Part shown: positions 1 through 45,953 of the stretch, in pieces | Layout of the letters: the number at the start of each line of letters is the position of its first letter | Numbering within the stretch: position 1 is the first letter of the stretch | Assembly (NCBI GenBank): GCA_913057235.1 | Contig: CAJXNI010000019.1 | Coordinates: forward strand, 1-45,953 | Reading direction: 5' to 3' | Source of the DNA: an uncultured Bacteroidota bacterium | Lineage (GTDB): Bacteria > Bacteroidota > Bacteroidia > Flavobacteriales > Schleiferiaceae | Length of the DNA stretch: 45,953 bases | The notes under the pieces: generated by a model | Database searches by the model: none | The model's input: the letters and a program-made list of their open reading frames with translations, nothing else | Told to the model about the DNA's origin: nothing | Program-made: the position numbers and the translations under genes

Positions 1-92
1 TACTCACGGCATAGATCTTCTGTTTTGCGTCCAGACTCATGCTGTTTTATAGCGTTAACAATCTGGCTCTCTGTAAATCTCGACTTCTTCAT
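1..92 (-). CDS. IS3-family transposase OrfA, N-terminal fragment
   Basis: The minus strand from ATG at 92 encodes MKKSRFTESQIVNAIKQHES followed by GRKTEDLCRE, which is the characteristic N-terminus of IS3-family OrfA (helix-turn-helix transposase, PF01527). OrfA supplies DNA binding and is normally joined to the OrfB integrase by a -1 frameshift. Only about 30 codons are present because the window ends. Whether the element is intact cannot be judged here. Confidence 0.85.
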   Translation of the reverse strand, partial: MKKSRFTESQIVNAIKQHESGRKTEDLCRE

Positions 93-148
93 AATTACTG
101 GTTAAATTTAAATAGTTTTAACCAGTCCGAGTTTTAGGGGAGGTTACA
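1..148 (-). mobile_element. Left end of an IS3-family insertion sequence (partial)
   Basis: The element runs off the window start. Read on the minus strand it begins TGTAACCTCCCCTAAAACTC at 148, with the TG...CA ends usual for IS3, and about 55 bp later comes the start codon of an OrfA-like gene. The boundary at 148 is inferred from the terminal TG and from the start of a different, palindrome-rich sequence at 149. The other end and any target duplication lie outside the window. IS3 family is moderately sure; the subgroup is not determined. Confidence 0.75.
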
Positions 149-186
149 GGTCGACCAACGCAATAATGCCCGTTTCTATAAGCATG

Positions 187-662
187 TAATCCCTTCGGGA
201 TTAATAACAGACAAGACTTAATGTATACTAATAAGCAAATTAAGACCATGAACCCGAGGGGTTCAATTGCCTAAAGAAAATAACACGAAATAAACACGAC
301 CCCAACGGGGTCGAACGCTCATATTGCCATTTATGTCTATAAACATGTAATCCCTTTGGGATTGTGTGGTGTTATAATCAAAATCACGTTTTACAGAAAC
401 CCAACGGAAAAAGGAAGGTATGAACCCCAGGGGTTCAAATGTTTATAATTGTGAAACTGCATAGAAGATGAGGATCCCAACAGGGTCTAATACACATATC
501 GTTAATTGCGTCTATAGTAGTGTAATCCCTTCGAGATATATCGAATATGTCATTTAAGGGTACCTCATTTGAAATACAAAAGGATAAAAGATGATTATGA
601 ACCCGAGGGGTTCAAATGTTTATAGAAAATGACACGAAATAAACACGACCCCAGCGGGGTCG
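187..662. repeat. Tandem A-B-C array of 17-bp palindromes (three rounds)
   Basis: Three palindrome types, each a 7-bp stem with a 3-nt loop, recur in fixed order. Type A (TAATCCCttcGGGATTA) lies at 187-203, 348-364 and 522-538. Type B (TGAACCCgagGGGTTCA) lies at 249-265, 421-437 and 598-614. Type C (CGACCCCaacGGGGTCG) lies at 297-313, about 473-487 and 646-662. The period is 160-177 bp. A3 and C2 are degenerate. Spacers are related: the stretch between B and C is nearly identical in rounds 1 and 3, including the shared ACACGAAATAAACACGACCC. No gene is seen in 149-764 otherwise. It resembles REP-type arrays, but no REP-associated transposase is in the window. Confidence 0.85.
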
Positions 663-764
663 AATAAAGGCACAGGTTCTTTAACCCCGAGCCACTAGCC
701 CAATCAAAAATTGGCTAAAGCTAAACCCACCAAAAGAGCAGATATTTGCACCAATAATTGCCAA

Positions 765-2738
765 ATGAAATATTATTTATTTTTTGCTTGTGCTTTGCTA
801 AGCTACATCGGCCACAGCCAACTACGCCAAAACCACCACGCCCAGCAAGCAGCCGTAGCTTATAATGCCACCCTAAAACCTTTTTACCACGGTGTAGCCA
901 GTGGCGACCCTCTGGCCAATCAAGTAATTATTTGGACCCGGCTTACGCCCGATAGCACTCATCAAATGGGGGACACCTTGCGGGGGCAATGGTTTGTAGC
1001 ACTGGATACGGCTATGACGCAAATGGTGCAGCAAGGGGGTTTCACCACTGATTCTTCGCGTGATTTTACCATAAAGGTAGACGTGACAGGCTTGCAGCCG
1101 GGTAGCACTTATTACTACATGTTTAGCCATGCCGGCCGAAACTCGCTGCGCGGCAAAACCAAAACCTTGCCCGTGGGCGCTGTGGGGCGACTAAAGTTTG
1201 CGGTAGCTAGTTGCAATAATTACGAGGCCGGCTTTTTCAATGCTTTTAAGCAAATAGCCCAGCGCAATGACTTGGATGCGGTGTTGCATTTAGGCGATTA
1301 TATTTATGAGTATCCGCATGGCCTGGTAGACGACACAGTGCCTGGCCGTGCCCACCAGAATTTTGAATCGGTTTCAGTCGGGCAGTACCGCGCCCGCTAC
1401 AGCCTGTACCGCTTAGACCCTGATTTGCAGGCCGTCCATCAACAACATGCCTTCATAAATATTTGGGATGATCACGAAAGTGCCAACCAAGCCTGGGAAA
1501 ATGGCGCGCAGGGGCATAACCCTGGCACGGAAGGCCCTTGGGCTCAAAGAAAAACAGCCGCCCAAAAAGTTTTTAATGAATGGTTGCCTATACGGGAGCA
1601 AAGCCCAACCGCTATTTACCGGCAGTTTCAATGGGGAAATCTTGTAGACTTAATAATGCTGGATACCCGTCTGCAGGGGCGTGATCAACAGATTAATGAC
1701 GTGACCAATCCCAGTTTGTACGATTCGGCTCGCACAATTTTGGGTAACACCCAGCTTAGTTGGTTTACCAATGCCTTAAGCCAAAGTAATGCCCGCTGGC
1801 GCGTGATTGGCAATCAGGTGGTTTTTGCGCCTTTACAATTGGGCTGGTCGGCTTTTGCGGTGGGACAAACTCCGCAACAGATAGAAAGCCAGTTTTTAGA
1901 CATTTGGGATGGATACCCGGCTGAGCGGCTACGCGTGCTAAACCACCTGGAAAATAACGCCATCAACAACAGTATTTTTGTGAGTGGTGATTTTCACTGC
2001 AGCTTTGCTTTTGACCTTGCCGATACGGTGGTAGACGAGCAGAATGACTACGCCCCGGTTCCCAATTACAATCCCCAAAACGGGGCTGGTTCTGTAGCGG
2101 TAGAGTTTGTGGTCAACAGCATTACCTCTCCTAATTTTGACGAGAACAGCAATTTGCTTCAGGCTACTATTTTTCAAAATCAGTTGAATGCCAACTTACC
2201 GGCTGCTTTGGGGGGGAATAACCCGAACCCGCATTTAAAGTACGCAGACGTTATTCAGCACGGGTATTTCATTTTAGATGTAAGACCCGATAGTGCCAAG
2301 GCCAATTATTACACTACGCCCATTTTAAACCCATCGGGTAACCAAAATTTTAAGCAAGCCATAAAGGTACTCAACGGAGCCAATCACTTACAAGGTGCGG
2401 TAGAAAGCAGTCCTAAAGCAGTGCAGGACGTACTGGCTCCAGCCCAACCGCTGAACCGTTGGGTAGGCCACAAAGAACGCAACTTTACGGTATTCGGGCT
2501 TTACCCTAACCCAGCGGTAGATAACGTAACAGTGCAACTGGGTAACCTCAAAAATCAAAGCGTAGAGGTAAAGCTTATCAGTGCTAACGGGCAAGTGGTT
2601 AAAACCTGGCCGCCTGTGCAAATGCCCCAGGGTCTTATAGATTTCTCCCTAAGCTTAGAAGGGGCTGCGCCCGGTTATTACCAATTGCAGCTAAGCACCA
2701 CGGCTGGCAGTCAATCCTTACCCTTGCAAAAGCGGTAA
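765..2738 (+). CDS. PhoD-like alkaline phosphatase/phosphodiesterase, secreted by T9SS
   Basis: This is a secreted metallophosphoesterase of the PhoD family (PF09423), predicted to hydrolyse phosphomono- or diesters outside the cell. The frame is open from TTG 711, but the ATG at 765 gives a clean signal peptide (MKYYLFFACALLSYIGHSQ) and is preferred. An Fn3-like N-terminal domain (about residues 35-135) precedes the catalytic domain with LHLGDYIYEY (about 176), IWDDHE (about 233) and SGDFHCS (about 407), the expected metal-ligand motifs. The last 80 residues from about 580 (LYPNPAVDNV) form a type A T9SS sorting tail. It stands alone, with a palindrome array upstream and a possible terminator downstream. 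Family assignment is firm; the substrate is not known. Confidence 0.93.
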   Translation: MKYYLFFACALLSYIGHSQLRQNHHAQQAAVAYNATLKPFYHGVASGDPLANQVIIWTRLTPDSTHQMGDTLRGQWFVALDTAMTQMVQQGGFTTDSSRDFTIKVDVTGLQPGSTYYYMFSHAGRNSLRGKTKTLPVGAVGRLKFAVASCNNYEAGFFNAFKQIAQRNDLDAVLHLGDYIYEYPHGLVDDTVPGRAHQNFESVSVGQYRARYSLYRLDPDLQAVHQQHAFINIWDDHESANQAWENGAQGHNPGTEGPWAQRKTAAQKVFNEWLPIREQSPTAIYRQFQWGNLVDLIMLDTRLQGRDQQINDVTNPSLYDSARTILGNTQLSWFTNALSQSNARWRVIGNQVVFAPLQLGWSAFAVGQTPQQIESQFLDIWDGYPAERLRVLNHLENNAINNSIFVSGDFHCSFAFDLADTVVDEQNDYAPVPNYNPQNGAGSVAVEFVVNSITSPNFDENSNLLQATIFQNQLNANLPAALGGNNPNPHLKYADVIQHGYFILDVRPDSAKANYYTTPILNPSGNQNFKQAIKVLNGANHLQGAVESSPKAVQDVLAPAQPLNRWVGHKERNFTVFGLYPNPAVDNVTVQLGNLKNQSVEVKLISANGQVVKTWPPVQMPQGLIDFSLSLEGAAPGYYQLQLSTTAGSQSLPLQKR

Positions 2739-2763
2739 AGGCAGCATCTTCAGGAAGCTATAT

Positions 2764-2794
2764 AAAAGGTGATGCGCGATTCATCCACCTTTTT
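2764..2794 (+). terminator. Possible intrinsic terminator after the PhoD gene
   Basis: AAAAGGTGATG pairs imperfectly with CATCCACCTTTT across a short loop and runs into a T stretch, 26 bp after the PhoD stop codon. Confidence 0.5.
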
Positions 2795-2839
2795 CTACCA
2801 TTTAACCACCTATTGAGTACGGTTGGTCGCAAAGCTATT

Positions 2840-2868
2840 TTTGATGGTTAAATTGGCCGCTACTTTAG
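2840..2868 (+). promoter_or_regulatory. Candidate promoter of the LiaF-like/LytS/LytR genes
   Basis: TTTG at 2840-2843 and TACTTTAG at 2861-2868 are separated by 17 bp, close to the Bacteroidota pattern TTTG...TAnnTTTG (7 of 8 in the -7 box). The start codon follows 16 bp later at 2885, so the leader would be short. Confidence 0.5.
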
Positions 2869-2884
2869 CTGAAAATTAAAGACT

Positions 2885-3598
2885 ATGGCATCCTCAAAAT
2901 CAAATGTAAACACCAAAGCCCTCTTTACCGGAGGCATTATTCTGGTACTTGGCGTGGTTTGGTTACTGCGCAAATTAGGCGTGTATATTCCGGGCTGGGT
3001 TTTCAGTTGGGAAATGATTTTAATTGTAATTGGTCTGGCCTTGGGCCTGGAAAACAAATTCCGGAATCCGGCCAGTTACATTCTTATTCTCATAGGCTCC
3101 ATCTTTTTGCTAGATGACCTTTTTATGCTACCGCGGCACATTATGGAATATTTCTGGCCGCTACTGGTAATTTTTGTAGGCCTCATGGTGATGCTAAGGC
3201 CGCGCTTTAAAAAAAACAAAGCGCTAAATGCTGAGACTTCGCATGACTTTTCTGGCGATGCCGAAAGTATTAGCAGCACCAGCCTTTTTAATGGAATCAA
3301 AAGAACCATAAAGTCACAGAACTTTAAAGGCGGTGAAACCGTGGCCGTTTTTGGGGGCACAGAATTAAACCTTTTAAATGCAGACCTTGACGGCCCAACT
3401 GAATTGCAGTGCACGGCAATTTTTGGCGGCATTAAGCTAATTGTTCCTAAAAACTGGGAAGTGCGCACCGAAGCCACCGTGCTTTTTGGCGGCATTGAAG
3501 ACAAGCGTTATTCAGCCGTTGAAGTAGTAACTGAAAACAAGATACTGGTTGTAACCGGTACGGTAATGTTTGGCGGAATCGACATTGTAAGCTACTAA
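2885..3598 (+). CDS. LiaF-like membrane protein (LiaF-TM / DUF5668 type)
   Basis: A 237-residue inner-membrane protein. The first 110 residues form about four hydrophobic segments (around 8-28, 36-52, 60-78 and 85-104) of the LiaF-TM type. A polar linker (110-150) follows. The C-terminal domain is built of four FGG strands (VFGGTE, IFGGIK, LFGGIE, MFGGID), like the LiaF C-terminal domain, which forms a beta-helix. In Firmicutes, LiaF restrains the LiaS kinase in cell-envelope stress. Here a histidine kinase and LytTR regulator follow at 68 bp on the same strand, so a similar sensor-modulator role is plausible, but that is inference from context. Confidence 0.82.
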   Translation: MASSKSNVNTKALFTGGIILVLGVVWLLRKLGVYIPGWVFSWEMILIVIGLALGLENKFRNPASYILILIGSIFLLDDLFMLPRHIMEYFWPLLVIFVGLMVMLRPRFKKNKALNAETSHDFSGDAESISSTSLFNGIKRTIKSQNFKGGETVAVFGGTELNLLNADLDGPTELQCTAIFGGIKLIVPKNWEVRTEATVLFGGIEDKRYSAVEVVTENKILVVTGTVMFGGIDIVSY

Positions 3599-3666
3599 GC
3601 CAGGCAATGCTTATTTTTAAACCCGGTGGGTGATTTCGAAACTATCGGGTTTAATGTATTTGACTC

Positions 3667-4722
3667 ATGGGGCACAATCCATTAGCACAAACCAAAAACA
3701 GTCTATTGTTTTGGACTGCAACATTGGCCTTAGCCACCGTACAAGTGCTGGTGCTGCATCATTTTTATCAGTGGTTGTGGTGGCCGCTAATTGTTGACGC
3801 AGTAGTACATTGGCTGCTCTTAGGCCTGCTTATTTTTGGTCTCTTTAACAGCCTTTCTTTTTACCACCCGGCCAAAGGTAAATGGGTTTTAGCCCTGCTG
3901 GTACCGGCCTTGTTAGTAACCGCTTGGTGGGCTTTAAGCCGATGGATTTTGGAGCAAACAGCGGGCTACGGCTTTGAAGCCCAGGTTTGGCAAGATTACC
4001 TGCAATGGTTTTACACCACCCAAGCCTTTAGACTGGCGGTAGGTTTTTTGCTCACCGCAAGCGCCACACTTTATGCTTTGCTCTGGTACCAGTTGGCCCA
4101 AAAAGAACAGCAGGTCTTTCTGCAAAATGAAACTGAGGCCATGAAGCGCGAGGCAGAGCTTTTTAAGCTGCGCCAGCAGATACAACCGCATTTTTTGTTC
4201 AACAGTCTTAATTCAGTAGTAGCGCTCATAGGGCAAAAACCAACCGAGGCCCGCGCCATGGTGCAAAACCTTTCAGACTTTTACCGCAGTACGCTTAGCC
4301 TGGCCGATGAAAGTCTGATTGCCTTATCGGCTGAGTTAAGCAATTTACAGCAGTACCTGAGCATAGAGCAGGTGCGTTTTGGGCATCGGCTTAAAGCCGA
4401 TTTTCAAACAAGCCCTGCGGCTGAGAAAGCGCTACTGCCGCCTTTAATTTTGCAGCCTCTTTTAGAAAATGCCCTTAAATTTGGTTTATACGGAACCACT
4501 AATGCGGTAACTATAAGTATTACCGCTGAGGTAGAAGGTGGCTATTTAAAGCTGGAGGTGACTAACCCCTTTGAAGAAGACTACCAGGCAGCCAGCGGTA
4601 CAGGCTTTGGCTTAAAGGCGGTAAACCGCAGGCTGTTCTTACTTTACGGTAGTACCCAACTACTAAGGGTTCAAAAAGAAGATCGGCAATTCTTAGCCCA
4701 ACTTAAAATTCCTCAAAAGTGA
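3667..4722 (+). CDS. LytS/YehU-type sensor histidine kinase
   Basis: A 351-residue membrane histidine kinase of the His_kinase family (PF06580). Four membrane segments occupy about residues 12-145 with little extracytoplasmic sequence, so the signal is probably sensed in the membrane or by a partner. A short coiled linker leads to QQIQPHFLFNSLNSV, with the phosphorylated histidine at H175, and then a HATPase domain (PLLENALKFG, about 260-350). Its stop overlaps the start of the response regulator (GTGA), so the two are translationally coupled. The LiaF-like gene upstream is the likely third member of the circuit. Confidence 0.93.
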   Translation: MGHNPLAQTKNSLLFWTATLALATVQVLVLHHFYQWLWWPLIVDAVVHWLLLGLLIFGLFNSLSFYHPAKGKWVLALLVPALLVTAWWALSRWILEQTAGYGFEAQVWQDYLQWFYTTQAFRLAVGFLLTASATLYALLWYQLAQKEQQVFLQNETEAMKREAELFKLRQQIQPHFLFNSLNSVVALIGQKPTEARAMVQNLSDFYRSTLSLADESLIALSAELSNLQQYLSIEQVRFGHRLKADFQTSPAAEKALLPPLILQPLLENALKFGLYGTTNAVTISITAEVEGGYLKLEVTNPFEEDYQAASGTGFGLKAVNRRLFLLYGSTQLLRVQKEDRQFLAQLKIPQK

Positions 4723-5447
4723 AGTACAAAGCCCTAATTATTGATGACGAGCCGCTGGCCTGCGGGTTGGTCGCAAAGTATTTAAATGCTTTTCCAGAGA
4801 TTGTAGTGGTAGAGCAGTGCTACAATGGCTTTGAGGGCTTAAAGGCCTTTCAGAGTCACCAGCCCCATTTGGTGTTTCTAGATGTACAAATGCCCAAACT
4901 TTCAGGTTTAGAGCTGGTAGAGCTTTTAGACCCCAGGCCGGCCATTATTTTCACCACCGCTTTTGATCAATATGCCATGCAGGCCTTTGAGGCGCAGGCG
5001 GTAGACTACCTCTTGAAACCTTTTTCTGAAGAGCGCTTTAAGCAGGCGGTACGTAAGTTTTTAGAGAGTCCGCAACGCAGTTTCCCGGCAGATTTTGAGC
5101 CGCCTGCCAGCTCAGACACGCTTCAGCGTTTGGTGGTAAAAGAAGGGGCACAGCTTTTTTTAATTCCCTACCGTAAAATACATAGGCTAGAAGCCGATGG
5201 TGACTATACCCGTATTTTTACCGAGGAAGGGAAATTTATGAAGAAGAAAGGCCTCCTTAGTTTTGAAAAAAACCTGCCCGCTGATTTATTTGTGCGGGTA
5301 CACCGCTCGCACCTCATCAACGTAAGTAAACTAAAACGCATAGATCCTTACGGCAAAAATGATCACATAGCTTTGCTCCAAAATGGCGAGCAAGTACCGG
5401 TGAGCCGGAGTGGTTTTAAGGCGCTGAAAAAAGTGCTGCAACTTTAA
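4719..5447 (+). CDS. LytTR-family response regulator
   Basis: A 242-residue response regulator starting at GTG 4719, which overlaps the kinase stop by 4 nt. The receiver domain (1-120) has the acidic pair D9-D10, the phosphoacceptor D55 in VFLDVQMP and the conserved lysine in YLLKPF. The C-terminal LytTR DNA-binding domain (about 140-242) has IHRLEADGDYTRIFTEE and FVRVHRSHLINVSKL. It should control transcription in response to the adjoining kinase; targets are unknown. A remnant of a second LytTR domain lies 200 bp downstream on the opposite strand. Confidence 0.95.
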   Translation: MKYKALIIDDEPLACGLVAKYLNAFPEIVVVEQCYNGFEGLKAFQSHQPHLVFLDVQMPKLSGLELVELLDPRPAIIFTTAFDQYAMQAFEAQAVDYLLKPFSEERFKQAVRKFLESPQRSFPADFEPPASSDTLQRLVVKEGAQLFLIPYRKIHRLEADGDYTRIFTEEGKFMKKKGLLSFEKNLPADLFVRVHRSHLINVSKLKRIDPYGKNDHIALLQNGEQVPVSRSGFKALKKVLQL

Positions 5448-5492
5448 AAACCTTTACACAGGCACAGGGTTTCTTCTTAAAATTAACAGACC

Positions 5493-5657
5493 ATGTTTGG
5501 ACTTTTTAAAAAGAAAACCGAGAAAGAGAAATTGCAGGAAGAGTATGAAAAGTTGCTTAAAAAGTCTCATGCCCTTTCCACCACTAACCGCGCTGAAAGC
5601 GATAAACTAGCCGCCAAGGCCGATGAAATTGCGCGCAAGATTGAAAAGATGGCCTAG
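5493..5657 (+). CDS. Lacal_2735 family small protein
   Basis: A 54-codon gene encoding a charged helical protein that starts MFGLFKKKTEKEKLQEEYEK and ends EIARKIEKMA. Length, the MFGLFKKK start and the KLLKKSHALSTTNR segment match the Lacal_2735 family, a small protein of unknown function that is common in Flavobacteriia. It has no signal peptide or membrane segment and is probably a helical hairpin. Its TAG stop overlaps the stop of the LytTR remnant on the other strand through the shared palindrome CTAG. Confidence 0.85.
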   Translation: MFGLFKKKTEKEKLQEEYEKLLKKSHALSTTNRAESDKLAAKADEIARKIEKMA

Positions 5658-5941
5658 ATCTCGCCCTGTAGCCACGCCTTAAATTTGCCGGCCCTTTCTG
5701 CGCTTACAATGGCCTCAGGCAGCTGGGGTACCTTTAAGATTATTTTTACTCGGCTTTTTGAGTAAGGGTGCATTTCTTCTATAAACTGAAGGTTAATAAT
5801 ATACTGGCGGTTAATTTGAAAGAAAGATTCTGGGTTCAACCGCGGAAGTAGGTCTTTTAGGCTGTATTCAATTAGAAACTTTTTGCCATTCAAATCAGTG
5901 GCAAAGCAATGCTTACCACTTGCAAAAAAGTAGGCAATAGA
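5654..5941 (-). pseudogene. Remnant of a LytTR DNA-binding domain
   Basis: Minus-strand codons from 5941 to the stop at 5654 read SIAYFFASGKHCF, then GKKFLIEYSLKDLLPRLNPE, FFQINRQYIINL and IVSAERAGKFKAWLQ. This is most of a LytTR output domain (PF04397). The receiver domain and any proper start are missing. The upstream edge joins directly, in the same frame, to a remnant of a different gene ending at the TAA at 5944-5942. No functional protein is expected, although a short peptide could start at TTG 5893. The donor must have been a LytTR regulator other than the intact one at 4719, because the sequences differ clearly. Confidence 0.75.
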
Positions 5942-6094
5942 TTAGCCGTTTTGCTCTACAAATACATTTACCCCGGGCAGAGGGCCTTGGCTTTGCTCAT
6001 CTAAAACCTGTCCTTTAATGTTTTGGGTTATTTAAGCTTGTGAAAGGCTAAAGCTTAGACCAAGCAGTAGCACTAAAAATTGTTGAATCGACAT
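5942..6094 (-). pseudogene. Remnant of a CarboxypepD_reg-like outer-membrane protein N-terminus
   Basis: From ATG 6094 the minus strand reads a signal peptide (MSIQQFLVLLLGLSFSLSQA), a TAA stop, then ITQNIKGQVLDEQSQGPLPG and VNVFVEQNG, then a second TAA at 5944-5942. The GQVLDE...PLPGVNVFVE segment is the start of the CarboxypepD_reg-like domain (PF13715) that opens many TonB-dependent receptors and related surface proteins. Only about 50 codons survive before the sequence switches to a LytTR remnant. Two in-frame stops and truncation make this a clear pseudogene. The segment 6095-6276 beyond it shows no gene. Confidence 0.72.
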
Positions 6095-6276
6095 AATTGG
6101 GTGTTGTTTAGTTTGCGAGACCAAAACAACTACCGTATGGCCTATTTAAAAAATGAAGCAGAGTGAACCGGAATAATTTGGGAGTGAATGGGTTCAAAGG
6201 AGCTTAAAGAGTGGAATTGCCTCTAATACCATTTTACATTATTAATGGCGTAATTGGATTATCCGAGGTATTATGC

Positions 6277-6330
6277 CGAAGCAGATTTTAAGGATCCCGT
6301 AAGCACGGGAGACAATTAAAATCGCATTCG
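6277..6330. repeat. Nested inverted repeat downstream of the RES toxin gene
   Basis: Outer arms CGAAGCAGATTTTAA and TTAAAATCGCATTCG enclose an inner perfect stem TCCCGTaagcACGGGA (6295-6310). It begins 4 bp past the RES gene stop. It could serve as a terminator for the minus-strand operon, but it lacks a clean T tract and looks more like a small palindromic repeat element. Confidence 0.55.
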
Positions 6331-6333
6331 GTG

Positions 6334-6792
6334 CTAAAGCGTTAATCGCTGATCAAAAGCGAAATTTTCAATGGTCAAAATTTTTAATTGTTCGGGGCCA
6401 ATAAGAGCGGGGTTAACCAAGAGGTTATGCTCAAAAGCATTTACGGCACTGGGTACTCTTAGCAGCGGGTGGTCTTGGTTGGCCAGCCACTGGTTGCCCA
6501 ACTGCTGGGTTGCCGCTTGGTGCGGATACCAATTCCAGCTGGTAGGGAGCTCATCTGCCGATAAATCCGTCACACTTAAAGTATCGTCTAACTCAATAAT
6601 AGCTAAACTAAAAGCTCCCGTCAAGTAATCAGATGAGCTATTAACCAGTACTTCTAAAATACAAAGAGAGCTACTTTCAGAAGTGTACAAAACTGGGAAG
6701 CCCGGGCTATTCCAGCGCCCCCCAAATAGTTTAGCACCGGTACCACTGATATCTTCAATGCGGTTAGGCCGCCCCAGCCGAAAAACAATCAT
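6334..6792 (-). CDS. RES-domain toxin of a RES/Xre toxin-antitoxin pair
   Basis: A 152-residue RES-domain protein (PF08808). RES toxins studied elsewhere deplete NAD+ or ADP-ribosylate a target, giving growth arrest. The diagnostic residues are present: R5, the GTGAKLFGGRWNSPG motif (17-31), Y36 and E47, which correspond to the conserved Arg, GGRWN, Tyr and Glu of the family. The start overlaps the antitoxin stop by 4 nt (ATGA), so the two are translationally coupled with the antitoxin first. Length is normal and no lesion is seen, so the toxin is probably functional. Confidence 0.92.
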   Translation of the reverse strand: MIVFRLGRPNRIEDISGTGAKLFGGRWNSPGFPVLYTSESSSLCILEVLVNSSSDYLTGAFSLAIIELDDTLSVTDLSADELPTSWNWYPHQAATQQLGNQWLANQDHPLLRVPSAVNAFEHNLLVNPALIGPEQLKILTIENFAFDQRLTL

Positions 6793-7247
6793 GAATACAC
6801 GCCATAGGCCAGGCGCCCTAAAACGTTTTGTACTTCTTTTAGGCCATCAAAGGTATCAAGCAAGCTAAGCGGTGCCAAGTTGCCTAAAGCTACTACCGGT
6901 TGCCGTAACCAAGCGGTAATAGGCGGGCCATTTTCACCTAATACCTCCTGCGCCTGTTGGTATAAATCATTTAAGGCCAAAAGCTTTTCTGACATTTGGG
7001 GAGAGAGTTTGGCTTGCGGATTTAAACGTTGTACTGTGCGCGTAGAAACCTGGAAAATGGCAGCCAGCTCTTGCTGCTGTAAGCCGCTTTTTTTTAGAAA
7101 ATGCGCCAAAGCTGCATAGGGTAAGCCTTGGCGAATAAGGCTTATGCGCTTGTACCTAGGCGTTTCATAGGTGGCCTGAGATTCTTGGGCCAAATAATTT
7201 TTACCGAGGTAATCTTGAGTGGTGTAAGTTTTGGGTTCTGTACTCAT
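6789..7247 (-). CDS. Xre/MbcA/ParS-type antitoxin partner of RES
   Basis: A 152-residue antitoxin. The N-terminal half contains an Xre-like helix-turn-helix (LIRQGLPYAALAHFLKKSGL, then QQELAAIFQVSTRTVQRL, about 37-75), and the C-terminal half is the MbcA/ParS/Xre toxin-binding domain (DUF2384) that blocks the RES active site. Such antitoxins normally repress their own promoter. A TAnnTTTG box lies 18 bp upstream of the ATG at 7247. Gene order and coupling to the RES gene are those usual for this type II system. Confidence 0.9.
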   Translation of the reverse strand: MSTEPKTYTTQDYLGKNYLAQESQATYETPRYKRISLIRQGLPYAALAHFLKKSGLQQQELAAIFQVSTRTVQRLNPQAKLSPQMSEKLLALNDLYQQAQEVLGENGPPITAWLRQPVVALGNLAPLSLLDTFDGLKEVQNVLGRLAYGVYS

Positions 7248-7264
7248 TACACGACATTTGACAC

Positions 7265-7272
7265 CAAAAATA
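7265..7272 (-). promoter_or_regulatory. Candidate -7 box of the RES/Xre operon
   Basis: The minus strand carries TATTTTTG, an exact TAnnTTTG match, 18 bp before the antitoxin ATG. The flanks hold GCGACAAA and TGTCGTG inverted half-sites that could be an autoregulatory operator. A clear -33 TTTG at the right distance is not evident. Confidence 0.4.
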
Positions 7273-7288
7273 GTACTTTTGTCGCAAA

Positions 7289-10200
7289 TTAAAAAGCTTT
7301 GGCGGTTTTAATAGCGGCAGGTTGTAATAATTGCAAGGCCTCATTGACCGTTTGTACTCCAGAGAAGCTTAGGTAGAGTTTGCCTTTACGCTCTTTCATT
7401 TGTGCTTTGGGCTGATCTTTTAAAAAGTTTAAGACACGGGTAAAGCGTTCGCTTTTAAAGTAGGGACTGTCTTGATCACTTAAAAAATAGCCCAGCAAAC
7501 GCTCTTGTTTCAGCACCACTTTCTCAAAGCCAATGTCATGCGCCAGCCATTTCAGGCGCACTGAATTGAGCAATTCTTCCGCTTCGTGCGGTAAGGGGCC
7601 AAAACGGTCTAAAAGCCCGGCTCTGAAATCCTGCAGATCTTTTTCATTTTCTAAAGACTCTAGTTCTTGATAAAGCTTGAGGCGTTCTTCCACCTTGTTC
7701 ACATAGCTATCGGGTAAGAGTATTTCTAAATCGGTGTCAACCAGGGTTTCCTTAACGGGATTTTTAGCGGCATTTTCTTCCTGGTACAACTCTTTAAACT
7801 CACCCTCCTTCAGTTCCTCTACGGCTTCAGCCAGAATTTTCTGGAAGGCGTCAAAGCCAATGTCAGTAATAAAACCGCTCTGTTCGGCACCCAGCAGATC
7901 TCCGGCCCCACGGATTTCCAAATCGCGCATGGCAATGTGAAAGCCGCTTCCTAAATCGCTGAACTGCTCAATGGCGGTGAGGCGTTTACGAGCTTCTTCA
8001 GTAAGGGCGCTCATAGGTGGAGCAATCAGTTTACAAAAGGCCTTTTTGTTGCTCCGGCCTACGCGACCGCGCATTTGGTGCAGGTCGCTCAGGCCTATTT
8101 GATGGGCATTGTTTATAATAATGGTGTTGGCATTGGGCACGTCCAAACCATTTTCAATGATAGAAGTGGCTACCAAAACATCAAAATGGCCATTAATAAA
8201 GTTGAGCATCAGCTCTTCCAACTTCTTACCTTCCATCTGGCCGTGACCAATGCCCACTTTGGCATCTGGCACCAGCCGATTGATCATCCCGGCTACTTCC
8301 TTAATATTTTCTACCCGGTTGTGAATGAAGAATACCTGCCCCCCACGGCTCATTTCATACATCACCGCATCACGAATCATTTCTTCGTTAAAGGGTACCA
8401 CTTGCGTTTCAATGGGATGGCGGTTGGGTGGCGGAGTGGTCATAACGCTCAAGTCGCGGGCGGCCATCAGTGAAAACTGTAAGGTACGGGGTATAGGCGT
8501 GGCGGTAAGCGTAAGGGTGTCTACGTTAACTTTTAGGTTTTTGAGTTTGTCTTTAACCCCCACACCAAATTTTTGCTCCTCATCAATTATGAGTAGGCCT
8601 AAGTCTTTAAACTTCACGTCTTTGCCTACCAGGCGATGAGTGCCAATGATGATGTCTAACTTACCCTCTTCTAGTTTTTTAAGCGTTTCGGTTTGCTGCT
8701 TGCGGCTCTTAAAACGGTTGATGTAATCAATGTTGGCGGGTAAATCCTGAAGGCGCTTGCTAAAGGTTTTGTAATGTTGGAAGGCCAGAATGGTGGTGGG
8801 GACTAAAATAGCCACTTGTTTACTATCGGCTACCGCCTTAAAAGCAGCTCGCACCGCTATTTCGGTTTTCCCGAAACCCACATCGCCACACACTAGGCGG
8901 TCCATAGGTGTAGGCGCTTCCATGTCTTCTTTTACCGCGGCCGTGGCACTTTCCTGGTCGGGGGTATCTTCATAAATGAAAGAGGCTTCCAGCTCGTGCT
9001 GTAAATAGGTGTCGGGTGAGTACTGAAAACCTTTGGTGGCTTTGCGCTCAGCGTAAAGCTTGATCAGGTCAAAAGCTACTTTTTTAACCTTGCTTTTGGC
9101 CTTAGCCTTGGTTTTTTGCCAGGCCCCGGAACCTAGTTTATTGGTGGTGGGAACAGTGCCTTCTTTACCGTTGTAGCGGGTAATTTTATGGAGGGAGTGA
9201 ATGCTCGTGTAGAGCACATCACCTCCATTGTAAATGAGTTTAATGGCTTCCTGGGTTTTGCCATTCACATCAATTTTTTGCAGGCCACCAAACTCGCCAA
9301 TACCGTGGTCAATGTGGGTGATAAAATCGCCAATTTGCAAACTGGTAAGCTCTTTTAGCGTGACCGCCTGTTTTTTCTCATAACCCGTTTTTAGCTTAAA
9401 TTTTTGGTAGCGCTCAAAAATTTGATGATCGGTGTAGACGGTTTTTTGGCCACCTTCATCAATGAAACCTTCGTGTAAGGTAAAAACCAGGGGCTGAAAT
9501 TCCACCTCTGAACCTTGGTCTTCAAAAATATCGTGAAAGCGTTCAGTTTGCTTGGGGTTGATGCACAAAAGGAAATTTTGAAAGCCAGCCGCTTGCCGTT
9601 CTTTAAAGTCGTTGGCCAGAAAATCAAATTTTTTGTTGAAACTGGGCTGCGGCTTTACCGAAAAACGAAATTCTTGGGAAGCGCTAAAGTGGTAGTCGTT
9701 CCCCCATTCAGCTACGGCAAAACTTTCTAAGGTGTCTTTTAAAGCGTTTCCGCTGATGAAAAGGTCGGCTGGGGCGCTGTGTTTCAATTCACTTTGCAGG
9801 TTTTGAAAAGCCTCTTCCGCTTTTTCATAAAGTTCATCTAAGCGCCTAGCAGCCAGCGGTAGGCTCTTGGTCCAAACCACAGTTTTAGCACTGATGTAAT
9901 GCAAAATGCTCTCGCGTTTTTCCAGCAGTACCTTATCCTCTACGTTAGGGATAAGGCTCAGCTTCTTGAGGGGCTCCAGGCTCAGCTGACTTTCAATGTC
10001 AAAAGTGCGAATGCTCTCCACTTCATCGCCAAAAAATTCAATGCGGTAGGGGTGATCATGCGAGAAGGAAAACACATCAACAATACCACCCCGCACTGAA
10101 AATTGTCCGGGTTCCACTACAAAATCTACCCGCTCAAAATTGTATTCAAAAAGGGTTTCATTTAAAAAGTCAATGCTCAGGTTATCGTTTTCACGAATGG

Positions 10201-10636
10201 CCAGGGTGTTGCTGCCCAGCTGCTTGCGGGTGATAACCTGCTCAAAAAGGGCATCAGGGTAACTTACAATAAGGGCAGGTTTTCTGCGGCTGTTAATGCG
10301 GTTAAGGACTTCGGCCCTTAGCAACACATTGGCATTATCGGTCTCTTCAACCTGGTAAGGCCTGCGGTAAGAGCCCGGATAAAACATCACGTCTTTTTCC
10401 CCTAAAATAGCTTCCAGATCATTGAGGAAGTAGGCCGCCTCTTCCTTATCGTTACAAATAACCAAATGCGCACGATCTGATTTTTGGAAAGAAGCCGCCA
10501 CCGCAAAGGCAGAGAAAGAGCCGGCCAGGCCTTGCAACTGCGCTTTGGCGTATTCGTTTTCACTAAAGTATTCCCCAATTTGGGTAAGTCTTGCATCTTG
10601 CAAGTAGTGTTGTATGAGCGCATTGCTGTTTGCCAT
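7289..10636 (-). CDS. mfd: Transcription-repair coupling factor Mfd
   Basis: A 1115-residue cytoplasmic superfamily 2 DNA translocase. It removes RNA polymerase stalled at lesions and recruits UvrA. Domains in order are: a UvrB-homology module (about 1-330); the CarD/RID RNA-polymerase-binding domain (about 425-500, IGDFITHIDHGIGEFGGLQK); the helicase core with Walker A GDVGFGKTEIAVRAAFKA (about 588) and DEEQKFGVGVKDKLK (about 685); helicase C with GRVGRSNKKAFC; and a C-terminal TRCF domain (about 970-1070, LLPDSYVNKVEERLKLYQEL). Length is normal for Bacteroidota. It starts at ATG 10636 behind a well-matched promoter and is probably monocistronic. Confidence 0.98.
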   Translation of the reverse strand: MANSNALIQHYLQDARLTQIGEYFSENEYAKAQLQGLAGSFSAFAVAASFQKSDRAHLVICNDKEEAAYFLNDLEAILGEKDVMFYPGSYRRPYQVEETDNANVLLRAEVLNRINSRRKPALIVSYPDALFEQVITRKQLGSNTLAIRENDNLSIDFLNETLFEYNFERVDFVVEPGQFSVRGGIVDVFSFSHDHPYRIEFFGDEVESIRTFDIESQLSLEPLKKLSLIPNVEDKVLLEKRESILHYISAKTVVWTKSLPLAARRLDELYEKAEEAFQNLQSELKHSAPADLFISGNALKDTLESFAVAEWGNDYHFSASQEFRFSVKPQPSFNKKFDFLANDFKERQAAGFQNFLLCINPKQTERFHDIFEDQGSEVEFQPLVFTLHEGFIDEGGQKTVYTDHQIFERYQKFKLKTGYEKKQAVTLKELTSLQIGDFITHIDHGIGEFGGLQKIDVNGKTQEAIKLIYNGGDVLYTSIHSLHKITRYNGKEGTVPTTNKLGSGAWQKTKAKAKSKVKKVAFDLIKLYAERKATKGFQYSPDTYLQHELEASFIYEDTPDQESATAAVKEDMEAPTPMDRLVCGDVGFGKTEIAVRAAFKAVADSKQVAILVPTTILAFQHYKTFSKRLQDLPANIDYINRFKSRKQQTETLKKLEEGKLDIIIGTHRLVGKDVKFKDLGLLIIDEEQKFGVGVKDKLKNLKVNVDTLTLTATPIPRTLQFSLMAARDLSVMTTPPPNRHPIETQVVPFNEEMIRDAVMYEMSRGGQVFFIHNRVENIKEVAGMINRLVPDAKVGIGHGQMEGKKLEELMLNFINGHFDVLVATSIIENGLDVPNANTIIINNAHQIGLSDLHQMRGRVGRSNKKAFCKLIAPPMSALTEEARKRLTAIEQFSDLGSGFHIAMRDLEIRGAGDLLGAEQSGFITDIGFDAFQKILAEAVEELKEGEFKELYQEENAAKNPVKETLVDTDLEILLPDSYVNKVEERLKLYQELESLENEKDLQDFRAGLLDRFGPLPHEAEELLNSVRLKWLAHDIGFEKVVLKQERLLGYFLSDQDSPYFKSERFTRVLNFLKDQPKAQMKERKGKLYLSFSGVQTVNEALQLLQPAAIKTAKAF

Positions 10637-10654
10637 GGGTCTAAACTACCAAAG

Positions 10655-10678
10655 CCACCGCGGGGTTTTCCGGGGTGG
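10655..10678. other. GC-rich hairpin in the mfd leader
   Basis: CCACCGCGG and CCGGGGTGG can pair with one mismatch around a short loop, giving a strong hairpin within the predicted mfd 5' leader, ending 18 bp before the start codon. It could affect translation, or be a terminator relic of the broken gene upstream. Confidence 0.4.
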
Positions 10679-10691
10679 TGATTAAGGGTGG

Positions 10692-10721
10692 CAAAGGTAG
10701 GGAAGTAGTGCCTTAATGAAA
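10692..10721 (-). promoter_or_regulatory. mfd promoter
   Basis: On the minus strand TTTC (10721-10718) and TACCTTTG (10699-10692) are separated by 18 bp; the -7 box is an exact TAnnTTTG match. The ATG of mfd follows about 55 bp downstream. Confidence 0.6.
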
Positions 10722-10774
10722 GGCTGTCAATTGTTAATTCCAATGGCCTGATTAGCAGCGGAGGGCTTTGCCCA

Positions 10775-12246
10775 TTATGTCTTATGAAATAACTTGCCAA
10801 GGGCAATACGCCTATCTGTAATTTCACCTTGGCTGTTTACCTTCAATTTGTTCACCATTGGTCCAGCTGTGGTGTAGATGTGCACTCAGTCTCCTTCCGC
10901 TAAAGCGGGAAGGTGTACCACGTTGGAAGCGAGGTTAGGGTAAAACTCCAGTTTAGGCCTAGCCTTTAAGGTAGCATTACCGAGGCCACTAGCGGTAAAC
11001 CCAACTACCATGCTTACTCTGCGATTGGCGTTCACACTGTTTTTAAAGCCACTACCCAATAACAAAAAATCATTACCACCCAATGGCAACACGCTGTTGG
11101 CGTAGTAACGCGCTTCCACAAAGGTGCTCACCTTGTTGGTGTCGCCAAATTGGGTTTTTCCACTCAACTGTCCATCATCACTTAAGCGGGCAAAAAGGGC
11201 TTTGTCTAAATAAGCATCGGCTTGGTTGGTATCGGTTAGTCCAGTGCCCGCTACCACAAAATTGCCATTGCCATCGGGTTGTATGTCCCGTATATCCCGG
11301 CTAAAGGGAAAACGGGAGGCACTCAAGCTATCGCCTGTAGCTGAGAATTTAACCACAACTCCTGCGTGGGGCCGGACGTCTTCGGTGAATTTCATCAATC
11401 CTCCGGCCAGGTATTCTCCCTGGCTGTTTTGCACCACGGTAAAACCCAAACCAAACCAGCGGGTGTTACTCCAGGGTGTTTTGGGGGAAGTGAGGGTAGT
11501 GCTCCAGTTGAGGCTGCCACTGGTATCTACGCTGGTAAGGCAAAACTCGCCTTCATATTGATTACCATCCGCAACCTCGCCACCGCAACCAACGATGTTG
11601 CTGCCATCGTACAGCAGATCGTAGAAATACTGGTAACTGTTGGGGGTGGTATCGCTTTCAAAATTCCAGGTGGCCCTGTTATTCGGGGTAACCTTGTAAA
11701 TTTTGCCTACGTTAGAAGCGGCTCCCCCGCCAGCTTGCATATCACGATAAGAAAGAATTGGCTGCCACCGGGAAGCACCAAGGCTGCCAGGTAAGTTCCT
11801 AAACTATTGCAAGTGGGGTGTTTAGCCAGCATTTGCGTGCCAAGGGTATCACCAGTAGTTTTATTTAAGCGCACTACTACGGTCCGTTCATTAGGACCGG
11901 GATCAAAAGTGAGCACACTGGCGTATATTTCCAGTTCATTATTGGCATTTTCACGAAAGTGAAAAACGGTGCCCCCGTTCAGGTAATCATACAACTTAGA
12001 CCAAAGCGAGTCGCCCTTACTGTTAATTTTTAAGAGGTAGGGGTGCTGCCCCCAACCGGTAGTTTGGGGTACCATGCCCGCAATGAAAAAATTGCCTTGT
12101 CCATCAGGAATAGCATATTTAGCCTCTTCAGGGATATTCATGGTAGTGCTGCTAGGCCGCTGGTGCAAACGGTAGAAACGTTCAAAGTTTTGGGCGCTGA
12201 GTGTAGCAGTAGAGAGACCAAGTAAAAGCAGTAAACAGAAACGCAT
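10775..12246 (-). pseudogene. Broken secreted repeat protein with T9SS tail (frameshift plus stop)
   Basis: Starting at ATG 12246 the minus strand encodes a signal peptide (MRFCLLLLLGLSTATLSAQ) and a propeller-like repeat protein (PDGQGNFFIAGMVPQ, YLLKINSKGDSLW). The frame is lost near 11741-11760: LPGGSQFFLIVI runs on to a stop at 11707, while the natural continuation (MQAGGGAASNVGKIYKVTP) is in the next frame. That frame ends at TGA 10888-10886 inside the T9SS tail (EFYPNLASNVVHLPALAEGD). Past the TGA the same frame continues VHIYTTAGPMVNKLKVNSQG and a degraded ending up to TAA 10777-10775. Two independent lesions argue for a genuine pseudogene, although the frameshift alone could be a sequencing error. 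The function is not recognised. Confidence 0.8.
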
Positions 12247-12387
12247 AATTAAAATTTTTTTCAAGTACCGGATAAACTGAAAGGCAATCAATACGATGAA
12301 TGCCGTAGTTTTTGTGATGTCAGCTGTATAGGCCTGAGGCCTTGATGTTTTTTTAAACCGCGCCACCTTGGTCTCAACTCCCGCTCT

Positions 12388-12649
12388 AAGGGGTACCCCG
12401 AGTGCTTTTAGGGCGGGTTAGTGCTTTATGAAAGTAATTGCTGAAGAAGCTTTTTTAACCCTGCGCTTTTTTACGAAACCAATTACCTACCCCGTCTGCC
12501 ACTGCACAGCATCTACCCCTTCCAGGGGAAGGCGAAGTTTTACGCATTAAACATTGCTAATGAAAAGGACTACTGATAAATAATCACGGACTCAAATTTC
12601 CATTCTATAAAAAGGGGTACCCCGAGTGCTTTTAGGGCAGGGTAGTGTT
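12388..12649. repeat. Pair of ~38-bp direct repeats around GGGGTACCCC
   Basis: The sequence AAGGGGTACCCCGAGTGCTT plus TTAGGGC and a diverging tail occurs at 12388-12425 and again at 12612-12649, 224 bp apart in the same orientation. Each copy opens with the perfect palindrome GGGGTACCCC. The gene-free interval 12247-12697 otherwise contains only a small hairpin (CCCCTTCCAGGGG near 12517) and no supported ORF. The nature of the repeat is unknown. Confidence 0.75.
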
Positions 12650-12697
12650 TTTTAAGCACAGGGTAGATAATTACTATCGCCAAAAGCCCTTTATAGC

Positions 12698-12727
12698 TTT
12701 GTATTTAAAGATTGCCCGCTACTTTTG
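12698..12727 (+). promoter_or_regulatory. lplA promoter (consensus Bacteroidota type)
   Basis: TTTG at 12698-12701, 18 bp, then TACTTTTG at 12720-12727 match the Bacteroidota sigma-ABfr consensus. Transcription would begin around 12734. This places the upstream in-frame codon at 12725 outside the message and supports the ATG at 12782 as the start. Confidence 0.8.
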
Positions 12728-12781
12728 CACCAGAAACAATTTGCAGGTTTTAGCCTTTACAGAATTATAAATTTTCACCAA

Positions 12782-13765
12782 ATGCTTTGCATCAAACACC
12801 GAAGTACCGACCCCTATTTTAACATAGCCACAGACGAGTATATTTTTAAGCACCTGCAAGAAGATTGCTTTATGCTCTGGCAAAATGACAACGCCATTAT
12901 TGTAGGTAAACACCAAAACACCTTGGCTGAAATCAATCTGGACTACGTAAAAGAAAAAGGCATTAAAGTAGTACGCAGACTCAGTGGGGGCGGGGCCGTT
13001 TATCACGATATGGGCAACCTCAATTTTACCTTTACCCGCACCGGTGACGATGAAAACGATATGGTAGATTTTCAGCGCTACACCAAACCCATTATTGAAG
13101 TGCTGCAAAATATGGGGGTAGATGCCGAGTTTAGCGGCCGTAACGACATTGTAATTGGTGGAAAAAAGTTTTCCGGCAATGCTGAGCACGTTTTTAAAAA
13201 TAAGGTGATGCACCACGGCACCTTGCTTTTTTCTTCAAACATGCCCGATATCAGCGGGGCGCTGAAAGTGAACCCACTCAAGTACAAAGACCGCGCGGTG
13301 AAGTCCATCCCCAAAAGGGTGACCAATATTCAAGACCACTTAAATGAAAAAATTAGTGTAGAAGAATTTGCCGATCGTATTATGGACTACATCACCAGCA
13401 CTTTTGAGGACTGTAAAATGTATGAGTTTACGCAAGAAGACCTGGCCAAAATTGAGGAGTTGAAAAAAGAAAAATACGATACCTGGCAGTGGAATTTTGG
13501 TTACTCCCCCAATTACAATTTTAAACAAGGGGTTAAAACCGATGGCGGCCTTATTGAAATGAACATGGAGGTGAAAAAAGGCATCATTAAAGAGGTGAAA
13601 ATCCAGGGCGACTTTTTTCACGTGCGGGATATTTCCGCTATTGAAGAAGCTTTGGCAGATACGCCTCATGAAGAAAAAGAAATACGAAAAGTTCTGGATC
13701 AATTTGATTTAGATCAATATTTCAAAGGTATAGGCACTAATGATTTAGTGGCGGCTATGTTTTAA
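12782..13765 (+). CDS. lplA: Lipoate-protein ligase A
   Basis: A 327-residue cytoplasmic ligase that activates lipoate with ATP and attaches it to lysines of lipoyl domains in 2-oxoacid dehydrogenases and GcvH. The catalytic BPL/LPL domain has IATDEYIFKHL (about 16-26), the lipoate-binding RRLSGGGAVYHDMGNLNFTF (about 65-84) and GRNDIVIGGKKFSGNAEH with the catalytic lysine (about 118-135). A C-terminal accessory domain (about 245-327) is present, so it can carry out both half-reactions. The start was chosen from the promoter position and the MLCIKHRSTDPYFN opening. It stands alone. Confidence 0.95.
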   Translation: MLCIKHRSTDPYFNIATDEYIFKHLQEDCFMLWQNDNAIIVGKHQNTLAEINLDYVKEKGIKVVRRLSGGGAVYHDMGNLNFTFTRTGDDENDMVDFQRYTKPIIEVLQNMGVDAEFSGRNDIVIGGKKFSGNAEHVFKNKVMHHGTLLFSSNMPDISGALKVNPLKYKDRAVKSIPKRVTNIQDHLNEKISVEEFADRIMDYITSTFEDCKMYEFTQEDLAKIEELKKEKYDTWQWNFGYSPNYNFKQGVKTDGGLIEMNMEVKKGIIKEVKIQGDFFHVRDISAIEEALADTPHEEKEIRKVLDQFDLDQYFKGIGTNDLVAAMF

Positions 13766-13792
13766 TAAACACTCACCAATAGGTTAAAAGTG

Positions 13793-13847
13793 TAAATTTG
13801 GTGAATACGTTCACCGATTATACGTATATTTGGTGAATACAATCACT
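13793..13847 (+). promoter_or_regulatory. Doubled -7 box/operator upstream of the DUF4143 ATPase
   Basis: Two units lie 32 bp apart. TAAATTTG (13793-13800) runs into the perfect palindrome GGTGAAtacgTTCACC (13800-13815). TATATTTG (13825-13832) runs into the imperfect GGTGAATACAATCACT (13832-13847). Both -7 boxes match TAnnTTTG. Each palindrome overlaps the expected transcription start, which suggests repression. A half-site TCACC also sits at 13772-13776. Confidence 0.6.
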
Positions 13848-13864
13848 AAATATGTAGATTGCGG

Positions 13865-14998
13865 ATGTTTAAACGCACGCTCTCAGCTACCTTGGCCAAC
13901 AAGTTGGGCCGGGGAAAAGCCATTATTTTGGTAGGACCGCGGCAAGTGGGTAAAACCACGCTCATCAACGAGCTCCTTAAATCTAAAAAGTTTCTTTTTT
14001 TAAACGCTGATGATCCTGTAACCCGGCAGATTTTGACCAACCCTAGTACCGATCAGCTTAAGACTCTACTTGGCACTTATACACTGGTTTTTTTAGATGA
14101 AGCCCAGCGCATTCCCAACATTGGGTTAACCTTAAAAATTATTACTGACCAATTTAAAGCGGTACAATTACTGGTAAGCGGCTCTTCTTCTTTTGAATTA
14201 GGCAACCAACTAAATGAGCCGCTCACCGGCAGAAAGTGGGAGTATCAACTGTACCCTATAAGTTGGGAGGAGTTGGAAGATGAGGTTGGTTACATCAATG
14301 CGGAACAGCAATTAGAAAACCGGTTGCTTTATGGGTTTTATCCTGATGTGCTGAACCATAAAGGAGAGGAGGTGGAAGTTTTACGCCAATTGGTAAACTC
14401 CTATTTATACAAAGATATTTTGGCCATGGCCAATTTGCGAAAGCCACAAGTACTAGAAAAACTGGTGCAGGCTTTGGCTCTGCAAATAGGCAGCGAAGTA
14501 AGTTTTAACGAGTTGGCTCAATTGGTAGGCGTTGATAAAAATACCATTACCAATTACATTCAAGTGCTTGAGCAAGCCTTTATCATTTTTAGGCTGGGGA
14601 GCTATAGCGGTAATTTGCGCAATGAAATTAAGACCAGTCGTAAGGTCTATTTTTACGATGTAGGAGTACGAAATGCCATTATTGGCAACTTTAGTGCCTT
14701 AGAATTAAGGCAAGATAAAGGCGCACTATGGGAGAATTTTTTAATAGCTGAGCGGCTAAAACAGAACGCCTACCAACAAAGCTTAGCCAAAATGTATTTT
14801 TGGCGCACCACCCGCCAGCAAGAAGTGGATTTAATTGAAGAAGAAGCGGGGAATATTGCGGCTTATGAGTTTAAGTGGAAATCTAAAGGAAACACTCGTT
14901 TTCCCAAAGCTTTTCTTTCTGCCTATAACCCCGAAACCAAAATAATTACCCGTGAAAATTTTAGGGAGTTTGTGGGATTAGAAAACTTTGAAAAATAA
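13865..14998 (+). CDS. AAA_14/DUF4143 ATP-binding protein
   Basis: A 377-residue P-loop ATPase of the AAA_14 plus DUF4143 family (PF13173, PF13635). Walker A is GPRQVGKTTL with K30, Walker B is LVFLDEAQRI (about 76-85), and a sensor segment LLVSGSSSFEL follows. The C-terminal DUF4143 region (about 170-330) contains a winged-helix-like part (FNELAQLVGVDKNTITNYIQ) and an endonuclease-like core ending WRTTRQQEVDLIEEE (E-V-D) and AYEFKWKSKGNTRFP, reminiscent of PD-(D/E)XK nucleases. Its cellular role is unknown; relatives are widespread in accessory DNA. The start is ATG 13865; TTG 13859 is the alternative. Confidence 0.88.
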   Translation: MFKRTLSATLANKLGRGKAIILVGPRQVGKTTLINELLKSKKFLFLNADDPVTRQILTNPSTDQLKTLLGTYTLVFLDEAQRIPNIGLTLKIITDQFKAVQLLVSGSSSFELGNQLNEPLTGRKWEYQLYPISWEELEDEVGYINAEQQLENRLLYGFYPDVLNHKGEEVEVLRQLVNSYLYKDILAMANLRKPQVLEKLVQALALQIGSEVSFNELAQLVGVDKNTITNYIQVLEQAFIIFRLGSYSGNLRNEIKTSRKVYFYDVGVRNAIIGNFSALELRQDKGALWENFLIAERLKQNAYQQSLAKMYFWRTTRQQEVDLIEEEAGNIAAYEFKWKSKGNTRFPKAFLSAYNPETKIITRENFREFVGLENFEK

Positions 14999-15042
14999 AC
15001 TTTTAGGATTAGCTTAAATCTTACCCGTCTTAACAGTGGGCG

Positions 15043-15687
15043 TTAGAAGAAATAGTCTAGGCCAAAAAACACGGAGCCAAGGTTTAAATCAAAAGAAATA
15101 TCATGGATTACTCTGTCATTGCCTCCTGCGGGAATTCTATAACTATAGCGTAGCGCGGACCAATCTAGCGTTAGTGCTAAGTTGCGGTTTAAAAAATAAC
15201 CGAATCCTGGTACAACACTTAGGCCTAATGAACGATGAAAATTTTTTTCTGGCCGGGAAGATGATAAATTAATATCTTTACTCTCCGCGTAATTAACATT
15301 AGCATTAATCTGAAGTTTTGAGAATAAAGATCGACTCAGTTTAAAGTAACGCTGAGCATAAAGGGTGGCGCTGTAATTTTCAAATAAATACTCTTCTATA
15401 CCTATTTCTCCATTATCGAATATGAAAACCTCACTCACTCTATCCCTCCTGTAATATCCCACACCTGCGCCAATGGCCCACTCGTTAGAAACCAAAATTG
15501 CAAAAGAAGGCGAGGCAGAGAAAACAAAATCATTTTCGTAAAGTCTTGTGCCGCTAAAGTCTTTGAAACTTTCATTGGAATAGTCCACCGAGAATTGGCC
15601 ACCTAGAATACGCTGCCCTTGTTTAATTTGGGCTGCTAAAACGTTAGAGAATAATAGAATCGCTGAAATTAAGACAAGTTTTTTCAT
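15043..15687 (-). CDS. Outer-membrane beta-barrel protein
   Basis: A 214-residue exported protein with signal peptide MKKLVLISAILLFSNVLAAQ and alternating amphipathic strands with aromatic girdles (ASPSFAILVSNEWAIGAGVG, ATLYAQRYFKLS, PGFGYFLNRNLALTLDWSAL). It ends in aromatic residues (FFGLDYFF), as expected for BamA-dependent barrels. It fits the small eight-stranded OMP_b-brl class (PF13568/PF13505-like). No substrate or partner can be inferred. It converges with the DUF4143 ATPase gene, 44 bp away, with no obvious terminator between them. Confidence 0.85.
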   Translation of the reverse strand: MKKLVLISAILLFSNVLAAQIKQGQRILGGQFSVDYSNESFKDFSGTRLYENDFVFSASPSFAILVSNEWAIGAGVGYYRRDRVSEVFIFDNGEIGIEEYLFENYSATLYAQRYFKLSRSLFSKLQINANVNYAESKDINLSSSRPEKNFHRSLGLSVVPGFGYFLNRNLALTLDWSALRYSYRIPAGGNDRVIHDISFDLNLGSVFFGLDYFF

Positions 15688-15701
15688 GGTTTGATTTGAA
15701 T

Positions 15702-15878
15702 TTAAGAGTTTTTATTTTGCATTTTATTGGTCTTCAAAACCAATGCCATAGGGACTATAATTAGAATATTAGAAATTATGCGAGCCCAAAATCCTTCATC
15801 TTTTTCAGCTTAGGTGAATACGTATAAGAACAGCAACATTACGCTGGTCGCAATTATAAAAAGGGCTAGGTTTTTCAA
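15702..15878 (-). pseudogene. Small two-helix membrane protein interrupted by a stop codon
   Basis: From TTG 15878 the minus strand reads LKNLALFIIATSVMLLFLYV then FT, a TAA at 15812-15810, and continues in the same frame as AEKDEGFWARIISNILIIVP and MALVLKTNKMQNKNS to TAA at 15704-15702. The whole is 58 codons and has the shape of a tiny inner-membrane protein with two hydrophobic helices joined by a charged loop. The TAA is one transition from CAA (Gln), so a single nonsense change would explain it. The starting codon is uncertain because no in-frame ATG lies nearby. It is not recognised as a known family, and it could be a chance reading, although the coding character after the stop argues against that. 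Confidence 0.5.
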
Positions 15879-15915
15879 AACAGTAGCATAAGTGGTTTAG
15901 AAAGCTGTAAGAGTT

Positions 15916-16773
15916 TTAGTAGGAGGTGGTTACATCCTCATCCACCACCAGAATAAAATCAGCTTTGGCCGCTTCTTCAGCCGTAGGTTTTTCTACCTGT
16001 GATTTTAGTACGGTGCTAAGGGTAAGCACTTTTAAATCTGGGGCATACTGGTTTAAATACCAGCTAATACCTTCAAAATCCTTGCTATGGTAATCGCCAT
16101 TAAAGTGCAAGAGCATTTGGCCGGGCTCTAGAGATTGAGCAATAGAGTAGGCCATAGTAGCGTCTTTGATGGCTTGTGCTTTCACTAAATTTTCACCGCC
16201 ATGGCCACCCATCATTTCCAGCATGGCCTGGTAGCCGGGTAAACTGGCATCAAAAGGCATGGGCAAAGGTGCTATAAATGCCAGTTCTGCTTCGCTGAGG
16301 CTATCCAGACTTTCCATGCCCTGCTTGTAAACCCTACGGGCGTAGCGCCTGGGTATGTTGGTAGCTATAAAAGTGAGGCCGCTGTCTTTGGCAAAATCAA
16401 CCAGCATTTTATAGTCGGTTTGGTAATTGGGCCAAAGGCGGGCCAGGGTATCCAAACCTTTTTGATCTATGCTATCGGCTAAATACAAATTGAGTGCTTC
16501 TTGATTGTCTCGTTCCAACATTTCCGCGCCCAGTATTAAGCTACTGTCTTGCGCGTGCAAAGCCTTGGTGAGCTCAATTTGCAGCCAGTGGCAAATGGGG
16601 TTGTTGTGCAATTCCCCAAAGAGAACAACATCGGCTGCAGCCATTTCTTGCACCATTTGATCAAAGCGAATAGCCACCCCGCTGCTATCATAAAGTTGGT
16701 AAGCTTGTAAATTTTGCGCTTGCGCAAAAAGCAGACTGAGGCAGAGGCTTAAAGTGTACCCGATTTTAGTCAT
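15916..16773 (-). CDS. ChaN-like haem-binding uptake family protein
   Basis: A 285-residue exported protein of the ChaN/DUF399 family (PF04187, Tiki/TraB-related fold); Campylobacter ChaN is an iron-regulated haem-binding lipoprotein. Signal peptide is MTKIGYTLSLCLSLLFAQAQ, without a convincing lipobox, so it is probably soluble in the periplasm. The family motif VVLFGELHNNPICHWLQIEL lies at about 50-69, and a second conserved histidine region is LLHFNGDYHSKDFEG near 222-236. ATG 16773 overlaps the stop of the amidase by one base (TAATG), indicating coupling. A decayed copy of this gene's 3' end lies at 24775-24985. Confidence 0.88.
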   Translation of the reverse strand: MTKIGYTLSLCLSLLFAQAQNLQAYQLYDSSGVAIRFDQMVQEMAAADVVLFGELHNNPICHWLQIELTKALHAQDSSLILGAEMLERDNQEALNLYLADSIDQKGLDTLARLWPNYQTDYKMLVDFAKDSGLTFIATNIPRRYARRVYKQGMESLDSLSEAELAFIAPLPMPFDASLPGYQAMLEMMGGHGGENLVKAQAIKDATMAYSIAQSLEPGQMLLHFNGDYHSKDFEGISWYLNQYAPDLKVLTLSTVLKSQVEKPTAEEAAKADFILVVDEDVTTSY

Positions 16774-18056
16774 TATTGAAGGGAAATTTTAGTGCTGAAA
16801 TTTTGCCGTGGGCTTTGTATTTTCAAAAGGTAAACACCCTTTGGCAAATTAAGGTCTAAACGGTTTTCGCTTCCGCGGAAGCGCCCGGATTGCAAAACCT
16901 GACCAGCGGCATTAAAAATTTGCCAACGGTAGGCCGCACCGGGCGGGGCTTGAATGCTTACCTGGCTTTGAGCCGGATTGGGATACACGCTGAAGCGAGG
17001 TGCCTTAAACTCTGAATTGTGCAATAAGCAAGGCTTTTGAGCTATCGCCAAAGCCAGGCTGTCCATTTTTTGGTAGAGTTGCTGACCCGGGCAAAGGGTG
17101 CCTTTGGGGCAGCCTTGGGTTGAGGTATTGCCGTCTAGATGGCCACTTACATGCTGCAAGACCAGCTGTGAGCTTTGGTGTAAGCTGCTATCAGCCGGGG
17201 CAATTTGGTTTTGGCAACTCTCATAGGCCAGTAAATTGGCCAGGGCGCTTAAGCCATTTTGGGCGGGTTGATTGCTCACGTAGTTGCCAATAAGGCAAAT
17301 CCCTAAGGTTTCTTCATTCATACAACTGAAGTGCGCCCCACGGTTACCACTGCCGCGGCCTTCATAAATTACTCCGTTAGGGTCTACCAGCCAGTTGTAA
17401 CCAATGTCATCCCAGCCGTTGGTGTTTACGTGTAAATCCCAGTAATAGGAAACCACCCAGTTGTAATCGTTGTAATTGGTAAAGCCAGCCGAGTGATGCA
17501 CAATTAAGTGCGTGGGTTGGGTAGGGGTGTACTGCGCGGGAGGCGGACATTGATTATTGGGGCACCAGCAGGAGCGGTTGCAGGTAGGCGGCAGCGGGCA
17601 GTTGCAACCAGAAGCTTCTTGCTTACTTAGGGTTTGCTCTGGATTTTTTTTTTCGGCCGGGGCCCAAAACAGGCGTACAACTAAAGGTTGTTCCAAGGTG
17701 TCGCTGGCGCGGATTTCCAAACCTTCTATGCTTTGCATAATGGGATCGGCCGCAAAACTTTGGCGGTTTTTAGGCGCACCTTCATGCGGAGGAAGCATAG
17801 CCTGCCATTCTTGCCAGCGGTTATTGTGCTTCACGCGATATTCCAAGTGCACCGCATGCACTGTATCCAGCGTGTAAGCCGAAAGCCCCAAAAAGCCATA
17901 ATCTAGAGTATCCAAGCCGGTAATAGTTTCCGCGTAAGCGTGGCTGCGCAACCAGCATTTGGAGTTGAGGTTAAAGGTGAATTCTTGGGTGTTAGGCTGC
18001 CCGAAAGCTATCAAGCTCAAAATTAGAGCCCAAAAGGATAAAAGCATTTTTAACAT
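16773..18056 (-). CDS. PGRP-type N-acetylmuramoyl-L-alanine amidase with T9SS tail
   Basis: A 427-residue secreted protein. Signal peptide MLKMLLSFWALILSLIAFGQ is followed by a beta-rich N-terminal domain (about 22-140), a cysteine-rich linker (GCNCPLPPTCNRSCWCPNNQ), and an Amidase_2/PGRP domain (about 178-340). The amidase motifs are HLIVHHSAGF (zinc histidine), YNWLVDPNGVIYEGRG, GICLIGNYV, and QHVSGHLDGN...TQGCPG-type ligands. The C-terminal 75 residues (FSVYPNPAQSQVSI) are a type A T9SS sorting domain, so it acts on peptidoglycan outside the cell. A run of ten A residues on the coding strand (17653-17644) encodes part of AEKKN and is a possible slippage site. It is co-transcribed with the ChaN-like gene. 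Confidence 0.93.
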   Translation of the reverse strand: MLKMLLSFWALILSLIAFGQPNTQEFTFNLNSKCWLRSHAYAETITGLDTLDYGFLGLSAYTLDTVHAVHLEYRVKHNNRWQEWQAMLPPHEGAPKNRQSFAADPIMQSIEGLEIRASDTLEQPLVVRLFWAPAEKKNPEQTLSKQEASGCNCPLPPTCNRSCWCPNNQCPPPAQYTPTQPTHLIVHHSAGFTNYNDYNWVVSYYWDLHVNTNGWDDIGYNWLVDPNGVIYEGRGSGNRGAHFSCMNEETLGICLIGNYVSNQPAQNGLSALANLLAYESCQNQIAPADSSLHQSSQLVLQHVSGHLDGNTSTQGCPKGTLCPGQQLYQKMDSLALAIAQKPCLLHNSEFKAPRFSVYPNPAQSQVSIQAPPGAAYRWQIFNAAGQVLQSGRFRGSENRLDLNLPKGVYLLKIQSPRQNFSTKISLQ

Positions 18057-18194
18057 GCCTCAAAAGTAAGCAATTACAGTAGCTTGAATCGATTTGTATG
18101 GATAGACTTCAGTACAAAGACGGCTGTATTAAGATTTGAGTACGAAGTATTGAGATAACAGTTTTGAGTACCTACATTTCAAAAATCACCCTGT

Positions 18195-18225
18195 CCCCCG
18201 GGCGCAGCTTAGCGTAGACCCGGGG
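18195..18225. repeat. REP-like palindrome in the 18057-18267 gap
   Basis: CCCCCGGG (18195-18202) and CCCGGGG (18219-18225) form inverted arms around GCGCAGCTTAGCGTAGA. It sits downstream of the minus-strand gene at 18268 and resembles the short CCCGGG-type intergenic palindromes of many bacterial genomes. It could act as a terminator stem, but no T tract follows. Confidence 0.5.
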
Positions 18226-18267
18226 CCTCTGGCTGAGCGGGATTTCTTTAAGACTACTGACTAAAAG

Positions 18268-19284
18268 CTACTGCTTTACCAAACTTACTTGCTGCGCCAG
18301 TTGGCCCTCACCAACTTTTAAAAGGTAAACCCCGGTAGGTAAATCTTGAAGATTAGCAATTCTATGGTGTTCTATTAGACCCTCTCGCACCAATTGCCCG
18401 TTGTAAGCATATAAGTAAAAGGCCGTGCCATTGGCTACATTCTCTAAACTAATTGAGGTATTGAAAGGATTTGGATACACCTGCACAGGTTTAACCTCTT
18501 CTTCCTTAAAGCTAAAATAGTTTTGCGGCAACACATCACCGTAGCTACCCAGATATTGCACACTGCAATCGCTTAAATCTACTTGAAACTGCCAGTACCT
18601 GCGGTAAGGGCAACCCGTATAGCAACCAAAACTGGTGGGGATATTCCAACCATGGGAGTAAGTGATTAAAGCGGTATCAGAATTTTGGGTTATTTCTATA
18701 GTTCCTATTGGTCCTCCATAAATGACAGCGGGAAATGCAAGGCTAAGACTATCTACAGAGTTTAGTATTGGGGCTATTTGCTTGGCATTCCAATTTTTAT
18801 CGGATTTTAATTCTACATAAGTATATCCTCCAATGGGTGGATAGATTGGTAGATCAGGAACTAGATTAAACGCGGTTATAATTGAATCAAAAGTTATATC
18901 TCCAGTAGTAACATATCCTCTCATTAAAGTATCTAACCAAGTTGCGCCCGCCTCCGCTCTAGCCACTATTCTTTTCATAGATGGATTAGGCAGACTATGT
19001 ATCTTAAGCAGATCAACCACAGTATCTCTAGCCTTTAAGGTAGTAGCATTATAAACTGCTATTAAAGATTCCATCATAACATCAGACAAAACGGGGTTTA
19101 TAGCCGCACTATCTTGCCAAGTACTGCCAGAGTTTAAAGTTTTTTGCAGGGCTAGCCAATCCGCATCATCTTGATATAAAGCTTTGATACTATCGGGAGC
19201 ATCGCAAAGGGTGGGGGTGCTTTGGCCACGGCCCAGAAAGGCTAGCCCCAAACTTAAAATACCGGTGAAAATTAGATTTTTCAT
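18268..19284 (-). CDS. Secreted T9SS-tailed protein, unknown function
   Basis: A 338-residue exported protein with signal peptide MKNLIFTGILSLGLAFLGRGQ. Residues 22-110 look helical (SIKALYQDDADWLALQKTL), and residues 140-250 are mixed, with two close cysteines in FGCYTGCPYRRYWQFQV. The last 75 residues (VQVYPNPFNTSISL to LPTGVYLLKVGEG) are a type A T9SS sorting tail. No enzymatic motif is recognised. It starts 8 bp after the stop of the subtilase gene, so the two probably share a transcript. Its role may be linked to that protease, but nothing in the sequence proves it. Confidence 0.82.
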   Translation of the reverse strand: MKNLIFTGILSLGLAFLGRGQSTPTLCDAPDSIKALYQDDADWLALQKTLNSGSTWQDSAAINPVLSDVMMESLIAVYNATTLKARDTVVDLLKIHSLPNPSMKRIVARAEAGATWLDTLMRGYVTTGDITFDSIITAFNLVPDLPIYPPIGGYTYVELKSDKNWNAKQIAPILNSVDSLSLAFPAVIYGGPIGTIEITQNSDTALITYSHGWNIPTSFGCYTGCPYRRYWQFQVDLSDCSVQYLGSYGDVLPQNYFSFKEEEVKPVQVYPNPFNTSISLENVANGTAFYLYAYNGQLVREGLIEHHRIANLQDLPTGVYLLKVGEGQLAQQVSLVKQ

Positions 19285-19292
19285 GCTGGCTA

Positions 19293-22112
19293 TTATTGAA
19301 TTACTAAAATACGGCTTTCTGCTACTGTGCCATTAGCTACCACGCTTATGGTGTAAATGCCATGCGGCAAGGTCGTTATATCAATGCTGACTTGGTTAGA
19401 AGAGGTAGCTACAAGAGCACTAAGTACATTTACACCATTAAAGTCATTTATCTCAACACTAGCACTTTGAATGTTATTAGGTAAATTTAAACCAATGGCC
19501 ACTAGGTTACTAGCTGGGTTTGGATTTAAAGAGGTAATCCAACGGTGTTTCACATTTACCTCTACCTCATCATAATCCTTAAAATTACTGGAGTCTGAAA
19601 TAACCTCTAAATTATAGGTAGTTTTTTCATTTGGCTGCACCAACAGGGTATTACCAGAGGCCACTAAACTATCTTGCTTATACCAGTTGTAGGTAGCTGG
19701 CTTATTAATGCTTTTAGCTGCAAGCGTTGTGCTTTCATCATCATAAATTTCCTGGTCGGGGCCGGCATCTGCTTCAAAGCCATCAAATGGCGTTCTCAAA
19801 ATATCATAGTGTACAGCTCCTAACAAATCATCATTGGTAGCATCATATTGACCCAGATGCAGGGTAAAACGGGCCGTATCGTTTTCGGCATATTCTGCTA
19901 AAAAGCTGGTACTTAAATAGGTTTGAATTCTTTGCCCCGGGTTAAGGCGCAAGCCAGTAATGGATGCATTAACAGACTCAAACCGCAAGGTATTGTCATT
20001 GATAAGATGTACCTCGTTGAATTGTAAATTAGGTGACTGATTAGCTACATCCCAAAAATTCTGATCTATTTGTAAACAAACCTCAGCCTCTTCAAATATG
20101 TTTACCTCTTCGTTAAGCCAAGGCGTTTCGTTTATTCGTAGATTAAAATCGCCTGAAAACTCTTGATTAGGGTTGCCAACAAAAACTGCACCGCCAGGAG
20201 GTACTTCTCTGCCGCTAAAGCTTCCTTTTTTATTAAGAACTACCGTAAGGTTTTTCATGGCTATATTGCCGTTTTCATACACATCGCGGTGTAGTTCATT
20301 AGGGTAAACCGTTATGCCCTCATCGGGAGCGTTTTCTATACGCGCTAAAAGACAAACGTTATTGCCGGCTGCAATAGGTGTGTTGCTAAAATCCCAAGGC
20401 ACCTCTACTACCACATTGCCACCTGCCGGTATAGCCGGTATATTAAAGCCGTTGCCAATTTCATCGCCAATACTTGGGTTAGTTCCATCCCAATTTTGCG
20501 GCCAACTGGAAACTGATGAAGCCAAAGACCAATAAAGATGAAGTTTGCTATTGGAACTACCGGTGCCAGGAAAATCAGCACAGCTTTTATTGCGCACAAT
20601 AACATATACATAGGCGTTACCTTGAGTTTCGCTAGGGCTTTCGTGACCATAACGATTATTCAGGTCTCTTTTATTGCGCAACCAAATGTCAGGACTATTG
20701 TCAAAATACCAGCCCCAAACATAACTGTTGGGGTAACCGAAATCTTCAAAGCGATCTTTTATGTATAAATCCACACTGGAAGACTGCATTCCGTTGGCTA
20801 TTTCCACCGCTTTTTCGGCATCTAGCCTGCCATGACCTAATTGTGCAGATATGTCATCATAAGGCGGTAGCGAAAAAGAGTTGATTTTTCCATAACTATA
20901 ACCACCAACCCTATTAATACTTTCTCTAAAAATATCGTTGAATTGCGAAGGACTTAAACAAGGGTTCACGCACTTCATTAAAGCAGCTGTACCTGAAACC
21001 ATGGGCGTGGACATGGAAGTGCCAGATGAGGGGGAATAAGCGTTCCCAGGTACAGTGCTTAGAATGTCTTCACCTGGAGCAGAAAGCGCAAGCTGATTTG
21101 CGCTATAATTTGAGGTGCTGAGTCTTTGATCAAGTTGGGTGGTACCGCCCACCGCAATTACTTCCTTTACAGCGGCAGGATACCGTATTCCCTGGGTTCC
21201 GTCTTTACCACTACCCGCTATCAAAACAATGCCAGCGTTATAGGCGGCTGTTATTTCATTCCTAACGGCAGTTGATGTGGGTGTGTATCCGGCAAAACTC
21301 ATGTTAATGATGTCCGCACCATTTTGACGAGCATATTTTATTGCATCAAACTCCTTGGTAATTTGGTCAGAGTTATCAGGCCCTGCCTTCAAAGCCACTA
21401 TTTGAACACCTGGACTGTTATCCCCGCCTGCAATACCCGCCATACCTAAGCCATTATTAGTTTTTGCAGCCGCTATTCCCGTAACGTGAGTGCCATGAGA
21501 ATCGCTCATAACAGGGCTAGGGTCATTATCGTTGTCAATAAAGTCAAATCCACTACCACTACCCATATCAATGTGGTTAAGGTCTATGCCGCCATCTATT
21601 ATGGCTATAGTTACGGTATTGCAGCCCTTTGTAATATCCCAGGCCTTATCCGCCTTTATTCTATCTAAATACCATTGTTGATTACTGGTGTAACGCGGAT
21701 CATTAGGCGACCATAATAACTGCCGGTAAACGTTTATGCTAATTTCCAATATATGACTTTGACTCAAAAGGCTCTCGTAAACTGTCTTAAAAGAAGAACT
21801 GGGAGGTATTGAAAACGAATCCCAACCAGTGTCGGATGTATCTTCAAGGGTTAAGCCTAAACCGGTAACATAATTTAACATACTCTCTTCACTAGAACCA
21901 ATTGCTTTAAGAATAATTGTTAAAGTATCTACTTGGTCAGCACCACCGTTGGCCTGCATTTCCCAAACTCCGTTCACTTTTGTTAAAGTTCCTTGTAGGG
22001 TAGAGTAGGGTTGAGCATAAATTGTTAAGGAAAAGAAAAAGAACAGCAAGTTGAGTTTTATTCGACTGAAACTTAAAGGTTTTTTGTCAGTAGGTGTCTT
22101 TAGGTTTTTCAT
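19293..22112 (-). CDS. Subtilisin-family (S8) serine protease with T9SS tail
   Basis: A 939-residue secreted protease. After a long signal region (hydrophobic core at about 19-33) and a propeptide-like stretch (40-140), the S8 domain (about 145-435) has Asp173 in IAIIDGGID, His206 in DSHGTHVTG and Ser366 in SSGTSMSTPMVSG. The oxyanion-hole asparagine, normally in an AGN motif, appears replaced by Lys303 (IAGSGKDG). C-terminal beta-sandwich domains (about 440-860) include a PKD/Ig-like segment (ADAGPDQEIYDDEST), and a T9SS tail follows (TSLNPNPASNLVAIGL to LPHGIYTISVVA). Substrates are unknown. The Lys substitution leaves activity uncertain. Confidence 0.93.
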   Translation of the reverse strand: MKNLKTPTDKKPLSFSRIKLNLLFFFFSLTIYAQPYSTLQGTLTKVNGVWEMQANGGADQVDTLTIILKAIGSSEESMLNYVTGLGLTLEDTSDTGWDSFSIPPSSSFKTVYESLLSQSHILEISINVYRQLLWSPNDPRYTSNQQWYLDRIKADKAWDITKGCNTVTIAIIDGGIDLNHIDMGSGSGFDFIDNDNDPSPVMSDSHGTHVTGIAAAKTNNGLGMAGIAGGDNSPGVQIVALKAGPDNSDQITKEFDAIKYARQNGADIINMSFAGYTPTSTAVRNEITAAYNAGIVLIAGSGKDGTQGIRYPAAVKEVIAVGGTTQLDQRLSTSNYSANQLALSAPGEDILSTVPGNAYSPSSGTSMSTPMVSGTAALMKCVNPCLSPSQFNDIFRESINRVGGYSYGKINSFSLPPYDDISAQLGHGRLDAEKAVEIANGMQSSSVDLYIKDRFEDFGYPNSYVWGWYFDNSPDIWLRNKRDLNNRYGHESPSETQGNAYVYVIVRNKSCADFPGTGSSNSKLHLYWSLASSVSSWPQNWDGTNPSIGDEIGNGFNIPAIPAGGNVVVEVPWDFSNTPIAAGNNVCLLARIENAPDEGITVYPNELHRDVYENGNIAMKNLTVVLNKKGSFSGREVPPGGAVFVGNPNQEFSGDFNLRINETPWLNEEVNIFEEAEVCLQIDQNFWDVANQSPNLQFNEVHLINDNTLRFESVNASITGLRLNPGQRIQTYLSTSFLAEYAENDTARFTLHLGQYDATNDDLLGAVHYDILRTPFDGFEADAGPDQEIYDDESTTLAAKSINKPATYNWYKQDSLVASGNTLLVQPNEKTTYNLEVISDSSNFKDYDEVEVNVKHRWITSLNPNPASNLVAIGLNLPNNIQSASVEINDFNGVNVLSALVATSSNQVSIDITTLPHGIYTISVVANGTVAESRILVIQ

Positions 22113-22162
22113 GATAATTACTATTAGGTTATGTGAATGTATTGTTTTGGCTGTGTTTTAGC

Positions 22163-23647
22163 TTAAAGCTTATTCCACAAAATATTGTGCTGGGCGCCCT
22201 TAAAGGTGAGTTGTAAAATGTAAGTACTGGGCTCTATGCCGCTAACATTAAGCTTCGCCTTTTGAGTCATCACACCCCTTTTTACTGTTTGCCCTCCTAA
22301 GCCAATAATAGTGTAGTCCACAGTATTGGGCCAGGCCTCAGGCCAGCTATCTATTTGCAAATAATCTTGGGCGGGGTTGGGGTATAAACTAAGGCGCGGC
22401 TCCATTTGCCGCGCTTCCATTAACTCAAGGGCAAAGTTGGGAATTTTAGCCAGCCAGATATAGCTAGAGTCATTGCTTTGCCAATTATTTCGAGTGCCTA
22501 CCACAAAAAGGTCTCCATTGTCATCGGCATAAATATCAGTGGCTACATGGTTGCTTTGACCAAATAGAACAATACTGTCTTGCCCAAAATTATTCCAACG
22601 GTAAATAACCACTTCACGATTTTCGGCTCCATTTATTCTAAAATCATTCCACGGGGTAGAGGTGCTGATAAAGGACTGATTGTTTTCTGGACTATACTCA
22701 TAGGCATAGCTGCGCTCATTTATGTTAGGATTCCCAAAATTGCGCAGTTCCAAAGAATCGCCTTGCCAATTGGCGCGGTATACAAAGGCTTGCTCATTAT
22801 AAACAAATCTAGTACCTTGGATTTCTCTCATCTCAACAATGCCAGAATATTGGAAGCTATTATTATTCGCAGTAAAACCAGTTGGTTCAGGCCCTTCATA
22901 TCCTCTATCAAAGAAGAAACTAAAGGGCGGTTTAATAGTTCTTATAGTATCTAGGTTGTTTCTATTGATAAGGTACAGATTCATTTCGCCAAAGAGCATT
23001 TCCGCCATCAAAAGTACATCTTCATTTGGTGGATATTTTTGCATTTGCATCAGCCTAATGGGTAACTGAGATTTAGAAGGGTCTTGCCATGTGTAATATC
23101 TGCTATTAAGGATATTACCCAAGGTGTCAAAAACCATTATTTGTGAAGTATCGCCCAACCCAAAAGATGTTATCTCGTTAATATAAAACCAGTACAGCTT
23201 TCCCTTATGAAAGTCTGCGGTGATGCCATTTAGCGGAAGAAATTTAGGGAAGGTATGCTTAAATAAGGTGTCAATTATCCTTCCATTTCTTTCACTCAAT
23301 CTAAAAAAGCTCAATGCATTTGAATTATAAAATGCATAATATTTCGGAAAATCCTTATTCTTTCCTCCAAAGAATAGGTGAGAAACACTATCATTAAATG
23401 AACTAGGTATACCAATTAGATGGTCGCTTAATGTGTTTAAACCGTTTTTTGAAATCTTTTTGTAAGTAACATGAATTTGACCACCAATTTCAGCTAAGTA
23501 CCGAATATAGAAAGATTGGTTATTGCTGGCCACAATTTTCGGAAAAGAACCAGTCCCGAACCTATTTGTGTTATACTCCAGAGTGGTTACCTGCGCACTA
23601 GCGCAAGTAACCAGCAAAAGAAGTAAGCATATTTTAAAAAATTTCAT
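22163..23647 (-). CDS. Secreted T9SS-tailed protein, propeller-like, unknown function
   Basis: A 494-residue exported protein. Signal peptide is MKFFKICLLLLLVTCASAQ. The body (20-415) is a run of short beta-rich segments of the kind seen in secreted propellers (KLYWFYINEITSFGLGDTSQ, SFISTSTPWNDFRI, IYADDNGDLFVVGTRNNW), without a recognised catalytic motif. The C-terminal 80 residues (LSLYPNPAQDYLQI) are a type A T9SS sorting domain. It lies 50 bp upstream of the subtilase gene in the same direction. It resembles in style the broken protein at 10775-12246 but is not an evident copy. Confidence 0.82.
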   Translation of the reverse strand: MKFFKICLLLLLVTCASAQVTTLEYNTNRFGTGSFPKIVASNNQSFYIRYLAEIGGQIHVTYKKISKNGLNTLSDHLIGIPSSFNDSVSHLFFGGKNKDFPKYYAFYNSNALSFFRLSERNGRIIDTLFKHTFPKFLPLNGITADFHKGKLYWFYINEITSFGLGDTSQIMVFDTLGNILNSRYYTWQDPSKSQLPIRLMQMQKYPPNEDVLLMAEMLFGEMNLYLINRNNLDTIRTIKPPFSFFFDRGYEGPEPTGFTANNNSFQYSGIVEMREIQGTRFVYNEQAFVYRANWQGDSLELRNFGNPNINERSYAYEYSPENNQSFISTSTPWNDFRINGAENREVVIYRWNNFGQDSIVLFGQSNHVATDIYADDNGDLFVVGTRNNWQSNDSSYIWLAKIPNFALELMEARQMEPRLSLYPNPAQDYLQIDSWPEAWPNTVDYTIIGLGGQTVKRGVMTQKAKLNVSGIEPSTYILQLTFKGAQHNILWNKL

Positions 23648-23666
23648 GTCAGATAGCTCTTACGGT

Positions 23667-24719
23667 TTAGAAGCAACCGCAAATAGGATAGAAAAAGCGT
23701 CCACTATGATAAAAGTTTTCTGGCGGTGTTGCACTCATTCCTAGAGGTTGATTAGTTGGGGAGTATGATTTATAGTCAGTTCTATAAAAATGGCGATTCC
23801 CGTAAGATTGGAAGATAGGTGTGCCAACACTCACCAAATTATCCATTTTAGCATACCAAGAATACCAAATTTGATTGTTGTTGGTTTGGTCATTATCATC
23901 GCCAATATTGGTATTGGTATTGGAGCGCCAAATATTAGGTAAAACAAATGAAGTGTATTGGTTCCCTAATAAAGGACTATTGTTCGAAAATGTGTGATAG
24001 GATAAGTTGGAGCTAGCATAAGGCTGTGTTCCTGGTGGACAAGGATATTTATTGAAAAAGCCATGAACCTGATTAGTGTAAGCTCGCAGTAAATCTGCAG
24101 CATCACCCCCACTTGCATTTGAATAAGCAGGCAGTGAGCCAGGTGGCGTGTACCAAGGTGCTTGCACTACGCCAGGGTTTATGTGTAGTACAAAAGTAGC
24201 CTCCGCATTGCTTAAACTAATAAGCTCAAGGTAGGCAATGATCAACACCTCTCCATCAGCTTCATCAATATTGAGATCAATGGCCGCTTGCAAATCATTG
24301 TAAAAAGGGATGAAATCAGCGGTTTCAATGTAGTAGTCGTTTTGGGAATCTTGGTACACATCTACCGTAAAAGTACTAGTAATTTCTTCCTCACCGGTTA
24401 TAGGATCATAAAAGTTGGCATTATTTGCATTCAATAAGCCTTCATGCACGTAAAATACATCACCCAAGGGCACGTCTCCCAGGGCGTTGGTTTTGGCCTT
24501 GCCAGCATATATAAGTTCCAAAACTTCGTTTTTTTCACGTAAGGTTGAACTCAGTTGCTCTAGATTTAGAGACTCATATTGGTCATGAATTTTGGTCATG
24601 ACCTCCACCGCTTTTTCTTGTGGGTTTTCTAACGCAGCGTTTTGGTTTTCAGATTTTGAGCATCCGCTCATAAGGGCTAGGATTATACCCCCCCCCATAA
24701 ACATGGCAGTTGTTTTCAT
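23667..24719 (-). CDS. Putative lipoprotein with a G9 tract in the signal peptide
   Basis: A 350-residue predicted lipoprotein. Signal peptide MKTTAMFMGGGIILALMSGC ends in a good lipobox (LMSGC, Cys20). The mature part is acidic and asparagine-rich, with two cysteines near the end (FYPICGCF). No domain is recognised. Codons 9-11 (GGG GGG GGT, preceded by the G of ATG) form an uninterrupted run of nine G on the coding strand (24696-24688). Loss or gain of one base there would stop synthesis after a few residues, so phase variation is possible. It stands 20 bp upstream of the T9SS protein gene and is probably the first gene of that run. Confidence 0.75.
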   Translation of the reverse strand: MKTTAMFMGGGIILALMSGCSKSENQNAALENPQEKAVEVMTKIHDQYESLNLEQLSSTLREKNEVLELIYAGKAKTNALGDVPLGDVFYVHEGLLNANNANFYDPITGEEEITSTFTVDVYQDSQNDYYIETADFIPFYNDLQAAIDLNIDEADGEVLIIAYLELISLSNAEATFVLHINPGVVQAPWYTPPGSLPAYSNASGGDAADLLRAYTNQVHGFFNKYPCPPGTQPYASSNLSYHTFSNNSPLLGNQYTSFVLPNIWRSNTNTNIGDDNDQTNNNQIWYSWYAKMDNLVSVGTPIFQSYGNRHFYRTDYKSYSPTNQPLGMSATPPENFYHSGRFFYPICGCF

Positions 24720-24774
24720 AATTAAAGATTTAGATTAAAGTGTGAAGTTAGAATAAAAAATGACACAGACAAAC

Positions 24775-24985
24775 TTACTGTCTTAAATACCAAATAGCCA
24801 CATTCTCATCTACCATAAAATGAAATTGGCTTTAGCGGCTTCCTTAGCCACAGGTTTTTCTGCCTTTGTTTTTAGTTCGGTGTTAAGCGTAAGGGCCCTT
24901 AAGTCTATGGCATACTGATATAAATACCAGCTAATGCCTTCAAAATCTTTGCTGTGGTTATAAGCTAATAAAATGTAGGAAAGTG
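24775..24985 (-). pseudogene. Decayed second copy of the ChaN-like gene's 3' end
   Basis: The minus strand encodes ILLAYN, HSKDFEGISWYLYQYAIDLR and ALTLNTELKTKAEKPVAKEA, then AKANFIL, matching the last 65 residues of the ChaN-like protein at 15916-16773 (HSKDFEGISWYLNQYAPDLK and onward), with a 3-residue deletion. The frame then shifts by one base, and the final VDENVA matches the intact VDEDVT before a stop at 24777-24775. DNA-level similarity is obvious by eye (for example AAATACCAGCTAAT occurs in both copies). No start codon or N-terminal part is present. Same orientation as the intact gene. Confidence 0.85.
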
Positions 24986-25143
24986 GCGTTAGGCACAATA
25001 TTTTTAAAGAAAATGGTCTAGAGTAGAGAAAACAAGGGCTAAAGTTGGTAAATTACTAGATGCACTAAAAAGATAGGATGGTGAACCTGCAAAGACTAAA
25101 CACCTGCATGATTCTGTCTTTATTTACCCATCAGTAGCCCACC

Positions 25144-25177
25144 AAAAAAAGGCCAAACCCATTTAGGGAATGGCCTT
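25144..25177 (-). terminator. Intrinsic terminator of the sqr-tusE-dsrE operon
   Basis: On the minus strand AAAGGCCATTCCC...GGGTTTGGCCT forms a stem around 25150-25176 and is followed by seven T residues (25150-25144), 23 bp after the DsrE-like gene stop. Confidence 0.75.
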
Positions 25178-25199
25178 TAACAAATTGAATAATAAGCAC

Positions 25200-25721
25200 T
25201 CAAATAAACAGCAAGTGCGTATTCTCACCAGCGGCTCTTTCGTAAAAATCCCCTACCGTAAGCACCCCGTCCAGCTCGTCAATTAAGTCTTCTTCTTTAA
25301 TGTGAAACATGTCCATGGCCAGTTTACAGGCCCAAAGGCGCGCTCCGCTGGCACTCAGAATTTCAAGGAATTCACCCACCGGTGGAATGTCCAGTTTTTC
25401 CATTTCTTTTTTCATCATGCTGGTGGCAAAGGATTCCATACCGGGTAAACCGCCCAACATAGTAGGGATGTGCATAGCCGGGTTACCTACCGTGGCAATG
25501 CTTAAGTGTTCCAGCTTTTTTTTCTGGATAGCCTCTAATCCAAAAAACGTAAAAAATATTTCGGATTCAATGCCTTCCATGCGGGCGCCATTGGCTAAAA
25601 TCATACAGGCGTATACATTATCAATGGTAGCTTTCGAAAGTATTAGCATCATTTTCTTCACCTTACCCTCTTTGGTTTTGGCGGTGGGCAGGTCTTGTTT
25701 TAAAACTTCAGTGGGATTCAT
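25200..25721 (-). CDS. DsrE/DsrF/DrsH-like (DsrE2) sulfur-transfer protein
   Basis: A 173-residue protein of the DsrE2-like family (PF13686). These relay persulfide sulfur between sulfurtransferases, TusA or TusE/DsrC-type proteins and oxidation enzymes. Family features are visible: a Rossmann-like start KMMLILSKATIDNVYACMIL, the IFFTFFGLEAI strand-loop, a methionine-rich loop (MLGGLPGMESFATSMMKKEM) and the conserved cysteine C132 in RLWACKLAMDMF, the likely persulfide carrier. A polar extension of about 22 residues precedes the domain. It is the last gene of the operon, 18 bp behind the TusE-like gene, and ends in a clear terminator. Confidence 0.9.
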   Translation of the reverse strand: MNPTEVLKQDLPTAKTKEGKVKKMMLILSKATIDNVYACMILANGARMEGIESEIFFTFFGLEAIQKKKLEHLSIATVGNPAMHIPTMLGGLPGMESFATSMMKKEMEKLDIPPVGEFLEILSASGARLWACKLAMDMFHIKEEDLIDELDGVLTVGDFYERAAGENTHLLFI

Positions 25722-25739
25722 AGCGCTAAAATTTAAAGG

Positions 25740-26048
25740 TTAAATGCAACTTACGGGTTTGGGTATGCCGGCTATTCTACTCGCTTTTTTCAAAGGCCCA
25801 CCAGGGAATAAGGCGTAAAAGCCCTTAATATCAATTACCCCGCTTTTACCCACTTTACGGATGGTGAGGGCCACTTCATTTTTATGCTGATTTTGAAGGT
25901 ATTCCAAAACGGGCCAGTGAGCCTCTTCAAGTGTGATGCCCTCTTCCTGGGCTATCTCGGTAGCCACGTCTTTATCCCACTCGTTCAGGTTGGTGAGGTA
26001 GCCTTCTTCGTTTACGGTAATGTTTTTACCAGCTATTTGCTTTTCCAT
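25740..26048 (-). CDS. TusE/DsrC-family sulfur relay protein
   Basis: A 102-residue protein of the DsrC/TusE family (PF04358). The C-terminal arm ends AGIPKPVSCI, with the conserved penultimate cysteine C101. The second cysteine of true DsrC, eleven residues earlier, is a serine here (LKKASRIAGIPKP). This single-cysteine arrangement is of the TusE type and suggests persulfide relay rather than the trisulfide chemistry of dissimilatory sulfite reductase. It lies 11 bp after the SQR gene. The assignment is firm; the exact acceptor of its sulfur is unknown. Confidence 0.93.
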   Translation of the reverse strand: MEKQIAGKNITVNEEGYLTNLNEWDKDVATEIAQEEGITLEEAHWPVLEYLQNQHKNEVALTIRKVGKSGVIDIKGFYALFPGGPLKKASRIAGIPKPVSCI

Positions 26049-26059
26049 GATATTTAAAT

Positions 26060-27307
26060 TTAAGCGGTTACTTCTGCGTATTCTTTGCCGGCTGTGTTCA
26101 TTTTAGAACTTACAAAAGGAATGTGCTTTCCGGTGATGAGCATATTCCAATAAATCCATTTAAAGGCCAGCTTACCCAGGTGATTCATGCGGCTCTCTTC
26201 AAGTAGCCGTAGGGGCCCCAAGCCTGGAATGGGAAAGGTGCCGGGCACGGGCTCATGGGTGTAGTTGAAATCAATCAGTAAAGCTTTGCCGTGGCCCGTT
26301 TCCACAAAACAGTTGGCGTGGCCGTCAAATTCGGCTTTTAAGGGTTTGTTGTCCAGAAAGCGTTGTACGTTTTCCAGCAAAATTTCGCCTTCAAAATGGG
26401 CTACACTACCGGCTTTAGAGGCGGGCACATCCGTAGCGTCACCAATAACAAAAATGTTGGGCTTCACCTTGCTTTGCAGGGTGGCCTTATCGGTGGGTAC
26501 AAAGTTGAGCTCATCGCCAAAACCACTGCGTTCTACGTAACCGGCTCCCATGTTGGTAGGCACGGTTACCAGTACATCGTAGCTTACTTCACGGCCTTCA
26601 TAATCAATTATTTTTTGGGCTTCACCATTTACCTCCATAATGCTGAAATTGGGTACTACTTCAATTCCTTTTTCATCGAGGAGATGCTGCAACTTAGCGG
26701 TGGCCACGGGCTTGGTAAAGGCACCGTCCATGGGGGTTACGTAGGTAATCTCTATGTTTTCACGAAGGCCCTTTTCTCTAAAATAGGCATCGGCCAAAAA
26801 GGCAAATTCCAACGGAGCCACCGGGCATTTTATGGGCATTTCAGCAATGTGTACTACCAGGTGGCCTTCTTTAAAATCTTTAATTTTTTCATGCAAAGCC
26901 AAAGCACCTTCCAGCGTGTAGAAGTCAAAAATATTTTTGCGCCAATAAGGGCCGTCCATGCCCTCAATTTCCTGCGGAGCAATATCGGTACCGGTGGCAA
27001 TTATGAGTAAATCATAGGGTAAAACTTCACCGTTGGCCAACACTACCTGGTCCTCATCGGGTTTAACCCGATCTATACTTTCTTGAACATACTGCGCCTT
27101 GCCAGGGATGAATTTTTCAATGGGCTTAAGCACATCTTCTTTGCTGTAAATGCCAAAAGGAATAAACAGGTAGCCCGGCTGATAGTGGTGCTCTTTACGC
27201 TGATCTACAATGGTGACCGCGTACTCATTTTGGGGTAGACTTTTGGTAAGGTGGTTGGCCATTAAAGTACCTGCGGTACCGGCTCCTAAAATCACTACTT
27301 GTCTCAT
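26060..27307 (-). CDS. Sulfide:quinone oxidoreductase (FAD-dependent)
   Basis: A 415-residue flavoprotein that should oxidise sulfide to polysulfide or persulfide and pass electrons to quinone at the membrane. It has the dinucleotide motif LGAGTAGT (7-14), the second ATG motif IATGTD (103-108), and IFVIGDATDVPASKAG (285-300). The two redox cysteines of SQR are at C161 (IKCPVAPLEF) and C333 (HANCFVETG). The C-terminal amphipathic part (HLGKLAFKWIYWNMLITGKH) suits membrane attachment. It is the first gene of the sulfur operon. A third SQR-type cysteine is not evident, so the subtype is uncertain; a related NADH dehydrogenase-like activity is less likely because of the cysteine pair. Confidence 0.9.
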   Translation of the reverse strand: MRQVVILGAGTAGTLMANHLTKSLPQNEYAVTIVDQRKEHHYQPGYLFIPFGIYSKEDVLKPIEKFIPGKAQYVQESIDRVKPDEDQVVLANGEVLPYDLLIIATGTDIAPQEIEGMDGPYWRKNIFDFYTLEGALALHEKIKDFKEGHLVVHIAEMPIKCPVAPLEFAFLADAYFREKGLRENIEITYVTPMDGAFTKPVATAKLQHLLDEKGIEVVPNFSIMEVNGEAQKIIDYEGREVSYDVLVTVPTNMGAGYVERSGFGDELNFVPTDKATLQSKVKPNIFVIGDATDVPASKAGSVAHFEGEILLENVQRFLDNKPLKAEFDGHANCFVETGHGKALLIDFNYTHEPVPGTFPIPGLGPLRLLEESRMNHLGKLAFKWIYWNMLITGKHIPFVSSKMNTAGKEYAEVTA

Positions 27308-27330
27308 GGCCCTGTGTTTTAAATTCGAGT

Positions 27331-27400
27331 TAAAACTACAAGGAGTCTGTTCCTTAGACTATGAGAAAAATCAGCTTTTGGTCTTGTGTGACTTAGGTCA
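27331..27400 (-). promoter_or_regulatory. Candidate promoter and FNR-like operator of the sulfur operon
   Basis: The perfect palindrome TGACttagGTCA (27389-27400, core TGAC-N4-GTCA as in the Crp/Fnr family) lies 82 bp upstream of the SQR start and overlaps the end of the threonine aldolase gene. A second inverted repeat AAGGAgtctgtTCCTT is at 27340-27355. TAGTTTTA (27338-27331) is a 7 of 8 match to the -7 box. If that box is used, the palindrome is centred near -70, an activator position. Confidence 0.5.
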
Positions 27401-28421
27401 TGTTCTGCAAAACCTGGCACACGGCCGCAATTTGTTCTGAACTTACGTCTAAGTGCGGCACAAAGCGCAATTTGCCTTGGCCCATTGCGGTGTGTAAAAT
27501 ATGGTGTTTGGCCAACATTTTGCTAAACGCTTCCGCGGATTTCCCTTCTTTGAGGTAAAAAATAACAATGTTGGTTTCAACCGGCTCTACCCGGTCTACC
27601 CAGGCGCAGTGTTCCAGCGCTTCTTTAAGGCTTTGTGCCTTTTGGTGGTCTTCGGCCAGGCGTTCAATGTGATGGTCAAGCGCATAAATGCCAGCCGCAG
27701 CTAGGTATCCCGCTTGCCGCATGCCACCGCCCATACGCTTGCGTATTCTCCTTGCTTTGGTGATAAATTCTTGCGAACCTAAAAGGAGCGAGCCCACCGG
27801 GCAGCCTAAACCTTTGCTCAGGCAAATGGAAATGGAGTGGAAGATGGCGCCATAGTCTTGAGGCTCTTGATTTTTAGCCACCAAGGCATTCCAGAGGCGG
27901 GCACCGTCAAGGTGAAAACTCAGACCGTGGTGGTCACAGACCTCCCGGATGGCTCTTAAGTCTTCCAATTCGTAGCAAGCGCCACCGCCCTTGTTGGTAG
28001 TGTTTTCAGCTACCACTAAACGGCTGGGAGCCGCATGAATATCGTTTGGGTTTTGCACCAAAGCTTCCACCTCAGGAGCCGTCATGAGTCCTTTGGGCCC
28101 ATGGGTGAGCCGTACCTGGCAGCCGCTGTTAAAAGCCACTCCGCCTCCTTCATAATTGTAGATGTGAGAGAGAGCGTGGCAGATAACTTCTTCACCCGGC
28201 ACGGTATGCACTTTAATGGCAATTTGGTTGGTCATGGTGCCGCTGGGGCAAAACAAGGCGGCCTCCATGCCAAACATCTGAGCGGCCTTTTTTTCCAATT
28301 CATTTAAGCTGGGGTCTTCCTTAAAAACATCATCACCCACGGGGGCTTTCCACATAGCCTCTTGCATGGCTTGAGTGGGGCGGGTAACGGTATCGGAACG
28401 TAAATCTATGGTAGCGGTCAT
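27393..28421 (-). CDS. ltaE: Low-specificity L-threonine aldolase
   Basis: A 342-residue PLP enzyme (beta-eliminating lyase family, PF01212) that cleaves threonine and allo-threonine to glycine and acetaldehyde. The opening IDLRSDTVTRPTQAM and VGDDVFKEDPSLNELE are typical. FHLDGARLWNA carries the Asp and Arg that hold PLP. The Schiff-base lysine is in ICLSKGLGCPVGS (about residue 203), and KRMGGGMRQAG is conserved. The ATG at 28421 is preferred to the TTG at 28433, which overlaps the previous gene; with ATG it starts 4 bp after that gene's stop, so coupling is likely. Confidence 0.95.
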   Translation of the reverse strand: MTATIDLRSDTVTRPTQAMQEAMWKAPVGDDVFKEDPSLNELEKKAAQMFGMEAALFCPSGTMTNQIAIKVHTVPGEEVICHALSHIYNYEGGGVAFNSGCQVRLTHGPKGLMTAPEVEALVQNPNDIHAAPSRLVVAENTTNKGGGACYELEDLRAIREVCDHHGLSFHLDGARLWNALVAKNQEPQDYGAIFHSISICLSKGLGCPVGSLLLGSQEFITKARRIRKRMGGGMRQAGYLAAAGIYALDHHIERLAEDHQKAQSLKEALEHCAWVDRVEPVETNIVIFYLKEGKSAEAFSKMLAKHHILHTAMGQGKLRFVPHLDVSSEQIAAVCQVLQNMT

Positions 28422-28425
28422 GCGT

Positions 28426-29172
28426 TTATACAACTTTGTTTTTATCTAAATAAGATTTTACCAGGCTAAAGAGCACCTGAAAGCCCGCCAGAAAAAAACT
28501 TAGCCGGGCAATAAATTGATCGGCATTATTTAAATCTTGTGGGGTGCTTGGTTCTTGTGGGGTGGGGCCCAAAAAAATGGGCAGTACCACAAAGAGCCCC
28601 AGCGCCAGTCCACCCTGAATCAGCAATTGCCGCCATTCTTTCTTGCTTAAAAAATCGCTGACCAAAAAATAAAAAACCAGGGTACATACTAAGGCCCAAA
28701 GGCTCATGCCCAAATAGCCTATTTGGGGCAGCCAATGGCCAACTAAGGTGTTTTCTGTAAAGGCCTGCCCCAAGGGAAGCGGTTCAGCGCCCAGTGAGTA
28801 GTAGTAATGAAGAGCTTCGGCACTGAGCCAAAAAAAAGGAAGGCTAATGTAGCCGCGCTGTTTACCCAAGGTGTCTTTGGTAAACTTAAAAAGCATTAAG
28901 GCCAGGGTTAAACCCGCACTGTAACTGAGCCAGGAAATTAATTCCAGTTGTTGGTTTTGGTAAAAAATAAGGCCGGTGCTCACCAGCGCGAACAAGCCGC
29001 TTAAGAGCAACCACTGGGCGTTTTCAATATTTTTACTGGGGTGGCTTAGCTGCTTTTCCGCTAAAAGCAGGGGAACAAAGGCTATTAAAATAAGCCAGGA
29101 AAGATTGGGGTTAAACCAGGCCAGGCCTAGCAGAAAGGCGCCTATGAGGCTTAATCCTATGTTTTTGGGCAT
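28426..29172 (-). CDS. Lnt-like integral membrane protein lacking the nitrilase domain
   Basis: A 248-residue protein with about seven hydrophobic segments. The start (GAFLLGLAWFNPNLSWLILI, AFVPLLLAEKQL) and the central part (LPFFWLSAEALHYYYSLG, PLPLGQAFTENTLVGHWLPQ, IGYLGMSLWALVC) resemble the membrane domain of Bacteroidota apolipoprotein N-acyltransferase (Lnt). True Lnt proteins continue with a CN-hydrolase domain to more than 500 residues. Here the protein ends after a hydrophobic C-terminus (FLAGFQVLFSLVKSYL). Without the Glu-Lys-Cys site it cannot acylate alone. It overlaps the PorV-like gene stop by one base (TAATG). The Lnt link is my inference from motifs. Confidence 0.7.
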   Translation of the reverse strand: MPKNIGLSLIGAFLLGLAWFNPNLSWLILIAFVPLLLAEKQLSHPSKNIENAQWLLLSGLFALVSTGLIFYQNQQLELISWLSYSAGLTLALMLFKFTKDTLGKQRGYISLPFFWLSAEALHYYYSLGAEPLPLGQAFTENTLVGHWLPQIGYLGMSLWALVCTLVFYFLVSDFLSKKEWRQLLIQGGLALGLFVVLPIFLGPTPQEPSTPQDLNNADQFIARLSFFLAGFQVLFSLVKSYLDKNKVV

Positions 29173-30242
29173 TACGACTTTTTAAAGTCGCTAAAGTTAA
29201 AGTTAACTGAGAAGATATTCGAATAAAGTGCGCCCGATGCGCTGCCAATATCCGTCAAGGCATAATCAATGGAAATACCACGGTACTTGAAGCCAATGCC
29301 TAAGTTGGGCTGCACGGTAAATTCGCGGTTGCCGTTAAAATCTTGCAGGCGTTTTACATTGCCTGCGCCTGCTCTTAAAAAGACAAAATTCCGGTAGCCC
29401 AATTCCAAACCCAGGCCGGGGTTTATGTTTCCAAAATCGGCAGACACCAAGGTGTTTTCACGGCCACCAAAAGTGAAATCGGCATTAAGCTCACTGTGCA
29501 AACTGTAGTTTTCACTCAATTTAAAGGAGCGCCCCGCTCCCAATAGTAAGCGCGGAATGGTAAGCTCCAGGTTTTCAGTGGGTAATTCATTGCCTGTTTC
29601 GGCAAACACGTCTTTGAGTTTACTATCGTTTATGCTCCAGGCATTAAAGGTAGAAGTGGCATCGCGCAGGGTAGCGCCAAAGAGCCACTTATTTTTTTGG
29701 TATTGCAGACCCAGGTCAAATCCAAAACCTATGGCATTGGCAAAATCGCCAATTTGGCGGTAAATAATTTTCACACTTCCGCCATAGCGTAAATTAGGGT
29801 TGTTTTTAGCCTGCCGGGCGTAGGAGGCAATTAGGGCGTAATCGGCTGCTGAGAAGCGGTTAATGCGATCGTAGTCTACGTTGCCGTCTTCATCTAAAAG
29901 TTGGGTAGTGTCTAAAATATCATCTACGCCAAAGCGGATGAGCGCTACCCCGGCTGTGCTGGTGGCATCAATGGGGGCGGCAAACGCGGCATAGTCATAC
30001 TGAGCAATGCTGGCAAAATATTCGGCATGCATGGCCGAGGCTTGCCAACTATCACGCACCCCCATTAAGCCGGCCGGGTTCCAATAGGTGGCATTTACAT
30101 CATTACTGGAGGCAATTACCGAATTGGAAAGCGCCATGGAGCGGGCGTCTACGCCTATTTCTAAAAAGGCATTGGAGTACTTTCGGCCTTGAGCCCACCC
30201 TAAAAATGGGCAGAGCAGCAGTATTGCGCAGAGTTTTCTCAA
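29172..30242 (-). CDS. PorV/PorQ family outer-membrane protein
   Basis: A 356-residue FadL-like barrel of the PorV/PorQ family (UPF0164 type). PorV shuttles T9SS cargo to the attachment complex. The mature start RKYSNAFLEIGVDARSMALS and DVNATYWNPAGLMGV are signature segments. Repeated beta strands end in SNIFSVNFNFSDFKKS. No ATG lies near the signal peptide; TTG 30242 gives RKLCAILLLCPFLGWAQG as an export signal and is preferred to the long upstream extension, which would overlap pssA. Given the many T9SS cargo proteins nearby, it may take part in that pathway, but it could also be one of several paralogues of other function. Confidence 0.85.
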   Translation of the reverse strand: MRKLCAILLLCPFLGWAQGRKYSNAFLEIGVDARSMALSNSVIASSNDVNATYWNPAGLMGVRDSWQASAMHAEYFASIAQYDYAAFAAPIDATSTAGVALIRFGVDDILDTTQLLDEDGNVDYDRINRFSAADYALIASYARQAKNNPNLRYGGSVKIIYRQIGDFANAIGFGFDLGLQYQKNKWLFGATLRDATSTFNAWSINDSKLKDVFAETGNELPTENLELTIPRLLLGAGRSFKLSENYSLHSELNADFTFGGRENTLVSADFGNINPGLGLELGYRNFVFLRAGAGNVKRLQDFNGNREFTVQPNLGIGFKYRGISIDYALTDIGSASGALYSNIFSVNFNFSDFKKS

Positions 30243-30335
30243 TCTTTTACTTTTGGTGAAACAAATAAAATCAAAATTTGCCCAACTAAAACAGGGCTTT
30301 TGCGCTAATATTGTACAAACGGCAAGCATAAATTC

Positions 30336-31037
30336 TTGAAAACACAAATCCCCAATATTCTTACGCTGGCCAATTTGGCCGCAGGCCTCATGGCCTTGCT
30401 CTCGGTAATGCAAAATGATTTAAAAACCGCAGCTTATTTATTTGCCGCATCTCTGGTTTTTGATTTTGCCGATGGGCTGGTGGCCCGCGCCTTAAAAGTG
30501 CACTCTGAGCTGGGAAAACAGCTAGACTCATTGGCCGATGTGGTAAGCTTTGGCGTGGTGCCGGGTTTTGTGCTGTACCAAATGTTTGTAATGGCGCAAA
30601 AAGGCAGTGAGCCCGTGCCTGATTTTTTACCCTTTATCGCTTTTTTAGTGCCCCTGTTTTCGGCTTTGCGCCTGGGTAAATTTAACATTGACACGCGCCA
30701 GGCCGAGTATTTTATTGGTTTACCCACCCCTGCCAACGCCCTTTTAATTTACAGTTTGGCGCTGTGGGCTGCTTTTACGCAAAACCCCACTACCGAAGCC
30801 ATTTTGTTGCACCCCTTCTTTTTAAGTTTCTTAAGCGTAGTGAGTGCCTTGTTGTTAGTGGCTGAGCTTCCGCTGATGAGCCTAAAGCTGAAAGATTTCA
30901 CCTGGCGGGCCAACCGCGGGCGCATTATTTTGGCCCTGGCCGCAGTGCTACTCATTGCCGTTTTAAGGCTGCGGGCTCTGGCCTTTATTGTACCTTTGTA
31001 CCTCCTTTTATCGGTCTTATTTAAACCCAACAAGTAA
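30336..31037 (+). CDS. pssA: CDP-diacylglycerol-serine O-phosphatidyltransferase
   Basis: A 233-residue inner-membrane enzyme that makes phosphatidylserine, the precursor of phosphatidylethanolamine. The CDP-alcohol phosphatidyltransferase motif DG-x2-AR-x8-G-x3-D-x3-D is complete (DGLVARALKVHSELGKQLDS then LAD, about residues 48-69). The rest is a series of hydrophobic helices. The start is TTG 30336 (KTQIPNILTLANLAAG), which matches the usual beginning of the family; there is no earlier in-frame ATG. It is divergent from the PorV-like gene and 28 bp ahead of purS. Confidence 0.95.
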   Translation: MKTQIPNILTLANLAAGLMALLSVMQNDLKTAAYLFAASLVFDFADGLVARALKVHSELGKQLDSLADVVSFGVVPGFVLYQMFVMAQKGSEPVPDFLPFIAFLVPLFSALRLGKFNIDTRQAEYFIGLPTPANALLIYSLALWAAFTQNPTTEAILLHPFFLSFLSVVSALLLVAELPLMSLKLKDFTWRANRGRIILALAAVLLIAVLRLRALAFIVPLYLLLSVLFKPNK

Positions 31038-31065
31038 GTTTGCGCTTTAGCGCGATACCAAAAGA

Positions 31066-31335
31066 ATGAGTATGAAATTTAAAGCAGAGATTAACGTAAT
31101 GCCTCATAAAGCCTTGCTAGACCCGCAGGGAAAAGCCATCAGCAAGAGCATGACCAACATTGGTTTACCGGAAATTACCGGGGTACGCATGGGCAAGCAC
31201 ATTCACTTAGAAGTGGAGGCTGAGAGCGAAGAAGCGGCCAAAGCCAAGGTGGAAGAAGCTTGTCAGAAACTGCTCACCAACCAAATTACGGAATACTACG
31301 AGTTCACCTTGGCGCAAGCCGAGCTGGAAGCGTAG
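31066..31335 (+). CDS. purS: Phosphoribosylformylglycinamidine synthase subunit PurS
   Basis: An 89-residue protein of the PurS family (PF02700). PurS bridges PurL and PurQ in the multi-subunit FGAM synthase of purine biosynthesis. The KFKAEINVMPHKALLDPQGK start and IHLEVEAESEEAAKAKVEEA helix fit well. The start could be ATG 31066 or ATG 31072. purL and purQ are not in the window, so the gene is an orphan here. A strong terminator follows. Confidence 0.9.
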   Translation: MSMKFKAEINVMPHKALLDPQGKAISKSMTNIGLPEITGVRMGKHIHLEVEAESEEAAKAKVEEACQKLLTNQITEYYEFTLAQAELEA

Positions 31336-31360
31336 CAAAATTCAAGGGCATTTTAAAAGG

Positions 31361-31397
31361 AAAGCCTGCTGGGTTGCACACAACTCAGCAGGCTTTA
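31361..31397. terminator. Bidirectional terminator between purS and the 31403 gene
   Basis: AAAGCCTGCTGGGTTG pairs with CAACTCAGCAGGCTTT around a CACA loop; the A and T flanks suit both strands. It separates the convergent purS and lipoprotein genes. Confidence 0.9.
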
Positions 31398-31402
31398 TTC
31401 AT

Positions 31403-31789
31403 TTAAGGGTACACAAAAAGTGGGCGAGATAGGGAATTTTCAGTGCCCCAATGGTCGCTGGCCTCAATAAAAATCTCCAAATGATAGCTATCGGGCGGCA
31501 CAATGCAAAAGGTATCAATTACCAACTCCTGGTTGTGGTAATGCGCGCTAAAGTGGATCTCTTTCCGCAACTTAGAAAGGTTGTTTACGCCCAGGTACAC
31601 ATCGTGTAGCTGGTCGTTTTCTTCAATTCTAAATTCAATTTGCACGGAATCTCCGGGATGCCAATCGGTTTGCTGCGGTTGTAGCAGCGTTATTTTGGGG
31701 CCCTCCTGATCAAGGCGCGCGGGTTCTTCATTTGAGCTGCAGGCCCAGATGCTTAAAACCAGCCCCAGACCAAAGATTATTTTTTTCAT
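31403..31789 (-). CDS. Putative lipoprotein with a DUF4625-like Ig domain
   Basis: A 128-residue predicted lipoprotein. MKKIIFGLGLVLSIWAC ends in a lipobox-like sequence with Cys17 followed by SSNEEP. The rest is one beta-sandwich: GPKITLLQPQQTDWHPGDSV, IEFRIEENDQLHDVYLGV, PPDSYHLEIFIEASDHWGTE. This pattern resembles DUF4625 lipoproteins, but the match is by eye only. The start is exactly adjacent to the stop of the CDVCGC barrel gene (31790), so the two are co-transcribed. Confidence 0.72.
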   Translation of the reverse strand: MKKIIFGLGLVLSIWACSSNEEPARLDQEGPKITLLQPQQTDWHPGDSVQIEFRIEENDQLHDVYLGVNNLSKLRKEIHFSAHYHNQELVIDTFCIVPPDSYHLEIFIEASDHWGTENSLSRPLFVYP

Positions 31790-32656
31790 TTAAAAGAGGT
31801 AATTAAGATTTATTTGCACCTGCGTTTGAGGCGTATAATTGCTGTTAAGACTTTGCCATACTGTGGTATTGGCTTCGGCTCCCAGCCAAAAATGTTGCCA
31901 GAAAAAGTTAAAACCAAGCCCCGTAGTGGCTACTTGCCCACCCGTGCCGTACTGGTAAAAATTACGGCTGTTCACATCGCGGGCGTAGTTTTCAAAGCCG
32001 CTGCCGGCAAAAATCAGCAACTTAAATTGCTCTGTTTCAAAAGCACGGCCCAAACGCAAATTGGCCATAAACTGATTGCCAAATTTGTAGTCATACCGGT
32101 TAGTGGTATTCCAAAGGTACTGGCCTTGCAAAACCAGAAAGTTTTCCAGGTAATTCAAGCGATATTGCCCTTGCACTGTAAAATCAAAACTGCCGGTGCC
32201 GGTTTGAAAGTTAGGCGCCAAAAGGGAGTTTTCACGATTTTCAAACGTGCCGGTAGGTAAATTTAACCCCGCAGCCGCACTGGCCGTATGCGCCCAATTG
32301 CCTTGCCTGGTTTGTAGAAATTGATAATTGGCCAAAAGGGTGGCATCGCCTAAACCGTTTAAACTTCCGGTTTGTCCGGGAGCCAACTGACGCGTGGCCT
32401 GCAAATAGGGAACAGCGCCCATCAGGCTAAAGCGGCTAGACAGGGCGTAAATACCCCAAACTTCCGTTTGATGAAAATGGTCGGTGTATTCAGGACCTTT
32501 AAAACTTCTAAGACTGTACCGCAGCCCTACGGTACTTTGTCCGTTTACGGCCCAGTTGCCCAGGCCAAAACCCATGCTGGTGCAGCCGCACACATCGCAA
32601 GACCAAGCTGTTGCGCTGTACACAAGCAGCGCAAGGGCTATGCTGTATTTTTTCAT
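31790..32656 (-). CDS. Outer-membrane barrel with N-terminal CxxCxC motif
   Basis: A 288-residue exported barrel. Signal peptide MKKYSIALALLVYSATAWS is followed directly by CDVCGCTSMGFGLG with Cys20, Cys23 and Cys25, a possible metal- or redox-active patch at the mature N-terminus. The remainder consists of transmembrane strands (VGLRYSLRSFKG, FSLMGAVPYLQATRQL, AASAAAGLNLPTGTFEN, WLGAEANTTVWQSLN) ending TQVQINLNYLF. Similar 'CDVCGC' proteins are annotated as transporters in Bacteroidota. It sits between a CENK-motif membrane protein and a small lipoprotein, which suggests a joint role in metal handling at the envelope. That role is inferred. Confidence 0.8.
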   Translation of the reverse strand: MKKYSIALALLVYSATAWSCDVCGCTSMGFGLGNWAVNGQSTVGLRYSLRSFKGPEYTDHFHQTEVWGIYALSSRFSLMGAVPYLQATRQLAPGQTGSLNGLGDATLLANYQFLQTRQGNWAHTASAAAGLNLPTGTFENRENSLLAPNFQTGTGSFDFTVQGQYRLNYLENFLVLQGQYLWNTTNRYDYKFGNQFMANLRLGRAFETEQFKLLIFAGSGFENYARDVNSRNFYQYGTGGQVATTGLGFNFFWQHFWLGAEANTTVWQSLNSNYTPQTQVQINLNYLF

Positions 32657-32697
32657 GATTAAATTTATTTGACTACTAATTCTTTTAGGAAGAAGGC

Positions 32698-33072
32698 TTA
32701 GTCAAATTTGGGAGGGGGCACTAAACAGTCTAGGTAAATGCAGTATTCTTTGAGTGAAGTAAAGACTTGTGGTGTAAACTCTGCCCAGTGAAATTGCAGC
32801 TTAAAGGGATTGATGTTTAAAGCCATGTAGGGCGCTAAACCCTCAAAGAAAATTAATTGCGGTTGGGCGGGCTCGGGTGTGTTTAGTTTCAATTTAGTAG
32901 CTAACTGGCAGGTGCCGTTACAGGCCAACTCTGGTTTTTCTTTGTTTTCACAGAGCTCTTGGCTATACAGGCTGTAATTCCACAGATAATCACTTACCGG
33001 CACCACACTTTTAAAGAGTGCCGCCAGATAAAGCGCGGATAGAAATAAAGCCGTTAATGAGCCTTTTGCCAT
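32698..33072 (-). CDS. Small membrane protein with a CENK...CNGxC motif
   Basis: A 124-residue protein with one N-terminal membrane helix (about 6-26) and the motif ELCENKEKPELACNGTCQLA, with Cys41, Cys51 and Cys55. Two more cysteines occur near the end (EYCIYLDC). The CENK-x2-P-x3-C-x-G-x-C-x-L pattern recurs in small Bacteroidota proteins of unknown function that I associate with metal-related genes. It is 41 bp upstream of the CDVCGC barrel gene in the same direction and probably opens the operon. Copper or another thiophilic metal is a reasonable guess only. Confidence 0.72.
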   Translation of the reverse strand: MAKGSLTALFLSALYLAALFKSVVPVSDYLWNYSLYSQELCENKEKPELACNGTCQLATKLKLNTPEPAQPQLIFFEGLAPYMALNINPFKLQFHWAEFTPQVFTSLKEYCIYLDCLVPPPKFD

Positions 33073-33193
33073 AGAGCAAATTTACGAAAGCCTGAGCTTG
33101 TGAGCGGCCAATGAGAGGTATAAAAAAGGGACTCAGGTCACCCTATCCGTATAACCTGAATGAATTGCAATACTTTAGTAATCAGATCTGGTT

Positions 33194-33943
33194 ATGCAAG
33201 GTATAAAGGAAGTTATTGAGCGTTTAAAGACTATTGTTTCCGAGAGTGAGCATGAGAAAGACCCGCTGGGTTTTTTTGCGGTGCTATACCTTCAGGTGAC
33301 GGAGCGCGTGTGGTTGGGGATCCAAAACGAAGAGTTTGAAGACAATGCCCGCATGGAAAGGCTGGATGTGATTTTTGCTGAACGCTACCTGGAGGCTTAC
33401 CAAGCCCATCGCGCCAAGCAAGCCTTAACTCAAAGCTGGCAAGCGGCCTTTAAAGCCGCTGATGATCCTCGCACATTAATTCTTCAGCATTTATTGCTGG
33501 GCATAAACGCCCACATCAATTTAGATTTGGGTATTGCCGCGGCTCAAACGGTGGGGCAGCATAAGCTCCAATTACTGCAGGCAGATTTTGACTTGCTCAA
33601 TAAAATCTTAGCCGACATGGTAGAAGGGGTGCAAGACAAGCTGAGCAAGGCTTCGCCCCTCATGCGTGTAATAGACTGGCTGGGAGGAAGCCATGATGAG
33701 TACCTGGCCAGTTTTAGCATTAACCTGGCCCGTGACGGAGCCTGGGCCTTTGCCCAAGAATGGCACAAAGCAAATTCAGATCAGCGCCTGGTTTTGCTCA
33801 ATGAAAGAGACCAACGCATAGCCGAAATAGGAAATTTTATTGCCCGCCCCAGAGCCTGGTGGCTGCGCTTATTGCTGAGGCCCATCCGCTGGTTTGAGAA
33901 CAAAAATGCGACTGCGGTGATACAGTTAATGCGAGCTTCCTGA
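33194..33943 (+). CDS. DUF5995 family protein
   Basis: A 249-residue cytoplasmic helical protein. The segment LILQHLLLGINAHINLDLGI (about 97-116), with conserved His and Asn residues, together with GFFAVLYLQVTERV, matches the DUF5995 family, whose function is unknown. The C-terminus (ARPRAWWLRLLLRPIRWFE) is basic and amphipathic and may touch the membrane. It starts at ATG 33194 and precedes the ACP phosphodiesterase-like gene by 20 bp, so the two probably form an operon. Confidence 0.8.
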   Translation: MQGIKEVIERLKTIVSESEHEKDPLGFFAVLYLQVTERVWLGIQNEEFEDNARMERLDVIFAERYLEAYQAHRAKQALTQSWQAAFKAADDPRTLILQHLLLGINAHINLDLGIAAAQTVGQHKLQLLQADFDLLNKILADMVEGVQDKLSKASPLMRVIDWLGGSHDEYLASFSINLARDGAWAFAQEWHKANSDQRLVLLNERDQRIAEIGNFIARPRAWWLRLLLRPIRWFENKNATAVIQLMRAS

Positions 33944-33963
33944 AAAGCGATAATCTAAGGTTT

Positions 33964-34557
33964 ATGAATTTTCTAGCGCATTTGACGCTTTCCAATAATG
34001 ATGACGATATTCTCATAGGCAATTTCATTGCTGATTCTACCCGCAGTGCCGAGTACCATCGCTATAAGAAGCAGGTGGTGTATGGCATTGAGCTGCACCA
34101 TAAAATTGATGCCTACACCGATTCTCATCCGGTGGTAGAAGAAAGCAAAGAACGCCTGCGCCCCCGCCACGGTAAGTACGCTGGCGTGATAGTAGACATC
34201 TTTTACGATCATTACCTGGCCCGTGACTATCATCGCTACGGTGAGTATCCCTTAGCCGATTTTGCCCAACGCTGTTACAGCTTGTTTGAAAGGCGTTTCA
34301 GTGAGCTTACCCAAGGTACGCAGCGCATGCTTCCCTTCATGAAACGCGGCAACTGGCTGGTAAACTATGGCACGGAAGCAGGCATGCGCAAGGTATTTTC
34401 AGGTATGAGCCACCGCGCCAGTTTTAACAACCACATGAATACGGCCGTAGATGACTTGGTGGCTTTTTACGCAGATTTTAAGAAGGACTTTGAAGCCTTT
34501 TACCCCCAACTGGAAGACTACGTGCAGCAAGAAATTCAAGAGTTGCCGTATCCTTAA
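33964..34557 (+). CDS. Acyl carrier protein phosphodiesterase (AcpH/DUF479 family)
   Basis: A 197-residue HD-domain-like hydrolase (PF04336). AcpH of E. coli removes 4'-phosphopantetheine from acyl carrier protein. The start MNFLAHLTLSNNDDDILIGN, GIELHHKIDAYTDSHPVV, VIVDIFYDHYLAR and the late MSHRASFNNHMNTA carry the conserved His and Asp residues. The length is normal. The molecular activity in Bacteroidota has little direct support, so the name is by family. Followed at 68 bp by a strong terminator. Confidence 0.88.
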   Translation: MNFLAHLTLSNNDDDILIGNFIADSTRSAEYHRYKKQVVYGIELHHKIDAYTDSHPVVEESKERLRPRHGKYAGVIVDIFYDHYLARDYHRYGEYPLADFAQRCYSLFERRFSELTQGTQRMLPFMKRGNWLVNYGTEAGMRKVFSGMSHRASFNNHMNTAVDDLVAFYADFKKDFEAFYPQLEDYVQQEIQELPYP

Positions 34558-34625
34558 ACACACTATTTTAATGGCTTTATTTAGAAGCGAGGCATTTTGC
34601 CGCAGTATTTTGAATATTATCCTAC

Positions 34626-34660
34626 AAAAAAGCCCTCTGAAATTTTTCAGAGGGCTTTTT
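34626..34660. terminator. Intrinsic terminator after the AcpH-like gene
   Basis: AAAAAGCCCTCTGAAA pairs with TTTCAGAGGGCTTTTT, a perfect stem with A and T flanks, so it can stop transcription from both sides, including the small minus-strand gene at 34683. Confidence 0.9.
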
Positions 34661-34682
34661 CAATTTAATTTTATGAGCTATT

Positions 34683-34856
34683 TTATGCTTCCTCCTCCTT
34701 GTGACCAATTATTTTGTGGGCCAATTTAGGACTCAAAGACTCAATGCTGATAAGAGTAAGCCAGTAGCCAACAAATAACCCTAGAAACAGCAACATGCTA
34801 AATCCCATTAAAAAAATGAAAAGGAAGATGAAAAAGCCTAAAGTCTTGGTAAACAT
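34683..34856 (-). CDS. Small membrane protein, unknown
   Basis: ATG 34856 opens a 57-codon frame: MFTKTLGFFIFLFIFLMGFS, then a second hydrophobic part (LLFLGLFVGYWLTLISI) and a charged tail (KLAHKIIGHKEEEA). It looks like a one- or two-helix membrane protein and reads into the bidirectional terminator at 34626-34660, which supports a real transcript. The family is not recognised. The shared upstream gap with the plus-strand gene at 34924 is only 67 bp. Confidence 0.5.
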   Translation of the reverse strand: MFTKTLGFFIFLFIFLMGFSMLLFLGLFVGYWLTLISIESLSPKLAHKIIGHKEEEA

Positions 34857-34923
34857 TCTCGTTAATTTTGAGCCGCTAAAATAAAGCAAAATTGAAAACT
34901 AACCGCGCAAACTCCCAAAATAT

Positions 34924-35244
34924 ATGAGTTCTAAAATCAGGCTGTTTTTGTGGCTCAGTGCTTTGTTGGCCGGCCTAGGTGCTATTGGGGTAGCAGAAAA
35001 CTTAGCCGATATAGCCTTGGCCTTGGGCCATGGTAAAATAAAGGAGGCAGTGCAAAGCGATGAAATCCCCCAATTTACGCAATTGCACAAGGGCTTAATT
35101 ACTATGGGCGTGCTGCTGATTGTTTCCAATACCCTCTTATTTTTGCGGGGCCGTAAACTAAAAACATCAGGCTATTGGCTTCTTTTTTTGCTCACGCTAA
35201 TTGTGAGTTTGCTTTCAGGAGCCGCAGTGGCCAGCTTGGTATAA
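34924..35244 (+). CDS. Small membrane protein, unknown
   Basis: A 106-residue predicted inner-membrane protein with three hydrophobic helices (about 5-25, 57-75, 80-104). A polar loop of about 30 residues (ALGHGKIKEAVQSDEIPQFT) sits between the first two. No family is recognised. It lies 20 bp ahead of fumC in the same direction, so the two may be co-transcribed, though no functional connection is apparent. Confidence 0.75.
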   Translation: MSSKIRLFLWLSALLAGLGAIGVAENLADIALALGHGKIKEAVQSDEIPQFTQLHKGLITMGVLLIVSNTLLFLRGRKLKTSGYWLLFLLTLIVSLLSGAAVASLV

Positions 35245-35264
35245 ATTTCTAAATAAAAACATGT

Positions 35265-36665
35265 ATGAATTACCGTATTGAAAAAGACACTATGGGCGAG
35301 GTTCAAGTACCAGCCGATAAATACTGGGGGGCGCAAACCGAGCGCAGCCGTAACAATTTTAAAATTGGCCCGGCCGGCAGCATGCCATTGGAAGTGGTGC
35401 ACGGTTTTGCCTATTTAAAAAAGGCTGCCGCCCACGCCAATGCAGAATTGGGTGCATTGGAAGCAGAGAAGCGTGACCTTATCTCTAAGGTCTGTGATGA
35501 AATTTTAGAAGGCCAGCATGACGATCAGTTTCCTTTGGTGATTTGGCAAACCGGCTCTGGTACCCAAAGTAATATGAATACCAATGAGGTAATTGCCAAT
35601 CGTGCCCACGTTTTAGACGGACAAAAGCTTGGAGAAGGCCAGCGCAAAATCCACCCCAATGATGATGTGAATAAATCACAGAGCAGTAATGACACCTTTC
35701 CTACCGGCATGCACATTGCCATTTACAAGCAAATCTTAGAAAACACTGTCCCCGGTGTTGAAAAGCTGCGCGATACCTTACAGGAAAAGTCTGAGGCTTT
35801 TATGGACGTGGTGAAAATTGGCCGTACCCATTTAATGGACGCTACCCCACTAACCGTAGGGCAGGAGTTTAGTGGCTACGTTTCGCAGCTAAACCACGGC
35901 CTTAAAGCTTTAAACAACACGCTAGATCACCTTTCTGAACTGGCCTTGGGAGGTACCGCAGTAGGTACAGGCATTAATACACCCCAGGGTTATGCCGAGT
36001 TGGTGGCGCAAAAAATTGCGGAGTTTACGGGTCTGCCTTTTCGCAGTGCGGAGAACAAATTTGAGGCCTTAGCTGCCCATGACGCTTTAGTAGAAACCCA
36101 CGGTGCACTTAAGCAATTAGCGGTTTCCCTGATGAAAATTGGTAATGACATCCGTCTGCTAGCCAGTGGCCCCAGAGCTGGTATTGGCGAGATCAACATT
36201 CCGGCCAACGAACCGGGTTCTTCCATTATGCCTGGCAAAGTAAACCCAACCCAGGCTGAAGCACTAACCATGGTGTGTGCTCAAGTAATGGGCAATGATA
36301 CCACGGTGAGCGTGGGCGGTAGCAACGGCCATTACGAGCTGAACGTCTTCAAACCGGTGATGGCCGCAGCGGTGCTGCAGTCGGCCCGGTTGATTGGTGA
36401 TGCCTGTGTGAGTTTTAATGATAATTGCGCCATCGGCATAGAGCCAAACCGCGAAAATATTAAACGCCACCTCAATAATTCACTGATGCTGGTAACGGCT
36501 CTCAATACTAAAATTGGTTACGAGAAAGCGGCTAAAATTGCTAAAAAGGCTCATGAAAATGGCACTACCTTAAAAGAGGAGGCGGTGAACCTAGGCTTTT
36601 TAACCGCAGAGGACTTTGACCAGTGGGTGCGCCCCAAAGACATGGTAGGTAGCCTTAAAGCTTAA
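35265..36665 (+). CDS. fumC: Class II fumarate hydratase
   Basis: A 466-residue cytoplasmic enzyme that interconverts fumarate and malate in the TCA cycle. Class II signatures are present: [18 protein letters not shown] near the start, [20 protein letters not shown] (about 93-112), [33 protein letters not shown], and [15 protein letters not shown] with the catalytic serine loop (about 320-334). The length is standard, and no iron-sulfur cysteines are needed for this class. It ends in a strong terminator. Confidence 0.98.
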
Positions 36666-36688
36666 CAACGCGGTTTTAAAACCTATCG

Positions 36689-36729
36689 GTCGCTTTGGTG
36701 AATCTACCTTTTCCAAAGCGACATTTTTT
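36689..36729 (+). terminator. fumC terminator
   Basis: GTCGCTTTGG (36689-36698) pairs perfectly with CCAAAGCGAC (36713-36722), and a T6 tract follows, 24 bp after the fumC stop. Confidence 0.88.
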
Positions 36730-36743
36730 ATTCTTTTGTGTTT

Positions 36744-38402
36744 ATGACTTATCCATTTCGAATATTGATTGCAGCGCTGATGGGCTTGCTGGTGATTTCA
36801 GCTTGTCAAGTGCCCGCTGAACAGAGAGATGCAGCTGACCTTCTGGTTATCAATGCTACCATTTATACTTTGGACTCAACCTTTAGCACTGCAGAAGCCA
36901 TGGCTGTGCGGCAGGGTAATATTGTGGCCGTGGGTACTCAGGAAGAAGTAGAGTCGCAGTATTACAGCAGTCAGGTTTTTAATGCCCAGGGCAAGTTTGT
37001 TTATCCGGCTTTTAATGACGCGCACTGCCATTATGTGGGCTATGCCGAGGGTTTACTCAAAGTGAATCTGGTGGGCACCGGCTCGTGGGCCGAAGTGTTG
37101 CAACGCACCCAGGCTTTTGCCGATGAAAATAAGGTGGCTTTTATTGAAGGCCGCGGCTGGGATCAAAATGATTGGGAACTAAAAGAGTTTCCTACTAAAA
37201 AGGAGCTGGACTCACTTTTTCCCAATACCCCTGTGGTTTTAAAAAGAATTGACGGTCATGCCGCCATTGTTAATCAGGCGGCTTTTGACTTTGCCAAAAT
37301 GGTGGAGGTGCCAAAGGTGGAAGGCGGCCTGGTAGTAACCAACGCACAGGGCTTACCTACAGGATTATTAATTGACCGGGCGGTAGACTTGATACCGGTG
37401 CCTGAGCTAAGCCGAGACCAAAAAGTAGACGCCCTGCTTAAGGCGCAGCAAAACCTCCATGCGGCTGGCATTGCTTCCCTCACCGAAGCTGGCTTGTTTA
37501 AAAAGGAGATTCTCCTCCTGGATAGTCTGCAAAAAGCAGGCGACCTTGCTTTACGCATTAATGCCATGGTAAGCGATGATTCGGCTTCATTAAACTATTT
37601 TTTGGAAAAAGGTGCAATTGCAACCCCCTGGCTGCGCGTAAAAAGTGGCAAGTTTTACTTAGATGGCGCTTTGGGCTCTCGGGGCGCGCTTTTACTGGAG
37701 CCTTACGCTGATGACCCTGAAAATTACGGCTTGCAGCTCATGGGTCAGGATTATTTTGAAAAGTGGGCGCAGCGCCTGGCTGAGGAAAACTGGCAAATGT
37801 GCGTACACACCATTGGCGACTCCGCCAATAGACTGGCCATTGAGGTGTTTAGGCAAACCAGCGCCCGTAAAAAAGATAGCCGCTGGCGCCTGGAGCATGC
37901 CCAAATTGTAAGCCCTGAAGATTTGAAAAATATGGCCGAGGGCGGTATTTTGCCCTCCATTCAACCCACGCACGCCACCTCAGACATGTACTGGGCTCAG
38001 GAGCGATTGGGAGCCACCCGATTAAAAAATGCCTACCGCGCGCAATCGTTTTTAGATGCGGGCCTAAAACTGCCACTGGGCACCGATTTTCCAGTGGAAG
38101 ACATCAACCCCATGTTCACCTTTAGAGCAGCTGTATACAGGCAAGATGCGCAGGCCTTCCCAGACAGTGGTTTTTACCCCCGGGAACGGCTTTCGCCCGA
38201 AGAGGCCCTGCGCGGTATGACCGTTTACGGAGCCTACGCCAGCTTTGAAGAAAAACAGAAAGGCCAGCTGAAACCGGGCTTTTACGCAGACTTTGTAGTC
38301 TTTGATCAGGAACTTTTGAATGCAACCGTTGCAGACCTCAATACCCTAAGCCCCCGCGCCACCTACGTAAATGGCGAAAAAGTTTTTGAGGCCGTCAATT
38401 AA
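36744..38402 (+). CDS. YtcJ-like metal-dependent amidohydrolase, lipoprotein
   Basis: A 552-residue amidohydrolase of the Amidohydro_3 family (PF07969). The start at ATG 36744 gives an export signal with lipobox VISAC (Cys about 21); a GTG at 36738 is the alternative. Metal-binding segments are FNDAHCHYVGYAEG (about 90), KRIDGHAAIVNQAA, KFYLDGALGSRGALL (about 305), VHTIGDSANRLAIEVF, WRLEHAQIVSPEDL and LGTDFPVEDINP (about 440). The family hydrolyses amide or cyclic C-N bonds, but the substrate is not predictable. Its stop overlaps the next gene's start (TAATG). Confidence 0.92.
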   Translation: MTYPFRILIAALMGLLVISACQVPAEQRDAADLLVINATIYTLDSTFSTAEAMAVRQGNIVAVGTQEEVESQYYSSQVFNAQGKFVYPAFNDAHCHYVGYAEGLLKVNLVGTGSWAEVLQRTQAFADENKVAFIEGRGWDQNDWELKEFPTKKELDSLFPNTPVVLKRIDGHAAIVNQAAFDFAKMVEVPKVEGGLVVTNAQGLPTGLLIDRAVDLIPVPELSRDQKVDALLKAQQNLHAAGIASLTEAGLFKKEILLLDSLQKAGDLALRINAMVSDDSASLNYFLEKGAIATPWLRVKSGKFYLDGALGSRGALLLEPYADDPENYGLQLMGQDYFEKWAQRLAEENWQMCVHTIGDSANRLAIEVFRQTSARKKDSRWRLEHAQIVSPEDLKNMAEGGILPSIQPTHATSDMYWAQERLGATRLKNAYRAQSFLDAGLKLPLGTDFPVEDINPMFTFRAAVYRQDAQAFPDSGFYPRERLSPEEALRGMTVYGAYASFEEKQKGQLKPGFYADFVVFDQELLNATVADLNTLSPRATYVNGEKVFEAVN

Positions 38403-39301
38403 TGGGCCTGGGCATAAAATACCGTTTGCGCTATGCCTGGGTAAAGGCCCGCACCACCCTTAGTCATTGGCGCTACCCAAAAATTAAAAATGGTAAAGTG
38501 GCCGTGCATTGCATGTTTCAGAATGAGGCCAGCTTTATCAAAGAATGGCTGGATTATTACTACTCCCAAGGGGTAGATCATATTTATTTAACCAATGACC
38601 ACAGCACCGATGGGGTGGAGGAGGTGCTTAAGCCCTATCAGGAGCGCGGCTGGCTGACCCTTGAAACTGCCCGCCAGGATTTGCATTTCTACCAGCGTGA
38701 AATGTTTCACAAGAATGACATTCTCAAACGCACCCGGCAACGGTATCAATGGGTGGTGTTTATTGACAGTGACGAATTTTTATTTCACGAAAAGCTTTCC
38801 CTGAAACAAGCGTTACAGCAATACACACAAGTGCCTGGTCTGGTCTTTAGCAGTTTTATGTATGGTACCTCTGGGGTGCAAAAATTAGAGCCCGGTGAGC
38901 TCATGATTGAGCAGTTAACCCATCGGTTTAAAACCGAGCACAAAGAACACAAACACGTAAAAAGTGCCGTACAGCCGGCCTATGGCTTTTGGTTTTTTAA
39001 TTGCAATCCCCATTACCCGCAGTACTCACCGTGGGCACGCTTGCAGTGGTGTGATGGGCAGCGTTTTGAGCCGGCTACCATACGCTATGTTTCTGGCCCT
39101 ATGCGCTTGAACCATTACTGGTACCGTACTCAGGATTTTTACGATCGCGTAAAGCGACCCCGCAGAATCTTTTTTGAAGGGGGCGAGCGTAAAGCCAAGA
39201 TTGAAGCTTGGCATAAGGAGCATTCTAATGCTGTAAAAGATCCGATACTGGCCTCAAAATCCGCAGGACTAAGAGCTTTTAGAGAAATGGAAAAACTATA
39301 G
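38402..39301 (+). CDS. Glycosyltransferase, GT92/GT2_4-like
   Basis: A 299-residue protein with the fold of family 92 / Glyco_tranf_2_4 transferases (PF01697, PF13704). MFQNEASFIKEWLDYYYSQG and VDHIYLTNDHSTDG are the nucleotide-sugar binding opening. The metal-binding DxD is in VVFIDSDEFLF (about 120). The middle and C-terminal part (GTSGVQKLEPGELM, LNHYWYRTQDFYDRVKRPR) contains the usual acceptor-site segment. There is no signal peptide. It is coupled to the amidohydrolase lipoprotein gene through TAATG. Acceptor and donor sugars are unknown. Confidence 0.88.
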   Translation: MGLGIKYRLRYAWVKARTTLSHWRYPKIKNGKVAVHCMFQNEASFIKEWLDYYYSQGVDHIYLTNDHSTDGVEEVLKPYQERGWLTLETARQDLHFYQREMFHKNDILKRTRQRYQWVVFIDSDEFLFHEKLSLKQALQQYTQVPGLVFSSFMYGTSGVQKLEPGELMIEQLTHRFKTEHKEHKHVKSAVQPAYGFWFFNCNPHYPQYSPWARLQWCDGQRFEPATIRYVSGPMRLNHYWYRTQDFYDRVKRPRRIFFEGGERKAKIEAWHKEHSNAVKDPILASKSAGLRAFREMEKL

Positions 39302-39345
39302 CAATTAGATTTTATATTTAGGGCACCAAAAAACACTAGGAAACT

Positions 39346-41136
39346 ATGTCTAAAATTGAGGTGAAACGCTTGTTTGATATTCCGCGCTACCAACTGGAAA
39401 ACAGTCCTTTAAAGGATTGCTTGGTGAATAAAATAAACGGTCAATGGTCTCCAGTTTCCACCGAAGAACTGATCCGCGAAAGCGAGAAAATCTCGCGCGC
39501 GCTTATTGAAATGGGGGTGCAACCGCAGGATAAAGTAGCCTTAATTTCCAGTACCAACCGCTGGGAATGGAACGTAATGGACATGGGAATTTTGCAGGCC
39601 GGAGCGGTAAACGTGCCGGTATACCCCACCATTTCCCGAGAAGATTACGAGTATATTTTTAACGACTGTCAGGTGAAGTATTGCTTTGTTTCAGACAAGG
39701 AATTGTTTGACAAAGTAAATGACATCAAAGGGCAGGTTAAGAGCCTAAAGGAGATTTACATTTTTGACGAGGAAGAAGGAATTAAAAACTGGAAAGAAGT
39801 CCTGGCCATTGGTGAAGATGATGTCCATCAACTGGAGCTTAACAGTCGCATGGCCAGCGTAAAAGCCGATGAACTCGCCACCTTAATCTATACTTCAGGC
39901 ACCACGGGCGTTCCCAAAGGGGTAATGCTTTCGCACAATAATTTGGTCAGCAATGTTTTGGACAGTGAAGACCGTATACCCCTTGTAAAGGGCGGTAAGG
40001 CTTTAAGCTTTCTGCCGGTTTGCCATGTTTTTGAACGGATGCTCACCTATTTATACATGTATAATGGTATTGCCATTTATTTTGCCGAAAGCATTGAAAA
40101 AATTGGGGACAACATCCGCGAGGTGAAACCCGAGATATTTGCCGCGGTACCGCGACTTTTAGAAAAGGTGTACGATAAAATTATTGCCAAGGGAGCCGAA
40201 TTAACCGGAGTAAAAAAAGCACTTTTCTTTTGGGCGGTAGAATTGGGCCATGACTACGATCACGGTAAAACCGGGGGGATTTATGGCCTTAAACTCAAAA
40301 TTGCCCGCAAGCTTATTTTTAGTAAATGGCAGGAAGCACTGGGCGGCAATGTAAAAGCCATTGTTTCAGGTGGTGCCGCTTTGAATCCCAATTTAAATCA
40401 AGCTTTTTCGGCTGCTGGCTTTAACATTCAAGAAGGTTACGGCCTTACCGAAACCTCACCGGTAATTGCCGTAAACGGACCTACCGCTGACACCAAGAAA
40501 ATTGGTACCGTAGGCCGGCCCATTAACAACGTAGAAGTAAAAATTGCAGAGGATGGTGAAATACTTTGCAAAGGCCCTAACGTAATGATGGGCTACTACG
40601 AGCAACCCGAACGTACCGCTGAGGTGTTGGAAGAAGACGGCTGGTTTCATACCGGAGACATTGGCGAGCTGCTGGACAATGGCATGCTTAAAATTACCGA
40701 CCGCAAAAAGGAGATTTTTAAAACTTCAGGTGGAAAGTACATTGCCCCACAGATTATGGAGAACGCCTTTAAAGAATCACGCTTTGTGGAGCAGATTATG
40801 GTAATTGGCGAAGGTGAAAAGCACCCCGCAGCTTTGGTTCAGGTAGATTTTGAGTTTGTGAAAGAATGGTGCAAGCGCAAAGGACTCAAAAATGCGGATA
40901 GCCCTAAAGAAATAGCGGCCCACCCTGAGGTGCATGATCGCGTAATGGAGGAAATTAATGAGAAGAACGAAAGTTTTGGTTCCTGGGAGCGCGTGAAAAG
41001 AATTGCTCTTACGCCAGACGTATGGAGTGTAGACGGTGAGCAGCTCACCCCTAAGCTGAGTTTAAAACGCAGGAATATTTTGAAAACCTACGCCCACTTG
41101 TACGAGGAGATTTACGGGCATGGGCCCAGGAGGTAA
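39346..41136 (+). CDS. Long-chain fatty-acid-CoA ligase (AMP-forming)
   Basis: A 596-residue ANL-superfamily enzyme that activates long-chain fatty acids to acyl-CoA with ATP, the entry step of beta-oxidation. The P-loop LIYTSGTTGVPKGVMLSH lies at about 180-197, the adenine motif GYGLTETSPV at about 365, GWFHTGDIGE at about 432, and the hinge with KEIFKTSGGKYIAPQ at about 456. The C-terminal 130 residues form the mobile subdomain. The length fits bacterial FadD-like, FAA1-related proteins. The other beta-oxidation genes follow 1.2 kb downstream, beyond a toxin-antitoxin insert. Confidence 0.96.
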   Translation: MSKIEVKRLFDIPRYQLENSPLKDCLVNKINGQWSPVSTEELIRESEKISRALIEMGVQPQDKVALISSTNRWEWNVMDMGILQAGAVNVPVYPTISREDYEYIFNDCQVKYCFVSDKELFDKVNDIKGQVKSLKEIYIFDEEEGIKNWKEVLAIGEDDVHQLELNSRMASVKADELATLIYTSGTTGVPKGVMLSHNNLVSNVLDSEDRIPLVKGGKALSFLPVCHVFERMLTYLYMYNGIAIYFAESIEKIGDNIREVKPEIFAAVPRLLEKVYDKIIAKGAELTGVKKALFFWAVELGHDYDHGKTGGIYGLKLKIARKLIFSKWQEALGGNVKAIVSGGAALNPNLNQAFSAAGFNIQEGYGLTETSPVIAVNGPTADTKKIGTVGRPINNVEVKIAEDGEILCKGPNVMMGYYEQPERTAEVLEEDGWFHTGDIGELLDNGMLKITDRKKEIFKTSGGKYIAPQIMENAFKESRFVEQIMVIGEGEKHPAALVQVDFEFVKEWCKRKGLKNADSPKEIAAHPEVHDRVMEEINEKNESFGSWERVKRIALTPDVWSVDGEQLTPKLSLKRRNILKTYAHLYEEIYGHGPRR

Positions 41137-41514
41137 AATGGCATTTAAAAACCGTGAGCGAAACTGGCTAATTTTGGATTAGTCTTAGCCCGCCATGGTA
41201 TTCTGGCCTTCTTCTATTTCTACAACGGTGTCACCCTGCCTGTCTCGCTTAAAGCGAGGATTTAATTTTTGCAGCGCAGCGCAGAAAATTTGTACCGAAG
41301 GGTAACTCCCCGATAGCGCAGAGTTGCAACCGAGCTTACGAAGGCAGCGAAGCTTAACTGTGCCAAACGGCTTTCATAAAACTAATTACGTAATGGAGAC
41401 TATCTTGGCCCATGAGCCAACACTCATTCAGATAGTAATTTCAATTTGCACTTTTCCCGTATTCAGTAAAAGCTACCCAGTGGATCTTGATATTTGGAGT
41501 ATGACTCTCCAGAG

Positions 41515-41793
41515 ATGAATAAAAACTTGATATCACAATATGTGATGTCTAATAAAAAGCTGTTTAACTTTGTTCCTATGGATATGCAAGCAGAAAAGTT
41601 AGGACTGATTCAGTGGTTGGCCCAACTGACCGATGAAGGCATGATAGCTAAAATCAAAGCCTTGCGCAATGAGAATGACGATTGGTGGGATAAAATCACA
41701 GCCGAAGAAAAGGCAGAGATAGAAGAAGGGCTGCTGCAAGCGGACCAAGGGGAGGTTAAGCCCCATTCTGAAATCCGCAAGAAGTACGAATAA
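41515..41793 (+). CDS. Antitoxin of the ParE/RelE pair
   Basis: A 92-residue acidic protein starting at ATG 41515. It is rich in Glu and Lys (MIAKIKALRNENDDWWDKIT, AEEKAEIEEGLLQADQGEVK) and ends PHSEIRKKYE, the typical extended C-terminal tail of Bacteroidota ParE antitoxins, which wraps the toxin. The N-terminal part (QAEKLGLIQWLAQLTDEGMI) is probably helical. A start at the internal ATG 41578 is possible. The stop overlaps the toxin start (TAATG), so antitoxin and toxin are coupled. Confidence 0.82.
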   Translation: MNKNLISQYVMSNKKLFNFVPMDMQAEKLGLIQWLAQLTDEGMIAKIKALRNENDDWWDKITAEEKAEIEEGLLQADQGEVKPHSEIRKKYE

Positions 41794-42089
41794 TGGCTTT
41801 AGAAATCGTCTGGACGCCACGGGCCGAGAAGGGTTTTGAAAAAATTATAGGATACCTAGAGGAAAACTGGACTCAGCAGGAAGTACAGAGCTTTATCCGG
41901 GAATCGTTCCGTTTTTTTGAGTTGTTGGCCGAACATCCGGAAATCCTTGAAAAGTCAGACAAACAAAAAAATGTGTACCGTGGCCCAATGGACAACCACA
42001 ATATTTTGACCTATCGTCTCAAGCTCAGAAATAAGCAGATTGAGCTTTTGAACATACGGTCTGCCAAGCGCAGGCCCTTGAAAAAGTAA
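41793..42089 (+). CDS. ParE/RelE-superfamily toxin
   Basis: A 98-residue basic protein of the ParE/RelE fold (PF05016). EIVWTPRAEKGFEKIIGYLE and NWTQQEVQSFIRESFRFFEL are the two N-terminal helices; KQKNVYRGPMDNHNILTYRL and the C-terminal strand (KQIELLNIRSAKRRPLKK) match the family. ParE toxins poison gyrase and RelE toxins cleave mRNA; the sequence does not settle which applies. It follows the antitoxin with a one-base overlap. Flanking repeats suggest that the pair was inserted. Confidence 0.88.
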   Translation: MALEIVWTPRAEKGFEKIIGYLEENWTQQEVQSFIRESFRFFELLAEHPEILEKSDKQKNVYRGPMDNHNILTYRLKLRNKQIELLNIRSAKRRPLKK

Positions 42090-42326
42090 CCTTCGTTATT
42101 CCCCCGATGGCGCAGATTTGCAACCGAACTGGCAAGCTCCGCAAAGCCAATCTTTGCCTAATAGCTCCCTATTCGCGCGCGGATGTCCGCGTGCGGGTTG
42201 TAAATTCTAAATTCACAATAGAGTACTTGCTCACTCGCGCAATCTCTTATCTCAAAGCTAACATCTCGTCTCCAAATTACTATGCATGCATAATTTTTTT
42301 ACCTTAGCGGGAAATAGTGCAGACTA

Positions 42327-42779
42327 TTGAAACCACAAGATACTTTTGACTTTCACATCAAGCGCACTTGGCAGAGTATTGCCAAAATGTACAACCAAAT
42401 TGCGGCCGGTTATGGAGTAACCATGGCCACCGGTTTTGTGCTGTTAAACATCGATAAAGAAAACGGCACACCCTCCACCGCTTTAGGTCCAAAAATGGGC
42501 ACTGAGGCTACTAGTCTTTCACGCCTGCTGAAGAGCATGGAAGAAAAGGGTTTGATAGAACGCAGGCCCAATCCAAAAGACGGCCGAGGCGTACTCATCT
42601 TTTTAACTCCTTTTGGTATTGAAAAGCGTAAAGATGCCCGCGCGGCCGTGCTTAATTTTAATGCCGCTTTGCGCAACAGATTTAGTGAACAACAAACCGA
42701 AATATTCTTTGAAGTCATTGAAGGAATTCATCAAATGTTAACCGAAGAATCGCTCACCGAAAACGCTACAAAATCTTAA
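42327..42779 (+). CDS. MarR-family transcriptional regulator of the fatty-acid operon
   Basis: A 150-residue winged-helix regulator. The start is TTG 42327 (KPQDTFDFHIKRTWQSIAKM), which matches the usual N-terminus of this Bacteroidota group better than the next ATG. The wHTH covers about 35-105: GPKMGTEATSLSRLLKSMEE as recognition region and ERRPNPKDGRGVLIFLT as wing. It lies 9 bp ahead of the hydroxyacyl-CoA dehydrogenase gene and probably controls the operon in response to acyl-CoA; ligand and operator are inferred only. Confidence 0.92.
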   Translation: MKPQDTFDFHIKRTWQSIAKMYNQIAAGYGVTMATGFVLLNIDKENGTPSTALGPKMGTEATSLSRLLKSMEEKGLIERRPNPKDGRGVLIFLTPFGIEKRKDARAAVLNFNAALRNRFSEQQTEIFFEVIEGIHQMLTEESLTENATKS

Positions 42780-42788
42780 ATTCACTGT

Positions 42789-45194
42789 ATGAAAAGAACC
42801 ATTAAACACGCTACCGTTTTAGGCTCTGGAATTATGGGCAGCCAAATAGCCTGCCACCTGGCCAACATTGGCGTTCAAGTGCTGTTGCTAGACATTCCGC
42901 CCAAAGAACTAACTGAGCAAGAACAAAAAGCAGGGCTTTCGCCCGATGATGCACGCGTGCGCAACCGCATCGTAAACGAAAGTTTGCAGAAAGCGGTGAA
43001 AATGAACCCCGCTCCGCTTTTTGATAAAAGCTACGCCAGCCGCATTAGCACTGGTAATTTTGACGATGACCTGGCCAAAATCAAAAACACCGACTGGATT
43101 ATTGAGGTGGTAGTAGAAAGGCTGGACATCAAGCAAAGCCTTTTTGAGCGCGTAGAGAAACACCGCAAGGCAGGCACCTTTATTTCTTCCAACACCTCTG
43201 GTATTCCTATTCAACTAATGACTGAGGGCCGCAGCGATGATTTCAAAAAATATTTCCTGGGCACCCACTTCTTTAACCCGCCCCGTTATTTAGAGCTGCT
43301 GGAAATTATTCCCACCCCCCATACCGATCAGGCCGTGGTGGATTTTTTCATGCACTATGGTGATCGCCATTTAGGCAAAACCACCGTACTCTGCAAAGAT
43401 ACCCCGGCCTTTATTGCCAACCGGGTAGGCGTTTTTGGCATCATGGATCTTTTTCATAAAGTAAACGAGCTGGGACTTTCAGTCGAAGACATTGACAAGC
43501 TAACCGGTCCGGTGATTGGGCGGCCTAAGTCCGCTACCTTCCGCACCGCTGATGTGGTAGGTTTAGATACTCTCATTCACGTGGCCAATGGCCTGAATAA
43601 AGCCTTGACTAAGGATGAGCAGAAAGCCAAATTCAAATTGCCTGAGTTTCTGCAAAAAATGCAGGAAAACAACTGGCTGGGTTCCAAAACTGGCCAGGGT
43701 TTCTATAAAAAAGTTAAGGACGAGAAAGGAAAGTCAGAAATTCTTTCCCTGGATTTGGATACCCTGGAGTACACCCCTCAAAACAAGTTTAAGTTTCCCA
43801 CGCTAGATCAAACCAAGGAGGTGGAGGAAGTGCTGGACCGTTTCCCCATCCTGATAAAGGGCAAAGACAAGGCGGGTGAATTTTACCGCAAGAGCCTGGC
43901 CGCTATGTTTGCCTACGCTTCCAATCGGGTGCCTGAAATTGCCGATGAACTCTACCGCATAGACCAAGGCATGCGGGCCGGTTTTGGCTGGCAGCACGGG
44001 CCCTTTCAAATTTGGGATGCCATAGGTCTGGAAAAAGGCCTGGAGCTAATTGAAGCAGAAGGCCTCAAGGCAGCCGCTTGGGTGCAGGAAATGAAAGAGG
44101 CCGGCAAAGAATCTTTCTACCAGGTAAAAGACGGCAACTCGCAGTTTTATGATCTTACGGCCAAAGACTACCAAACCATTCCCGGTGCCGAAGAATTGAT
44201 TGTGCTGGACAACCTACGGCCCACCAAAACCGTGTGGAAGAATAAAGAATGTGCGGTGATTGATTTAGGCGATGGCATCCTCAACATTGAGTTCCGCAGT
44301 AAAATGAACTCCCTGGGCAGTGGCGTCCTTGCCGGTATTAACAAAGGTATAGAGCTGGCTGAGAAAGATTTCCGGGGAGTGGTGATTTCCAACAACGGGG
44401 CTAACTTTTCGGTGGGTGCTAACCTGGGCATGATATTCATGATGGCCGTGGAGCAGGAGTACGATGAACTCAACTTTGCCATCAAATATTTCCAAGATAC
44501 CATGATGCGTGTGCGCTACAGCAGCGTGCCGGTAGTGGTAGCCCCGCACCAAATGTCGCTCGGGGGCGGATGCGAGATGTCGCTCCATGCTGATGCCGTT
44601 CAGGCCGCAGCCGAAACCTACACCGGCTTGGTAGAGTTTGGCGTGGGCGTGATTCCTGGTGGGGGTGGCACCAAAGAGCTTACCCGCAGAGCCAGCCAAC
44701 GCTACCTGAAAGACGATATTGAGACCAACGCCTACCGTGAATTCCTTTTCATGATAGGTCAGGCGCAGGTAGCCAAATCGGCTAAGGAAGCCTTTAACAT
44801 GGGTATTTTTGTGGAAGGCCGAGATGCGATAACTATGAACCGTCACCGCCTTACGGCCGATGCCAAAGAAAAAGCCATTGCCCTGGCTGAGACCGGTTAC
44901 CGCATGCCCGTGAAGGAAAAAGACATTAAAGTGCTGGGCCGTCAGGGTTTGGGCATGTTTAAGGTAGGTGCTCATACCATGCTGGAGGGTGGCTACATTA
45001 CTCCGCATGAGCAAAAAATGGTGGAGAAGCTGGCTTACGTAATGAGCGGTGGAGACCTGAGCGAACCAACTATGGTTTCGGAGCAATATCTCCTTGATTT
45101 AGAACGCGAAGCTTTCTTAAGCCTCTGCACCGAAAAGAAAACTTTGGAACGCATCCAACACATGTTGAAGACCGGGAAGCCATTGAGGAATTAG
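42789..45194 (+). CDS. 3-hydroxyacyl-CoA dehydrogenase / enoyl-CoA hydratase fusion (FadN-like)
   Basis: An 801-residue beta-oxidation enzyme catalysing hydration of enoyl-CoA and NAD-dependent oxidation of 3-hydroxyacyl-CoA. The dehydrogenase is N-terminal (ATVLGSGIMGSQIACHLANI at 8-27; FFNPPRYLELLEIIPTP; C-terminal dehydrogenase segments about 205-300 and 350-450). The hydratase is C-terminal (GVVISNNGANFSVGANLG at about 530; HQMSLGGGCEMSLHADAV at about 590). This order is the reverse of E. coli FadB and resembles B. subtilis FadN. It is in one operon with marR and, across the four-helix-bundle gene, the thiolase. Confidence 0.96.
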   Translation: MKRTIKHATVLGSGIMGSQIACHLANIGVQVLLLDIPPKELTEQEQKAGLSPDDARVRNRIVNESLQKAVKMNPAPLFDKSYASRISTGNFDDDLAKIKNTDWIIEVVVERLDIKQSLFERVEKHRKAGTFISSNTSGIPIQLMTEGRSDDFKKYFLGTHFFNPPRYLELLEIIPTPHTDQAVVDFFMHYGDRHLGKTTVLCKDTPAFIANRVGVFGIMDLFHKVNELGLSVEDIDKLTGPVIGRPKSATFRTADVVGLDTLIHVANGLNKALTKDEQKAKFKLPEFLQKMQENNWLGSKTGQGFYKKVKDEKGKSEILSLDLDTLEYTPQNKFKFPTLDQTKEVEEVLDRFPILIKGKDKAGEFYRKSLAAMFAYASNRVPEIADELYRIDQGMRAGFGWQHGPFQIWDAIGLEKGLELIEAEGLKAAAWVQEMKEAGKESFYQVKDGNSQFYDLTAKDYQTIPGAEELIVLDNLRPTKTVWKNKECAVIDLGDGILNIEFRSKMNSLGSGVLAGINKGIELAEKDFRGVVISNNGANFSVGANLGMIFMMAVEQEYDELNFAIKYFQDTMMRVRYSSVPVVVAPHQMSLGGGCEMSLHADAVQAAAETYTGLVEFGVGVIPGGGGTKELTRRASQRYLKDDIETNAYREFLFMIGQAQVAKSAKEAFNMGIFVEGRDAITMNRHRLTADAKEKAIALAETGYRMPVKEKDIKVLGRQGLGMFKVGAHTMLEGGYITPHEQKMVEKLAYVMSGGDLSEPTMVSEQYLLDLEREAFLSLCTEKKTLERIQHMLKTGKPLRN

Positions 45195-45203
45195 CTGTAA
45201 GAT

Positions 45204-45682
45204 ATGAGATTGGAGCATAGAGATTTGAGATACCTTTAAGTTGAGTCCAATGCACAACTTTAAAAACTTGAAAGTTTGGGAGAAGTCAATGGCTTTGGCC
45301 ACATCAGTGTATAAACTTATGGAAGCAATGCCTGTAGAGGAAAAATATGGATTAACCTCTCAAATTAAACGCTGCGCAATATCTATACCCAGTAACATAG
45401 CAGAAGGAGCAGGTAGAAATACTAATGCTGATTTTGCAAGGTTTTTAGACATCAGCAATGGATCTTCAAATGAGTTGGAAACACAGCTGCTTCTTGCCCA
45501 GAGGTTAAATTTTTTAGATGCCAGTGACGTGACATCCATTTCAAATGAATTAGACCAAATTCAAAAAATGAATTATAAATTAATTAACAAACTGAGAGAA
45601 TGAAGGTAAAGGCTTAGGCAAAAATTCAAAAAGGCAATAGAGAGAAAATCTCACCACCCAAGTCTCACTACTCTAATCTCAT
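45204..45682. repeat. Inverted repeats flanking the four-helix-bundle gene
   Basis: ATGAGATTGGAGCATAGAGA plus TTTGAG at 45204-45229 matches, in inverted orientation, ATGAGATTAGAGTAGTGAGA plus CTTGGG read on the minus strand from 45682 to 45657. The identity is 20 of 26 by hand count. They bracket exactly one gene (45250-45603) between two beta-oxidation genes. Confidence 0.65.
45250..45603 (+). CDS. Four helix bundle protein (S23-type, TIGR02436)
   Basis: A 117-residue helical protein of the four-helix-bundle / 23S rRNA intervening-sequence protein family. The signature KNLKVWEKSMALATSVYKLM, TSQIKRCAISIPSNIAEGAG and SNGSSNELETQLLLAQRL is complete. The family forms pentamers, and its function is unclear. 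The start at ATG 45250 (HNFKNLKVW) is preferred to TTG 45241. It sits alone inside a fatty-acid operon, between inverted repeats and with A+T-rich flanks, which suggests insertion. It has no rRNA context here. Confidence 0.93.
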   Translation: MHNFKNLKVWEKSMALATSVYKLMEAMPVEEKYGLTSQIKRCAISIPSNIAEGAGRNTNADFARFLDISNGSSNELETQLLLAQRLNFLDASDVTSISNELDQIQKMNYKLINKLRE

Positions 45683-45699
45683 TACTAAATACTATAATC

Positions 45700-45953
45700 A
45701 TGAACGCATACATAGTTTCCGCTAAGCGCACCGCAGTAGGTAAAGCCCCTAAGGGAGGCTTACGCTTTTTACGTCCAGATACCATGGCCGCCCGGGTCAT
45801 TAAATCCATTACGGATGATATTCCCGGTTTGGACAAAGACCGCATAGATGATGTGATAGTAGGCAACGCCATGCCTGAAGCGGAACAGGGTATGAACATC
45901 GCCCGAATCATTTCCCTGATGGGTCTGGACACTGTAAAAGTGCCGGGTGTAAC
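45700..45953 (+). CDS. Acetyl-CoA C-acyltransferase (thiolase), N-terminal part
   Basis: The frame from ATG 45700 reads MNAYIVSAKRTAVGKAPKGG, TMAARVIKSITDDIPGLDKD and RIDDVIVGNAMPEAEQGMNI before the window ends after 84 codons. This is the N-terminus of a thiolase (PF00108), which releases acetyl-CoA in the last step of beta-oxidation. The catalytic cysteine lies beyond the edge. Its position after the dehydrogenase/hydratase gene completes the usual Bacteroidota set. Symbol left open because fadA and fadI cannot be told apart here. Confidence 0.93.
   Translation, partial: MNAYIVSAKRTAVGKAPKGGLRFLRPDTMAARVIKSITDDIPGLDKDRIDDVIVGNAMPEAEQGMNIARIISLMGLDTVKVPGV

Follow-up and report, generated by a model that had tools for sequence, protein, structure and literature searches.

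Several routes by which bacteria can gain DNA beside a resident gene have been described. Two of them are documented in one report, namely the integration of circularised incoming DNA by a single crossing-over and, in naturally competent bacteria, homology-facilitated illegitimate recombination (PMC3240628). A third example comes from the T6SS clusters of Vibrio cholerae. Stepwise displacement there leaves behind orphaned immunity genes and the 3' ends of effectors, and homology-facilitated illegitimate recombination has been put forward as an origin of orphan remnants in such arrays (PMC5361080).

The locus analyzed here lies on a contig of 45,953 nucleotides (the window, taken as a whole) from an uncultured Bacteroidota bacterium of the Flavobacteriales, family Schleiferiaceae. 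Its best explanation, given a probability of about one half, is that four A+T-rich genes were inserted, in this lineage alone, between the end of a SQR-TusA-DsrE run and an amidase-ChaN unit, an event coupled to a duplication of ChaN and brought about by a single crossing-over and a subsequent deletion. The insertion as such is well supported, and the recombination would have followed the route outlined below. No published account of such an arrangement was listed by a literature search by topic rather than organism name. The features concerned are the following.

15043-15687, minus strand: outer-membrane beta-barrel-like (OMP) gene with low GC3 (PF13505, 28.3 bits, under the cut-off of 28.7)
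15916-16773, minus strand: intact ChaN gene (PF04187; Pfam and sequence comparison with relatives)
16773-18056, minus strand: Amidase_2 protein with T9SS sorting domain, the native partner of ChaN (Pfam; gene order in relatives)
18268-19284, minus strand: T9a, 338 aa, T9SS sorting domain, second of the S8+T9a pair, low GC3
19293-22112, minus strand: S8 subtilase, T9SS sorting domain, first of the S8+T9a pair, low GC3
22163-23647, minus strand: T9b, 494 aa, T9SS sorting domain, second of the lipoprotein+T9b pair, low GC3
23667-24719, minus strand: putative lipoprotein, first of the lipoprotein+T9b pair
24800-24984, minus strand: ChaN remnant, truncated and frameshifted, about the last 60 codons (BLAST, alignment, shuffles)
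25121-25200, minus strand: terminator-like hairpin with T-run just past DsrE (fold)
25200-27307, minus strand: SQR-TusA-DsrE run, the conserved DsrE-side flank (gene order in relatives), with DsrE at 25200-25721 (Pfam) and the genes at 25740-26048 and 26060-27307, which we take to be TusA and SQR

The intact gene matches the ChaN/Cofac_haem_bdg family with an E value of 6.2e-60 (203.3 bits against a curated cut-off of 27.7) and shares 60-66% amino acid identity with the single ChaN of related genomes. The preliminary description of this DNA had noted a decayed copy of its 3' end in the same orientation, and this was borne out by comparing the window with itself by BLAST: positions 24800-24958 match 15932-16091 with 80% identity over 160 columns (E 9.2e-27). 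A tblastn comparison of remnant and ChaN aligned 38 of 56 amino acids (E 4e-21), and the best local alignment of 24700-25199 with ChaN scored 98, far above 300 dinucleotide shuffles (mean 12.1, maximum 17). The remnant is thus a truncated, out-of-frame pseudogene homologous to about the last 60 codons of ChaN. Its limits, first placed at 24775 and 24985, had to be redrawn in part, since homology is secure from 24800 to about 24961 and uncertain from there to about 24984, and 24775-24799 showed no alignment to the end of the ChaN gene. The frame change near its 3' end is present as a 1-nt gap after ...AKANFI; the possible 3-codon deletion also reported appears in the protein alignment, whereas at the DNA level this stretch aligns with one inserted nucleotide. 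Searches of the genome's own DNA and proteins found ChaN in these two places and no third copy.

ChaN genes were counted in 88 genomes of the family, none from the same genus. The nearest genus (g15) is represented by the seven genomes with a ChaN match. All seven carry a single-copy ChaN unit joined to DsrE without the block, a comparison that takes in the flank towards DsrE together with the amidase-ChaN unit, the recX side being broken in the genome studied here. Six of them have the order SQR-TusA-DsrE-amidase-ChaN-recX, and in the seventh DsrE adjoins ChaN-recX with no amidase between. Each has one ChaN match against two in the present genome. This supports an insertion linked to the duplication of ChaN, as had been proposed from the repeats. 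The remnant lies past the terminator-like hairpin of DsrE, at the position taken by the amidase-ChaN unit in relatives. In the window this hairpin folds at -25.9 against a mononucleotide-shuffle mean of -14.0 (sd 2.7); similar hairpins fold after DsrE in six relatives, as judged by the fold alone, the shuffles having been run for the window. A consensus terminator scan restricted to loops of 3-8 reported no hairpin after DsrE.

The amidase had been counted as part of the inserted block. It is the upstream neighbour of ChaN in six of the seven related genomes, and this gene order makes it part of the ancestral ChaN unit. The inserted genes are the lipoprotein, T9b, the S8 protease and T9a (18268-24719). 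The earlier inventory of amidase, lipoprotein and T9SS proteins between the repeats holds, with four T9SS proteins instead of three, the amidase having a sorting domain as well. On the other side of ChaN, the OMP gene occupies the place of recX in relatives, and recX-serS lies on another contig, so there is a second breakpoint 3' of ChaN. Low GC3 in the OMP gene, together with recX lying elsewhere, indicates more than one event in this region.

That the block looks A+T-rich had been judged by eye and is confirmed by codon composition. GC3 of the four genes across 18268 to 24719 is 0.345, 0.356, 0.388 and 0.373, compared with a mean of 0.494 (sd 0.050) for the other 37 open reading frames of at least 90 aa in the window. 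The neighbouring amidase, ChaN and DsrE genes have values of 0.49-0.54 (DsrE 0.50, amidase 0.54), so that the block differs from both flanks; the exceptions outside it are the OMP gene further out (0.340) and 45241-45603 (0.331). The composition of T9SS proteins could by itself lower GC3, yet the amidase, also exported by the T9SS, does not have a low value.

An ancestral block, with the short arrangement of the related genus produced by its loss, is highly unlikely. Homologues of its genes are scattered in the family and the nearest genus may share a single loss; however, in a genome of another genus (G016) the amidase directly adjoins recX without the block, the composition of the block is unlike that of its flanks, and loss of the block alone would leave the ChaN remnant unexplained. 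At 80 ChaN loci examined in relatives, no T9a, T9b or lipoprotein gene was found nearby, and the sole S8 match (L093) covers residues 135-414 only.

Elsewhere in the family, the block genes occur in combinations that make it look like two stacked gene pairs, lipoprotein+T9b and S8+T9a. The lipoprotein and T9b genes are adjacent, in the same order, at four loci in three genomes, which corresponds to four of the eight T9b places outside the present genome. T9b in G008, at a second place in G021 and in G006 has no lipoprotein gene within the stretches examined, and that in G041 lies near a contig end. An S8 gene followed by two T9a copies was found at one locus, in G040. The S8 relatives in G018, G001 and G003 (L123-L125) and at a contig end in G016 (L126) had no other block gene alongside in the stretches examined, and T9a homologues in G051 and at C102 of G016 have no adjoining S8, while that at C41 of G016 is at a contig start; the S8+T9a pairing is therefore drawn from G040. 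Both pairs are stacked in one genome only. Within the present genome, no other copy of the S8 or lipoprotein gene was found at E 0.001, nor of T9b at E 1e-12. At E 0.01 the lipoprotein matches no family in Pfam or NCBIfam, and its Cys20 is invariant in an alignment of four sequences; with T9b it forms a recurring uncharacterised module. The gap between T9a and the amidase (18057-18267) was considered as a dispersed-repeat recombination site and rejected, its matches in the same genome being short and partial (best 26 bp); its GC-rich 14-mer has no second copy in the window.

Under the preferred reading, the incoming DNA, a circle or a tandem unit from outside, would have borne a homologue of the ChaN unit together with the block. 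A single crossing-over with the resident unit would give the order DsrE-amidase-ChaN-block-amidase-ChaN; one deletion would then take away the leading amidase along with two-thirds of the ChaN that follows it, from the 5' end, and the 3' tail left upstream of the block would decay. In trees of a 46-codon segment, comprising remnant, intact copy and 41 other sequences, the two copies are sisters (support 0.993 for nucleotides and 0.979 for amino acids), which places the duplication or transfer in this lineage or one close to it. A divergence of about 20% in DNA between the copies excludes a simple tandem duplication of recent date, and the first copy is either old or derived from a different species. 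An alternative origin offered earlier was tandem duplication followed by loss, and the traces expected from it, of the first amidase, of the ChaN 5' part or of similarity past the repeat ends, were not found. No score in 24962-25199 exceeded those of shuffles, although decay could have erased such traces; alignment found no similarity between the sequences just outside the two repeats, and a search of the genome with 24960-25200 returned only itself. The full-length first copy is thus a hypothetical one.

The lone tail and the absence of similarity beyond it would also be accounted for if a linear fragment with the ChaN 3' end and the block had entered in one step by homology-facilitated illegitimate recombination, with no full tandem copy at any time. 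This is possible but rather doubtful. The products reported gain about 1 kb, lose about 1 kb and show 3-10 bp of micro-homology (PMC3240628), whereas about 6.5 kb were gained here with amidase and ChaN kept, and the junctions have decayed beyond the point where micro-homology would show.

Two functional ChaN genes, an old tandem pair or a resident and a foreign gene, may instead have diverged first, the block entering later or independently and one ChaN then being truncated. In the 46-codon segment, 13 synonymous and 14 nonsynonymous differences separate the copies (dN 0.14-0.16, dS 0.53-0.71), a synonymous count with P 0.0014 if both had evolved neutrally. Intact copy and remnant each agree with the outgroups at 12 sites, with 3 unresolved, so the remnant has not evolved clearly faster; this polarisation was made without L018 of G014, whose duplicate L004 represented it in de-duplication and was missing from the outgroup list. 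These figures come from 46 codons only, the outgroups are about 50-64% identical in DNA here, which makes synonymous-site polarisation near random, the protein tree places all change on the remnant, and no family genome compared has two ChaN genes. An early divergence of this kind is accordingly unlikely.

Duplication of a gene 3' end around a low-GC block also recalls an integrase-type island, with the repeats as attachment sites, and the block had been supposed to be once excisable. When an element integrates into a gene 3' end, the displaced fragment comes to lie past the element, on the downstream side of the gene that is restored. The ChaN remnant has the opposite geometry and precedes amidase and ChaN in the direction of transcription. 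No recombinase was found among the ten proteins scanned (13865-29172), no integrase or recombinase match was obtained for the four block proteins in Pfam or NCBIfam, and there is no tRNA gene in the window. Crossing-over between the repeats would delete the amidase along with the block and leave the sole intact ChaN without its 5' two-thirds, so the ancestral, empty site would not be restored. That the copies are now only 80% alike over 160 bp is a further point against excision. Orientation and the lack of a recombinase among the scanned proteins thus rule out such an island, which is hardly conceivable. An assembly artefact would fit the 49 contigs of the assembly and is very improbable, as 160-bp repeats of 80% identity are too dissimilar for an assembler to join and a single contig contains the block with its two flanks.

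Insertion with partial duplication is already well known as a process. The scar at the ChaN site can still be read as the entry of a block of surface or secreted proteins into a conserved neighbourhood of an uncultured-type Flavobacteriales lineage, and it separates native from acquired genes. With Campbell-type single crossing-over of circularised DNA it shares the direct duplication of the recombining gene around the incoming DNA; it differs in that the first copy is a 3' tail only, in the 20% divergence of the copies and in having no vector or mobility gene among the proteins scanned. Like homology-facilitated illegitimate recombination (PMC3240628), it involves foreign DNA gained beside homology without an integrase; reported inserts average about 1 kb and come with a deletion to match, against about 6.5 kb with neighbours kept. 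The T6SS clusters of V. cholerae (PMC5361080) likewise have exoprotein-type genes stacked at one conserved position, together with a 3' gene remnant from an earlier state, but displaced genes lie downstream there, whereas the ChaN remnant lies on the upstream side, the gene it derives from is no effector and the stacking of two pairs is known from one genome. By analogy with T6SS effector displacement, the ChaN site might be a stacking place for two-gene secretome modules that move between Bacteroidota by integrase-free recombination at the ends of housekeeping genes and leave gene-end scars, a generalisation that is clearly unlikely to hold. The locus bears the ordinary marks of gene acquisition and genome evolution and is no new kind of system.

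The intact ChaN-like gene (Pfam) recurs as a decayed tail on the far side of the amidase gene and a block of four further genes, and this arrangement is the scar of an ordinary process, an insertion with partial duplication followed by decay. The features concerned are:

15916-16773, minus strand, intact ChaN-like gene
16773-18056, minus strand, amidase
18268-19284, minus strand, T9SS protein T9a (block)
19293-22112, minus strand, S8 subtilase (block)
22163-23647, minus strand, T9SS protein T9b (block)
23667-24719, minus strand, lipoprotein (block)
about 24800-24984, minus strand, ChaN remnant

The direct repeat proposed in the preliminary description is borne out, with slightly corrected limits, by a self-BLAST of the window (24800-24958 against 15932-16091, 80% identity, E 9e-27, plus/plus strand), by tblastn with the ChaN protein (38 of 56 residues identical) and by an alignment score of 98, where 300 dinucleotide shuffles reach 17 at most. 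The remnant spans ChaN residues 222-281 approximately, securely from residue 229 onward, with one 1-nt gap close to the 3' end and, towards the 5' limit, an indel that differs between the protein and the DNA alignment. At 24775-24791, 15 of 17 positions match a motif inside ChaN (E 0.41, possibly chance), perhaps the reason why the start had been set at 24775. Searched at DNA and protein level, the own genome showed ChaN sequence only in the intact gene and the remnant.

A family search of 88 genomes gave ChaN matches in 17, the own genome included in both counts. The nearest genes (62-66% identity, one match apiece) belong to seven genomes of another genus, g15 (loci L016-L021 and L139). Every one of these genomes has SQR, TusA and DsrE ahead of the ChaN unit, has recX after ChaN but on the other strand, and shows no block gene at the DsrE-ChaN site; the amidase lies between DsrE and ChaN in six, and in the seventh (L018:9338-10807) it is absent there and ChaN directly follows DsrE. 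This SQR-to-recX neighbourhood was not seen in the stretches fetched around more distant family ChaN genes. In G016, a genome with no ChaN match, the amidase directly adjoins recX. By these gene orders, the amidase is a member of the ChaN-recX neighbourhood and the block is not.

GC3 is 0.373 for the lipoprotein, 0.388 for T9b, 0.356 for S8 and 0.345 for T9a, compared to a mean of 0.494 (sd 0.050) for the remaining 37 ORFs of at least 90 aa. The native amidase also carries a T9SS sorting domain and has a GC3 of 0.542, so T9SS export alone does not account for the low values. Homologues of the block genes are scattered. Counting the own genome each time, the lipoprotein occurs in 3 out of 40 relatives and T9b, at E 1e-12, in 7 out of the order's 395 genomes; T9a, beyond the sorting domain, occurs at five places in three family genomes among the matches listed. 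In the conserved run that holds serS in G016, a T9a homologue (L180:8847-9908) separates serS from the gene that comes next.

The main extension of the earlier picture is that the block stacks two gene pairs, lipoprotein-T9b and S8-T9a. The genes of the former pair sit side by side, in the order they have in the window, at four loci from three genomes (two in G012, one each in G021 and G040):

L175:9245-11793, lipoprotein and T9SS protein module
L137:9952-12473, the same
L138:9814-12387, the same
L136:1-2399, the same

This lipoprotein is uncharacterised and has no match in Pfam or NCBIfam; the recurring pair is a modest lead. On contig C13 of G012 the module is broken by a TAG. G040 also has, at a distance of 1.5 Mb from its lipoprotein-T9b pair, an S8 protease with a T9SS sorting domain; two tandem T9a copies, nearly identical to each other, come after it (L174:9072-14121). 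By their domains, the block genes encode a subtilase and two further proteins with T9SS routing, plus a putative lipoprotein, probably an outer-surface or secreted set. A hairpin after DsrE, not among the results of a consensus scan limited to loops of 3-8, suggests separate transcription of the block and the DsrE run.

A second breakpoint, of a rearrangement, lies directly 3' of ChaN. The relatives' order there is recX, a DUF4286-like gene, a TPR gene, a lipoprotein gene and serS. In the own genome this run is on another contig (L121, G000:C18:39989-44499), where it adjoins different genes, and a low-GC3 OMP gene (15043-15687) occupies the position of recX in the window. The amidase-ChaN unit, of native composition, is thus bordered on both sides by DNA unlike that of relatives. 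Elsewhere, the window holds two overlapping ORFs in different frames resembling one frameshifted gene (10886-12366, minus strand), an intergenic 40-bp direct repeat (12388-12427 and 12612-12651, 92.5% identical), short direct repeats clustered near the contig end (175-664) and a near-perfect 34-bp palindrome (34627-34660).

A gene end duplicated in direct orientation, with the complete gene on one side, is consistent with duplicative integration, for which single crossing-over of circularised DNA is a documented route (PMC3240628). Integration would yield amidase-ChaN-block-amidase-ChaN, and a later deletion would strip the first copy of its amidase and of the 5' part of its ChaN. Alignment found no remains of a first amidase near the remnant and no similarity beyond the two repeat ends, so that the main rival, a one-step homology-facilitated illegitimate insertion, may instead have led here; the events of that kind reported in PMC3240628 are about 1 kb, which counts against it.

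Trees built from 46 codons, with 41 further sequences included, place remnant and intact ChaN as sisters (support 0.993 for nucleotides and 0.979 for protein). The two copies differ at 27 sites, 13 of them synonymous and 14 nonsynonymous; so many synonymous changes would be rare had both copies diverged neutrally (P 0.0014), and outgroups agree with each copy at 12 sites. These few data, with distant outgroups, hint that the copies may have diverged partly as working genes before truncation, perhaps in different species, but the protein tree puts the change on the remnant.

The preliminary description also held that the block could once be excised by recombination. Crossing-over between the repeats would leave the cell without an intact ChaN, no recombinase was matched among the four block proteins (Pfam, NCBIfam) and no tRNA gene lies in the window. 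Together with the side on which the remnant lies, this argues against an excisable island: the ChaN remnant is upstream of the amidase-ChaN unit, whereas integrase-type insertion leaves the displaced 3' end on the opposite side.
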